Assembly (NCBI GenBank): GCA_002118135.1
Contig: BDIU01000215.1
Span: 1 to 64,000 of the forward strand
Direction of reading: 5' to 3'
DNA: 64,000 bases
Source of the DNA: Trebouxia sp. TZW2008
Taxonomy: Eukaryota; Chlorophyta; Trebouxiophyceae; Trebouxiales; Trebouxiaceae
Positions 1-64,000 of this stretch are shown piece by piece (positions within the stretch are counted from its first letter, which is position 1; the number at the start of each line of letters is the position of its first letter). Below the pieces are notes generated by a model. It had not been told where the DNA came from, did not search any database, and was given only the letters and a program-made list of their open reading frames with translations. The position numbers were made by a program, and so were the translations under genes.

Positions 1-114
1 CCTCGTACGTTGTGGAACCGAGACGTAAATGCCGCAATAAACATCCTGCAACTTTTTCTGGAATGGGTGGATGGTCGTCCAAAACCGCCGGAGTTTTGCA
101 GAGGAGCTGTCTGA
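1..114 (+). CDS. 3' end of a Fanzor/TnpB-like (IS605 OrfB-type) RNA-guided nuclease gene, 5' part outside window
   Basis: Frame 1 is open from the first base to a TGA at 112-114 and encodes 37 residues. It contains W-N-R-D-V-N-A-A-x-N-I, the C-terminal RuvC-III signature of TnpB/IS605 OrfB and its eukaryotic relatives (Fanzor), in which the Asp is the third catalytic carboxylate. A short tail follows with a G-R-P-x-P-P-x-F-x-R-G pattern, which is also usual at Fanzor C termini. Fanzors are RNA-guided DNA nucleases carried by eukaryotic transposons and giant viruses. A TGTAA poly(A)-type signal lies at 444-448. Nothing can be said about the N-terminal domains, the other catalytic residues or whether the gene is intact. 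The assignment rests on one strong motif. Confidence 0.72.
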   Translation, partial: PRTLWNRDVNAAINILQLFLEWVDGRPKPPEFCRGAV

Positions 115-539
115 AAGTCATAAAGCTATAGTCACATGGGCGCCACCAGAAGCCTCTGCTTGCATGCTATGGGGTGGAGATGAGTTGCGGGCTCAGCGTC
201 CCAAAAATAACGGCTAGACTGACCGTGACCCGCAGCACCCCGCACGTGTCCCGTCTATGTCGTTACATGTCCAACGAAAGTCAATGTGCGTCTGTAAAGC
301 TTCCATTGACTGAATATCCTCATAGACGCCACCTGAGCGTGAACGGAAAGCTGCAATCTTGCAAAGTGACTGTCATTTCATTGCATGTGTTGTGAATCTT
401 GTGGATTCATTTGAGAGCACGTGCTAAAACTATAGCATGACATTGTAACATGTCAATGTCATTGTTTGCACTAAAACAGCATGCCTACTGTACTTCATGC
501 TACTGTCATGCAACTGATTGAACTTTAATCACTGCAACG
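115..539. other. Intergenic spacer between two convergent genes
   Basis: No convincing gene. It holds the 3' flank of the Fanzor-like gene (TGTAA at 444-448, + strand) and that of the GET3 gene (TGTAA on the - strand, TTACA at 263-267 on +). If the Fanzor gene is mobile, its right end and any guide (omega) RNA should lie here. I see no terminal inverted repeat that I could assign from this side alone. Confidence 0.5.
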
Positions 540-3500
540 TTACTGCCATACACGCCCGCCAAAATACTGTAGTGCAGGCACCCCACGCACTTCCAGATCC
601 ACCAAGGGCCCTTCCACGACCTCCAGCTGCCTGCAAGGTGTGTAGGAATTGACTTCGTGTTGTATGTGTGTAAAGTGTTTGCCATTCGTAGGACAAATGT
701 GTGTGCTTGTGCAGTATCTGGCGGTTGTGCCATTAGATTTGCTTGTACAGACTGTCTCGGGCTGTCTTTTTAGACAGAGGCTCCCATTATGATGCCTGAT
801 GGCGTAGACTTTCTTTTTCTCTTTCAAGACTGTGAAAGAGGTGATGCTCTAATTTTGGCACCCGCACAGTGTGTCATGAGCAATGCATGCAACACAACAT
901 CATATCATAAGCAGTGCACATTCTTGACGTGCTGCTCAGGCCATGATAGCAAAAGCTGTTGCAAGCAAACTGGAACATATGGCAAGTTGCTTACCCCAGA
1001 ATCTCGTCATTTTTGAGTATACTCAGGGCACGCTGCTGATCTCGCCTACGTGCCTCTAGGAACTTTTGTGTGGCAGCCTGCTGAATCACCTGCAGGAAAG
1101 CTGCCAAGGTTGAATACTGTGTCGCATGTCACAAATGTCCTGCAATTTTGTCACCAATGGCTTGCATTATTGTAACATGTCATGATCGTGCTAAAACCCG
1201 CCTGCCTGCCTCTATCAACTTCTGTGTGGCAGCCTGCTGAGTGTGGCCAAGCTGGTTCCGGCAGCACGAGCAGAAGCATTGAATGGCAAATATGTAGGCA
1301 TTGACAAAAGCAGACATTGACAAATTTTCCTTTCTGTTACCTGATTGATGAGCATGAGCTGGACAGGAACCTCTTCCTTGTGCCGAGCTTCAGCCAAGCG
1401 TGCACTCTCTGTTCAAGGTCTTTAACAATTTTTTGAGGTATTTATCTGACTTTGATGAATTGAATTTGCAGAAACAGGTTCAGAAACTTTCCCTACCCCT
1501 TACCTGGATGATAGGAATGAGCTGGACAGGTACCCCTTCCTTACGCAGAGCTGCAGCCAGGCAATTACTCTTTTTCCAAATCTTTACGTTAAACAAATGG
1601 ATTTGACAAACATGTATTTGTTACCTGGTTGATGAGTATGAGCTGGACAGGGACTCCTTGCACAGAGCCTCAGCCAAGCAGGCGCTCCCTGTTCAAGGTC
1701 TTTAACAGTTTTTTGAGGTATCCATCTGACTTTGATGAATTGACTGTTCAGAAACAGGTTTCTACAATTTCCCTATTCCTTACCTGATTGATGAGCATGA
1801 GCTGGACAGGAACACCTTCCTTGCGTAGAGCCTCAGCCAAGCGAGCACTTTCTGCTGCTGCCATGACTGTTGGTATGGTAACTATGATGAACTGAGTGGA
1901 CTCTGCATTCCTGAACAGAGCTTTTGCCTCTTCCATGCGTGCCTGCAGACAACAAAAAGTCTCTGCTCAAATTGCATCAAGTGCAAACTTGAAAGCGAGC
2001 AAAGGTCATTCAAAAGTGCTTTTCTGCCTTTCAAATTGGTCTGCAGAACAACAAAACGTGTAAATGACAAGGACTCTCTGCCGCTGCCAGGACTGACGCT
2101 ATGGTGACTCTGATAAAGTGAGTTGACTCTGCATTGCTGAACAGCGCTTTTGCTTCTTCCATACGCGCCTGCAGCACAAGAGAGAAGGGTTGGACTGAGG
2201 CATTGAGGGGCGCTGGGGAGAGGAAAGGAGGATTGCGTCAGGAGGGACAGAATTGGATTAGAATTGGGGCAGGGGCACTATCAAACCTATTTTGGCATCA
2301 TTGGGGGGTGGGCTGGGGATTGGGATGGAAGGAAGGGGGTGGGGGGAGGAGGGGTTTGGACAAGGGCATTGAAGACAGAGGGGACGTCATGCAGGTAGGG
2401 ACAATCATCTCAACAGCATTTGATTTGACAAGAGCGGGTGGCAAGCAAAGGCTTGATGCTTTGATGCAGAGAGGAAGACTGTGCATGAGCAAGGACGAAA
2501 GATATGGTTATTGTGAGAGCATCAGTTTGCCACAGCATGAGGGGATGGGAAGCTTGGGAGTCAGGGCAAGGGGTTTAACAGGACGTTCAGGAGGATTCAG
2601 GGGTGGTGTGAAGAGATAGACAAGGAAAGGTCCAGGTGACAGTCTAGAATGAAACAGTGAATACCTTGAGGGCATCTAGTTTGGCAACAGCGGGGTCCTT
2701 CTCTGCCTTACGTCCAAAGATGCCGCTGACAGCTCCTGTTATATCCGTCAGCTTCTGTCGCAACCTCACTACCTTCCCTGTGAGAGACAACCAATTGTTT
2801 CAGGTGATTCATCGGTTTGTTGATCTGTAAATTCATTGATGCATTTATCCACCAACTCATTGATCCATTCACTCAATTACTGCATGGATTCTATCAGCTG
2901 ATCATTGACTTTCTGTACCACGCCTGACAGCGCCTGTGATGTCTGTCAGCTTCGGCCGCAGCCGCACCGCCTTACTTGTGCAAAAGCAGGAGTTCTATTG
3001 AAGCATTGATTGTTTGATGCACCAGCTCATTGTTTGTTATATGCATGGTTCTGATGATTTGTGCAAGAACTCACTCACTCAGCTGCCCAATTGCTGACTG
3101 ACTGACCGACCGACTGACTAACTGACTGACTGACTGAGACACAGACAGACAGCCGCATTCTCTCCCTTACTCACTCAATCAACATATTGCAGCTTGAAGT
3201 TGCTGCTGCCTACAATATCAGCACTTTCTTGACAATGAGATGCACAACAGGGGGAAGCAATAGCCAAAGCATGGAGCAAGACAGCTGGTGCAGCACAGCT
3301 GATTGTGGAAAGTCGGGCAGTGCAGGCACTTCCATGACGCTGGTGCCATGCGAAGAGACTTGAGCACAGTCTTGATGTACAAGAATGAAGTTGAGAGCAG
3401 AGGCATAAGCGTTGAGGCTGTGGCCACTGCACCATGCAAGCAACCAGAGGTAATCTTTGACAAAAACTGCTTTCATGCAGGTCGGAATACGTGCGGGACA

Positions 3501-6500
3501 CTGGAGCAAAGTCCCATGCGACAAAAGCAAGTGAATATGGGCAACATATTGACAACTGGACTCTCCATGACACTAGCAAACCTAGGACAAACTGCAGTGG
3601 TGTTCAAAAGGTCAGGCAACATAAGCAGCCATGCGGTCTGATGAGTAGGTCCAATGCTGGAGAAATGAAGTTCCATGAAGATGCACAGACCAGACAGACA
3701 GTACTATGACAACAACAAGCAGGCTGCATACCTATAGTCTTATCTAAAAAGTCAGGCAGCGTCAGCAGTCGCAAGGTGTGGCCTGTTGGAGCTGTGTCAA
3801 AGACAATATGCTGGAAGTGAGCATAGTCAGGGCTCTTGAGAAATTGCACCACTTTGCTGATAGCTACTGCCTCATCTATTCCAGGAGGCAATGTGTCCAG
3901 CAATTCACCTGCAGCAGCAGAAGGTTTAATGCCAATGCTAGCGTCATCAGACATACTGCTCTTACCCCTGACATACCATGTGTGGCTACGGCAGGCAAGG
4001 GTGCAATGCGCATCGCGTTTCTCACTGTCGCTTTGGTTGTTGATAAGCATGATAAGTGGTGGCACAGAAACAGCATGTCACCATGCACTTGCCCAAAACA
4101 AATGAAGGGTTCTTTTGCACTGGTACCTACGCTGCGCGAAACCGCAGGTTCTTGTCGTGTTCTGTTTTGCGCTTGATGCAAACGATAACTGTGGTAGTGA
4201 TAAGCCTGTGAGGAAGGTAAATGATTTAGAGAAAGCAGAAGCTCACTTAGTCTAAGATCTTTGAGCTGCTCTGCAAAGACTCCAAGACCAAAGCTGCCCA
4301 GCACCTCATCCACGTTTTTGCCCTTATCGGCTTGACCAATGCTCCTGATCTCATCTGCCGCTGCTGCAACGTCTATCTCCATGCCGTACAGGTCTGTGTC
4401 ACCTACTCTAACTGGTTTGCCACTGCTTACATCCTGTGACGGCACAGATACATGGTAAGGGATCATAAGACAAGCTGTCAAACTTGGCCGTATCCACTCG
4501 GTCAACACTCCAAATCTTGTTTATTGCTGCTGCTGCTGCAATATTACCTACATGCCATACAGATCTGTGACACCAACCTGATTGTTTTGCCACTGCTCAC
4601 CTCCTGTGACAGCAAACATACATAGTAAGTGTTCATAAGACAAGCTATCAATTTTGCCCTCATCAGGTCTTCTGTACCTCATCTGCTGCTGCTGCTGCTG
4701 CTGCTGCAACATCTATCTTTATGCCGGTCAAGTCTGTGTCACCTACTCCAACTGGTTTGCCACTGCTCACATCCTGCGTCAACAGATGGGCTGTAAGTGG
4801 ATGGCACTGAGCAGTTGATAACGTCCTCACATTGGATTTTGGTGGGCTGTCTCTACTCCTGTCTGCTGCGGTTGCTGCCACATCACTCTCCATGCGGTAC
4901 AAGTCTGAATCACCCCTTGCTCACATCCTGTTACAGCAGCCACGCTACCTATGAGCTGCATTGGACTTTCAATAACATCAAACCAATTCTGACTTCTAAA
5001 TCTCAGCTCCTGCTAACACTGCCATCTATTGCCAAATCTGTGTCACTAACTCTGGCTGGCTTACAAGTCCCTGATGTAGTGAGTCCGACAGGACATTAGC
5101 AGGATCTGTGGACACCACACAAGTGGGTGCAGCCAGGCTAAAGGGGGACAAGCAAAGAGTTCCCTGATTGATCGAGTCAGACACAGAAACAGCAGCACGA
5201 ATGCAGAGCCCGACAGGCCATTGGGGGAGCAAGGCGTACTTGGTCTAGCGAGTCTGATAGCGTCAGTCCATGGATGGGGCCATGCTGCCTAAGGTTGCGC
5301 CAGCCAGGCGCAACCTTAGGCCAGCAGCACTGCTGGCTTGGTGTGCCAGAAAGGGAATGGGCAGGATTGATGGACATCAGAAAAGGTGGCAGTAGCAGCA
5401 GCAGCAGGCAACAAGAAGTACCTGATCTAGGGAGTCAGACAGGGAGTGGGCTGGGTCAGTGGACACCACAAGGGTTGGTCCATGCTGTGCAGCCAATCGC
5501 ACACCCAAGCTGGCAGCACTACTGGTTTTGCCCACCCCTCCTTTGCCCCCCAGCATGTAGTACTGCCTACCCCTGCGCCCTGCACAAACAACTTGGTCAG
5601 GCTGAGTCACTCGTACTATACTACTATACACTGTAAACACATTGCATGCTGCACAGTTGCAGCGAGCGGATGCATGTTTTCTGGATCCACCTAGGAGGGT
5701 CATTTACAAGCGTGTGATTGATGATGATGGGTCATTGTGATGTTGTTATGAGTGCGTTGTAAGCTATATATTTGCCACAACACAATCACAGACAAACAAA
5801 GTTGTGCTCCTGACCAACCTGTTTGATCCTTGAATGCGTCTTGCCAAACAAGGTCTCCAAAGTACTGCAAAGCTGGCAGGCCCCGCACCTCCAAATCCAC
5901 ATAGGGCCCTTGAATTTGGGTAAGGCCCTGAAGGGAAGGACTCTCTTGCAGAATCTGCATGGCCTTGTTCTGGTCCTTCAGCTTCATCTTCAAATACGCA
6001 TCACCCTGCCCCTCACCTATGACCTGCGCAAAGAACTCTGACACTGGTCTGCAGAGAATCTCCTCTTTGCAGACATGGAGCCTTAAGCAGTTGGTTTGTC
6101 AGTGGGCACACCAATAACAGAGAATGTTGAAATCATTGCAACGCGTTCTGAAAGCAGCTGCTTGCCCAATGAATGTTGATGTGTCTGAAAGGAATCGGCT
6201 GTTTACAGAGCCTTGAGCAGGCAGTGCCTCAGACACATGTCCAGGAGAGATCACATTGTCATGATAACACAGCTTTCTGATGGCAGCCGCTGACCTGATT
6301 ATGAACGACGCATCTGCAGGCAATCTGCTGTTTCCGCAAAGCCTTGAGTAGGCGGCTGGACTCATTGATGCTCATGCAAAGGGGCAATGATCTCAAGACT
6401 CTGACAACGTTTCAGACAGCACTCACAGACCTGATTGATGATGATGCGTCTGCAAGGTATCTGCTCCTTCCGCAGAGCCTTTAGCAGACGTCTTGATTCA

Positions 6501-9500
6501 TTGATGCCCAGCACTGTGGGAATGGTAGCGATGATGAACTCAGTGAGGTCCTTATCCCGGAACAACTCCTTCACCATCACCACACTGTCCTGCCACAGCA
6601 CAGCATATCAGCAGCCGCATCAACCAAACAAAATTGGCAAGGTGATGTTTACTATCTTGCTACAGAGCTTGTTGACGCTCAGCACTGTAGGGACGGTTGC
6701 AATGATGAACTCGGTAAGGTCTGTATCCTAGACCAACTCTTTCACCATCACCACAGTGTCTTGCCAGGCCACAGCCTATCAGCAGCTGCAAAATGATGTG
6801 TAAAGAAGGAATCGACAAAATCAATATTCTGCAGCGATTTTTTGGCAACTTCAGTTGTTAAAGCCATAAGTGCAATCAATGCGTACTTTGCCAACCATCA
6901 AGCTTGGCTACAGCCTCGTACTGTTTCAGCTGCGTGAAATGTGGTGGATTGCAATCAAACAAGGCATCACAGATCAGACAGTGCAAAGGTTGTGGATAAG
7001 CATTTGGTCAAATCGCACAAACCCTAAAACTGCTGTTGCCCTATTGGGCAGATTGCCTGAACAGGCTCATGAATGCGGTTTCATCCCTGCCCAACTTCTT
7101 CTTCAGCCAGATGATTTTACCCCTATGAATGCAGGGTAGCATGCACAAGCCATTGTTGCAATCAATGCATACCCTGAGACCTTCAAGTTATACACAGCCT
7201 TGTCCTGCTGAGCAGATTGCCTAAACAGGCTCTTGACGGCATCCCCAGCGCTGATCAACTTCTTCTCCAACCAAATGCCAGCTGGACATGTTAGGGCAGG
7301 GCAGCATGCACAAGCCATAAGCATATTCAATGCATACCCTAAGACCCTCAAGTTTAGCCACAGCTTCATCCTGCTGGGCAGATTGCCTAAACAGGCTCCT
7401 GACTGCATCCCCAGCACTGGCCAACTTCTTCCTCAATCGGATGATTTTGCCTAAGCTGGCCTCTACGAAATCTGGAACGCTCAGCAGGCGAAGCGTGTGG
7501 CCTGTGGGAGCTGTGTCAAAGATGATCCGGGTGAATCTGGCGTAGTCCTCGCTGCGTACAAACTCCACTACCTAAGCAGCAACATGCAAAGATACTTACA
7601 GACAAGACGTTGCAAAGAATGCAAGCGTTGATTGAGCTGATTGCTGTGCAGAGGGAGTGCACGTAATTTTCACTGCAGCAGATTCCACCAAGACCCTAAG
7701 CACACCCTAAGCGCACCCTAAGCGTCAAGTGTACACTACATCTAAGGAAAATGGGCAAAGGCTGTGACCTGTGAGGGCTGTGTCAAAGATGATGCGGATG
7801 AAGCGCGCAAAGTTAATCCTGCAAACAAGCAGGAACTCCTTCACTACCTACACAGGGGACAACTTAGTCATCAGGTTTGCATGCTTGCTAGTGAGGTTCA
7901 ACAAGCCTACAGACAGCTGGAGAATCAGACTGTCACTATGGTCTATTGCTTGGCATGGCTTACTCTGCCACAGACAGTGCAGTGTTACATCCAGGACATC
8001 TGCCAAGTATCTTTAGCAATCAAGATAGCTTCATACAAGACTAGCAGTGACGTGTGCAGCCGCTGAGTCACACAAAGCAACGCTGCAACTGCTGATAGTC
8101 TGCTTCAGTGAGCTGTGACACAGTATTGAATGCCTGAATTAGAATCTGAGCTAGTACCCTGGTTGAGCACATAATCATGTGTAATGAGATCTCAACCTGA
8201 CATTGCTGTGGAACACCTGAGCAACGGCAACAGCTTCAAGCCTTGGGATGTGCGCAGCAACCCAATGATGAGACCCCAGCGCTACTGCTGCTGCTGGCAG
8301 ACTAGTGCACTATGTACATCACCAGGAACTAGTTAGGCGCCCGCCTCTATGGGGCCAAGCCCGCATGGGTGCCATGTGCGCCCTAAAGAACGACGAAGCC
8401 CTAACAAAACCCGCAGCTCGAACAGCTGCGGTGTATCGACCATTGCACGTGGGTACCATTGGTTGCGACCAGGGCCTTTGCACAATACCGCTCCACCATG
8501 TTTCAGATAAACTGTCAAGTATCATCAACTCCTGCTACAGGCAAGAGCCAAATACCTTCGCAATGGCAACAGCTTCATCTAAGCCTGGAGGTGGTGTGTC
8601 CAACAGCTCTCCTAGCTGTAAGTCTGCCAGCTGCCCTGCTATTGCACCCAGCCCCAAACCTCCCAACACATCCTGAACACCCTGCAGGAGAAAGCTGTTA
8701 TAATTGAGACTGTTGCAAAGACTGAGGACTCTTGCAATGAAGATTTTGTTGTGGGTATGGTGCTATTCTTGAAACAGCTGCAGGCCTCCTAATATATCCT
8801 GACCACCTTACAGCATAACAAGCATAAAGTTGATATGTGCTGGCACAAGCGCTAGATGTACGTCACCAAAGCATGTATTCCCTTAGCTGCCTTTGTTTTA
8901 TTGTTTTATAACTTTGACATTGTGACCTTGCACATCAAATTGCAGTAACAGTCTGACTGATGAGTTCCTGCTCAGTGATGATGACGAGCAGAGAAAATGA
9001 TGCAAATGAATGGCTGCCACGCGTTACCCAGCTCTATATCAGGCATGGTTCTGCGCTTTTACATGGCTCTTTTGCGTAAAATGATACCGTAGTCTCATGC
9101 AGGGGCAGCATCATGCCTACTCAGCGTTCATCACAGGTCGAGAGGCTGGCATAGATGCTTGACTGCTCTATGCCTTCTGGCTCATTTTCAGGGTGTTTCT
9201 GTGCGCTTTTGCAGAAGCGGTCTTGCATAAAAATTAATGGGTCATCAGTTAGGGGCAACATGCTGCAAATGAGTTGTGCCTACCTTGGTGCCTTTCTCAG
9301 TGGCAGAGTATTTGCGGAATTGCTGTTTGGCTTTGTCTGGGTCAATTTCCATGCCCCATACAGGCAAGTCTGTCCCCTGTAACTGCACTGGCTGGCCGCC
9401 ACTGATATCCTGATCCCAGACACAAAGTCAACCATAGACAACTTGATATACACTCAACCCAACAGCTCAGATACAGAGTTGCTTGCAATTTGTCTCACAG

Positions 9501-10361
9501 GATGCCTTCAAACAGGGCTTACATACAGCTGCCGGTGATCTGAACTACAGACAACCTCAGATTTGGTCCATTCAGCAGCTGATGCAACCAATTGCATGCG
9601 ATACACATCACAGGTGATCTCCAGATATGTTCAAAGACAACCGGGTGCCATTGCTTGTGATTCTGTTCCTCTTGTTGACTCATGGCAGAAATGCAGTCAC
9701 ACACCTGGTCTAAGGAGTCAGAAAGCGAATGCGCAGGATCTGTGGAAACAACAAGTGTGGTGTGGCCAGCTTCTGCAAACTTTACAGCCAAGGATGCAGC
9801 AAGACTGGTTTTTCCAACTCCGCCCTTGCCGCTGATCATGATGTATTTGCGCTTTGTGCCGGCTGCCATTGCCTCAAAGGAGCTATCTGTGTTTTGGACT
9901 GCATGCTGCGCCTGGTGCAAACAGACAGGTTTGTCAGGAGTAGTGCTCAAGGTGTCATCAGAATTCACCACATGGCAAGAGTGTGATCTGCCAAAGGATC
10001 ATTTCTGTTTATGCGCGCACCTGATCTGCTGCAGCAGCGCATCTGACTTGATTGAGCTTGCGCCTTGAGCTTGAACAGCTGGCATGCGTTTTGACCTGGA
10101 ATCAAGGCACATGTGCTGAAAGTGACTGCTGGTAGTCGATGTTGCAAACACTCGATTTGCATTCAGAAGCTTCGACAGAGTGACTTTCACGAACGCTGTA
10201 TTGCATACCTGACGCGAAAGCTGTCTGCTTTGCTGTGGCCTCGAGTGAAGTCTTGGTGGTCCAGCCTTGCGCATACATTGTCTGCAACACGTGGACTGCA
10301 CGGCATCAGTCTGTCTGTTGGCGACGATATTTGCCGTTGGCAGTCCCCACGCGGCTGACAT
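540..10361 (-). CDS. ARSA1: Tandem-domain ArsA/GET3 ATPase, predicted plastid form (ARSA1/GET3B-like), 14 exons, 814 aa
   Basis: Exons: 10361-10021, 9987-9705, 9409-9284, 8672-8556, 7571-7338, 6589-6431, 6023-5819, 5579-5422, 4433-4247, 3908-3732, 2777-2665, 1942-1784, 1089-995, 630-540. All junction phases agree and a TAA ends the frame. Residues 1-150 are Arg/Ser/Gln-rich, as in a transit peptide. Two ArsA/GET3 ATPase domains follow. The deviant P-loops GKGGVGKTS lie at 167-175 and 500-508, each followed by [14 protein letters not shown] (switch I region). [12 protein letters not shown] starts near 308 and 641, and each domain ends in a DLEVRG(V/L)PALQYFG motif. The family captures tail-anchored membrane proteins; the Chlamydomonas plastid ARSA1 is, from memory, likewise a two-domain chain. 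No CxxC zinc motif is present, as in plastid forms. Exons 6 and 12 are both 159 bp and encode the same segment of each half, which supports an internal gene duplication. The start is the first ATG of the exon-1 frame. Confidence 0.94.
1339..1780 (-). repeat. Echo copies of GET3 exon 12 end plus 5' splice site inside the next intron
   Basis: At least three degraded copies (from about 1339, 1501 and 1621) of the last ~60 bp of the exon ending at 1784, each with its splice donor. They read as variants of [13 protein letters not shown] followed by GT. A block near 1395-1505 recurs at 1685-1780, so whole units were duplicated. Frame changes show they are not functional exons. Confidence 0.85.
2085..2175 (-). 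repeat. Echo copy of GET3 exon 12 acceptor and 5' half in the preceding intron
   Basis: The stretch resembles the 5' half of the exon starting at 1942 (acceptor, then [10 protein letters not shown]), with point changes that break the frame. It lies upstream of the exon in transcription and copies the acceptor side, mirroring the donor-side copies at 1339-1780. Confidence 0.75.
2300..2380 (+). repeat. G-rich low-complexity tract in a GET3 intron
   Basis: Runs of three to six G separated by short spacers (densest at 2304-2355) on the + strand, which is C-rich in the transcribed sense. Could form a G-quadruplex on the template side. No gene. Confidence 0.6.
3095..3150 (+). repeat. Imperfect (ACTG)n / (ACAG)n microsatellite in a GET3 intron
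   Basis: Tetranucleotide repeat with about ten ACTG-like units followed by ACAG units. Simple sequence repeat, no coding signal. Confidence 0.85.
4545..4935 (-). repeat. Echo copies of the GET3 exon starting at 4433 (second ATPase domain)
   Basis: Three partial copies (around 4550-4615, 4720-4780 and 4880-4930) of the acceptor and start of the 187-bp exon, reading [15 protein letters not shown] with increasing decay. The copy at 4664-4775 also has an expanded (CTG)n run coding an Ala stretch. Only the copy at 4433-4247 continues into the [11 protein letters not shown] segment, so it is taken as the true exon. Confidence 0.85.
5070..5345 (-). repeat. Echo copies of the second P-loop exon end
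   Basis: Several diverged copies of the end of exon 5579-5422 ([14 protein letters not shown] plus donor) at about 5070-5139, 5160-5225 and 5238-5330. Frames are broken. An inverted short repeat sits at 5288-5322, where one ~14-bp string is followed by its reverse complement. Confidence 0.75.
6160..6790 (-). repeat. Echo copies on both sides of GET3 exon 6
   Basis: About 6290-6375 copies the 3' end of exon 6589-6431 with its donor; 6655-6790 copies its acceptor and first ~60 bp (T-E-F-I-I-A-T-I region). Weaker traces lie near 6160-6280. The functional exon between them is the only uninterrupted copy. Confidence 0.75.
7020..7300 (-). repeat. Echo copies of the GET3 exon 5 end
   Basis: Two copies (about 7020-7160 and 7185-7325) of the segment encoding [17 protein letters not shown] plus donor. 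A further copy of the beginning of this exon lies at about 7760-7845. Spacing between copies is ~150-170 bp. Confidence 0.8.
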
Positions 10362-10560
10362 TGAGCACTTTCGCCAAAAGCGGGGATGTGGTGATCAGTC
10401 GAGGCAGTCTGCCACAAGCAGACCACGCAGCTGACGTCGCGCAATCACGGAAGTGGTTATCCGTTCGGTACTTGCGGGATGCACTCGCAGCAAGCGCTGG
10501 TCAAGGTAGCGCCATGACTGTACTTGTCTGTGCTGTGTAGGATGTGGACAGGGCGACTTC
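10362..10560 (-). promoter_or_regulatory. Probable GET3/ARSA1 promoter, CpG-rich start region
   Basis: CpG dinucleotides are much more frequent from about 10,020 to 10,560 than in the flanking intronic and repetitive DNA. The same change of composition marks the start of every other gene in the window. No TATA element recognised; the promoter call rests on position and composition. Confidence 0.4.
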
Positions 10561-10561
10561 A

Positions 10562-11635
10562 CCAAGGCGCCCTCAGCTTCCAGTAAAGTCTTCAGCAGAA
10601 GCTGGTTTCATGATTCTGAAGAAGAGGACGAAGTGCTTTCAGGCATCGACTCATTTCGAAAGGTGTTGCTCACCATTTTTTGATGCTGTCAACCACGTTA
10701 AAGGACGTGTTGCAACTTTTCAAGCATTATCATGTTCTGAGCATTGATGGCATGCGCATCCCAATGGGACCTACAGTACTAGGTACGCCCTACAGGGACC
10801 AGATGCATCACATATGTCATCATGTCAGATCAACCATAGAGAATGCATTGATTGCTTGCTGAAACATGAAGAAATCAATCATTGGATGCAGTCAGCAAAA
10901 AAGCCTCTCACAAGCCTATCGCGACCATGTAACAGCTGTCCTATATGGGCAACCAGGAGGTTTGAACAGGTGCATAGAATTGCTAAGGCTTGTCTTGGCT
11001 TCTGCCCATTACATTGAGGTCTATGCTTGACAGACACTCTAGAGATCTTGAGTCTTGGCATCTTGGAAGCTGTTGTGACTTGGAGCGGTTTCGGCTTCTT
11101 TCCCAACTTAGGTGGCTTCAAGGCCATAATTTGTGTGTTTGGGGAGGATTCACACACAATTTGCCTGTTTTGTGACAAGCTGAAGAAGAGCGTACATGCG
11201 ACAAGTCCATCTGCTGGGCAGGGTTAGTCAGTACTGCCCACATGTGTCAAATATTGCGTTAGCTGGCACAATTGAATGCCCTGCTCCTGAAGCTTATTTG
11301 CCGCTTCATGCAATCACAGATCATCAAAACTTGACCTCTTCTTCTCCTGTAGTCATACTGAAGGCTGGTTGTGCCTGCAGTGCAGACAAAATTGCTCATA
11401 TGCAAGCATATGTTCATCTACTAGGTCCTGGATATGCATTTGGGTATGGTGCAGAGCGCACTGCAGCTTCAGCACAACACAATGTACTCCAAACGGCCAC
11501 AGTCATCTGCAGGACATCAGTTCTGCCTTGCATTTGCAGAACTAGGGCAATGTTTTGCAATCTGCAAAAAGTTTCATCTCATAACCGTTGAAGGATGGCG
11601 CATACAGCCCGGCTAAAGTTTGAGCAAACATTATG
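10562..11635. other. Gap region, possible 3' part of an unresolved - strand gene
   Basis: No confident gene. On the - strand, 11103-10879 can encode a Lys/Pro-rich basic peptide beginning M-A-L-K-P-P-K-L-G-K-K-P-K and ending at a stop. It could be the terminal exon of the helical-protein gene to the right, but I could not join it by phase to an upstream exon. Confidence 0.25.
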
Positions 11636-13010
11636 CCCGTAAGCTGATGACAGCCCCTTGCCTTTGCCCCTGTAACAATCTCGGCCTTTGTCTCCTTACC
11701 CACCCTGGTGTTGAACAGCAGCTCAAGGCCAGATGGGACCAAAGCAAATAAGGCTGGAATCAAGCAGCAGCCTCAGGCAGAGGCAGCTGTCACTTCAAGC
11801 ACCTCTGGGTATTGTACAATGACAGCTTTAGCCATTTCACAATCTCAGCCTTCAGGGCCTTGCCCATCCTGAGTTTCAGACATGGTTGAAGGCCATGTCA
11901 GGCACGGTGCTCTCAAGGCTGACTTTGAGAAGGAGTCATGCATTGTCCACAAACAGAATTTATACAAGGTCAAAAAGAGAGTACCAGTGACTCTTTGCTG
12001 GCTGATGACAGCCCCTTGCCTTTGGCCCTGTCACGATCTCGACCTTCATCTCCTTACCCACCCTGGTCTTGAACAGAAGTTCTAGGCAGAACGGGTCAGG
12101 CAGATTAAGGCTGAAAATGAGCAGGAGCCTCAAGCAAAGGCAGCTGTCACTTCAAGCACCTGTGGGTATCTCACAATGACAGCTTTGACCTTCTACAAAC
12201 TCAGCCTTTAGCACCTTGCCTATCCTGGGCTTCCAAAATACGCCGAAGGTTGTGCTAGACAAGGTGCTGAAAGCTGAGGTCGGGAAGGAGTCGTGCCTTG
12301 GCCAAAGCCAACATCTACACATCAAGATTGAAAACAAGTCCCAGTGACTCCTTGTGGGCTGATGACAGCTCCTTGCCTTTGCTCCTGTCAGAATCTCACT
12401 GCCTTCATCTCCTTACCCACCCTGGTGTTGAACAGCAGCTCGAGGCCAAAATGGACAAGAGAGGTCAAGGCTGGAAATGAGCAGGAGTCTCAAGCAAAGG
12501 CAGCTGTCATCTCAAGTACGCTTGACATTGTACAAGCACAGCATTGCAGCCGTTGCAGCTGCAAAGCGTCAGCACTCTGAGCCTGGTGTTGAACAGCAGC
12601 TAAAGGCCAGAATGGACAAGAGAGACTGAGGCAGAATTTGAGCAGGAGATTCAAGCATAGGCAGCTGTTATCTGAAGTACGCTTGAAACTTTGTTATCAG
12701 AGCATTGCAGCTGTTGCATCTGCAAAGCATCAGCACTCTGCCCATCCTGGTTTTGCACACTAGCTCAAGGCCAGAATGGACAAGAGAGACTAAGGCTGGA
12801 AACAAGCAGGAGACTCAAAGCAAAGGCGACTTTTGCCTCAAGCATCTCTTCATCATGCAGTATGACGGCATTGCAGTCGTTGGCAGCTGCAAGGTATGAG
12901 ATGCTGGCAAGCTGATGACAGCGCCTTGCGTTTGGCCCTTTGACCATCTCGGCCTTCGCCTCCTTACCCACTCTGGTGTTGAACAGCAGCTTCAGGCCAG
13001 AATGGAAACA
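11636..13010 (-). repeat. Echo array of the 'GK-x-KAEIV' exon
   Basis: At least seven diverged copies of one unit, reading on the - strand as G-K-(E/A/V)-x-K-A-E-(I/M/F)-V and lying near 11690, 11850, 12045, 12210, 12400, 12760 and 12940. Some are long (continuing as G-x-K-A-R-G-C-H-Q), some short. Most have stops or lost splice sites. The copy at 12970-12831 keeps the longest frame (46 codons) and is taken as the functional one. Confidence 0.75.
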
Positions 13011-16000
13011 ACAGATTCAGGCTGAAAATGGGCAGGAGACTCATACAAGCACCTTGCAAGATGTAAAATGATGCAATGTCTTGCAGCCATGAGCATCTGC
13101 AAGACATTGCATATTGGAGCAGCAGTATGGAGTCAGTTACACTCACATCATAGGATGCAAACCACATGATGCTCCATGCACTGACGTGTGGGGACAATGT
13201 TGTGATAGCCATCACCAAAGGAAATGCACTGTCCCTTGTGCAACTTGCCATTCTGCTCATCAGCAGCTGAACCTACTTAAGTGGAGACGCTTGCTGTCTA
13301 GGAATGCAGTGCAATGCAATGCAATGCTTGGCACACCAAGCATGATCCAAATGTGCACACTGCTTGCCGGCAGTTGGGCCTTCTGAAGCGTGGAGACGCT
13401 CGCAATTGCACACTGCACTGCTTGCGCCTCCACAATTAAGAGAACCCAGCTGTGACTGAGGACAGATGGCAAACACGGACAGCACTGTTCTGCTGAAGGC
13501 ACTTCTGTATCACACATCAAGTCTTGGTGTGTGCAGCAGAAGAGTGTCAACATTCCTAACATTGTTACAATGAAGTGGCTGCTTTTGAACAACTCTTACC
13601 AAAGATCGTGTGATCAGTGCACTGAGCATCCACATGACAGGCAACTAAACATTCCTTCTTTTGTGACAAAGACAGCTGCAGAAGCTCTTCACTGCAAATG
13701 TAGAGAAACTGCAAGCGGCTTCTCTCACCAAAAGTTTGAATGTCATTAAGCACCTGTCACGTCAAGGCTGAACATTCTTGTGGCAAAGCACGCTCAAAAG
13801 CAGCTGCCAATGATGCACAGCATACTCTCCGAACTCCCATGCAAATACTTCCTCATGCTCGTTGTGAACACGCAAGGTTTGATCAGCAAAAGCAAGAAGC
13901 TGTCACATTGCAGGCGCTTACAACTCAGTGGGTGAGGTGCAGCGCTTGTGGGCACTTCTTATTTTGGGAACCATTTCTCGACTTACGTGTGTCATTTCTG
14001 CGCGAGGGCCAAGCTCTCTGCATCTTAATTTTCTCTGTATTGATCCATCTTTAACAGATGTAGCCGGAGCGACTTGTGTCAGTCAGACACATTGACCAAG
14101 GCCCTTGTGAACATGTTGTGATAAGGGCCTAGACATGCTATCTGCAACAAAACAGCACATTATGAAGGGGCAACATTGTAGCAGATGCCTGACACGACTT
14201 GTTCTCCTACTTTGACCAGACAGCTGAGGTGAAGGAGGAGGAGAAGGAGGAGATTTCTACATGCTTGACAAGTGTGGGACAAGCACTATCTGCACTCGTT
14301 GAATAGCTTCTTGAGGCCTCAAAACACAGTGCAAATTAGCTCATTGCACTTGGCAGACAAGAAGCTTTAGCCCAAGTTGGGGGACTAGACATTGATTAAG
14401 GATATGCTTCTTTGACTGCACGTCTCAGTATCTCTGCACTTGCCATGAGCCCAGCTCAGCCCAGTGCAGCAAAGGTTGGCAAGCATCAAGCTCTAGCCAA
14501 GCCTTGATTCGGGACAGCAAAACAGTCAAGCATGTGCTCCTTGGACTGCACACCTCAGTATCTCTGCACTTGCCACGATAACAACAGACATGGCTTGAGG
14601 GCAAGCACTATCTGCGACCCCTGACACCGTTCTGAGGCATCATGACAAAGCGCAGAATGCACTGAAGCCGCTGCAGCCAAAGCAAGGAAGCAGCAAGTGA
14701 GCTTGACGCAAGCAATGTTCACCGTGATGGCATTCTGAGGCTTCATGACAGAGTGCAGATTGGTACCTGAAGCCGGTGCGGTCAAAGCAAGCAAGCAACA
14801 AGTGAGCTTGATGTAACTGAAGAGGTCCTCATCTCCTACTGATGCACACAGCTACAATCTCTTGTGTCTGTGCATGTGGGATCAAGATTTCAGTAATGCC
14901 AGCAGGGCACACCATATCTGCACTGCCTGATAGCTTCATAGACCTTCATGACAGAGTGCAGACTGGCTCATTGCACTTGGCAAACAGCAAGCTTGGGCCC
15001 TTGTAGGGGGACAAGACATGGTTCAAGGGTACGCTTTTTTGGTTGCACGCCTCAGTATCTCTGCACTTGCCATGATGACCTCAGGCATCATTTGAGGGCC
15101 AGCACTAGCAGCACCCCCTGACACCATTCTGAGGCTTCATGACAGAGCGCAGATTGCACTGAAGTAATGCAACTAAAGCAAGTGATCACCAACATGTTAT
15201 GATTGATCTCATTCTCTGATGCTCTTGTAGTGATTGCAACTGAAACATGCACACCTCCTGCATCTCAGATGGGTGTACAGCTTGCATTGACCTATGCACC
15301 TGTTTCAGAGATGCATGCGCAAGCAATGAAAATCTCAGCCTTTGCCATGGGGCTGCGTCTGACAAAATTCAGCTGCAGTTCCTGCGGCAAATGGTTAACA
15401 AGCCATTGCAGGCTATGCGGCTCTCAAGCAGCGGCCATGTCCTATGTCAGCTGCACAAACTGCCATAATCCAGAAGACAGCAACATGTGCAGCAAGATGT
15501 GCTGAACATGCATGCAATCTGATTGTTAGTTGTGCCGGTGACCTGACAAGTCATTGAGAATGGATTCACAGCTTGCATTGACACATTTAACTGTCTCAGA
15601 GATGCATGAGTAAGCACTGCAAGTCTCAACCTTTGCCATGAGGCTGCAACTGTCAACATCCAGGTGCAGTCCCAGTAGCAAATGCTTGAGAAGCCATTGC
15701 AGGCTATGCAGCTCTCAAATAGCCGCCATGTTTGATATCAGCTGCACAAGTAGGCAGAATGGAGGAAGACAACATGTCCAAGAATGTCTTGGCTGTGTTT
15801 GTGTACAGCTTGCATCAATATTGGCCTTGACACATGCTACACATGCTTCAGGACGGCATGGGCCAGCAATGAGAGCCTCAATCTTTGCCATAAGGCTGCA
15901 TCTGCCATCATTCAGCTGCGTCCTGGGAAGCAGAGATTGCAATTGAGCCATTGCAAGGTATGCAGCTCTCAAGCAGCAGTCATCTTTCATGTCAGCTGCA

Positions 16001-19000
16001 CAAGTGGGCGTACTGAGGAAGGCAACATGTCACAGAATGTGTCGGCTGTGTTTGTGCACAGCTTACATCAGTGTTGGCCTCGTACACATGCTTCAGAGAT
16101 GCATGGGCAAGCAATGAGGGTCTCAATCTTGGCCATCAGGCTGCAACCTGGAACACATGCAGCTGCAGTCCCGATGGCCAAGTGTTGAGAAGCCATTGCA
16201 GGCTATGCAGCCCTCAAGCAGCGGCCATGCCCAATGTCAGCTGCAAATATGACCATAATCCAGAAGACAACAACATGTACTGACCTTGCATGCAATCTGA
16301 TTGTCATTTCTGCTTGTGACCTGCCATATGATTCAGATTGTATGTATAGCTTGCATTAGACTATGGACCAGTCTCAGAGGTGCATGAGCAAGCCATGAGA
16401 GTCTCAACCAGTGAGGCTGCATCTGCCATCATTCAGTTGCAGTCCCAATGTCACGGCTTTGGGACGCCATCGCAGAGCCATGCAGCTCTCAAGCACTTGG
16501 CCATCTCTACAATCAACTGCACAAGAGGGCATATGCCCAGAGACTCAAAGACTCTGTTGGCTGAAAGATGAAGCAATGGGAGCCTCACAGTTTGCCGTGC
16601 AACGTGAAGGACATTCAAGCTCAGCTGCGACCTCCACAACAAGAAGTTGAAAAGTGATTTTAGGCTATGTAGCTCTCAAATCAATGCGCTGGCAAGTGTC
16701 AGCAGCACAAATGCAAATAGTCACAGAGATCAGCAGCAGTCAAAGGTATTGTTGACTGTAATCTGTGCAGTTGTGAACGCTCTGGCATCGCATGCCTGTA
16801 GGGACATGCCAGCTTGATGGACGGGAAGCTTGTCTTGAACCAGGCCTGCGTCAAGACGCGCTGCCCTCCCAGCAAGTTTGCATCCTCCTCAGCACAGCTA
16901 TGCACAGACAAATTATCTGCTGGCACTATTGCTCGCATGCCGCCATGTCTGGTGTCAAGTGCATAGATGGCAGGTCTCCGAGACAACAAAATGCAAAGGT
17001 CTTGTGGACTGTATCTGTTTTTTAATGAAGCTTGTGGCACTTGAATGCTGCCATGTCTGGTGTCAGCTGCATGAATGACAGGTTTCCAAGATGAGATCAT
17101 GCCCAGGCATGGCTTGCTGTAGTCTGCAAAGTGAGAAAGAGATTGGCATTGGCATGCCTGTAGGGGGATGCAAACTTGATGAGCGAGAGGCTTGTCATGA
17201 AGCAGGCCTGTTTAAATACAAGCCACTCTCACGACAAGCTTGCAGCCTCCTCAGCACGACTTCACAGACTGTGTGTTTGCTGGCATATTTACACAGTGCC
17301 TTGCCCTTGCAAAGCTGTCACCTACAAATTGTTTGCTGACGAATTGCCTGGCATCTACTGGCAAGCTGCGCTCCTGCAAGTCAGGTGCTTTGGAAAAGCG
17401 CAAGGCCTTGACCAGCACGCTGAGATTATCAATTTCTGATGGCAACAAAGACCGGCAACCCCATGTGCTGGTTCAGACTTCTGCCCTTTTCCAAGGCTTC
17501 ACTGTTTCCTTTGCAGGTGTGCTTGGTCCCCTGTCAGGCTGAAGTCGACCATGAAACACTCAACACAAATGCAACATCGGGCCTGTGTTCATGAGTATGG
17601 GTGCCATACATCTTAGTCCAGCTTTCTGCCATTGAGGCGAGTCGTCTGCGATGACGTAGCCTCCCATCAGCAGCAGCAAGATCTTGCTCTAGAGCAAGAC
17701 ACTATCTGCACTGTTTTGCTGCCGGCAAAAGCGCGTAGCTTCTGTGAGCTGAGTTTCTGAGGTCATCAGGAGATACAAGCAAGAGGCCTGCTGAACTGCA
17801 GAAGACCTGAACAAGGGCTCTTGACTTCTGAGCCCATCTCAGCCCTGCTGCACTTCACAAGGCTCTTGTTCAGCTGCTGACTTTGGACCAAGAACGAACT
17901 ACACATTGAGTATAAAGTCAGACAGTCTTGCATGCGCCACGTCAGCATGCAATCAGTTTGTCATGTTTGCATCGAAAGTGACAACAATTTTCATCATCAT
18001 CATTACACTCTCTGGCATGCTCTGCTAGGTGTGTATGGCATAAGTCCTGTCTCACCGGGCAGGCTTGTCTTGAGCATCACAAAACAGACATCAAATGTTC
18101 AACTGGGGGAAGTCAGACAATACAATGTCATCCCAGATGTTCCCAGGTTAACTTGAATTATTGTTTGTGCAGTGATTTGTCTTTGTAAGGACACTGAATG
18201 TAAGGACAATCTCGATGTAAGGACAAGCCATTGGTGCCCAATCACTGCGTTTTGACTGCATGGGTCCCTCTGAGTAAGGACAGTTTGGTTTGGAGAGGTT
18301 TCTTGGTAAGCAAGGCAGCCATCACAAAGAGGGACGCTGAGAGGGACACTGTCATGAACCAAGCCTGTTTCACAACAAGCTACCCGCCAAGCAAGCTTGC
18401 AGCCTTCTCAGCACAAGCGCCTCATGTGTAGCAATACGTGTGAGACTTGCTGTGTAAAAGCAAGGTAACACAAAAATTCTTGGGTACAGCATGCAATGTT
18501 GGCCGTTTCGCAGCCCTGTCAATTGCTGCAAAGCTCTGCACCGGTTGGCATCACAGTCATGTCGCTGTGGACACACGACCTGAGTTTCCAAGGTATGCTG
18601 GCAAATTGCCGCTTCCCAGAAAGCAACGACCCTGTTTTGACAGCAACTTTTGATGTGATGCACAGCAGGGCCATTGTCAGGGTAGATGCCTTATGCAACA
18701 TAGGGAAAATCACTCAGGCACAGTATGATGCATGTTGAGCTGAAGGTTATGGGATTGCGCACTCTTTGCTGCTGAGCGTTTTGATGTGAGTTGGACATGG
18801 TATGATGCAGGTCCAGCTTTAGGTTGTGACATTCTGCAATCATTGTTGCTGCGCCATTCTGACGTGTTTGGCAGCAGTGGGTGAGTCCGACATGGCATAG
18901 TGCCTGTTCAGCTTCGAATTGCGACATGCTGCAATCATTGCTGCTGCGCCATTCTAACGTGTTTGGCAGCAGTGGGTGAGTCAGACATGGCATAGTGCCT

Positions 19001-22000
19001 GTTCAGCTTCGAATTGCGACATGCTGCAATCATTGCTGCTGCGCCTCTCTGACGTGTTTGGCAGCAATGGGTGAGTCGGACATGGTATAGTGCCTGTTCA
19101 GCTTCGAATCGCGACACGCTGCAATCATTGCTGCTGCGCCTTTCTGACGTGTTTGGCAGCAATGGGTGAGTCGGACATGGTATAGTGCCTGTTCAGCTTC
19201 AAATTGCGACACGCTGCAATGATTGCTGCTGCGCCTTTCTGACACATTTGGCAGCAGTGAGCACTGAGGCCGTGTCTGGGTGCATGCATATGCCTTGGCT
19301 GCAACAGCTATAAGATTTGTCTCTCAAAGGCCACATGCTGGCTTGTCAGTGCTTGCCACTCCCAAACCCATCATGATGCGTTTTGAACGCTGCCAATCAC
19401 TGCAAGCATATGCCTTGGCTGCAACGGGTAGAAGACTTGTGTCTCAAAGGCCACATGTTGGCTGACCAATGATTGCCATGGCAAAAGCCAGGATGAGAAC
19501 CTTTCAAAAACAATGCTTGCAGCCAGTGAAGCCGAGGAACATGCTTGCAATACCAGTCGGCTGCAACACAAGCTTTTTCATCAGGGTACAGAAGCTGCCC
19601 ACAAGCATAAAGCAACCCTGCGACGATGCTCAATCAAGCAACAATCATGTTGATGCAAAAGCTGCTGATGTTGTGCAGTGTGCCACAAGACTGTTCCCAT
19701 TTGCCAGCTTGTAATATCATGAGCTGAGCATTGTGGACAGTCCCATCGCACATCCGGACTGCAATGCAGCAATGACAAAATCAGCTTGTGAGACAAAACA
19801 GGATGTGTGGCATGATGTGGGTGCATGCTCTCTTTTTGGTGGAGACTTTGACCTGTTTGTAATGCCGTCCGCTTAGCCATACTTGACGGATTTCGGACAT
19901 TGTGACTGTTAGCACTGTTGGGACAAAAGCTTGGCTTTGTTCAATCCCAGGCAAATGCCATACAGCTCACGCATCAGCTGTGCAACACAAATCATGTTGC
20001 TGCAAGTGCTTAGCTTCTCCTTCACAGGTGTTCCTGAGTTGCTTTGCAAACCACCTGTTGAGGGTGAGCTGAGCACTCACAGCAAACACAATGTTTGGAG
20101 CAAAGTTGCTGCCTGAGCTGTCATGTACAGGTCAGCTGTCGGCTGCTTAAATGCAGATTATTTCAGAGATATATACAAGCCAAAGGTTTTGTTGGCTGTC
20201 ATCTGTACAGTCTGCTGTTTAAAGGCCTCAGGGGCATGCAGGCTTGCTGGGTTGGTGGTCTGTCATGAACCAGGAATGCTTCATGACAGCCCACCTCCCC
20301 AGCCAGCTTGCAGTCTCCTCAGTATTACTATACGGAGCAAAAAGTCAGGACTTCAAGGAAAGTTACGAGCATTGACACCATGTGTTTCAGGCCGTGCATG
20401 AATGAATTGTATGCTATCTTGATGCCATGCAGGCTGCAACCAAGGCAAACGCCTGCAAATCAGCCGCTTTGGAACGAGCAGAGCCTTGACCAGCATGCTG
20501 AATTTGCTAAATGTAGATGGCAACAAGGTTGGAGACTTTGAGAAATAGCAGGGGCTTGCCTTTCATGCTAAATTTGCCAAAATTGCCAACACCTGCTGGC
20601 AACAAATTTGACAGTTTGGAGAAGAGCAGGGCCTTGACTAGCACGATGAGACTGCCAAATCCTGACTGAAACAAGGACCGGCTACCTCACATGCTGGATC
20701 AGAGCTCTGCTTTACATGAAGGCTCTACTGGCGTCCTTAGCAGGTGTGCTTGCTTGCCAGTCAGGCTGAAGTTGGCCGCAAAACACTCAACACAATTGCA
20801 ACATGTGCGTTGTGCATGTTATCATGAGTATGGGTGCTATATTGTGTGGTGCAGCTTCCTGCCATTGCAGTGAGCTTTTCCAGCAGACGCGACGTCAATA
20901 CACTACAGTGCTCACTTGCTAACTGAAACAGCACAAGCCAATCAAGCAAAATTGGTTGGCAAAAGAATCAACTAGTCAGAGACTGCTGCAAGCTGCACAC
21001 ATCCTAGCAGGGGCCACCGACTGAAAAGCTTGCCTTCACATGGCAGTCCCTTGTCTGTGGCTGCCTCATACCTTCAGTCTTAAGCGCTGCAACCACCCTA
21101 TGGTAATGAAACAGCTGGATGTTGTGCTTGATGTTGTGTACAAGACTAAGGTGGAGCAGGAGCCACATATCGGCCCAAAGCAGAATCTAGACATCAAGGT
21201 GTAACACAGAGTAACAGTGACTCCCTTTGGATTATGCCAGCTGCTCACCTTTGATTCCTTCACAATCTCAGCCTTAAGCATAGCACCCGCCCTGGTCTTG
21301 ACACAGCCAGAGAGATTACTTTCCTGAGGCCAAGAACGTGAACGAGCCACAGGCAGAAGGCAGCTGTCAGAGGCATTGATTGTTGGTACAACAGCGCCCC
21401 AGCTCTCCAATTGCTGCTGCTGTTGACAAGTGACAGCTCTTTGCAGCATAGACTGTGAGGCGGTCTGGTTCATGATGCCTGCGGATGTGGTGCAACTGCC
21501 TGAGGGCCTGACACAGAGAAACAACAGCCAGAAATCACCCTCGAGCCCCTGCCAAGCAAAGGCAGCAACTGCTTGTTCCAGTGTCAGCTCAACGCAACGC
21601 AACAGAGACTAGGATGTGTTGGTCATTGCTTTGGTCTGTGGGTGTGGTGCAACTGCGTAAGGACATGGCATAGAGAAACAGAAGCTTGGTATTGCTCTGA
21701 GCTCCTGCCAAGCAAGGTTAGAAGAAGCCAGGAATCAGCCCAAGCCCCTTTAAGGAGGTCATGTAGAAACTGCAGGTCGCCTAAGCTGCAACTCGTGGTT
21801 GACCTGCTTGGAAGGGCCTAAGGGTGGTTCCTGGCTTCTTCTTTCCGCCATTGGCAGCTTCAGCAACCCAATTTACGGACAAGCTGTCTGGGAGGGTCCA
21901 GAGTATCATCCTGGCTGTACTGTCTTTGACAGTCACGCCAGCACAGCCTCAGGTCTGGATGTTTCCAGACCACTTGATTTGATATTGTAACTGCTCCACT

Positions 22001-25000
22001 CAACTCAATGCTCCTGTTGACTAGTTATAACGCACTGCAGTACAGACTGTGTGACTTATCAGGCATGTGAGTATGGTGCAACTTCCTGAAGAGCTGGCAT
22101 AGGGGCAACAGAAGCCAGGCAACACCCTACGCCCTTGTCCAACAAGGAAAGAAGAAGCCAGGAATGTCCCTGAGCCCCTACCAAGCAGATCCACCATGAT
22201 TCGCAGCTTCAGCAACGCAGATCATAATGGACTTTCAGGAAGGGTCAAGAGTGTCATCCTAGCTGTGCTGTCTTTGTCGGTCATGCCAGCACAGCCTCAG
22301 GTCTGGATCTTTCCAGGCCGCTGATTTTGCAATGCGACTGCTCCACTTACTTTATTGCTGCTGCTGATGATGAGCAACAACGCACTGCAGTACAGACTGC
22401 GTGACTCATGAGGTCTGTGGGTGTGGTGCAACTGCCTGACGACCTGGCATAAGGGCAACAGCAGGCAGGCATCACCCTAAGAACCCTAGGCTGTCAAGCA
22501 AGGAAAGAAGAAGACAGATTTGACCCTAAGCCCCTACCAAGCAGATCATCACTGCTTTGCTGCTTCTGCAAGCCAAAGAATGATGGGTGACTTTAAGAGG
22601 GTCCAGAGTGTCATCCTAGCTGTACTGTCTTTGACCCACTGCATTATAACTCATCGGGTTTCGATTCCCACCATGAAAAGCGCAAGAAAACCTTGAAAAC
22701 CGTACACCCTACAACCTATCAATTCCCCTAACAAAAACAGAACTGTAGGTTTTCCTGAGGGGTTTTGGAACCCTACCGTCCAAAACCTGATGAAGTATGA
22801 TGTCAAGGATCTTGAACAGTCATGCCAAATGAGGCTCGGCTAAATGGACTTCTGCTGCCACTTGCAGAATGGCACTTCACGCAGAAAAGCAATAGTGAGT
22901 TTTCACAATCTAATAGAGGAACGCTCTACATCATACTAGCTTGTCTTGCAAGCTTGCAGTGCGACCACAGTGAGCTTTGCATGATCTTATAGCACGCTGC
23001 TCCGTCAGGAACCTTGAATGACAACAGCCGGCGGAAACAGATCTGCTACAAGGTTGTGCAAAGCTCCTGGCGGTCACCTCAAAGCAGCTCTGCAATGACG
23101 CGCTGCGTCGACCTGTCAAAGGCATGCAACCATACAAAAAGACAGTGACAAGGAATACAAAACACCTCATTGACTGGTCTTGCAAGCTTGCCTTGTGACC
23201 GCAACAAGCTGTGCATGATCTTGTAGTACACTGCTCTGCCAGTCATCTGGAGCCTGGCTGAAACAAGTCTGCTGCAAGGTCATGCAAAACTTAGGGCGAT
23301 CACATCATGGCTTGCTGCATTGTTCTGTCAAATACATATAAGACAATACAAACAGACAATGACAAGACATCGCATTACATTGACTGGTCTTGCAAGCTTG
23401 CCTTGTGACCACAACAAGCTTTGCATAATCTCTTAGCACGCCTAGCTAGTGACCTTGAATGACAAGAGACACTTATTGAGGAGGATCTGCTACAAAGTCA
23501 TGCAAAGCTCATTGGGGTCACCTCATGGCAGCTCTGCAATGACTTGCTGCTGTCAAAGCCTGTGCTACTTGCGGAAGTATACTTGAGCCATGTCTGGTGC
23601 TGGTCGTGTCTGTTTGTCAGCTGCAAGAATTTGAGGAGTGTGTCAGGTGTAGTTTTCAAACTACATTGGTAGAAAGGTTGATGTCAATTGTAATGGGTTT
23701 GGCTTATCTCATGTGTGAGTATTGCACATGATGGCTTTAATCGAGTGGAACTGACCTGAATGCTAGAGGCATTAGAGCCATGTGTTGGCTCCTGATACAA
23801 TGGCAATGGTAGCTTTGCCAACAGCAGGAGAAATCCAGGCTTGCATTTGCTCATGAGGCTCAAGCAGCTTGCAGCCATTGACAGAACAGCGAGCTTGGTG
23901 AATTGTACCAGATGGGTTTGAGTTGAGTGATTCCTGAGCTTTATGCTGCAGGCATTGGAGCGCCGTGTTGCTCAACTCCTGACACGCTAGCAATTGTGGC
24001 CTGCCCAAAATCCAGGCTTCCATTTTGCTGATGAGGCTCAAACGGGTTAGCTGTGAAGTTTGAAGCTGGTGGGTGTGAGTGGTATTTGGGTGGTTATGCA
24101 TGAGATGGGTGTCATGTTGCAGTGGGTGCGATGTGTAGTGTGAACTTTGGGTGTTGTTGAATTGATCTCGCCTGTCTGCTACAGGCATTGGAGTGCCATG
24201 TGTTGATTCCTGCTGTGCTGGCAATGATAAACACTAGGTGCTACAAAGTGGGTCTGACCTGAATGATAGAGGCACTGGATTGCCACGTGTTGACTTCTGA
24301 TGTGCTGTCAATGGTAGCTTGCCTTGTGGCAGAAGGTATCCAGGGTCGTCTTGAGGCTCGAGTGGCTTGGCTGTTGAGGCTCGAGTGGCTTAGGACAATT
24401 CACAAACCAGCCATTGCAGCAGCCTGTAACACCAGCAGCAAAGATTAGCATTTAAATAAAGTCCTGATGCTACAGCTTGATAGTTGAAAGGCTGGCGCTG
24501 TTGCAGCTGAACAACAGAGTAGTCGTACTCACAATGAGAGTATGCAGCAGAAGCATGCACAGCAACTCTGCATGGACTGTCAAGGAGTTGGCACGCTCAA
24601 CAACGCATGTGTTCAGGAGATGAAAAGGCCACCTGGCTGCACTTGCTGGCCTTGCACAAACAGTTTGTGACAGTAGACTCCTGATGGTACGATATCTTGT
24701 TTGACCCTGCGACAATACGAACACTCCAGGGCTTCAATGAGAGATGTGCTAAAGCAAGGCAACATTAGCTCCCGCAACTTGCATGTCACAGCGGCTTGAT
24801 GACGACTCTATCGCTGCGCATGGTTGATCTAGAGGTTGACCGATATGTCTCGTTAACGAACGTAAAATCGTGACGTCGAACATTGCATTGTAACACGCAG
24901 CATCACCTCAAAGCATAATGGATCTGCTGGGTTGGGTATTGAGTTCACTCTGGCCGACGCCGCAGACACCTTCTGTACTGTGTCGAAAACCAGATCGATC

Positions 25001-25130
25001 TTCTCATTTTTGCGCGAGAACAGCAACTGCTACGCGATCGCAGCTTTGGCCGGCACAGCTCTTGCAAAGACTCATGCCATACGTGTTTCAAGCGCATTGC
25101 GTGCAGACAGCAAGAGGCTTGAATCGACAT
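12831..25130 (-). CDS. Partly resolved multi-exon gene for an unrecognised, probably alpha-helical (HEAT/ARM-like) protein
   Basis: Not recognised. Three groups of exons join in phase. 5' group: 25130-25083 (tentative start, ATG), 25029-24907, 24706-24533. Middle: 19617-19501, 19307-19246, 18689-18580, 17467-17322. 3' group: 13449-13277, 12970-12831. Another possible exon is 14661-14570, and a further long open stretch lies at about 17060-16800. The peptide is rich in Leu/Ala/Cys helical segments such as LLNTCVVERANSLTVHAELL and LLYACGQLLYPDEKACVAAD, which look like helical repeats. Every exon sits in an array of broken copies of itself, so other exons (20-24 kb, 15-17 kb) could not be separated from echoes. 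The CpG-rich patch at 24.8-25.13 kb supports a start there. The groups could belong to one or two genes, or in part to a decaying pseudogene. Confidence 0.45.
13450..14569. other. Region without a supported gene
   Basis: Intron-like sequence of the - strand gene. I see no exon that I would defend here. Its right end merges into the array of copies beginning near 14.26 kb. Confidence 0.4.
14260..15190 (-). repeat. Echo array around candidate exon 14661-14570
   Basis: Copies of a unit containing 'cctcagtatctctgcacttgc' lie at about 14425, 14551 and 15050. Copies of the companion segment 'ttctgaggcttcatgacag' lie near 14630, 14730, 14930 and 15130. On the - strand one copy gives a clean exon (acceptor, ~30 codons, donor), the others do not. 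Confidence 0.7.
15270..16720 (-). repeat. Five-copy ~250-290-bp tandem array
   Basis: Units begin near 15280, 15570, 15810, 16060 and 16350. Each holds a 'cttcagagatgcatg' element, a 'tttgccatnaggctgca' element, and 'gccattgcaggctatgcagctctcaag'. On the - strand they read as variants of L-M-A-K-I-E-x-L-I-A. Divergence rises from unit to unit. No copy has an obvious complete exon, although the 15,810 unit is the most open. Confidence 0.8.
17160..17640 (-). repeat. Left copy of a ~0.5-kb dispersed duplication (partner 20220-20870)
   Basis: Shares the order of several elements with 20220-20870: the 'gtcatgaancaggc' segment, the 'gccttgaccagcacgctgag' segment, 'ggtgtgcttg-tcaggctgaagt' and 'catgagtatgggtgc'. 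It therefore copies a multi-exon piece rather than a single junction. The exon 17467-17322 lies inside this copy and is open here but broken in the partner. Confidence 0.7.
18790..19250 (-). repeat. Tandem array of ~118-bp units next to exon 19307-19246
   Basis: Four to five head-to-tail units (starts near 18800, 18905, 19023, 19141) sharing 'catggtatagtgcctgttc', 'cgacatgctgcaatcattg' and 'gacgtgtttggcagca'. The last element copies the exon end plus donor of 19307-19246, so the array grew from that junction into the intron. Adjacent units are >85% identical by eye. Confidence 0.85.
20220..20870 (-). repeat. Right copy of the dispersed duplication at 17160-17640
   Basis: Same element order as 17160-17640 with extra internal copies of the 'agcagggccttgacnagca' element at about 20475, 20545 and 20625. 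Frames corresponding to the 17.4-kb exon are interrupted. A further relative of the leading element occurs at 18340-18430. Confidence 0.65.
21460..22640 (-). repeat. Four-unit tandem array of ~280-380 bp
   Basis: Units around 21460-21600, 21620-21930, 22020-22320 and 22380-22640. Each contains a 'gtgnggtgtggtgcaactgcctga' element, a 'gcaacagaagccaggca' element, a 'tccagagtgtcatcctagctgt' element and a 'cctcaggtctggat' element. No open exon stands out. It looks like the same junction-duplication process. Confidence 0.75.
22640..22924. other. Unassigned stretch between two arrays
   Basis: A/C-rich sequence with a 'gggtttcgattccc' string that resembles a tRNA T-arm, but no second arm can be folded with it. 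No gene supported. Confidence 0.3.
22925..23600 (-). repeat. Three-unit tandem array of ~225-245 bp
   Basis: Units start near 22935, 23170 and 23385, each opening with 'ggtcttgcaagcttgcc' and carrying 'gctttgcatgatcttatagcac', 'tctgctacaaggtcatgcaaag' and 'tcacctcatggcagctctgcaatgac'. Likely the acceptor or donor flank of an exon of the - strand gene. No functional copy identified. Confidence 0.8.
23690..24440 (-). repeat. Three-unit array with a possible exon in the right-most copy
   Basis: Units around 23750-23885, 23940-24060 and 24185-24400, sharing 'tgacctgaatgntagaggca', 'tggcaatggtagctttgcc' and 'tgaggctcaa'. On the - strand the right-most copy is open for ~30 codons (Q-A-T-I-D-S-T-S-E-V-N-T-W-Q-S-S-A-S-I-I-Q) up to a CAG/GT donor near 24255. 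It is a candidate exon but cannot be joined by phase to the exon ending at 24533. Confidence 0.55.
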
Positions 25131-25710
25131 GAGGCAGGGGCAATCGAGTTGAAATGCAGCCTGCATGCCTGTGGCTTTATTTTCCACCTTGTGAAAGTCT
25201 GTAAAACTTTCTTTACAATGCTTTCTGTGAAACGCAGACAAGCGGGCAGCATGAGGTTGCAATGGCCACCTGACTCCTTACACTATCATTGATGGCTTGC
25301 ATGCTTTGCGCATTCAGGATGCACTGCATGCTGCATAGCTAAGCTTGATGTGGGCATGGGAGATTGTTACTTGGGCTTGTACCTGTGAAAAAACAGCTGC
25401 TCAACTCAATAAGCTTTACAGACTTGGTTTTGATAGCTTTGAAAGTTTGCTTACGACAGTTACACTTGATGTTCGCCGCTCAACAGCAAGCAACACATGA
25501 CACAGTCAAGCTTTGCAGTGACTGCAGAGATGCTGTGGTGCTTATTGTTGCTCACTTTTGGTCTTGGAATACTACAAATTAGCGCTACAAATCAGCGCTC
25601 AGCAAAGTCTACCCAATAACTCCTAACCACATGACGGCCCTGCATTGCAGCAGTGTATGTTGCGTGTCACGTCAGCTGTCACCCTGTTGCAAATGATGCA
25701 GACGATTGCT
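25131..25710. other. Spacer between the unresolved - strand gene and the PWWP gene
   Basis: No gene supported. Contains a TGTAA-type poly(A) signal on the - strand (TTACA at 25416-25420 on +), about 290 bp past the PWWP stop. Confidence 0.45.
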
Positions 25711-28700
25711 TTACTGAGGTGGTTCTCGCACAACAAAGCCCTTGCCGCTTTCCAAGTGAACTTTGGCTGCCTTGACAGCTGCCTGAAATCCCTTAGGGTA
25801 GGATGGAAGGACTTCTTCTTCTTGGCGGAAAGCTCTGATCTTGGTGCTTGATGGACTGATAGACTGAAACTCCTTGCCATCAAAGTAGGTCACGAAAATG
25901 TCATGTCGTCCCATCTTGGTAGCCTTTCTCTGGCTCTGAGTGGGTTTGGTGACCTGACAAACACTAAACTTCTGAGCTGGGTGAAGACCAAGCAGCCTTT
26001 ACTGAAATTGAGATCAATGCTACATCAGAGAAATTGCAAGCCGCAGCGCAATACATTCTTTTGGACAACATGACAAGTCAAAATGTGGCAATGAGTCTTG
26101 ACATGTCATCATGCGCTGCCGAGTCGAACAAGCTGTTCATTGAATGTCAAATAGTTTCAACGTAAAGATTTTATCAGAAAACAGCGTCAAACATGTGCTC
26201 AAGGTCACAAGGTGAAGGTACAGAAAATGCGTTTGGCAACCTAAGCACATTTCTTACCTCAGCAGGCCACCAGAACTTTGTTGAGCCATTCTTTACCTCC
26301 ACTACCTGCCCTAGCATGAAATGCTGTGCCCGCCCATTTGCCTGAGGCTGTGCATTTGCCTCAGCACCATCTATTGCCTGTGCTCCATCTGTGGCCTGAG
26401 CCCCGTCTGTTGCCACAGGCTGTGCATTTGCCTGAGCTACATCTGCTGCCTGAGTTGCACCTGTTAGCTGAGCTGCGTCTGTTAGCAGAGGCTCAGTTGG
26501 TGCAGAGGCAACACCGGGGGCTGCAGCACTGCCACGAGCACTGTTTGAGGCAGCACTCAGGGTTGTGGTAGCGCCAGTGGCAGGGTTGAGGGCAGGCCCT
26601 GGGGCAGGGGCAGGCACTGGGGCAGGGGCAGCACCAAAAACAGGGCTGAGGGCAGGGACCGGCCCTGAGGCAAACTCCAGGGCAGATGGAGAAGTGTCGA
26701 GGGCAAGGTCAATGGCACACCCTGGGGCAGACCCTGGAGCAGGTAGGGCCGGCCCGTGAGCAGACATTGGAGCAAAATCTGAGGCAGGGACAGCTAGCAC
26801 TTGCCCTGGTGCAGGGTCCAGGGCAGGGGCAGCATGAGGGGCCAGGGCAGGGCCACCCTTCAAGGGGCTGCTGGGCTGCAAGCTGGCTGATGCATTCTGT
26901 GCAGATGCCCTTGTCCTTGTGAATATGCCTGTTTTGCCCCTCTTGGCAGGTGCTTCTAGCCTGTGCTTTCCCTCATTGACTGCCACCTTGCGCTTCTTGC
27001 CTGCCAACTTCCTAGGACTCCTAGCCCTGGTTGCACCCCAGTCCTCACCCCACAATTGCTGAGGGACCCATGCAGGGGTGTGCTCCAGGGGGTGTTGGGG
27101 CTGTAAGGCGGTTGCCGGACCAGGCTTGTGAAAATCTGATAGCCGGTAACGCTTGCGAAGCCTGGGATAAGTGACATCTGGGCCGGTGAAAAAGGCCTGA
27201 ACACGGGGCTTCCATGGTGTTGGGTAGGACAGCAGCCTGATGACGTCCTGGTCTGGTGTCAAAGGGTAAAGCCAAGCTGGGCGATGCACCTCTATGTCCA
27301 TGGGGTCGTCCTCTAGGCCGGTCTGGGGGTTCCCCGGAGCGGGGGGTTTGACTCGGGTCGCCTGGGGCTTCCCTTGGGTGGCTGCTGCCGCTGGGACCGC
27401 CTGGGATTGCCCTGCGGCGGGGTTTGCCACTGGGGCTGTCTGCGGGGTCCCTGAGGTGGGGGAGCCCACTGGGGTGGCTTGGTGGGTCCCTGGTGTGGGA
27501 CTGTCCACTGAGGGTGCCTGAGGGGTCACTGCAGTGGAGGGGTCCACTGGGGGTGCCTGGGGTTGTCCTGGGCTTGAGGCTCCCACTGAGGCTGCCTGAG
27601 ACTGAACCGGGGTGGGTGCTGCCACTGGGGCTGTCTGGGGGGCCCCTGAGGTGGGCAACTGCACTTGGGGTGCCTGAGGTTGCTCTGGGGTTGGAGGTCC
27701 CACTGAGGGTGCCTGAGACTGCCCCGGGTTAAGTGCTGCCACTGGGGCTGCAGGGGGTGCCCCTGAGGTACGCAACTGCACTTTTGGGGCCTGGGGGTGC
27801 CGTGGGGGTGCCTGCCTGGGAATGGCAGCGCCATGTGAGGGGTGGCTGGAGTGTTGCAAGGGCTGTTGCAAACTGCCCTGTACGTGAGAATGCATGGGCT
27901 GCTGCAAAATGCCCTGTGAGTGAGACTGCAAGGGCTGCTGCGGACTGCCCTGTGAGTGGGACTGCAAGGCCTGCTGCAAAATGCCCTGTGGATGTGAATG
28001 AGAAGCAGGTAGCGAATGCGCCTGGATGGGAGCTGAATGCCCACTGAACTGCTGCAGTGGTTGCTGTCCGGCTGCAGATGCTGACACTGCTGATGCATGC
28101 TGCAGCTGCTTAACACCGTCCTGCCTTTGCAGAGGTGCAGCTTGACCAAGCACTAACCCACAAGTGACAACTGGCCCAGCAGATGCTGCAGCGCTGACAG
28201 CAGATGCCTGTGGCTGTGGAGTGTCCAGATCCATGTCTGAGGGCTCCACATGCATTGCTGTCCCATATTGCTCTTGAGCTGCAGTGCTGAGAACTGCTGC
28301 CAGTGCTGCGGGGCTGGGAATTGTTGCTGTGCTGGGGACTGCTGCAGCGCTAGGCACAGCTGAAGCGCTAGGGACTGCCTCTGAAGACTGACAGTAAACA
28401 GCAGCGTCCACTGGCGTGGCTGCAGCGTTTGCTTGTTGATCTGCATTGCCCTTAGTGCTGGAGTCAACGACTGTGGTGGTGTTGGACACCCTGCTGGGGC
28501 TGTAGTACAGCTGATCAGGGGCTTCCAACCACTTGGCATCTTCCAAACTGATGTATGGCATTGCTGAAGCAGGACCAAAGGGCGATGCTGCAATGCTGAA
28601 CAAGTGAGAATGGAACTCGACATCTGCGTCAGTCAGAACTGAAGTCATGTCAGCGACTGCTGTTGCCATGTCTGAGTCCTGGGGCTGATAAGTAGGCTGT

Positions 28701-29144
28701 AGGGCAATGTCATTGCCAGACACAGAATGTGAACCTGCAGAGCATGCAGGACACTTGTCAGAACCAGTATGGAAAGGAAGCAAATCAGCTGATATAAGCA
28801 GGACTACAGCAACAACTGATGTCTGGTTGACTTTCAGCAGCGTAATGTGCAGCAAGCATGGTGCAGGAGATGTTGTTTCTGACTTGACAATACAGTCTGT
28901 GGTGCTTGCAAGCGTGGCCATTCAGAACTTGCCAGTGACGTTTGTTTGGTGACTCACCTAGGTGCAATGCACTGTCTGCTGCAGCAGGTTGCTGGTTAGT
29001 CCACTGCCGAGCTGGCTTTGCCGACCTGCAATTGCAAGAAACAGTTATGAGCATATTGTTGTTTGGATTGTACAGCGCCTTGTGGCTATGCCGCCAAACA
29101 TGCAGTCAGTAAGCCAGAGCGGTGTAGCACCTGACAGAGTACAT
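25711..29144 (-). CDS. PWWP/Tudor-like domain nuclear protein with very long Pro/Ala/Gln-rich region, 933 aa
   Basis: Exons: 29144-29131 (tentative start), 29025-28958, 28734-26258, 25953-25711; phases agree. The C terminus carries a PWWP-like fold. G-Q-V-V-E-V-K-N-G-S-T-K-F-W-W-P-A-E (about residues 836-853) is the first strand with an F-W-W-P variant of the signature. It is followed across the last intron by I-F-V-T-Y-F-D-G-K-E-F, the usual second half. PWWP domains bind methylated histone tails with DNA. Near residue 600 a basic stretch including GKKRKVA and PAKRGK suggests nuclear localisation. Between them lie hundreds of residues of Pro/Ala/Ser/Gln repeats, including five SHS-Q-G-x-x-Q-Q-P-L-Q-type and about ten Q-A-P-x-V-x-x-P-T-x-type units. 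A short globular-looking block near residues 500-560 has WLYPLTPDQDVIRLL. First exon placement is uncertain because it is only 14 bp. Divergent with the SET methyltransferase gene. Confidence 0.82.
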
Positions 29145-29773
29145 CGCTGACGCATCGTTGGGTCTGATACAGCTTGACGCAGCGTGCACTGCGTTCGAGA
29201 CCATCGCCTCAGAGCAATGTTGCAACCTCAGATGTCACATTGGCAGGGGATTTAGGCAACACCTGCACAGTCCAGGAATTGTTGATGACACATGCCGCTG
29301 TCTTAGAAGGAAGTCTTCCCCGCACGTTCATGCATGCATTGGCGCAATTGGTTGATGCAGGGGAACATGATCAAAAAGGGGTTGCATGCATTACCTAGTG
29401 TGAGATTTGCATCAAGAAATCGGTCCAAAGTCGTTTTAACCCTGACCTAGGCAATCAGGTGCGACTGCTATCAGAAGACAGGCACACCTCGACAGCAAGC
29501 TCGCAAGCTCCGCGGCCGCCTATACCAGACGGACGCACGAAACTGGCAACCGCAGGTCGCCGCAAGAGCTTGCCGCAAATCTCGAGACTGCGTCAGCAGC
29601 ACGCTTTCTTTTGCCCTGGCTTTCTCCGTAACTGAGGCAGCAGCTAACCGGTTCATCTCCTTTCGGTCAAGGTCGATTTGTCGGAACGCATGTCAACAAA
29701 TGCAGTTGCGAATAGACGCCGCGATCGATGCTCTGATCTCCTTCGCTAAGTATACTTGGCGTGCACCAGCACC
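29145..29773. promoter_or_regulatory. CpG-rich bidirectional promoter region of the PWWP and SET genes
   Basis: 629 bp between two divergent translation starts. CpG density is high from about 29450 to 29773 (several CGC, GCG and CGG clusters, including a gcggccgc site at 29512). No TATA box recognised. Co-regulation of the two genes is inferred from the layout only. Confidence 0.45.
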
Positions 29774-32700
29774 ATGTCGACCAGCAGCAAGCTTGCTGGT
29801 CTGCAGTCATGGATGCATGCCGCTGGTTTCGTTTGGAGCGCTTCGACGGTCACGCTCTGCGGCGGCAATGAAGACGACGGAGCCTTCGCTGTCACAGCAT
29901 CCTGCGACATTGCAGAAGGCGCCACACTGTGTGAAGTTCCCAAGTCCGCAGTGCTTTCCATCAGGAACAGCGCCATCGCTGACTTGATAGAAGAAGAGCA
30001 GTTGGGAGGAGGCCTGGGATTGATTTTGGCGATCATGCATGAGGTCAGCATTGGCCAAGAATCAAAGTGGTAGGTAAGGACGTTCAGACTCTCTGGCTGA
30101 CTTGTCATCAAACCTGCCGTGGTGCATGCCCCAGCAAATCGAAGCATTTGCTCAGGCCCAAAGCACGTTTGACTGCAGGCATGGCTACCTGCAATCATTG
30201 CCTCCGCGAGAGTATCTGCCCCTCTTTTGGCAGGAATCAGAGCTTGCGCTGTTGCAAGGCACAGAACTAGCAGGCAAAGCGAATGAAGACAGGTACAGAA
30301 GCCATTGCATCAACCCTCACATAAACCGTCCATGTGCAGGACCTTGCTGAACATGCAACTTATGCCGCAATGCTCCACGCTGCATGCGTCCGTCGCATCC
30401 ACCCTTACTTGGACCATGCGTGCGCAGGACCTTGCTCAGCATACAATTGATGCCGCAATGCTCCACGCTACATGCATCCGTCGCATCTACCCTGTTTTGG
30501 ACCATGCGTGCGCAGGACCTTGCTCAGCACACAATTGATGCTGCAATACCGCACGCTACTGGCATCAGTTGCATCCCCTCTTACATGCACCAGGCGTGTT
30601 GAGGACCTTGCTTAACATGCGTTTGATGTCGCAGTACTGAATCATAGGCATGAGTTGCAGTGTCAACATGTCCAGCCGTCATCACATACTTTGGCGCTCT
30701 TGATGCATGCATTAACGCACTTCAGTTTGCTGACTTGATTTCTGTGCATAGCGCAACTGGTCTGCATACATTACAATGCAATCCCATTAGACATGCGTCA
30801 ACACGATGCTGTTCGTCCGAGGGCTACCAGCTATTTGCAATGTAGGCCTCCTAGCAGTTCCAGTCCATGCAAGTGCACAAAACAAAGAGCCATGCTTGCA
30901 GGGCGTTGACTCAGGAAGACTGGGAGACCCATTTGCTGCCACTGATCAATCCAAGAAAGCATCCACGCCTATGCCGGCCAGGCATGAATCTAGATCTGTT
31001 CCGCGTGGCTGCCTCTTGGGTTGCGTCAAGAGCGTTTGGTGTGGATAGCTATCATGGTAAGCTTGTGTGCACTTTGTCACACCACCCAGGTTGCGTCAAG
31101 AGCGTTTGGTGTGGATAGCTATCATGGTAAGCTGCTGTACTGATCGTACCAGTATCTGGAGCACTTGCTCTTGTGTCTGGTAGCTTTTGTGATTCCACTA
31201 GCGGTTGCACATAGATCTATGTCAAGTTGCTGCCTCATGGGTTGCATCAAGAGCATTCGGTGTGGATAGCTATCATAGTAAGCTGCACATGACAGCCATG
31301 AAGTGCATCTTTTGAGACGTCATTGGCATCTGAAGCAGTCACTGCGGACCTCCTGGGTTGCGTCATGAGCCTTTAAGGTGGATAGCTATCATGGTGACCT
31401 GCTGTACAGCTTTTGGCTTTTGTGATGCCACCAGCATCTTGAACAGTTGCACATGTATATGGATCTGTTCCGTGTTGCTGACTCATGAGTTGCGTCAAGA
31501 GCCTTTGGTATTGTTATTTATCATGGTGAGCTGCTGTGCAAGAAGATAATGGAACTCCTGAGCAAGACATTTGATGTTTGACCATCAGATCGTGGCGTTG
31601 AATGTGTCCAGTGGAGAGACGCAACATTGAGCATAGTCTGTAGTTCAAGTGTCAACAGGCACGAGTAAAAGTGCTTGCCAAAACACTGCTCAACATGAAA
31701 GCCAGCAGTAACTGCTTGTTGTTTTGCTTGCCTGTACAACATAAGCATGCTGCTTTGGAGCTGTTGCAGCAGCAGCTGCAGCAGTAATAGCAGCAGCAGC
31801 AGCAGCAGCAGCAATGGAAGCAGCAGCAGCAGCAGTATTAGAAGCAGCAGCAGAAGCAGCAGAAGCAGCAGAAGCAGCAGAGCAACCGTGGCAGTAGCAT
31901 TGACCATAGCAGTAGCTGTAGCAACAGCCATAGCAGAGACTAGAACAGTTTGTTGCAGTCAAATGAAAGAGAATTGCCTGTGATTGTCTGCAGAAATGGC
32001 CGTGGTAATTCTAGGAACATGGTTTGGTCTTTTTGCGTCTGCAGGAATGGCCATGGTACCTTTTGCTGACCTGTTCAACCACAAGGCAGCTGTGGTGCAG
32101 CTGGCCGGCGGCTACTTTGTGGAGGAAGTATGCCTTGAGGGTCAGCCCAGCTCAGAAGAAGAGGAAGAGGAAGTGGAAGTAGAAGAAGAAGAAGGAGAAG
32201 AAGAAGAAGAATCTGCCGAGTCTCAGGTGGATCAGTGCGTCAAAATTTTTGGCTGGGTATACTCAAAATGCAGATCAACCGCTTGCAAATGATGCCAAAC
32301 TAGCTTGACAAGACTGCAAGAAAATGCGCTGGGCAAAATTCTTAGAGGCAACTTTAACGCTTCTGTATGCACCCAACAATAGCATGGAGCCTTGACAGTA
32401 AGCAAATGGTGAAACGTGTGACATTAAACAAAGCGGTCGAGAAGAGTTTGTGTAGCATCCTTTTTACCTGTTCTGCATGCTTTCTCCAACTTACACTCCC
32501 CACTCACTGAAGCACGGACTATTTTTTGCAGCAAGAAGAAGAGGAAGATGTTGATGAAGAAGGTTATGAGGAACAAGAAGGGGTCCTGCAGCCCAGGACT
32601 TTGGAAGCTGACAGGCGAGATGGACCCATCAGGGGTACCATCTTAGACCCCGCTTCTGTCCCACTGACGTGCTCTGACGCACTGTCCCTGTCTCTACAGG

Positions 32701-35700
32701 AAGAAGAGCAAGAGGACAGTGCGGCAGACAATGATGAGGAGGAAGAAGAAGAATCAGGGGCGGTGTAGACCATGACTTTCGAGGCTGACAGGCGGCAGAG
32801 ACCCACCAGGGGTGCCATGCTAGACCCCCTTTTCACACATGGCACGCTCTGACAACCATACTGTCATTTGCCACAGGAAGAAGAAGATGTAGATGCTGAT
32901 GAAGAAGATGATGAAGAGGAAGAAGAGGAGGAAGGGGTGGTGCAGCCCATGACACTGGAGGCTGACAGGCGGCAAGGACCCACCAGGGGTGCCATGCTAG
33001 ACCCCACGCTGCAGCAAGACCCCAAGCTCAGACTTGAAATTGGCATTTGTGGCAATACCAGACCTGATGGCACAGAAATTCTTGAGGCATGTCTCAATTA
33101 CCGTTTTCTTGTGCTCAGCTGTGCAAGATCTCCTTTACCTTTGATGCGGAAACACAATACATCCATAACATAAGTACAAATGGCTCAGAGGTCGTTGAAG
33201 CATGTTGCTTTCTGTCTCAATGGCCTCTGCTTCGGCTTGCGCGTACTTACTTTGTACACTCATGGCACAGTCCTTCGAGCTATGTCAGAATGCAGAAGTC
33301 AGAATGCACAAGGTATGCTTGAAGGTGTCCTTGAAGTATTTGGAGTAATATGACTCACCTGAATCAGATTGTTTGATCAATCTCGAGGTTATGAGGTGCC
33401 GGATTGTGCTGCTTTCCTTTTGTTGCGCCACATTAAATTGTTTGCTTCACCTCTCAACGTAGGTCCTGGATGTACAAAGCCCAAGTCTTGCCTTGAATAT
33501 TTATGCTCTGCCAAACAGTGACTGATGGTGTAAACGCTCCTGCAGCAGAACACTCGTTGCAGCCTTCGCTGCTGGCCATGTGTATACAATCATTCTGTAG
33601 GGCATGTGAGGTGTGCCTGCAGTACTGGCAAAGCACCACTTCGTGCTCGACATCTTTCTGAATTGTATTGTTTCTTGATGTTGTTTGGCTGCAGTTGTTT
33701 CTCATCTGGTTTTACAAGTCTGTGCTTTGCAACAACTCCAAAATCTTGTCCCAAAACAAAGCAAGGCCCAACGCTACAGACCTTTAGTCAGATTGCTCAA
33801 GCAATGTAGAAAGTGTTTTTGTTGCTGCAGATTGTGGCAGCGTCCGATTTGAAGGCAGGACAGGAGATCTTCAACACCTATGGTTAGTCATCCAGCTACA
33901 GTGTTCTTTCTTGACGTGATGGCATCCTACAAAGCAGAACTATCAACTGGTACTAGAGCTGTGAACATGGAAATATAAGCTCAGACACTAATGAGGTCAA
34001 AAGCATCACAGTGCACACTTTCATGTTGTATTGTTCAGCTTGTCTTTCCTTCTTTAGTCAACTGCTTCTGCTTTTTCAGCGATACCTACTTTCAACCAGG
34101 CCAAGCTTTCTATACAACTCTAGGCTGATTGGCGGCCGCATTGTGCATTTCAGCAATAGGCGTGTCTGTGCCAATATACATTTTGTTGTGAGGCATGTTC
34201 AACAGACCTTCCACGTTTGTACCTTCAAACAGCTTCTCTGATTCTGTCATCAACTAATTTATGTCCTGCCGCAAATGCTTCTTCTCCTGCTGCTGATTCT
34301 GCTTGTGTTGTCGCAACTTGTCTCTTGTCTTTTGTGCAGATAAGCACGCCACTGCTGAGCTGGTCAACAAATACAGCCTCGCCTTGCCAGACAGCCCCTT
34401 TGACGCTGTCAATGCTGTGTTTCTCTAATTGTTGTCGCTCTTCCTCTTCCTTTTCCTGGTCCTCCTCTTCTTCTTCATATGACTCAATCCTTTGTGTGCA
34501 GGTGAGCACGGCAATGCTGAGCTGGTCAACAAGTACGACTTTGCCTTATTAGACACCCCCTGTGAAGCTGCCAATGCTCTCTTCCTCTCATTGTTGTCGT
34601 TCTTCCTCTTCTTCTTATCAGTCCTCCCCTTCGTCTTCACACGAGCCATTGCTTTGTATGCAGGTGAGCATGGCTGCATTGGTCAATGACCAATGCTGAA
34701 TTGGTCAACAACCACGGCTTTGCCTTGTCAGACAACCCCTTTGACGCTGTCAACGCTGTCTCCCTCTCATTGCTCTACTTCTAACTCTTCTTCTTCTTTC
34801 CTGTCCTGTTTCTCTTCTTCACATCAGCCAACTCTTTGTATGCAGGGGAGCATGGCAACGCCGAGCTGGTCAACAAATACGGCTTTGCCCTGCCAGACAA
34901 CCCCTTTGACGCTGTCAAACTAGACAAAGCTAAGCTGGTTGCCATTGCATCAAGCACAGTTGGAGAAGCAGACTGTCAGCAGCGCTGCACATTCATGACC
35001 GACCAAAGGTGTGTTTGGTGAATCAAACAGTAACAACGATGCTAGAAACAGCAATCATGACTTACCTTTGGAAGCTGTCAGCTGCAACAAGGACAGTCTA
35101 TTTGCCAGTTACTTGCCATTGCGTCAAGAGCAATTGACGAGGAGGAGTTGCAATTGCTGCAGCTTTATGACAGACCAAAGTGCAAGGGCCACCAGAAAGA
35201 CCGCACAGAATGAGTAGATCTTTGAACGCTGTGAGATTCAACTTGAGGATATCGCCTGGTAGCCTGTCAGCCTGGTGGAGGACCCAGGAATTTTAAAGTG
35301 GGTTCCCGTGTGATGCCTGCAGCCACATACTGGAAGAGGACCTGGAGCCCTCTGAGTTTCTGCCAAAGGGCAGAAGCAGCCCTGCTCATGGCCCTGTGCA
35401 TTCGTATTTTCTGAGCCTCAAACATGATATAAGCCAATTTGGTCTCAGCAAACCCTTCACAACAACCATGTGTTGCTTGCAGCCACCTTTTGGAGGAAGA
35501 TTTGGAGCCCTTTGAGGTTTTGCCAAAAGGCAGAATCAACCCCTCCTTGTTGATGGCCCTGCGCATTCTTTTTGAAAGTCAAGCAATTTTCTCCACTTGG
35601 TCTTCCTGGGAAGGTGAGACCTGCTGTACATATATAGTCATCCTGACTGCTCTCAAGGCACCTTGGGTTTTTGTCTTATAGTTTTCATGTTGACCCTTGC

Positions 35701-37621
35701 ATATTGTTTTTTGGGTATTTTTGCCCCTGCAATTTTTTTGTCTGAGACAAGACTCAGAATTATCATCAAGTCGTTTGATTCCTCCTCAAGGGTTAGATCT
35801 TGTAGAAGGTATCCTGAAAATACAAACATCTGACCAAGCACTAGATCTCACACAGGTGCAGCAGCATGATTCGTTGAGAACCATGTGCTGCACAATCAAC
35901 AAACTAATGTGTCAAGTCCATTGCATTGTCATGCAGTCACACTTTGCACTGCGTCAGCAATGATACAGACATAGCATTCCAAGGGTTCAGCCTCTCCATG
36001 ATGTCAGTCCAATACGTTCTGTCTCTTGAAGGTATATGCATGTATGCTGCTACGCCTGGACGCATATGAAACCACCAGCAGCAGCAGCATTTGCTGAGAA
36101 GCACACATATGGGCAATGATTGTCTGCTGCAGCTACAGAGTTGCATGGCACCATCTTCTTGTCGGTTGCCTGTGTACAAATCCAGCTGGAAATGCTTTGC
36201 TAAGCCTAATGATATGTAAGAGGTGCTTCTTTGCTGGTGCAGGTGCAATACCTGACAGCGCTGATGTCAATGCGCAGTCAGCTGCAGCTGAGGTGGCAGG
36301 CACCACAGCAGCTGACACAGCAGCTGAAGCAGCTGAAGCAGCAGTTGAAACAGAAGTCATTCACGCAGCTAAAGCAGGAGCAGACAGAGAGAAAGACACC
36401 TCTCACAAAGTCCACAGAGCCAAAAGAAATTTGAGTGAGCCAGCAGCAGCAGCAAATGGAAAGACAGACGGATCTCAAACAGACAAAAGAGCAAAACGAA
36501 AGTTGGAAGAGCATACGGCAGAAGACCAACATATCACTTTGGTAAAGCTTGACCAGAAACGGCATAAAGCTGATGCTGAAGCTCAGCATCCAGAAGGAGA
36601 AGCAAAGGAGGAAGAAGAAGAAGAAGGAGGAGAAGAAGAAGAGGAGGAGCAGACGGACAATGTCAATGACCACAATGACTCACAACTGCAGCTGGGGAAC
36701 ATTGACTTAGCCATTGCAAGCAGAGAGCTTTTGAGTGATGCAATGCTGGCAGGGCTTCACACAGCCATACAAGACAGACTAAAGGAGTACGCTTCATTAC
36801 ATGTATGGTCAAGTCCACATTTGACAACTGGAGGGCAAAGTAGCAGGTAATGAGCTGTCTGTAACACACTGCAATCACAAGCACATCATTATGATGTAAT
36901 AATAATAATAATAATCATTACATGTTCCAGCATATACTGCTAGGTATGTGTGGCACAAGTCCTATCTCTCTATTATGATGTAGTGAGTTGAATCTGCAGG
37001 TCATGTAGTGTTTGCTTGGTGCTGCCCACAAGATCCAAGAGCTGCATTCTGGAAAGTATGCTTGGGCCCTTTTCAGCTGCAGAAACCACGTTGCTTGTGT
37101 GTCTCTGCTTTTGAGAATTTGTGGTTTCTCAAGCCCAGTCCTGTCATGTGGACGCAAGCACATCAAGCGACAGTTTGAAACAAATGCTCGACAGCTGCAA
37201 ACGTTTCTTGGCTTGGCAACTTGATCAAAGCTTTGGCTGAGAGAAATGAGCTTGATTGCCACGGCGTGTATTTGTGCTGCCTGATGTATGGTATGTGCTT
37301 GCATGCAAGAAGTTGTTGTTACACCATGCACAGACTGTTGCCGCTGACTGTAGAAGCTGCTTGCACTGACCTTTCTGATGTGAACAATGGTTTTGTGAAG
37401 AAGTGTTGCGCAACAGTGTTGCGCATGCAGATTGCTTGTCACTCTGGTGCAGTCGTTTTCATTGTCTCATTGACAAAATGTATTTGCTGTGATCATTCAG
37501 GGAAGCAATCGAGAGTCATAAGGCGCACCAAGCTGCCTTTTTGCTTTGCAAGGGAGAGAAGACGTTGCTTCACTCTGCTCTGAAAGCCATTCAAATGCAT
37601 TCACAGGCTGTTGAGTTATGA
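29774..37621 (+). CDS. SETD6/RKM4-like SET-domain protein-lysine methyltransferase, 10 exons, 675 aa
   Basis: Exons: 29774-30069, 30179-30292, 30902-31056, 32045-32226, 32877-33086, 33831-33882, 34846-35008, 35483-35613, 36243-36846, 37501-37621. All phases agree and a TGA ends the frame. The family transfers methyl groups from S-adenosylmethionine to lysines of non-histone or ribosomal/chromatin targets. N-terminal SET part has SLPPREYLPLFWQESEL (near 100-117) and AASWVASRAFGVDSYHG (near 172-188). The SAM-binding core DLFNH starts near 195, NTYG near 334, and HGNAELVNKYGFALPDNPFD follows. The Rubisco LSMT-type substrate-binding region begins near 390 (EDLEPFEVLPKG). Unusual: exons 4-5 add a Glu-rich acidic insert of ~80 residues inside the SET domain, and exon 9 adds 200 residues of Ala-rich, Lys/Arg-rich then acidic sequence near the C terminus. 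Intron 5 appears to use a GC donor (33087-33088). TGTAA lies at 37834-37838. Confidence 0.92.
30341..30650 (+). repeat. Four ~86-bp tandem copies in SET intron 2
   Basis: Copies begin at 30341, 30430, 30515 and 30601, each with 'ggaccttgctnaacatnc' and decaying to the right. A second frame reads D-L-A-x-H-x-x-x-A-A-M-L-H-A and stays open in copies 1-2. Splicing exon 2 directly to 30902 restores the conserved protein, so these are not needed as exons. Confidence 0.8.
31085..31535 (+). repeat. Echo copies of SET exon 3 end plus donor
   Basis: Four degraded copies (about 31085-31130, 31228-31275, 31350-31400, 31483-31530) of the junction 'gcgtttggtgtggatagc' plus 'tatcatggtaagct', following the true junction at 31056. 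The first copy is essentially identical to the real one, donor included, and later ones diverge. This is a textbook case of donor-side junction echo. Confidence 0.9.
31755..31882 (+). repeat. (GCA)n-rich trinucleotide tract in SET intron 3
   Basis: About 40 imperfect AGC/GCA triplets. Open in several frames (poly-Ser, poly-Ala, poly-Leu) purely through its composition. Just downstream, 31988-32040 is an echo of the exon 4 acceptor (true acceptor ends at 32044). Confidence 0.9.
32531..32876 (+). repeat. Two extra copies of the acidic SET exon 5
   Basis: Acceptor plus Glu/Asp-rich exon start occurs three times (about 32531, 32701 and 32877), unit ~175 bp, each followed by T-L-E-A-D-R-R in copies 1 and 3 and by a related segment in copy 2. 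Only copy 3 runs on into K-L-R-L-E-I-G-I-C-G-N, so it is the true exon. Copies 1 and 2 retain usable acceptors, and alternative acidic inserts are possible. Confidence 0.85.
34341..34790 (+). repeat. Three decayed copies of SET exon 7 start upstream of the true one
   Basis: Copies at about 34341, 34501 and 34664 of the acceptor plus segment encoding H-G-N-A-E-L-V-N-K-Y-G-F-A-L-P-D-N-P-F-D-A-V, with substitutions and an insertion. Spacing ~160-180 bp. The fourth, at 34846, alone continues with K-L-D-K-A-K-L-V and a proper donor. Confidence 0.9.
35085..35405 (+). repeat. Echo of SET exon 7 end and echo of exon 8 start
   Basis: 35113-35192 copies the end of exon 7 (A-I-A-S ... Y-D-R-P-K) with a destroyed donor. 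35316-35405 copies the acceptor and start of exon 8 (H-I-L-E-E-D-L-E-P). Both lie in intron 7, one from each neighbouring exon. Confidence 0.85.
36893..36916 (+). repeat. (TAA)n/(ATA)n microsatellite in SET intron 9
   Basis: About eight AAT triplets directly after the exon 9 donor region. Simple repeat. Confidence 0.8.
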
Positions 37622-38772
37622 CATCACCTTGGGACACAGTGCGCAGAATCAAATTGAACATTGAACCACTCGCAGACCTACTTGGCATACCATGTGTGGA
37701 AACGAATCCATATTGAAGCACTGGTGGACTTATTGTTGAATATCCTTGGTTAGTAACAAACCCTTGCAAGAACCTTCAGAACAACCTTGACTACATACTG
37801 TGTCTGTGATGCATTGCTACCTCAATGCTGAGTTGTAACAGCAGACATGGCTAGCTGGTATGACTTTGTCAATGTCACGGCGCATAGACAAGGTATCAGC
37901 ATCTGCATTGCTGCAGCAATTGATTTATCAAAATCCCGCACGTGTAAAAGGTCCATCAACAGTGCTGACACCGTACCCGACCTGTATAAGGCCTTTTCAT
38001 GGTGTTGTGACCAGGTCATTCATACTATTCCTATGAGCAGCAGAAATCACGCCTTCACTGCTCAGCATTGCCAGCAACCCAATGCTGAGTGCAATACCAT
38101 GTGCATTGCAGATCTGTTGCGCATGCATCTGCTGTTACAAATTTTTCGTGACAATGGGCAAGGCACTCTGCTCTGAACGTCATCAAAATGCATTCAAGGG
38201 CTGTTGAATTGTGACATCACCTGGCACACAGTGCGCAGAACCGAACTGAATATCGAATCACTCGCAGAGACTCACTTGGCATACCATGCGTGAAATGAAT
38301 ATGGAACCACTGATGGACATATTCTTGAGTTTTCCTTATTTGGTGACCAAACCCTGGCAGAAACCTTCAGAACAGCCTTGAATATGTGCTGTGTCTGTGA
38401 TGCATTGCTACCTCAAGGCTGATTTGTAACAGCAGACATGGCAAGCTGGTATGACTTTGTCAATGTCATGGCACATAGACAGCGCATCAGCATCTGCATT
38501 GCTGCAGCAGGTGGATCATCAAAATCCCGCACGTGTGAAAGGTCCGTCAACAGTGCTGACACGGTCCTAACTTGTGTGAGGCCTTTTCATGCCGTTGTGA
38601 CCAGTTTGTCCAGCATCGATGATGCTGATACTGTTCCTATGAGCAGTAGAAATCACGCTTTCACGGCTCGGCATTGCCAGCAACCCAATGCTGAGTTGCA
38701 ATACCATGTGCATTGCACATCTGTCGCGCATGCATCTGCTGTTACAAATTTTCCGTGACAATTGGCAAGGCA
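37572..38772 (+). repeat. ~590-bp tandem duplication covering the end of the SET gene and its 3' flank
   Basis: 37572-38165 is repeated as 38166-38772. Shared landmarks: the last coding codons ('aatgcattca' then 'gctgttga'), 'acagtgcgcaga', the TGTAA signal (37834-37838 and 38425-38429), 'agctggtatgactttgtcaatgtca', 'aaaatcccgcacgtgt' and 'tctgctgttacaaat'. The second copy keeps a poly(A)-type signal, so transcripts may end in either copy. Confidence 0.9.
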
Positions 38773-40376
38773 CTCACTGACATGATACTCACAAAACCAG
38801 CTGTGTGTACCATATCCGGGTTTGATACAAAGAATGACAACGCATTCATTGGCACTGTGCACGTATGTTTGCCTACAACGTCATGGACCCAAGGGATTGA
38901 CAGCACGAAGTTTGATGCACCTGACTAATCGCTCCCTCAAAATGCAATACGACAGCCTTGATCTATGAAGAGCGCTATATAATGCTTTACCACATATATA
39001 GGGCAAAGAATATGGGGCAGACTCTACCAATTAAACAACCAAAATTCTTCTCGCACTCAGCAGTGCAATGACTGGCGGTCAGTACTACTGCAGCATGCAC
39101 ATTGCAAACCTACTGACAACTCGTACCCGACCCACAAAACATCAGCACTTGCCATCAGCTATGCTTGCTACTCGATTTGGAAACCTGAAGGCTGTATTGC
39201 AATCATGCTGAAGACCTGCTGTGCTTAAGCAATTTGTGAATGCCCAACGCCTTGAGATTTTCTCAGAAGATGTTATCGCTAGACATCCATGACTGTGCAT
39301 AGGCTTGCCCTTTGAAGTGCATCTGCTTGTGGGTGTGCACAATTAGCCATGCGATCTCTGACAAAGTACACTCCTCTCAAGACTGCTCAGCTTTGCTGTA
39401 AAAGACTGGGACATTGGTGGCGAGCGACAGTGAGAAACCTGTAGACACAGCGCACATTTGCACTAAACCAGGTCATGCCAGCCAGTGAATTTACTGCTGC
39501 TTCAAGAGTACAGGTGTGATGGTGACAATCAGTGAGCAGATTTTCAATCAGACCTGGCTGACTTTGCATCAAGTGACAGGCGTGATAAACTACAATGCAC
39601 ATGCACAAGCAAGCAAGATACTGCAGGCTACAGCTTGGGTCAGGCATGAAAGAGTTCAGGGCAGCAACTCATGTCTTACCTTTTGCAGAACTTTGCATCC
39701 TCACTGTCACACACAACCACCAACTTCAGCTCACAGCGCTCCACAGCATCTCAAGTTGCAAAGGAACATCTCAAGGTCCACAGGCACAGTGCTGGAAGTC
39801 AAGATTTGCATAGAGTGGGTCTCACAAAAGGGCATGCCAAGACGTATTTGGCAGCTTTGGTCCTGTAGCAAACACACATACATGTCAGCCAGTGATCATA
39901 TCACATTCAGCTATACATTCGTTCCAGTACAGGTGATAGGTGTACTTAGCCAACTGTCATAGTTGCCAACAGTGCCCATCTGTACGCAAAGCAAGGGCTT
40001 GAACCTCATTTAGAAGTATGAGCAAAACATTTTTTGTTTCAAAAAGGCAAAGTTGGGATAGTATTGTATAGTGAGGGGCCAGCAGAAGTTGCATTGTAGA
40101 CATTGAGTGGATGACAAAATGGTAGAGAGGCAGAAGGTAATCGATTTTGCCACCATATTTTGCACAAATGCCTGCTGCAAACATAGCAGTAACATGCATG
40201 AAATGTTCATCAAACTGTGTGATCATGAATCATAATTCCAGCATTGTCAGGAATGATCACCTTGTTGTCAGCAGGCACAGCTTGCACGTACATATGCAGT
40301 GTCTGGACATATCGCATACAGCAAGAACCACACACCTTGTTGTCAGCAGGCACAGCTTGCATGTACATATGCAGTG
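38773..40376. other. Spacer between the convergent SET and GFFD-repeat genes
   Basis: No supported gene. Holds 3' flanks. A ~45-bp direct repeat containing 'ccttgttgtcagcaggcaca' occurs at 40258-40303 and again at 40336-40380, where it reaches the stop codon of the GFFD gene. Confidence 0.5.
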
Positions 40377-43300
40377 TCATATTCGCAGGACGTCAGAAGA
40401 GGCGCTTGTTCTGGGGTTTGCACTGTCAAAAAAGCCTGCATCACAAAGCAAAAGTCTGTGATGAAAGCCTGTGGCAAATGCAACAATTGTTCAACCAAGC
40501 CATGAACTCTTTTCTGTCCCTTTGCTTTTCTGGATACAGAACAAGACTGCAAACACAAGGGAAGTTAGTCAGCAGAAATCTGCTGATATGCAGCTGATGT
40601 AATTAAATGCAGCAGTGTTTTCAATATGCCAATCACAGTGAACGGCTGTTGAGGCATCTGTCACATCAAAACCCATCTATTGCTCTGTTCATTGACATGT
40701 TGAAGGGAGAGGCCCTTTCACAGAGAAATTCTCCTCCAAAAAGAGAATACACAGAATGAAAAGCTGTTTTAGGTGATTTTCACCTGGTGAAGCAGGTCGG
40801 CCTACTGAAAAGGAACCCTGGCTGCCAGCAGAGCTTTGGACCTTGGGGAGTGCACTGTCAAAGAAGCCTGCAGCCACAAGTAGCTAAAGTCAAGCAAAAT
40901 TACAATGTCCAAGTTTGTTGCAAAGAGCTTGAGGCTGCTTCTGTTGTATTGTTTCAGGATAGTAACTTGTGCCCCTATGCCTAGTCACAACAGAGATGCT
41001 AGAGCAAATTTTCATCAGGATTGCAACGTTGACAGGAACCTGCGGAAGGCAACTCACTCATGTCTTGTTGATAAAACAGCAACAGGTGGTTTAGATTGAG
41101 AACAAAGAGCAGGACCAGATTGCATGCATGATTGTGCAAACATCAACATCATGAAGACCATGGTGCTGATGATCAACGTCATCAGCATTGACACAAGTTC
41201 TGGTGAGGCTCTACGACTGAGCTAGATGCACGAAAAGATGCCTCCAAAGCATCCTCTTAAAAAGCCATCTTGTGCCCGCAGAAACGAACGCTCACCTCTC
41301 ATGTGTCGCCATGAACACTCAGCAAGGCACTTCAAACTTGGATAGTGAACAGATCAGGCCTACGTAACAATGCATTGCATAGATGATGATGAGTACCTTG
41401 TCATGCAGGTCACCTGAATGGTGGAATGGCAGCTTGCATTCTTACCTGGATATTGACAGGAAGATAGCAGAGGCCATGCATGTGCGTGCATGCTCGGCAA
41501 TCAGACCAGATCCAAGTCAAGCAGTCATGCATTGCTTAGATGGCTGTGGCTACCTGGTCCAGATGCATGAACTGAACGACTCGATAGTCATGGCTTGCCA
41601 AGCAATGCATGACTGCTTGTTTTGGATCTGGTCTGATGCCCAACATGTCCATCTTTGGCAACAGTTGAGAGCAAGGCCACAATGCATTGCTTGAACTGGC
41701 ATAAGTACCTGGTGATGCAGGTCGGCCTGCTGAGAAAGAGCCAGTTTGCTGGGAAGGAGGACTCTGTGGTTTGGATGCACTGTCAAAGAAGCCTGCATGG
41801 ACCATGCTTTACTGGTTGCACATTGGGTATTAAACACAAGGCAAAAGTTGTGCTGGCTGCAATTGCAGCCATGTGACGACAAGACAATTGTCTGCTGGCA
41901 GCCATGTGACAAATAAGACGTATGCCATGGCATTCATGTGACTGATACCAGCTATGCACTGGCAGCCATGTGACAAGTAGCTGGCTATGCTGGCAGCCGT
42001 GAGACAAAAGCAGCCTAGTAACAGATACCAACTATGCGGTGACATCTATATGCCAAGCACAAAATATGCCATGGCAGACTAGGACAAGTGGCCACTAGGC
42101 AATGGTTGCCAGTAACAACAAGCAGCTGTGCTGGCAGCCACATGACAGACACAACTATACACTAACAGCCATGTGACAAGTCTGTTTTATGCAATGGCAG
42201 CCATGTGACCAACAGCAGCCATGCTGACAGCCATGTGACAGGGTTGACACATACGATGACAGCCATGTAACGACTACCTGGCGATGCCGGTCGGCCTCCT
42301 GAGTAAGACTGAGAGCTCGAGGTAGAAGGCCTCTCTGTCTTTGGGGACTGGCTGTCAAAGAAGCCTGCATCAGGAGACATGGCTTGACTAGCTGGCATGA
42401 CTGTGAAGGCTTGAGTATGCTAAGTGATACTTACAAAGAGAGAAAGTAGGTGAAACTGTGAACGCTGCCGTACCATGAATGATGATGTTGACACCAGATC
42501 AGACGGCAATGGCTGGCACACTTGTAAGTGGCTGCTGAAGACGGCAAATTTGCGTGCAGCATTCACCATTGGAGCAAGGAGTGCTGTCACGAGACTGTGT
42601 TGATAAGTCAAGGGTTACCTCCAGAAGATGCAGGGCGACCTCTAGAGTAGGAGGGGCGGCTGTCTTGCGCAGTTGCAGGCCTCTCTGTCTGGGGAGCTGG
42701 CTTGTCAAAGAAGCCTGCACGCACCATTTAGTCATGTGTCAAACATTGACATCAATGACCATCAAACCACTGGTCAGTGAGCTGCATAGAAGATGTAAGG
42801 ATGACTTGATACTAGACTACGTGTCATGTGACAGCCGAGCTTGCTGTACCAATGCCACAAAACAATGTCGTTCATTCATTCATTCATTCATTCATTCATT
42901 CATTCATTCATTCATTCATTCATTCATTGTAAACGTGGGCTAGGCAGGCTCAGCAGGCCCATCTCTGATCGTACAGTAGCAATCAACTGTCTGCAACCAG
43001 TCTGATCATGTGCTAACCTAGACCAACACAATGTGAGACATTGAAAGCTAGATAGCTATCATCTACTGGATTCACCCTGTGACATGAAAAAGAAAAGGAG
43101 CCGCTGTGCGTGGAAAGGGCCTGTGGCGTTGTAAGTACCCGGAGTCGCAGGTCGCCCTGCTGAGTAGGACTTGGGGCTTTCCTGCTTGGCAGCAGGGGCT
43201 GTTTTCCTGGGCCTGCCCCGCTTGGCAGGGGTCTTAGCAGGAGGGGCCTCTGGCTTTGGAGCAGGCTTGTCAAAGAAGCCTGCATGGATCACCAATTCCT

Positions 43301-46300
43301 TGAACATTACATGCTTTGATTGCTGAGGAGAACAAGGCGCTGTTCTGCTTGACAGCAGGGGCTGTTGTCTTGGGCCTGCTCCGCTTGGCAGGCGTCTTAG
43401 CAGGAGGGGCCTGTGGCTTTGGAGCAGGTTTGTCAAAGAAGCCTGCATGAAGCAGAACAAGGTATATTTGTCTGACTTTCACATCTTGAACACAAACTGT
43501 CCTTATGGCGACGCCCTGAACAATTGGCCTGGAGGGATAGGACTTGGGGCCACACACACCTAGCACATTTGCTGCGGCGTGTGACCATTTATTATCAAGA
43601 TCCATTTTGATCAAGCAAGGCTTGTAAAAGCATCCTGAATCAAATGATGGAGCTCAAGGTTTGGCAAGCAATGCGGACAAGCTTTGCATGCTCCCATGTC
43701 AAGGCGTTGTTACAGCAGTTCCCCATGAACAATGTCTTTGACATGTTCATGAGCTACTGCTGTAAGGTAGGTCCTGAGACTCACAGGAAAAAGGCCAACA
43801 CGGATGCCCCTCCAACACTCAATGTAAGTCTAATAAAAAGCGCTGTTATGCAGAAGGTGATGAGATTCAAGAAAGGCAGGCGGGTAATGAAGGTCAGGAA
43901 GCGCAGGCAGGCAATGAAGGGCACCAAAGCCAGCCAGGCAGTGAAGGTCAGGAGAGGCAGGCAGGCAAGAGGGTAGGGAGAGGCAAAAAGGCAGAAATAA
44001 AAAGATATCAACAATGAATTGCTGGAGGGTGGGATTTAAACTGGGGTCGCTGGTGTGAAAGATGGAGCATTTGTCTCTACAGGGTTTGGAGCGTGTTTGC
44101 AGTTGAAGGTTGTGATGTTTCTTGCGTCGCACATGGAACACCTCCTGCCGGTGCTGTGTGGAAGTGGCGCCCAACTAGGTCTGACAGCTGTTTTGCACAG
44201 CTGGCAAGACACAGTGATGAGTCAGTTGTCAAGCAACATTGCAGTGCAATGTATGCACCATTGTGAATGGACCATCAAGGCTACCTGGAGATGCAGGCCT
44301 GCCCCCTGTGCCCTGTTGGCTGGCAGTAGGGCTCTCTGTTCTAGGCGGCGCACTGTCAAAGAAGCCTGCATTAGCAAACTCATGCTCGACAAAAGCAGCA
44401 CATCCTGTCTGGTGGCGCACTGTCAAAGAAGTTCAATTGGCGAGCAGATGCTGGAGGTGACAGTGACAAGCTAAGCACAAGGACAAAGCCAGGGCTCACA
44501 CGAAACAATGCGTCAGGGAGACATGGACAGTACAGCGCAGACTAAGTCAGCAATGGTCTGGAGAATCAAAATCAACAGCAACAGCAGCAACGACGCAAGA
44601 ACCACACTAGCAACAGTGACAAGTATCTTGATACTGATGACTTTGCGATTACCTCCAGAAGATTGAGGGCGGCCTCTAGAGTAAGAGGGGCGGCTGTCTT
44701 GCGCAGTTGCAGGCCTCTCTGTCTGAGGAGCGGGCTTGTCAAAGAACCCTGCATTGACCATACTGGCAATCACTGCTGCAAGCATGGCTCAGATAGCATT
44801 CAAAACAATCTACTGGGTCTGGATGAACTCAGCAGCATCGCATAGCCTCACTAGCAAGCATGGAATGATGATGGGGATCATGATGACGGTGATTGCTGGA
44901 GCAACTGCATGAAAAGAGATGTGAACTTAAGGTCTGCCCAAATCAAGCAATCACACTGAGCTTTTGATTGATTGCAACATGGTGACAACAACATGATGTT
45001 CACCTGGTGATGAGGGTCGGCCTGCTGAGTAGCGTCCTGGGCTGTCCTGCTTGGCAGCAGGGCTCTCTACCTTTGGCGATTGACTGTCAAAGAAGCCTGC
45101 ATGCCGAACCTAGTTTCAACAAGTGGGTCTCAGGTGAGCTTTTGCCTCATTTTGGAGAAGCTGGCACCCACACGCAATGTGCATGAGTGTATTCACAGCT
45201 TTAAGCAAGCAGAAGAGCAGCAATCAGCAAGACTGAGCTGGGGCAGGGAGGCAAAGCTGGCAAATGAAGAAGAGCAGCACTTGAGGCAAATTGGAGTGAT
45301 GGCTGGTCATGTCAAAGTTTGCATCACCGACAGCAATTATAAAGTGCAGCTGCAACGATACACTTTTGAGCTTACCTCCTGAAGATTGAGGGCGACCTCT
45401 TGAGTAAGAGGGGCGGCTGTCTTGCGCCGTTGCAGGCCTCTCTGTCTGGGGTGCTGGCTTGTCAAAGAAGCCTGCAGCAGTCATTTTGCAGCTGAACACG
45501 CAAGCTTTGCTCGAGTCGTATTACTCCTGTGCTTGTCTGAGTGCAGCTTTGACAGCAGGCATGCGCATTGCAAGGCTTGGTAGTGTGCAATGTCCTGCAC
45601 GAGACTGAATGTGAACACAGTCCAGTAATGATAGGCAGTGCATTGCGCTGTACAGCTGTACAGGAAACGCTGTAGCAGTATACTTTAGACATGGTTATAC
45701 CTCCAGAAGATGCAGGGCGGCCTCTGGAGGAAGAACTGCGGTTGTCTTGCGCAGTCGCAGGCCTCTCTGTCTGGGCAGGCTGGCTGTCAAAAAAGCCTGC
45801 AGCAGGCATGCCAGCATCACGAATCAATCGTGCAAACCACATACATGAATACAGGTGCTGGTTCGAGTGCAAGTCTGACATTGCAGGTGAGCATATCCCA
45901 ATGCTGGGCAGTAAACAACTGTTTCCTTGCACACTCAGCGTAAGCTAAGGCACTTGAAGATGATGTGCAGCCGAGTACATGACAGAACTGTGCAGCAGTT
46001 TTGCGCAGGGTGATGCAGTAGCAGATACAGCTTGGGCTTACCTCCAGAAGATTGAGGGCGGCCTCTAGAGTAAGAAGGGCGGCTGTCTTGCGCCGTTGCA
46101 GGCCTCTCTGTCTGGGGGGCAGGCTTATCAAAGAAGCCTGTAGCAACCATCAGCCGCTAAGATCTTCACTTCTCAAGGCCATGTATGTCTGTGCTTCTGT
46201 TGTTGCTGACACAGCAAGATAGAACAACATTGCACTTCACACAGTAAAGAAAAACAGCGTTGTGAGGGCGCATTCAAGTGCCAGTGAATGAGGTGACCAA

Positions 46301-49300
46301 AGATTGAAAAGCGGGTCATTGTTGCAATATTTGGATAGCTGCAACAACATGACATGCTTGAGAGGGTGAGCTTACCTGGAGATGCAGGTCGGCCTCTTGA
46401 GTAAGACTCGCGGCTGTCCTGCTTGGGGATCTCTGGCCTGGCAGATGCACTGTCAAAGAAGCCTGCATCAACCAGTGAGTGACTTGAGCAAACAGTTGAC
46501 AGAGGTATCATCTGCCGGAAATAGATGTACATAAGTGGATGCAGATTTGAGCAGAGAAATATGCGGATAGCTGACACAGCAGTGCAAATGTAACAAAAAT
46601 AATGCCATGCTTGTCCCTGATGCAGATTGCCTTGGATGCATAGGTGGATGCAGTTTTGAGCAGCCTGATATTGTCAAATGAAGCGTTGACACAATCACAG
46701 AAGTGTATGAACAATGGCAGCATGCTTGCCGTCCTTTCACACTCACCTCCAGAAGATTGAGGGCGGCCTCTAGAGTAAGAGGGGCGGCTGTCTTGTGCAG
46801 TTGAAGGCCTGTCCGTCTGGGAAGCAGGCTTGTCAAAGAAGCCTGCATCAGCCATTGAGTGAATGTCAGTATGCACCATACAGACTAGGCCCTGTGTTGT
46901 TGAGCATGCAGGTATCAGCCCAGACAGACATTGCTGTGCATGACTGTTGACAGTAAGATGAGATCAGACACTTGCATCTACATGCAGCCAATTTTGAGGA
47001 AATCCTACAGCTCTTCATACCATGTCAACGCTGCGCATTGACTGGATTTCAGAGCCTATTTGCATCAGTTGCCCACAGCACAATTGTGCTACATAGGGTA
47101 TGGAATGCTGACGCGTCGCTCACTTGTAATCCGCCTACTCACCACTACCGACTACAAAGAACGTAAACAGGCAAAGCATGTCATGAAGCTGATGGTCCTC
47201 AAGATCAGTCTGCCTCATCAAAGAAAGCTCCCGACGCCTCCAAGACTTGTGCCTTCAAGACTTGAGGGTTTCAGGGCAGTCATTGCTAAGGGAAAAAATC
47301 CCAGCTCCAGTTGCTCAGCGCATATGCTGCACAATTCAGGATTATGATTGATGCAGTAGAGCGCTCAAAAGTCACCCTTGAGCTCTGCATGAGTCCCAGG
47401 CAAAATTGAGCGGTCTCAATCCCTTTGCAGCTTGAAGAGTTCACCAGGGCAAGGCTTGTTTGAAGGGATCAAAAGCGAATCTTGCTGCTTTGTTTGAGAA
47501 GCAAGGCAGCTTTCAGAACCATCTGCAAATAGCTGTTGGAATTACAGCCACTCCTAGATGACATCCAGCTGCCTTCAAATCATGCAGAGCAGGATGAGGG
47601 GCCTTCATCCTCTTCATTCGACACCGACACTGGACACAGTCATTAGACACGGCTATAGAGAGTCAGACTTGGGCAGGGGAAACTTGTTTTGCTGAGCCAG
47701 TTTTGATGATTCCCACCAGCTGCCTTCAACTTGTGCAGAGCAGCAAAAGCGTCTTGTAGCCCCTTTACTGTGAAAGAGCCTCAGTGTGCAAGACCTGGGG
47801 ACCTGAACACTGTTGTTGTTGAGACACACTCAAAGACATTTTGTAACAATCGTCTTCAACTTCTGGGCAGCAACAAGAGTGCCTTGCAGTCCCTGTGTTG
47901 TGTGAAGCTGTAACAGCGTCTTCAATATACGAGACTTGAGCATTTGAAGACTGTAATGCTGCCACAGATTAATAAATGATTTCTGCCAGTTATGAGGAAC
48001 GCAAGGATGGCTTTTCAAATCCTTGACTGTGTGTAGCTGAGGACTGCCAGTGTCCCAGACTTTGTGAGTTGAAATGACAACGCTGTGAGAGCTTCGTTTC
48101 CCCAACGCTGCAAGGACTTTGATCCGCGATGCTGTGAGGACTTGATTTTCCCCATCTGAACGCATTGCTGAGACAGCTCCCCGATGCTGTAGGTCTTATG
48201 TGCATGTTCACAACAGATTGCATTCAGCGTCACGAATTCAGCCTGGCATCATCACATGGGCGGGGGCAAGCTACATCAATGACGACAACAGCAACGATGA
48301 CTTTAACCATGTTTATGGCACATGTGCTAGGTGTGTGGGGCCCAGGTGCTATCAGGCCGGCTTGATCTGAGCAGTACTGTGAAGTCAGCAAGCCACATCA
48401 AACAAGTGCGCAACCAGCAAAGAGCTGATAGCTCAGGTGCCTCGGTGGACAAGATGGATTGTTGATACTGTCATTGTTTTCCAGAGTTGACAACACAGGT
48501 AGATGCGGCAAGCCGCTCACAGCACGGGCACAGCTATTATACAGCTGGTGACTCATGCATAGACGAGCCAAAATGGGTTGGTGACAACATCACCTTGACC
48601 TGGTGATGCAGGGCGGCCTCTTGAAGAAGACTGACGGCCTTCTATGTTTGCTTGAGCCTGGGCGTTTTGCACATCAGCATCACGTGGCTGCAACAGAGAC
48701 CGTCTCACATAGTACGGAGGCTTGATGGTTTCTGGATCAATGCCATCAGTCTGTGGCTTGCTCTCAGGCGCTTTGTCAAAGAAGCCTGCGTTGAATGTTG
48801 ATCAATCACAGGCTGCTTCTGCTTGCACAGAGTCCCGCTGTGACGTGCACAGTATAATATTTTCTTTTCCTTTGTGTTGTCACCCACTTGGGTCAACCCA
48901 CAGCAAAAAAGCACTCATGTGGGCGTTCCGCACAAACAGGAAGCCACGCAGAATATGTGGCGCCGTACGCAACATTGAATGTGGTGATTTGGGATTGAGC
49001 TGAAATGTGTAGTCATGCAGAGGCATATGTGACTTATGCTTGCGCTTTCAGTGTGGAAAAACACTCTACATACAAAAGTGGCAGGAGACAGCTTTTGCCA
49101 ATGGCAAAGGCCAGTTATAACACAGGCATCAGAACAATGATGGTCCAGACAACAAGGACCAGAACATCAGCGTGCCATGGTATCCTCAAGAGGCTAGATG
49201 GCATTACCAGCAGGATAAACGCTGTACCTGCATCTGTGTCATGCATGACTGTGATTCACAAAACTGTCTCAGTCAAGCGTGAAGCGGATGCAGGTAAAGC

Positions 49301-52300
49301 GTACATCCTGCAGGCTGTTGCAATCCAACCCCCCTATGAACATCATGCCAGGCTGATCGCTCTCCATTGTTATTTTACCATGATTGTTGCGCTGACGGTT
49401 GTTTGCTGGCACTGCTCAAAGTACAACAGCAAGAGCAGAGCACGATGGAACAAAGCGATAGACCAAAAATGTTTGAAAGAATCGAGGAAACGCAGACAGC
49501 ACTACTCAACCACATCTCAGGACACCATACATTGCAGGATGCCAAATTGCTCATGCTGTCATGGGCTACAGTGCAGTGAACGCACAGACTGCTAATGAGA
49601 GGACATGCACATATGCAAGTTGATTTCAGCGGCAAAGTGAAGCTTTCTATCCTTACCTGGTGATGCAGGTCGGCCTCTTGAGTAAGACTGGCGGCTATCC
49701 TGCTCTGTCCTAGCAGGTGCACTGTCAAAGAAGCCTGCACAAACAACCATCTAGTCAGGTGTAACCATGCCAAACAGAGCGCCCAAATGCACAGGAAGCT
49801 TAGTGGACGCAAATGCAGAAGAGAACGCAGAAACTTATCAAAGAGATTGAATCATATGTCAGGCATAATGAAAAATCAAAGCACTGCTGCGTTGCTGAGC
49901 GTTGCCAATACCTGGTGATGCAGGTCGGCCTGCTGAGTAGCGCCCAGGGCTTTCCTGCCTGGAAGGCTCTGACCTACTGTCAAAGTATCCTGCATTGACA
50001 GTGAGCTACTTAGGCTGAGAACAACTATCATTGAGCTAAGTAAGAGTTTGTGTATGCAGTGCATTGGCAAATGCGGCAAGCAGAGTATGCAGGTAGGCTC
50101 AGCAAGGGCGGTCTGTATCAAAGGCTGCATTGATCAAGACAGACTGATTGCAATGGCATGTTCACCTGGTGATGCAGGGCGGCCTCTTGAGGAAGACTGG
50201 CGGCTGTCCTGCTCTGTCTGAGGCGGTGCACTGTCAAAGAAGCCTGCACAGACAGTAACAAGTGCTCTGGACAACATCAGGGCAGACGTCTTGATTGCAG
50301 AGGCAAAGCACACTTGCAGCATGTCAGCAACAAGAATAGCAGTCAGCCTCTGACATGGTGAAAACAGATTGTTCTAGCAATTCTAAAAATGGTGTGAACA
50401 AATACCTCGTGTTGCCGGCCGGCCTGCTGAATAGGACCTGGGACTCTCTTGCTTTGGCACTTCTGTCCTAGGAGGTGCACTGCCAAAGAAACCTGCATTT
50501 GCCATGAGCTGATCACTTTGCACGTGTGGAGCATGACTTGTTGTCATCAGACAACAAGTGATCAGTAGCAAAGGACAAGTAAGGCTAATGATGAGGGGGA
50601 AGATCACTGCCCGAGATCTCCGTGACAAAGCAAATGTCATCTGCGAGAGAACCAGTTGAGAGAACCAGTGGTACAGAATACTGCAGCAGGATTGATCTCC
50701 ATCAAGCGCTACAGCTATACTCAAGACAAAGCTGAGTGGTGAAGAGCATTAAATCTAAATAATGCAGTGGCAAGGCAAATGTTTGCTGCCCAAGAGTAAG
50801 TGGTGAAGAAGATTGCAGCAGGATCTACAACTATGCTCAAGACAAGTCAGTGGGCATACCCTGTGACGCCTGTCGGCTTGCTGAGTAGGACTCAGGCCTC
50901 TCTTGCTTTGGCAATTCTGTCCTAGGAGGTGCGCTACCAAAGAAGCCTGCATTGGCATGAGCCTTTCAGACCACTGAGCGAAGGTGGGAAGCCAAGGTGC
51001 AGTCATTGCTTGCGCACACGACAGTCGGAGGATTGCAATGGAGGGAGAGGTGTGTCTGCATGAATGTGGCCACTGAAAGGCTGTCTTGGGTCACAATGTT
51101 ATGCTCACCTTGTGATGCAGGTCGACCTGCTGAGTAGGACTGGGGCCTTTCGCGCCTGGGCACCTCTGTTCTAGGTGGTGGGCTGTCAAAGAATCCTGCA
51201 GTGACACGTCCCCTTGTCAAACTGGAGGGAAAGAGCTCCATGCAGTCTTGCCATGTTGTCGGGCCTGTACATAAGGCCTTGCACCGCAGAAGTGGTACAA
51301 GAAGTGCAGCAGACATGCAGTTGACCATGCCCACAACGTGTGATGCCACCACCAAACTCAAGAGTTGCAAGCGACAACGTTGCCAGGTGAATTGTTACCT
51401 CGTGATGACCGCCCTGCTGAGTAGGATTGAGAGCTGGAGGAATCTGTCCTAGCAGCAATGTTGTCAAAGAAGCCTGCAGCAATACTTTATCAATCAATGT
51501 AGCGTATATGGACTCCAGAAACTGTAAGCTTCAGGGACTCCACTCAGCGAGAACAAGAGCAAGTGTGTGTGATCAAATATGACTACAGATCACAGGAAGT
51601 GAGCTGGCTACAGGGTGAAAAAATTTTGCATGAAATCAAACCGCAGGACATCTGGTTCAACTGTAAGAATAATATCCTCAGGGTTAGCTACTGTGCAGAA
51701 CTGTGCCCTAGATCATTCAAAGGAGATCTGAACGCCAAAGTGTTGCTTGCAGCATGGCTGTCAGTTCACGCAGAGCTGAATGTAACGCAAAGTGAGCAGC
51801 CGTGCTGAGCGAGGCAATGAGCCCACCTTGAGACGGAGATGAAGGGCGACCTGCTGAAGGGATCTCTGTCTTTGGAACTTGCGTGTCAAAGAAGCCTGCA
51901 TGCACTCCACTTTGTCAGGTGTAACTTGGTCAGGTGTAACTTGATCAGGTGTAACTTGGTCAGGTGTAACTTGGTCAGGTGTAACTTGGAAGCTTTCACA
52001 AGACTGATAACTGCAATCAAGGGTGTCTTGAGAGAGCAGCAGCAGTGAGCAGCCAACAGTGCATGGTAGAAAACGTATATGCATCATTGGTGCTATTGTG
52101 ATCATCACCTGGCGTTTTGGGCCGTGCCGCTGCATATGATTTGATTGGTGCTGGCCTTCCTGGTGTGTACGGCCTCTTTTGATCCTGTAAACAAACAGAT
52201 GGCTCTTCACCAAGTTCATGCCAGGCTCACAAGAGATTTTCATCAGATTTCCAAAAAGCTTCAGTTTTGGACAAGGCAGAATTCAATGCACGGCCATTTG

Positions 52301-55300
52301 CATTTGCCAAGTCGGTCTGCAGAGAGACGCAGCAATTGTGTCCAGATGTGGTCTGATGCCTTCAGAAACCAAACACAAAGGGTATTGCATGCACAAAAGA
52401 TTCAGCATGGCCTTTCTAGGAGAAAAGCAGAAGGTGTGTACAGCAGCACGTCATCATCAACAGTCATGCTGAGTCGTGACAATGCACAAACACGCTACAA
52501 TCTGGAAAAAGCTCTTCAAACAACAAACTTGTTCTGACAACCTCCTGCACAAGCTGCTGCTCGTCAGAACAAGCATAACACACATCAGTTTGCAAAGATC
52601 TCATGCAGCTCTGCAGGGTCTGTCATACACAAGAATAATGATAACGATGAGACACCAACAAAATAATGGCGACGGCAATGACAATGACAGTAACCTAAGC
52701 ATAAGACTGCACACAGCAGCTGATAATGCAGGTCATGAGCTGACCTCTGGTCCAAGCGCCTTCCTTATGTCCCTGACCTGCCCCTGGAAGTAGAGGAATG
52801 CGCCTAGGCCACCAACCAGCACAGCAGCAAGCGCAACCTGCATTTGCATAAGAAGGGTCATACCATTGTCGATCACCTTGTTGGTGTGCTCAGGTCTACA
52901 GCATTGAGCATTGAATGTGCATTATACTTGACTTGTCTGAAGGTCAACCAAGCAACAGATGCAGACCAGGACAGCAGCAAGCACAGCCTGCATGTGTGAC
53001 AGCATTTGTACTAATTTGGTGCACAAGCATGGCAGCAGACACAGCAGCAAGGACAAGCTGCTACATGCACAACAGATGACATGGGACACATTGCCTGCAT
53101 GTCAGGCAAGCAGTGGATGGAAGTCTGAGTGCATGACAGACTGCTGTGCAGAGCGCCTGCAGCCTCCAGTCAACCCTGACATTTGCCTGACTATACCTGT
53201 TGAGTAATGGCTTCAACTTCACAGCACTCCTGACAGCTGCTGAGTGAATGGTAGACTGTACCTCTTGGGTGATAGCTTCAACTCCCTGCTTGGCCGCCCT
53301 GAGTGACTCCTGCCCAAAGAAGTCAGCCTTGCCCTGTGCATCTTGCAGAGTAGCAGCTGCCTCCTTCTCTGCCCGGGCAAACGCTGCAGCAGCTTCCTTT
53401 TGCGCCTTTGACCTCTCTTGCTCTGCTTTGCTGGATGCTTCCTTAGCTGTCCGGATTTGCTCCGTCTGCTGCTTGGCCTACACAACAAGAAGACTTTGAG
53501 TGAAGCATCATGTTTCAGTGGCTGCACGCCTTTGCTTGCTGCTTTCGTAGCCATTGTGTCTGCTGCTTTGCCCACGAACTTTGACAAATGTGACCAAGAG
53601 ACCACAGTCTGTTGGCTGTGCGAGTTTGCTCTGTCTGCTGCTTTGCCTACACAGCAGGGAAGAATTGATTGAAGGGTCATGTTTATGTGGCTGCTCGCCT
53701 TTGCGTGCTGCTTCCTTGGCTGTTGTGTCTGCTGCTTTGCCCAACGCAACAGCTTGAGCCCATAATGTGCAGCAATGGGCGATAAGTGCCGTAAATATTG
53801 TATCGCCGTAAACATTGGTGCCGTCAATCAACACTATGGTGCAACACTTACCATGGCACAACAGATCAAAGAGCAAGTTCTGAAGCTGTGCTGGCTTCTG
53901 ACTGTTGCTCGACAAGCAGTGTTTTCATGCGGCTTGCTGCATGCAACATAATAGATCGTCGAGCACTGTGTCAAACGCGCAATGCATGCATGAGGCGTCC
54001 TGTGGAGCAAGTTGTCAAGCAAGCTTGCTCTTGGGAGTTCAATCAACAGAAAGCCTGTTGCAACAGAATTGGGTATGGCATTCAGTACTTTGCTCCACCT
54101 ATCCAGCACTGGGCTGAATTTCAGTCCTAGTTAACACAAAGTGGTGCACCATCTGTCACACTGCCTTACCGTTTTCTCAGCAGCTTGCGTAGCGCTGTTG
54201 GCCTTTTGCAAGCGGTTGAGCACATCTTTCTGCTGCTTAGAAATCTTGTCTGCATACTCCTGGGCTTCCTTGACAATTGCATCTGCTTCCTTCTGCGCCT
54301 TTGAAACCATTGCAGCAGCATCAGACTGGGCCTTAGATTTGGCATCTGCTGCTGCCTTTGCTGCTTGCTCCGCCTGCCAAAGATACACTTGTTGGTGCTA
54401 TGAGACCACCAATGACATGCTACAAGTGGTGTGCAGCCGCATGTGCACAAAATTGCAAATCCTGACATTTATCTGCACTTGGAAGGCAAGGTTCAGGCAT
54501 GACAGTGAGAGGTGCAGACAGCTGGCTGTGAGGCACTACGACAAAGCACAAACGGGCTTGCACATGACAAATAAGGGTGATGAATGGCTGACACAAGTAA
54601 GCAACCTCTCCTGTGCAAGCCGCGCTTGTGCCCTGCTGAAAAGTATGCAGACAATGGTCAGACCAGCAAGCGCCTCTTCGAGCACAAACACACCAATGCG
54701 TAGGCACCTACCTTGTGATTGTCAAATACTGATGACTCAGAGTGCGTGTAAGCAAAAAGCTGTGATTTCGCAGGTGTTGTGGAAACAATGCATGCAGGCA
54801 TGGAAGCTCCGTTCCTGAGGCATTGTGACTGTCTTTGCAAGGTCTGCACAGACAGCAATCAAAACAAGTGCTAGTGCATGAAAATTTGCATGCGTGCACA
54901 GACCTTCTGCCTCTCAGGTTGTGTGGCTGTCTCTGGCAAGTCTCTCTGCTCTTGAGCCAACTGAGATGCTCTTGCCTCCGCTTCTTGCACGGTCGAAGCC
55001 GCCTCCTTCTCTGCCTTGGTTACTGCTTCTGCTGCTTTGGATTGCGCCTCTGTCTGAGTCCTGGACTTCTGGTCCTCTGCCTCCCTGACTGCTTGCTGAG
55101 CATTCTGCAAACAGAGTTGCACCCATGTCAACACAGATGCACTGTGAGATGCTGCATTTTGCTAGAGTCCTGGCCTTCTGATCTCCTACCTGCTTCACTG
55201 CTTGTTGAGCATTTTTCAGGAAGGGACACACTTATGCAGCAACAAAGGCTGAAAGTGTTTGATCAGACATGGTGCAAATGCTGCATCCAGCGCTGTGCTT

Positions 55301-57936
55301 TTCTGTCCTTCTGACTGTTGAGTCTGCATGCAACAGTTGATGTTCAGTGCATGGAATTTTCTGCCTTGGCTGAGGCTTCTGCTGCTTTGGCCTCTGCTAG
55401 GCCACGACTATGCTAGGGTCTCAGCGTTCTGGTCTTCTGCCTCCCTTGTTGCTTGCTGGGCACGCTGCAGATATGCTTTCAGGTATTCTGAGCACTGCAT
55501 GATGCCGACAGGTCAGGACAAGCCACTCTGCTGACAGCCAACAGGATGTGTTTGGCGTAGTCAAGAAGGCCCTTTGACAGACAGGCCTGACATGAACCGA
55601 CGGTGAGTTTGGCATTTGATGACAATTCTGTCAGCAACACGTAAACAGTGGTGACTTGGGGCATCAAAGACATGGTCATATTGGATCAGTATAACAAATC
55701 TCCCCAGCCTTACATGACACCAGAGGTACCTGCTGACATGCTGACAGAAGATGCAACACAGAGCTGCCATGCTGCATTGTAGGATCATGATGCCACAAGG
55801 CAGCACCCCTGATTAATTGATCACTTGTCACTGACCTGCTCAATCTGTTGGGCCTGTGTCTTTTGCTCATTCAGCGTTCTCAGCAAATCATCTAGCTCTT
55901 TGTCAAGGCGACCCAGCGCCTGGCCTTGCTCGCGGGCAATTCTGGCTGCATTGGACTGCGCCTCTTGAACAATGCCCGCAGCCTCTCGCTTTGCTCTGGC
56001 AACTGTGGCAGCAGCTTCAGACTGTGCTTGATCCCGATCCTCTTCCAGCTTCTTGGCTGCTGCCTCAGCTTGCCGAATCAGGTCCAGTTGCTCCTGTGCC
56101 TGCGTGTATGCAACCGCACGATATGTATGGATGCATAAGACCAGAGCGTAAGCGCTATGCTCAATGCTTGGTGATGCAAGCATCAAATTTTCAGCACTTG
56201 TAGGCTGCTGCTAGTCATTGCAAGCTTTTGGAGATAAGCACTGACAAGAAAAGAGCACCAAGTCGATCTTGATCAATTTGAAACAGTCAGTGTGTTGAGC
56301 TTGAGCTGCAGAGTGGCATGTTTGCAGCAATAGGAGCTGCTAGGCAACAACTGTATTACTGCATAGTGACACAGTCATCCCTTCTAGCCTCTTGGGGGGC
56401 ACAGCAGCTCTGCGCCAGACCTGGACATAGGTCGTGCATAAAGATCTTGGTAACCAGATCAGAATTGCTGAGAATGGTACAAACATGTGCTTCGCACCTG
56501 CTGCTGGGCAGGTTTAGTTGCCTGCTGGGCCTGCTGTTGCTGCTCCTTGGCCAGCTTGTCTGCTTTGGCTTGAAACTCCTGAAGAGTTGCCACTGCATTG
56601 CTCTCTGCCTTGGCCAAAGCTTCTGCTGCCTGAGCTTGAGCGTCTGCCAGCGCTTTAGCCCTTTGATCCTCAGCATTCTTTACGGCTTGTTGACTTTCCT
56701 GCAAGAAGTTAAGCTCAGTTGAGACATCATGTTCGAACTGTCTCTGGCATACATTGTTTCACCTTGATGCCCAAGCCGATGTGTCTGATGATGTGAGATA
56801 GCTGAATCAAAAAGCCAGTAGGAAGATGCTGCAGAAGGGTGGAAGAGCATGATTGGCAAAAGCAGCATGTCATTCTGTTTGCTTTCAAACACGCAGCTGT
56901 CTCATCTTTCGCATCACGCTTGCAGTGATGGCGCCAGTGCAAGTTGGCAGAGGCCACGCTTTGATAACAGCACACTAAAGCCACCAGACTCCTGATGCAA
57001 AGACGTGTCCATTACCCTTTGAAGCCTCTGTGCCGTGTTCTTCTGTTGATTGAGCGCTTTCTGTGAGTTGTCCAGCTGCTTCTGTAGGCGGCTCATGATG
57101 TCTGCCTGCTCTGCTTGCTGCGCAGCTGCACGCGCCAGCTGTGCTTCAGGTCCTTGACGTCTTCCACTCTGCAATTGCAACATAGTACAGGTCAGCAACG
57201 CATGGTGCCTCTTTTTTAATTTCTGGGTGAAATTGCTTTGCGTACACGCATCAAATCGCAAAATGGCAGTCACAGCCCATTGCAACATCTTTCAAATGGA
57301 GCTCAGAAGCTTACACAATGATGCTTGAGTGGCAACTCTTGAGGAGCAGTGAGCAAGATCTGGTTCAAACACTCAAAAAGCAAGGGCAGAGGCCAACAAG
57401 CGCTGCACCACGAGGGCTCACCCCGATGTTGTCGGCCAGATCAGAGAGCGCTGGACCATCCTGCCGACGCGACTGCAGAAGTTGCTGCATCTCTGTCTCG
57501 ATGTCTCCTGACTGAGTCCTGCTGAGTGTAGCGCCAGCTGCCGTCGCACTGGGTACAGACGCCACCTGTAATAAGAATTCACATTGCATGTGCTGAGACT
57601 GGCCAATGATGTTAGCTTGGAAGGTAATCCCTGTGCTGGCTTTAGCGAAGCATGTCATGCTGCAATAGCTCAAAACCTTCGAACGGGTGACTCCTCGATT
57701 TTTTGACTCACCATAGCAACGCTGGCCAGCACTGTCCAAAACACTTGCAATGCGCTTTGCGGATGTTTAGGCTGCGGGCTGTCATTGTTTGTCTTAGAAC
57801 AGCGGGTCACCAAAACACCATGCCCGGGCAGTCTCTGTTCTGGCCGAAATGATGCGCATCGACGAACGCCAAACACCTGGCGGCAGCGTCCCTGACCGCG
57901 CACCAAACACAGCTTTGGCGTCAATGCGAACGCCAT
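40377..57936 (-). CDS. Novel 34-exon coiled-coil / membrane-anchored GFFD-repeat protein, probably plastid, 1341 aa
   Basis: Unrecognised. Exons 1-10: 57936-57712, 57565-57422, 57168-57016, 56698-56498, 56099-55836, 55104-54904, 54373-54170, 53477-53262, 52837-52745, 52184-52109. Then 24 repeat exons, the last at 40435-40377 with TGA. All phases agree. The N terminus (about 1-60) is basic with almost no acidic residues, as in a transit peptide. A hydrophobic stretch ALQVFWTVLASVAMVASV (62-79) followed by SATAAGA could be a lumen-targeting signal or membrane helix. Residues 124-536 are Ala/Glu/Gln/Lys-rich coiled coil, in five exons of 201-264 bp that look duplicated. VALAAVLVGGLGAFLYF (537-553) is a membrane helix. 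From 593 on, 24 units follow, each starting GFFD and ending S-x-G-R-P-x-S-P. The units are Ser/Pro/Arg-rich, net basic and predicted disordered. The architecture suggests a tethered multivalent scaffold; location and partner are unknown. Confidence 0.88.
41870..42262 (-). repeat. Interspersed array of a CAGCCATGTGAC element in a GFFD-gene intron
   Basis: About ten copies of 'cagccatgtgac' or one-base variants at irregular 20-60-bp spacing, many preceded by 'ctggcag' or 'gatga'. The core contains CATGTG. It fills most of one intron and is not an echo of the flanking exons. Confidence 0.75.
42869..42928 (+). repeat. (ATTC)n microsatellite, ~14 perfect units
   Basis: Perfect tetranucleotide run inside an intron of the GFFD gene. 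Its perfection points to recent expansion. Confidence 0.98.
43840..43990 (+). repeat. Purine-rich imperfect repeat ('aggcaggca' / 'atgaaggtcaggaag')
   Basis: Two to three ~45-bp units of 'gcaggcaggcaatgaaggtcaggaagcg'-like sequence in a GFFD-gene intron. Open in one + frame as a Lys/Arg-rich peptide, which is a compositional effect. Confidence 0.6.
46843..48599 (-). repeat. Large (1757-bp) intron of the GFFD gene with a ~160-bp repeat family
   Basis: The longest intron within the repeat-exon array. Between about 47380 and 48150 five related segments (near 47420, 47575, 47735, 47875, 48030) share 'cttcaa-tngtgcag-gcagcaa' and 'ccttgcagtccc-tgtgttgtg'. On the - strand they read as variants of T-V-K-G-L-Q-x-x-L-x-A-L-H-K-L-K. 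No complete exon with both splice sites in phase 1 was found. Confidence 0.5.
51905..51986 (+). repeat. 16-bp minisatellite, 5 copies, next to a repeat-exon acceptor
   Basis: Five head-to-tail copies of 'gtcaggtgtaacttg(g/a)' in the intron immediately upstream (- strand sense) of exon 51895-51827, only ~10 bp from the acceptor. It therefore replaces or contains the polypyrimidine/branch region of that intron. Confidence 0.9.
52930..53075 (-). repeat. Echo copies of the membrane-helix exon acceptor
   Basis: Two short copies (near 52955-52990 and 53030-53070) of the acceptor and start of exon 52837-52745 ('accagcacagcagcaagc'). They lie on the acceptor side, as elsewhere. Confidence 0.7.
53490..53760 (-). 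repeat. Echo copies of coiled-coil exon 8 acceptor
   Basis: Three copies (about 53555, 53635, 53730) of the acceptor and first ~25 bp (A-K-Q-Q-T-E-Q) of exon 53477-53262, spaced ~80-95 bp and lying upstream in transcription. A donor-side echo of the same exon is at 53195-53240. Confidence 0.85.
55150..55480 (-). repeat. Two dead copies of coiled-coil exon 6
   Basis: 55380-55475 reads R-A-Q-Q-A-T-R-E-A-E-D-Q-N-A then stops at a TAG. 55155-55225 is a shorter, more decayed copy. Both precede the intact exon 55104-54904 and resemble its first third. Confidence 0.85.
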
Positions 57937-59454
57937 GCCGGCACGTATGTCGGTGCGTTCCCTATAGCATTGGGTGATCACGTTTGGATCAAAGCAACAT
58001 GATAGGACCCTCTGCAAGGAGCGAGCTTTATGACCATATTATGTCCTCTGCCTACCGGGCACCTCACAATTCAAGCAGCACAGCATGCAAAGCACCGCAA
58101 GCACGTATTCTATAAGCGTATCCAAGTCTGTTCTGAGTAGAGAGAGTCATCGCATGGCTTCCAAAGATCCTTGCTGGAGCTATGCGAGAGCAAAAGGCAG
58201 GCTGATGCTACTGGCTCAACACACAGGAAAGTTCAGTTCCGCCCCTTTCTTCTTTCCTCTCCTTGCTGTTGCTTGTGAATACTGTGGCGCGCTTGCCCTT
58301 GCTTTTCCAGCCATATGCCAGGAATAGCAAAAGCATCGTTCACCTCAAGCTGTCGTTGTCAGCAGTGGCATTTACCACGCCAGGTGCAGCAAAGCACTGT
58401 CTTCAGCAATGACAGATAAGCACAGATCTCGGCAACTCTGCATTGAAAGAACCAGTGTGATGAAACAGCTGATACACTGCATGGTGCTCTATCAGCAGCC
58501 AAGCAGTCAACACAGCTTGGCTGGAGTGGAGCTTCCTGGTTAGGCTCAACCTGGGAACAATTTCCATATCTTGTTTGATGCAACAGAGCTGTTGATCAAC
58601 AAGGCGTTGATGGAGTACTGCAAAACAAAAGGGATGACTGTCCATTTCTGCACAAACGGACTGCAATCCCTTTGCTTATTTATGCCGAGAGTTAGATCAG
58701 CAAAGCACTCCTCTTCAAGTGTTTTGAGAGCCTGCTTGCAGCACATTGCGTCAAGTGCTGCGGACTCTGCAAGTTTTGCTCACCATCATCTGTGCCAGTC
58801 ATTCATTGCGATTTGAGAATTGCAATACCCTCATGCTTAGCATAGCAGACACAAGGGCGCTGCAGAATACCGACTACATTGCTGAGACACCAGAAGCGCA
58901 CTGACTGTGCATACAATCATACACTCCAGCACAAAGTCCTGCATGTGTCCCGTCAGAACTCAGCCAGACTCTATGGCTTGCTTGATTGACCTGACGCTGT
59001 GACAGCTTTGGGCAACATTTGACGTAAAGGCAAATCGGCTGAAAGCACAAACCGGCTATGTATGGCCGTTTGTGCTATTCCCAGGTCTGCTGGTGAATGT
59101 CACAATGCAGATCCATTTATACGTATTGCAAAAATCTTGCTGGTGAAGGTGAAAGTGACAGTTTGGCTCAACAGTCACTGTTCTACAGTACCTGGCCTTG
59201 ATGCTGCACTGTGCCTTAGGCTGCTTCTTCCTGTGACCTGTGCACTGTCACAGCACATAAGAGCTGCAACCCACTGGGTCAAGCATGCTGCAATAGGCGT
59301 AAATGTCCTTGCCTGCTTGCCCAAGGATGAGAAGGTGCCAAACATGCAATTCCCAAATCTTATAAGGATTTGGATGTGCTCATCCCCAACCTTAAGCAGA
59401 CAAGCAAGGACACATGCAGCGCAACCGTATGTCTTGTATGCAAGCTGGTTCAGT

Positions 59455-59552
59455 TTGGTCCTGCCAAAAAGAAACAGGTTGGTCCTGTCAAAAGGAAACA
59501 GATTGGTCCTGCCACAAGGAAACATATTGGTCCCGCCAAAAGGAAACAGAAA
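59455..59552 (+). repeat. 24-bp minisatellite, 4 copies
   Basis: Four units of 'ttggtcctgccaaaaggaaac' plus 'aga'. In one frame each encodes G-P-A-K-R-K-Q-I and in another V-L-P-K-G-N-R-L; neither has other coding support. Confidence 0.95.
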
Positions 59553-59861
59553 AGGCAGATAAGTGCATGATGTCAGGTGCATAAGCAGGAGCATGTGTTT
59601 CTGCAACAGGGTGGACAAGAAGCTGCATGCAACAGCTGCTTCTGAAGCAGCAACCAGCAGGCACTCCACAATCTCCAGCTCACATTTCCAAGGCAACATG
59701 CTGCTAACACTGTGACAGCTGCTGTGAACGCGTCAGCTGCTTTGCACAACTATTTCTGCTTCTGGTTAGTCTCCAGCATATCTCTGAATGTATGATGGCC
59801 AGGGTCCAAAGTGACATGCCTAAGCAGTGACTGCAACTAAGCAAGGCGACTCGCTGTGCAT

Positions 59862-59986
59862 TCCACGCTGTGCATTCCATGCTGTGCATTCCTTGCTGTG
59901 CATTCCACGCTGTGCATTCCTTGCTGTGCATTCCACGCTGTGCATTCCACGCTGTGCATTCCTTGCTGTGCATTCCACGCTGTGCT
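59862..59986 (+). repeat. 14-bp minisatellite, ~9 copies
   Basis: Head-to-tail 'gctgtgcattccac' units alternating between an 'acgc' and a 'ttgc' ending. Open on both strands as Cys/Ile/Pro- or Asn/Ala/Gln-rich peptides by periodicity alone (14 bp is not a multiple of 3). Confidence 0.97.
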
Positions 59987-60479
59987 CAAGCAGCACCAAG
60001 AATTCTGGTAGTGTGTTTGTCTGATACAACATGCAAGATATGTCTCCATCGCTCTGGATTGGCCAAAGCAATTCCAGGAGCTGCCATACTACTATTTGAC
60101 ATGCTTGTTGACGTGCGTGAGTGCTGTCGGAGCGCTTGACTTTATTTTGGATCAGAAACAAGCAAAGCCATACTGTGGGAGCACTTCAAGCTTTCGAGTG
60201 CCCAAAGCTCTGTTACTAAGCTGATGTATGGCGAGCTGCCAAGGTGTGCCAAAGTAACAGGCGCCGCTGTGTAATCTTTGTACAAACAGCTCGTGTTAAG
60301 AAAGAAGCTGTTCTGCTGTTGTATCTCTGGTGTTGCATGAATGCAACTGTTATGAACGCATATAAATACAACGTGCATTGGGTGACTGTCAACACACCTC
60401 AAATCTGGACGAGCACATGTCGAAACAAGGATTGGTTTAAACATTACCTTTCAGGCAGACATTTTTGAAACGAAACTTT

Positions 60480-60895
60480 TGTAGCGAGTGCGTGAAGCCG
60501 ATAATAGCGGAAGCGGCGTCTCTAACGTCAGGCGCGCACGTGAAATGGCGGCTTTCTCGCATGCTGTAGTTAAATGCACGGCGGACGTGCAGAACTGAGC
60601 GGCGGCCGTGGCAGTCAAAGCGCCATTGGAAGCACGCTGAAATCAGAAGCAAACGTAACTTGCAGTCGCCGATCTGCGGAAGTGCGCGGAAGATACCGCG
60701 TTTGTCATGCGTTACGAGCAGACATCGCTATCTGCAGCGGGGATGTCATAGGTCGTCGGGTGGGTTGAAGAGCGGCCATGCATGATCACTCAAGCTGAAA
60801 GCTGAGGAGTGCATAGCCGCAGCGAACAGACATCGCGGGCAGTCTGATGTGTACAGTGTCATGAGAGGTTGACAATGTTGTAGAGCGAGTGTGCA
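60480..60895 (+). promoter_or_regulatory. CpG-rich promoter/5' leader of the amino acid permease gene
   Basis: Dense CpG (for example 'ggcgcgcacg', 'agcggcggccg') from about 60480 up to the start codon at 60896, in contrast to flanking DNA. No TATA box recognised. Confidence 0.5.
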
Positions 60896-63800
60896 ATGCA
60901 ACCCGAATGGGGCTTGGAGTCATTTGGACGTTCTCTATCAATAGGTCAGGCGAGCAACTCGGGAAAAATAACCTCGCGGGAACGGCACATATCTCTCGAC
61001 GGCTCTTGGGAAGATGGCGCATTGCAATCGATCGTCCTGGCCGGCGCAAATGACCAGCCTTTGCCCGACGTTGACTCGACACTGCCGGCAAAGTTCCACT
61101 CTACGCCACATGTACAAGAACACCGCACAGGTATGTCGCCACCGTCGCCACTCGACATTGCCTGCTACATTGCGGCAGCATCTTTTGCGCGGCCACCGAC
61201 ACCATCCAACGGCTCTATAGTCCTCCGTGGGTCTGCGATGGATTCTAGGCTGGGTGCTTGGCAAGAAACCACCAACTGGTCTGCAGGCACTTGGCTAACT
61301 GCAACAGCCCACATCATCACTGCCGTCATGGGATCAGGCATTTTATCACTGTCATGGAGCATCTCCACCATGGGCTGGATTGCTGGACCAGCCATACTCT
61401 TGAGCTTTGGTGCGGTGACTTGGTACATGTCGCTGCTGCTGGCAGATGCATACCGGCATCCTAGAGACACAGGGCCACGGAACAGGACGTACCCAGAAGC
61501 GGTGCGAGCAATCTTGGGTGATTACTGCATTACCACAGCATGCACTGATGTGGATGGCAGTAATAGCTGCAATCGAAAATGCTGGTCTAACAATCAACTT
61601 TGGCATATAGATTGCTCTCAATGCAGTGTTAGCATGCAGCAACTATAGACCTCAGACATGTTTGCGCATTATGAAACAAGAATGCGGCAAATACAGCCTG
61701 TGAAGCAAAATCTTGCATTGCGTTTGACTTCTGCTGAAGTGTCCAAGGCTACAGGACACATATGTAGAATGTGGTCACCTTTGACACAATCATCATCATT
61801 ATGGCAGGCGCAGCGCATGCATTCACACCCACTCTTCATGCCCACTGCATTGAGGAGCAGACACATGTCAAGCACCGCAGAACAGTCCGTATGTATTATG
61901 CAACTGCATTTGAAAAAGCACAAAACCTCATGCCTGATCTGCTGTTGTAACTGCTTTTCTACAGGTGGCAAGTATGTGTACTTCTGTGCTACAGTGCAAT
62001 ACATGAAGCTTGTAGTCATAGGCATCGGCTATACTATCACCGCAGCCATAAGCATGGTGTAAGTCTTCTGCTCACACTGCATTGCTTGCTGAGTAGCGCA
62101 GCAGCATGTGTCTGTATACAGCCAAGCGACTGTACATGCAAGCCTCAATTCCCAGGAGCATGTGTCTATGCACATCAGCTGTGTGCAACAAGTCTGCAGC
62201 TGTTTCCACTGTACATGAATGTCAGCAGGCAAAAGCATCAAGCAATGCTGTGCTTGCTCAGCGTCCTTGCTCAGCATATCTCCAATGTACTGCAAACAGC
62301 CTTGTGCCTTCCAGATAGCTTCATCCACTCGACATTGACTTTTGTTGAAGATGTGGATAACTGTCTTCTTGCCTCCATGATCAAGCTTTGTAATGCCATA
62401 TGATTGCATTGCAGATTTGCAGAACATGTCAAGTGGAAAAAACCTTTGTGCATTTCAGGGCTGTGCGCAGAGCCAGCTGTCTTTATTCAAAAGCAGAGGA
62501 AGCAGCTGTTGCAGAAGCTTCTGGGGGCATCATATGTCAGGTGATCATCTGACATTGCTTACATGTATATAAGCACAGCACAACACTGGTGTACGTGGTG
62601 CAATGTGCTTGCATGTATGCATATGCCTGACTCGTCTGTTGGAGCCATTGCAAGTACGGGCCAATGTGCTTTTGCATGGAAGTGTTTGCAGTACTGACCT
62701 GTGACCAACATGCGAATCCCAGCACAATGAACGACATGGCATGTTGTTGTAGAGCAAGCTACATGATTCACGTCTGCCAGGCAACCAGACTTATTCATGA
62801 TCAGCCAGGCAAGGTCAAACGCAAGCATCGTTTGACCAAGCGGCAAATTCTGCTGCAGGTGTCCAACAACCCATACATGCTAATATATGGCGGCTTCCAG
62901 ATCATTCTCAGCCAAATCCGCAATCTTGATGAACTCTGGCTGGTGTCAACATTTGTCACCCTAGTCTCTTTTGCCTATTCTGCCATTGGATTTGGCTTGG
63001 CTGTGGGCAAGACCACAGGTAAAGCTAGGTTTTCATTTCCACTTACTAGCTGTGATGTGTTGCCTATTATGTCGTGGTTGAGTCAACATCTTGGGCTTAG
63101 ACGCTGTACGCTGGAGTAAACAACAAGGACATGCATCCTGCTAGTGCCTACATGACTTTGCTGTATGCTGTGTTGTGCTTGTCCAGGAATGCCGGCTGCT
63201 TTACCCCAGAATGTGTTGTTACTTGCTGTGCTGTGCTCTGCATGCTGCTCTGTGCTCTGCATGCTGTGCTCTGCATGCTGTGCTGTGCTCTGCATGCTGC
63301 AACTGTTTTGTGCGGTCCTACATGCCGTGTTATGCTGTGTCATACGCGCATGGCATGACCCGCTGTGCCACAAGATGCATGCTATTGCATGCTGGGCTAT
63401 GCTTGGCGTGCTGTGCCATGCCTTGATTTGATGCCATGTGATTTCAATGTTGCTGCTTGCCAACAATACTGACGTCTACAAATCAAACTTGACGTCGCAG
63501 AAAGTGATCACTCAACAGGCTCAGTTGGAGGCCGCAGCTACGCTCCAGCTTCCAAGGCATGGGCTGTCATGACGGGATTGGGCAGCATGGCGTTTGCATT
63601 TGAATTTTCAGTAGTGCTTGTGGAGATACAGGTACATCTGTTGAATGAGTCACAGACACCATGCTTTCAAACAGTCAGCACACCAGCTTTGTGGCTTTGT
63701 TCTGGCATCCTGACTGCACGAGGGGCATGCTGCAGCTGCATGCTTGCTAAAGCTGGTACTTGCTGGGGCTTTGTGCTTGATCAATTGCATGGCCATTCTT

Positions 63801-64000
63801 CGACACAAGCTGAAGTAGAAGCTGCGAGCTGACCTTACCATTGCTCATCTGAAACGCAACGAGCACAGTGTTCTCACACGTCATTTCCAACTTCAAGTGT
63901 ATGCATGGTCAAGCTGTCTTATCCTGATAGCTTGTCTTGACAGTGTGTCGCTGTCACCAGGCTGAGCTTGCAAGACCCTGCTTGCAGGACACAAGAAGGC
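60896..64000 (+). CDS. Plant-type amino acid permease (AAP, AAAP family), 5' part, six exons visible
   Basis: Exons: 60896-61517, 61965-62058, 62459-62540, 62859-63018, 63519-63631 and 63988 onward, cut by the window end. Phases agree at each junction. AAPs are proton-coupled amino acid importers with about 11 membrane helices. Residues 131-163 hold the classic first helix GTWLTATAHIITAVMGSGIL, with the G-W-I-A-G-P motif straight after. LLADAYRHPRDTGPRNRTYP follows near 181-200. Later exons give Q-Y-x-K-L-x-x-I-G-I-G-Y-T-I, S-N-N-P-Y-M-L-I-Y-G, S-Q-I-R-N-L-D-E-L-W, S-F-A-Y-S-A-I-G and F-A-F-E-F-S-V-V-L-V-E-I-Q then D-T, all at the positions expected of AAPs. The hydrophilic N-terminal extension (~127 aa) is longer than in land-plant AAPs. 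Probably plasma membrane. Confidence 0.94.
63212..63312 (+). repeat. Short imperfect tandem repeat ('tgctgtgctctgca') in a permease intron
   Basis: Five to six imperfect copies of 'gctgtgctctgcat' in the intron before exon 63519-63631. No coding signal beyond composition. Confidence 0.85.

Follow-up and report, generated by a model that had tools for sequence, protein, structure and literature searches.

Two genes of Trebouxia sp. TZW2008 share a multivalent motif: candidate membrane and starch tethers of a plastid condensate

In Chlamydomonas, one Rubisco-binding motif is common to EPYC1, RBMP1/2 and SAGA1/2, and through it the matrix, the membranes and the starch are tied, or have been proposed to be tied, to one another; in the excerpts of the two studies drawn on here, the motif is reported from the Volvocales only (PMC10473226, PMC13167743). 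The authors of the SAGA study speculate that other algae could have combined carbohydrate-binding domains with a Rubisco-binding motif of their own (excerpt of PMC13167743), and whether the Chlamydomonas type of logic exists in other algae, written in other sequences, is an open question (excerpts of PMC13167743 and PMC10473226). In searches of the FLIPPer type, elements that recur every 20–120 residues serve as a criterion for seeking Rubisco linkers (excerpt of PMC11570498). The pair of genes described below offers a concrete candidate, at the level of sequence, for such a logic.

The first gene lies in the window, by which we mean the whole stretch of 64,000 nucleotides that was analysed, and which belongs to the contig called C207 below. 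From its sequence model we take this gene to be real: it runs on the minus strand from the ATG at 57936 to the end of the TGA at 40377, exactly as in the initial annotation, and comprises 33 exons and 1297 codons. All of its introns (32/32) are GT-AG; exons 1–9 are in phase 0, each with a length divisible by 3, exon 10 ends in phase 1, and the full repeat exons are of phase 1-1 in 22 cases out of 22, the phase consistency claimed at the outset holding across all 33 exons. The continuous model also stands, but not its count of 34 exons and 1341 codons, which equals the present model plus a GFF exon of 44 codons (43311..43442, minus strand); this exon is without the SYSxGRP half, has a weak donor (CAT/GTAATG), resembles a degenerate copy of exon 43279, and is probably skipped or dead. 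Elsewhere in the window, a neighboring gene at about 32040–35010 (plus strand) resembles SETD6 or a Rubisco methyltransferase by eye (Pfam SET, E 0.076 for a hand-joined piece, below the cut-off), an exon at 9522–9998 (minus strand) matches ArsA_ATPase (E 5e-21) and is presumably GET3-like, and another at 60884–61645 (plus strand) matches the amino-acid transporter family Aa_trans (E 1.5e-20); there are also a 14-base tandem array of 9.6 copies at 59852–59985 and a TTCA microsatellite of 14.5 copies at 42871–42928.

Exon 1 (57712..57936; all coordinates of this gene are on the minus strand) holds the ATG, a basic N terminus resembling a transit peptide, and the first part of a hydrophobic segment at residues 61–79, which exon 2 (57422..57565) completes before continuing with SATAA and the start of a helical region. 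With nine basic residues and one acidic residue among the first 46, the N terminus would serve as a transit peptide for plastid import, and the segment 61–79 together with SATAA (an AxA site) looks like a lumen-targeting signal. Exons 3–8 (53262..57168; individually 57168–57016, 56698–56498, 56099–55836, 55104–54904, 54373–54170 and 53477–53262), all in phase 0, encode a long, charged, Ala/Gln-rich helix of about 450 residues, approximately one third of the protein. Exon 9 (52745..52837) contributes a membrane helix, VALAAVLVGGLGAFLYF, which starts at residue 537 and has basic residues behind it, and exon 10 (52109..52184), which passes from phase 0 to phase 1, a basic linker with the first half motif, SYAAARPKTP, at its end. 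Where a single membrane helix had been described there are two hydrophobic segments, at residues 61–79 and 537–555. In the 20 residues on each side of the membrane helix, five Lys or Arg follow it versus two that precede it, and because of this bias and of the lumen-signal-like segment with SATAA, the topology would be that of a lumenal rod with a stromal tail.

The rod has a hydrophobic period of 3.60, against 3.5 for a heptad coiled coil, which places it nearer to a straight helix bundle; of the long coiled coil first proposed, the long helical region remains and the heptad period does not. Folded alone and with no alignment, exon 5 was predicted as one unbroken helix (pLDDT 97.7), and a pattern of the type AAxxVxxAxxEAAxxVQEAQxxA is, by eye, common to rod exons 4–8. 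An intron stretch at 55408–55464 (minus strand) resembles coil exon 6, also by eye, and contains an in-frame stop; if it is a dead duplicate of a coil exon, the rod too would have grown through exon duplication. Pfam gave no family in residues 1–567 (E≤0.1), and for residues 559–1297 nothing up to E 10, a search in which the filters drop most weak matches.

After the basic linker comes a tail of 705 residues, encoded by 22 full repeat mini-exons of phase 1-1 (40784..51895) and a last exon (40377..40435) with the terminal half unit, GFFDSANPRTSASSDVLRI, and the stop codon. The full repeat exons lie at 51895–51827, 51473–51399, 51195–51109, 50946–50860, 50492–50406, 50243–50166, 49989–49912, 49734–49657, 48785–48600, 46842–46747 and 46462–46376 (first to eleventh), and at 46137–46042, 45796–45701, 45471–45376, 45096–45004, 44748–44653, 44365–44285, 43279–43139, 42714–42619, 42364–42278, 41792–41709 and 40867–40784 (twelfth to twenty-second). 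Since the units abut, the closing GRPASP of one and the GFFD of the next form a contiguous motif over each junction, S-Y-S-x-G-R-P-A-S-P-G-F-F-(D/G/P/N)-S-A-P-P-R, of 19 residues, and a phase-1 intron cuts the codon of its central glycine at 23 such junctions, the position being identical in every unit, as had been noted. The motif in the form of separate opening and closing parts was therefore dropped; the residues suggested for the sticker, F-F-D and/or G-R-P, are retained, but are better regarded as parts of one uninterrupted sequence, SYSxGRPASPGFF(D/G/P/N)SAPPR, than as two ends apart from each other.

The remaining claims about the units were correct in kind and needed correction in number: the repeats are there, but instead of 24 units there are 22 full exons, a terminal half unit and the degenerate exon, giving 23 motifs; the G-F-F-D opening has D in 21 of the 23 and G in the other two, with one GYF; 19 of the 22 full units, not all of them, are net basic; and the unit length of about 25–60 residues compares with a measured motif spacing of 23–62 (median 29). 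At six of the 23 junctions an extra residue precedes GFF, so that the first half is shifted by one. The protein has 13 occurrences of the pattern GRPx[ST]xG[FY]F, which did not arise once when the tail was shuffled 2000 times, and GFF is the best conserved part of the motif. The spacers are rich in Ser, Pro, Gln and Lys, a composition by which the tail would be disordered. Along eight successive exons (44285–46842, minus strand), units of K-type (GFFDK) and S-type (GFFDS) alternate, a pattern that points to duplication of blocks of two exons. Among 5.39 million papers searched, supplements aside, none contains any of six peptide strings from the motif, and of the papers listed on pyrenoid linkers or the CCM in Trebouxia, Trebouxiophyceae and Chlorella, none names such a protein in its title.

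When two real units were compared with the 68.5 Mb assembly (E≤1), the 26 listed matches fell in two genes, 18 in the window gene (C207) and eight on contig C166, and with two more unit queries (E≤10) all of the 35 and 24 listed matches were again in these two genes; a near-reversed decoy query had 0 matches. These searches score only the best candidates, such that single weak motifs elsewhere could escape them, and among the matches listed from the 68.5 Mb there is no third gene with the motif, for example a soluble matrix linker; as the queries carry the motif uninterrupted, an intron-less copy should have shown up. Three other sites of a 15-base exon-start pattern, on contigs C62, C269 and C423, were rejected as chance, the surrounding 9.9 kb being free of units in every case.

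The C166 gene is modeled from sequence on the plus strand at contig positions 155529–167127, with 23 exons and 806 codons; GC-AG borders mark two of the 22 introns (the first and the last), and its first two exons, which encode the transit-like N terminus (13 basic residues and one acidic in 75), are the least certain. Residues 88–174 form a CBM20 domain (PF00686, E 1.4e-13, 50.9 bits, cut-off 23.3), whose relatives of known structure are cyclodextrin glucanotransferases and glucoamylases (best E 3.1e-8), and its Trp117 and Trp159 align with the GSWD and WEGG tryptophans of the cyclodextrin enzymes, which we take to be starch-site residues. NCBIfam gave nothing for the N-terminal 241 residues. 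Then come 17 motif junctions, at intervals of exactly 31 residues in 14 of 16 cases (range 22–37), in a tail that by composition would also be disordered, and a C-terminal region with scores below the cut-offs for Rho_N (E 4.2e-4, 20.7 bits, cut-off 24.9) and SAP (E 0.011, 15.8 bits, cut-off 23.9). CBM20 exons are also present on contigs C244, C376, C112 and C74, with no repeat units among the matches listed there. Protein-database searches gave no relative of either protein, an absence that says little, as the database perhaps contains few algal proteins and its word list fills up with repeats; the window protein was represented by an approximate version of 869 residues, with 10 of the 22 full units, one unit omitted and two extra Gly.

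That the two sets of repeats are related does not depend on the unit searches alone. When a profile was built from the 23 junctions of the window gene, with background composition from both tails, 16 of the 17 C166 junctions scored higher than anything in 500 shuffled versions of the C166 tail; a profile-profile comparison of the unit alignments gave E 1.2e-17 (over 18 of 22 window units and 16 of 17 C166 units), and in both genes a phase-1 intron lies at the same glycine. The simplest reading is that the repeat exons of both genes share one origin. Apart from this shared motif, the membrane protein and the starch-binding protein look unrelated.

The 32 residues encoded by exons 46137, 45471 and 44748 are identical, with 7–8 synonymous changes and 0 non-synonymous changes between any two of them, while 100-base stretches of their adjacent introns have 52–58% aligned identity, at or slightly above the chance level, which 288 random 100-base pairs from the window put at a median of 50% (5–95% range 45–55%). 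Among six window repeat exons compared, pN is less than pS in 15 of 15 pairs, as it also is in all 91 pairs that can be formed from the 14 C166 units with 31 residues; in the latter, mean pN/pS is 0.35 and 0.38 in the two motif parts and 0.51 in the spacer, with the motif the more constrained. Given differences between exons that are only synonymous beside introns near chance, the repeat exons are very probably translated and under selection.

A skeptical reading would be that these are a non-plastid or unrelated pair of structural proteins, or that the model fuses two genes. This we consider improbable, in view of phases that are consistent over 33 exons, of the basic N termini of both proteins, and of the CBM20 domain, which fits the plastid, the site where green algae keep their starch. 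Another possibility, to which we give very little credence, is a nucleoid tether, in which both proteins would bind plastid DNA, the window protein by GRP or AT-hook-like cores in its tail and the CBM20 protein by a C terminus that resembles Rho_N/SAP. The unit at 43139–43279 (minus strand) has an insert with KRGRPRK, an AT-hook-like core, and this KRGRPR and the weak C166 scores given above would agree with such a tether; on the other hand, RGRP occurs 11 times in the window tail and three times in that of C166 with basic flanks in one case, and the best conserved part is GFF. With basic flanks at that one site only, and no Pfam match listed in the tail up to E 10, the AT-hook reading of the repeats was rejected.

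In our opinion, and by a narrow preference, the motif would be a lineage-specific docking motif, or sticker, for a condensate in the plastid, and this condensate would most likely be a pyrenoid's Rubisco matrix, with the window gene as its membrane tether and the C166 gene as its starch tether. The CBM20 domain and the transit-like N terminus, in the only other gene found with the motif, point to a plastid with starch, and one multivalent motif in both proteins implies that they should share a partner in the stroma, the compartment in which starch lies. The membrane-tethered, multivalent plastid scaffold first proposed from the window gene gains independent support from this second gene, and can be considered supported in part. 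The window protein would be brought in by its transit peptide, and its lumen-targeting-like segment would probably carry the helical rod into the lumen; one membrane helix would leave the disordered tail in the stroma, where 23 stickers would join the matrix to the pyrenoid thylakoid. In the C166 protein, CBM20 would hold starch or starch primers, and its 17 stickers would bind the same matrix. With forty copies of the motif spread over two proteins, a single abundant partner such as Rubisco suggests itself; by analogy, Rubisco would be the common one, and the alga would presumably possess a pyrenoid. Against the pyrenoid stand the nature of the sticker, Pro/Gly rich versus the helical stickers of CsLinker and EPYC1, and the lack of a soluble linker with the motif among the matches listed from the 68.5 Mb. 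A search of the genome for LCIB was empty, but equally so in a control genome, and it carries no weight either way. The RbcL of this alga is closest, within the PDB, to 8q04, the Chlorella Rubisco of PMC11570498; in the alignment of the two, Tyr97 of Chlorella, a residue of the CsLinker pocket, is replaced by Phe97, and Glu51, Asp86 and Ile87 are conserved.

The best rival to the pyrenoid tethers is a starch-granule initiation complex without Rubisco, similar to that of MFP1 and PTST2 in Arabidopsis: the membrane protein would mark a site on the thylakoid, the CBM20 protein would bring primers, and the repeats would bind each other or a common partner (for example, a starch synthase), gluing the starch to the thylakoids. 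We regard it as unlikely, although deserving of attention. Repeats rich in Tyr, Phe and Arg could indeed self-associate, but we know of no tandem motif shared by MFP1 and PTST2, and the number of copies that suggests an abundant partner such as Rubisco also counts against it. The carbohydrate-binding module of PTST2 is CBM48, not CBM20. The coiled-coil protein MFP1, bound to the thylakoid, positions the plastid starch-binding protein PTST2 (excerpt of PMC10801857), and the window and CBM20 proteins would be a pair of the same kind; the SAGA authors, moreover, note the similarity of SAGA1/2 to both MFP1 and PTST2 (excerpt of PMC13167743). The order of domains differs, however, since the membrane helix of MFP1 is N-terminal and its coiled coil stromal (excerpt of PMC10801857), while here the helix lies between rod and tail; the window protein does have an N-terminal hydrophobic segment (61–79), but also a second helix after the rod, and a repeat tail.

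Returning to the pyrenoid tethers, and going further, an alga outside the Volvocales may have evolved its own pyrenoid motif code, in which tethers of 17 and 23 copies might condense Rubisco without an EPYC1-like linker, and the rod may be lumenal and shape the tubules; this extension, built on sequence and analogy, is proposed only tentatively, as something we would doubt sooner than affirm. If true, the logic of a shared motif would have arisen more than once, and efforts to engineer plant pyrenoids complete with membranes and starch could draw on its parts.

In comparing this pair with the known systems, the motifs have first to be distinguished. The pattern [DN]W[RK]xx[LIVA], which we take to be that of the Chlamydomonas Rubisco-binding motif, has 0 matches in the window and C166 proteins, neither repeat tail having any Trp, and KWSP, presumably the PYCO1 motif, is absent from both proteins. 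With EPYC1 and CsLinker they have in common evenly spaced motifs, a chain judged disordered by its composition, and the spacing of 20–120 residues, within which both the window gene (23–62) and C166 (22–37) fall; EPYC1 and CsLinker differ in that their repeats have short helices, and neither a membrane helix nor CBM20 is mentioned for them in the excerpt (PMC11570498).

As for the membrane side, the window protein, with a hydrophobic helix and more positive charge on the side of the motifs, may be of the RBMP type. BST4 is a bestrophin-like protein. The likeness lies in a membrane protein that bears the motif, RBMP1/2 being proposed to bind the matrix to the tubules, and the difference in that RBMP1 is this same BST4 and RBMP2 has a rhodanese domain, whereas the window protein has 23 motifs and no Pfam family listed; closer to it in shape is Cre03.g172700, which combines four motifs with a long helix (excerpt of PMC10473226). 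On the starch side, SAGA1/2 unite CBM20 and Rubisco-binding motifs (excerpt of PMC13167743), just as the C166 protein unites CBM20 with a motif common to a membrane protein, but the motif of the C166 and window proteins is unrelated in sequence to that of SAGA1/2, as judged by the pattern given above; SAGA1 has two copies of its motif and the C166 protein 17, together with a Rho_N-like C terminus and no long helix evident by eye. The C166 protein fits, by analogy, the alga that the SAGA authors imagined, with a carbohydrate-binding domain and a motif of its own, and the window protein would be its partner at the membrane.
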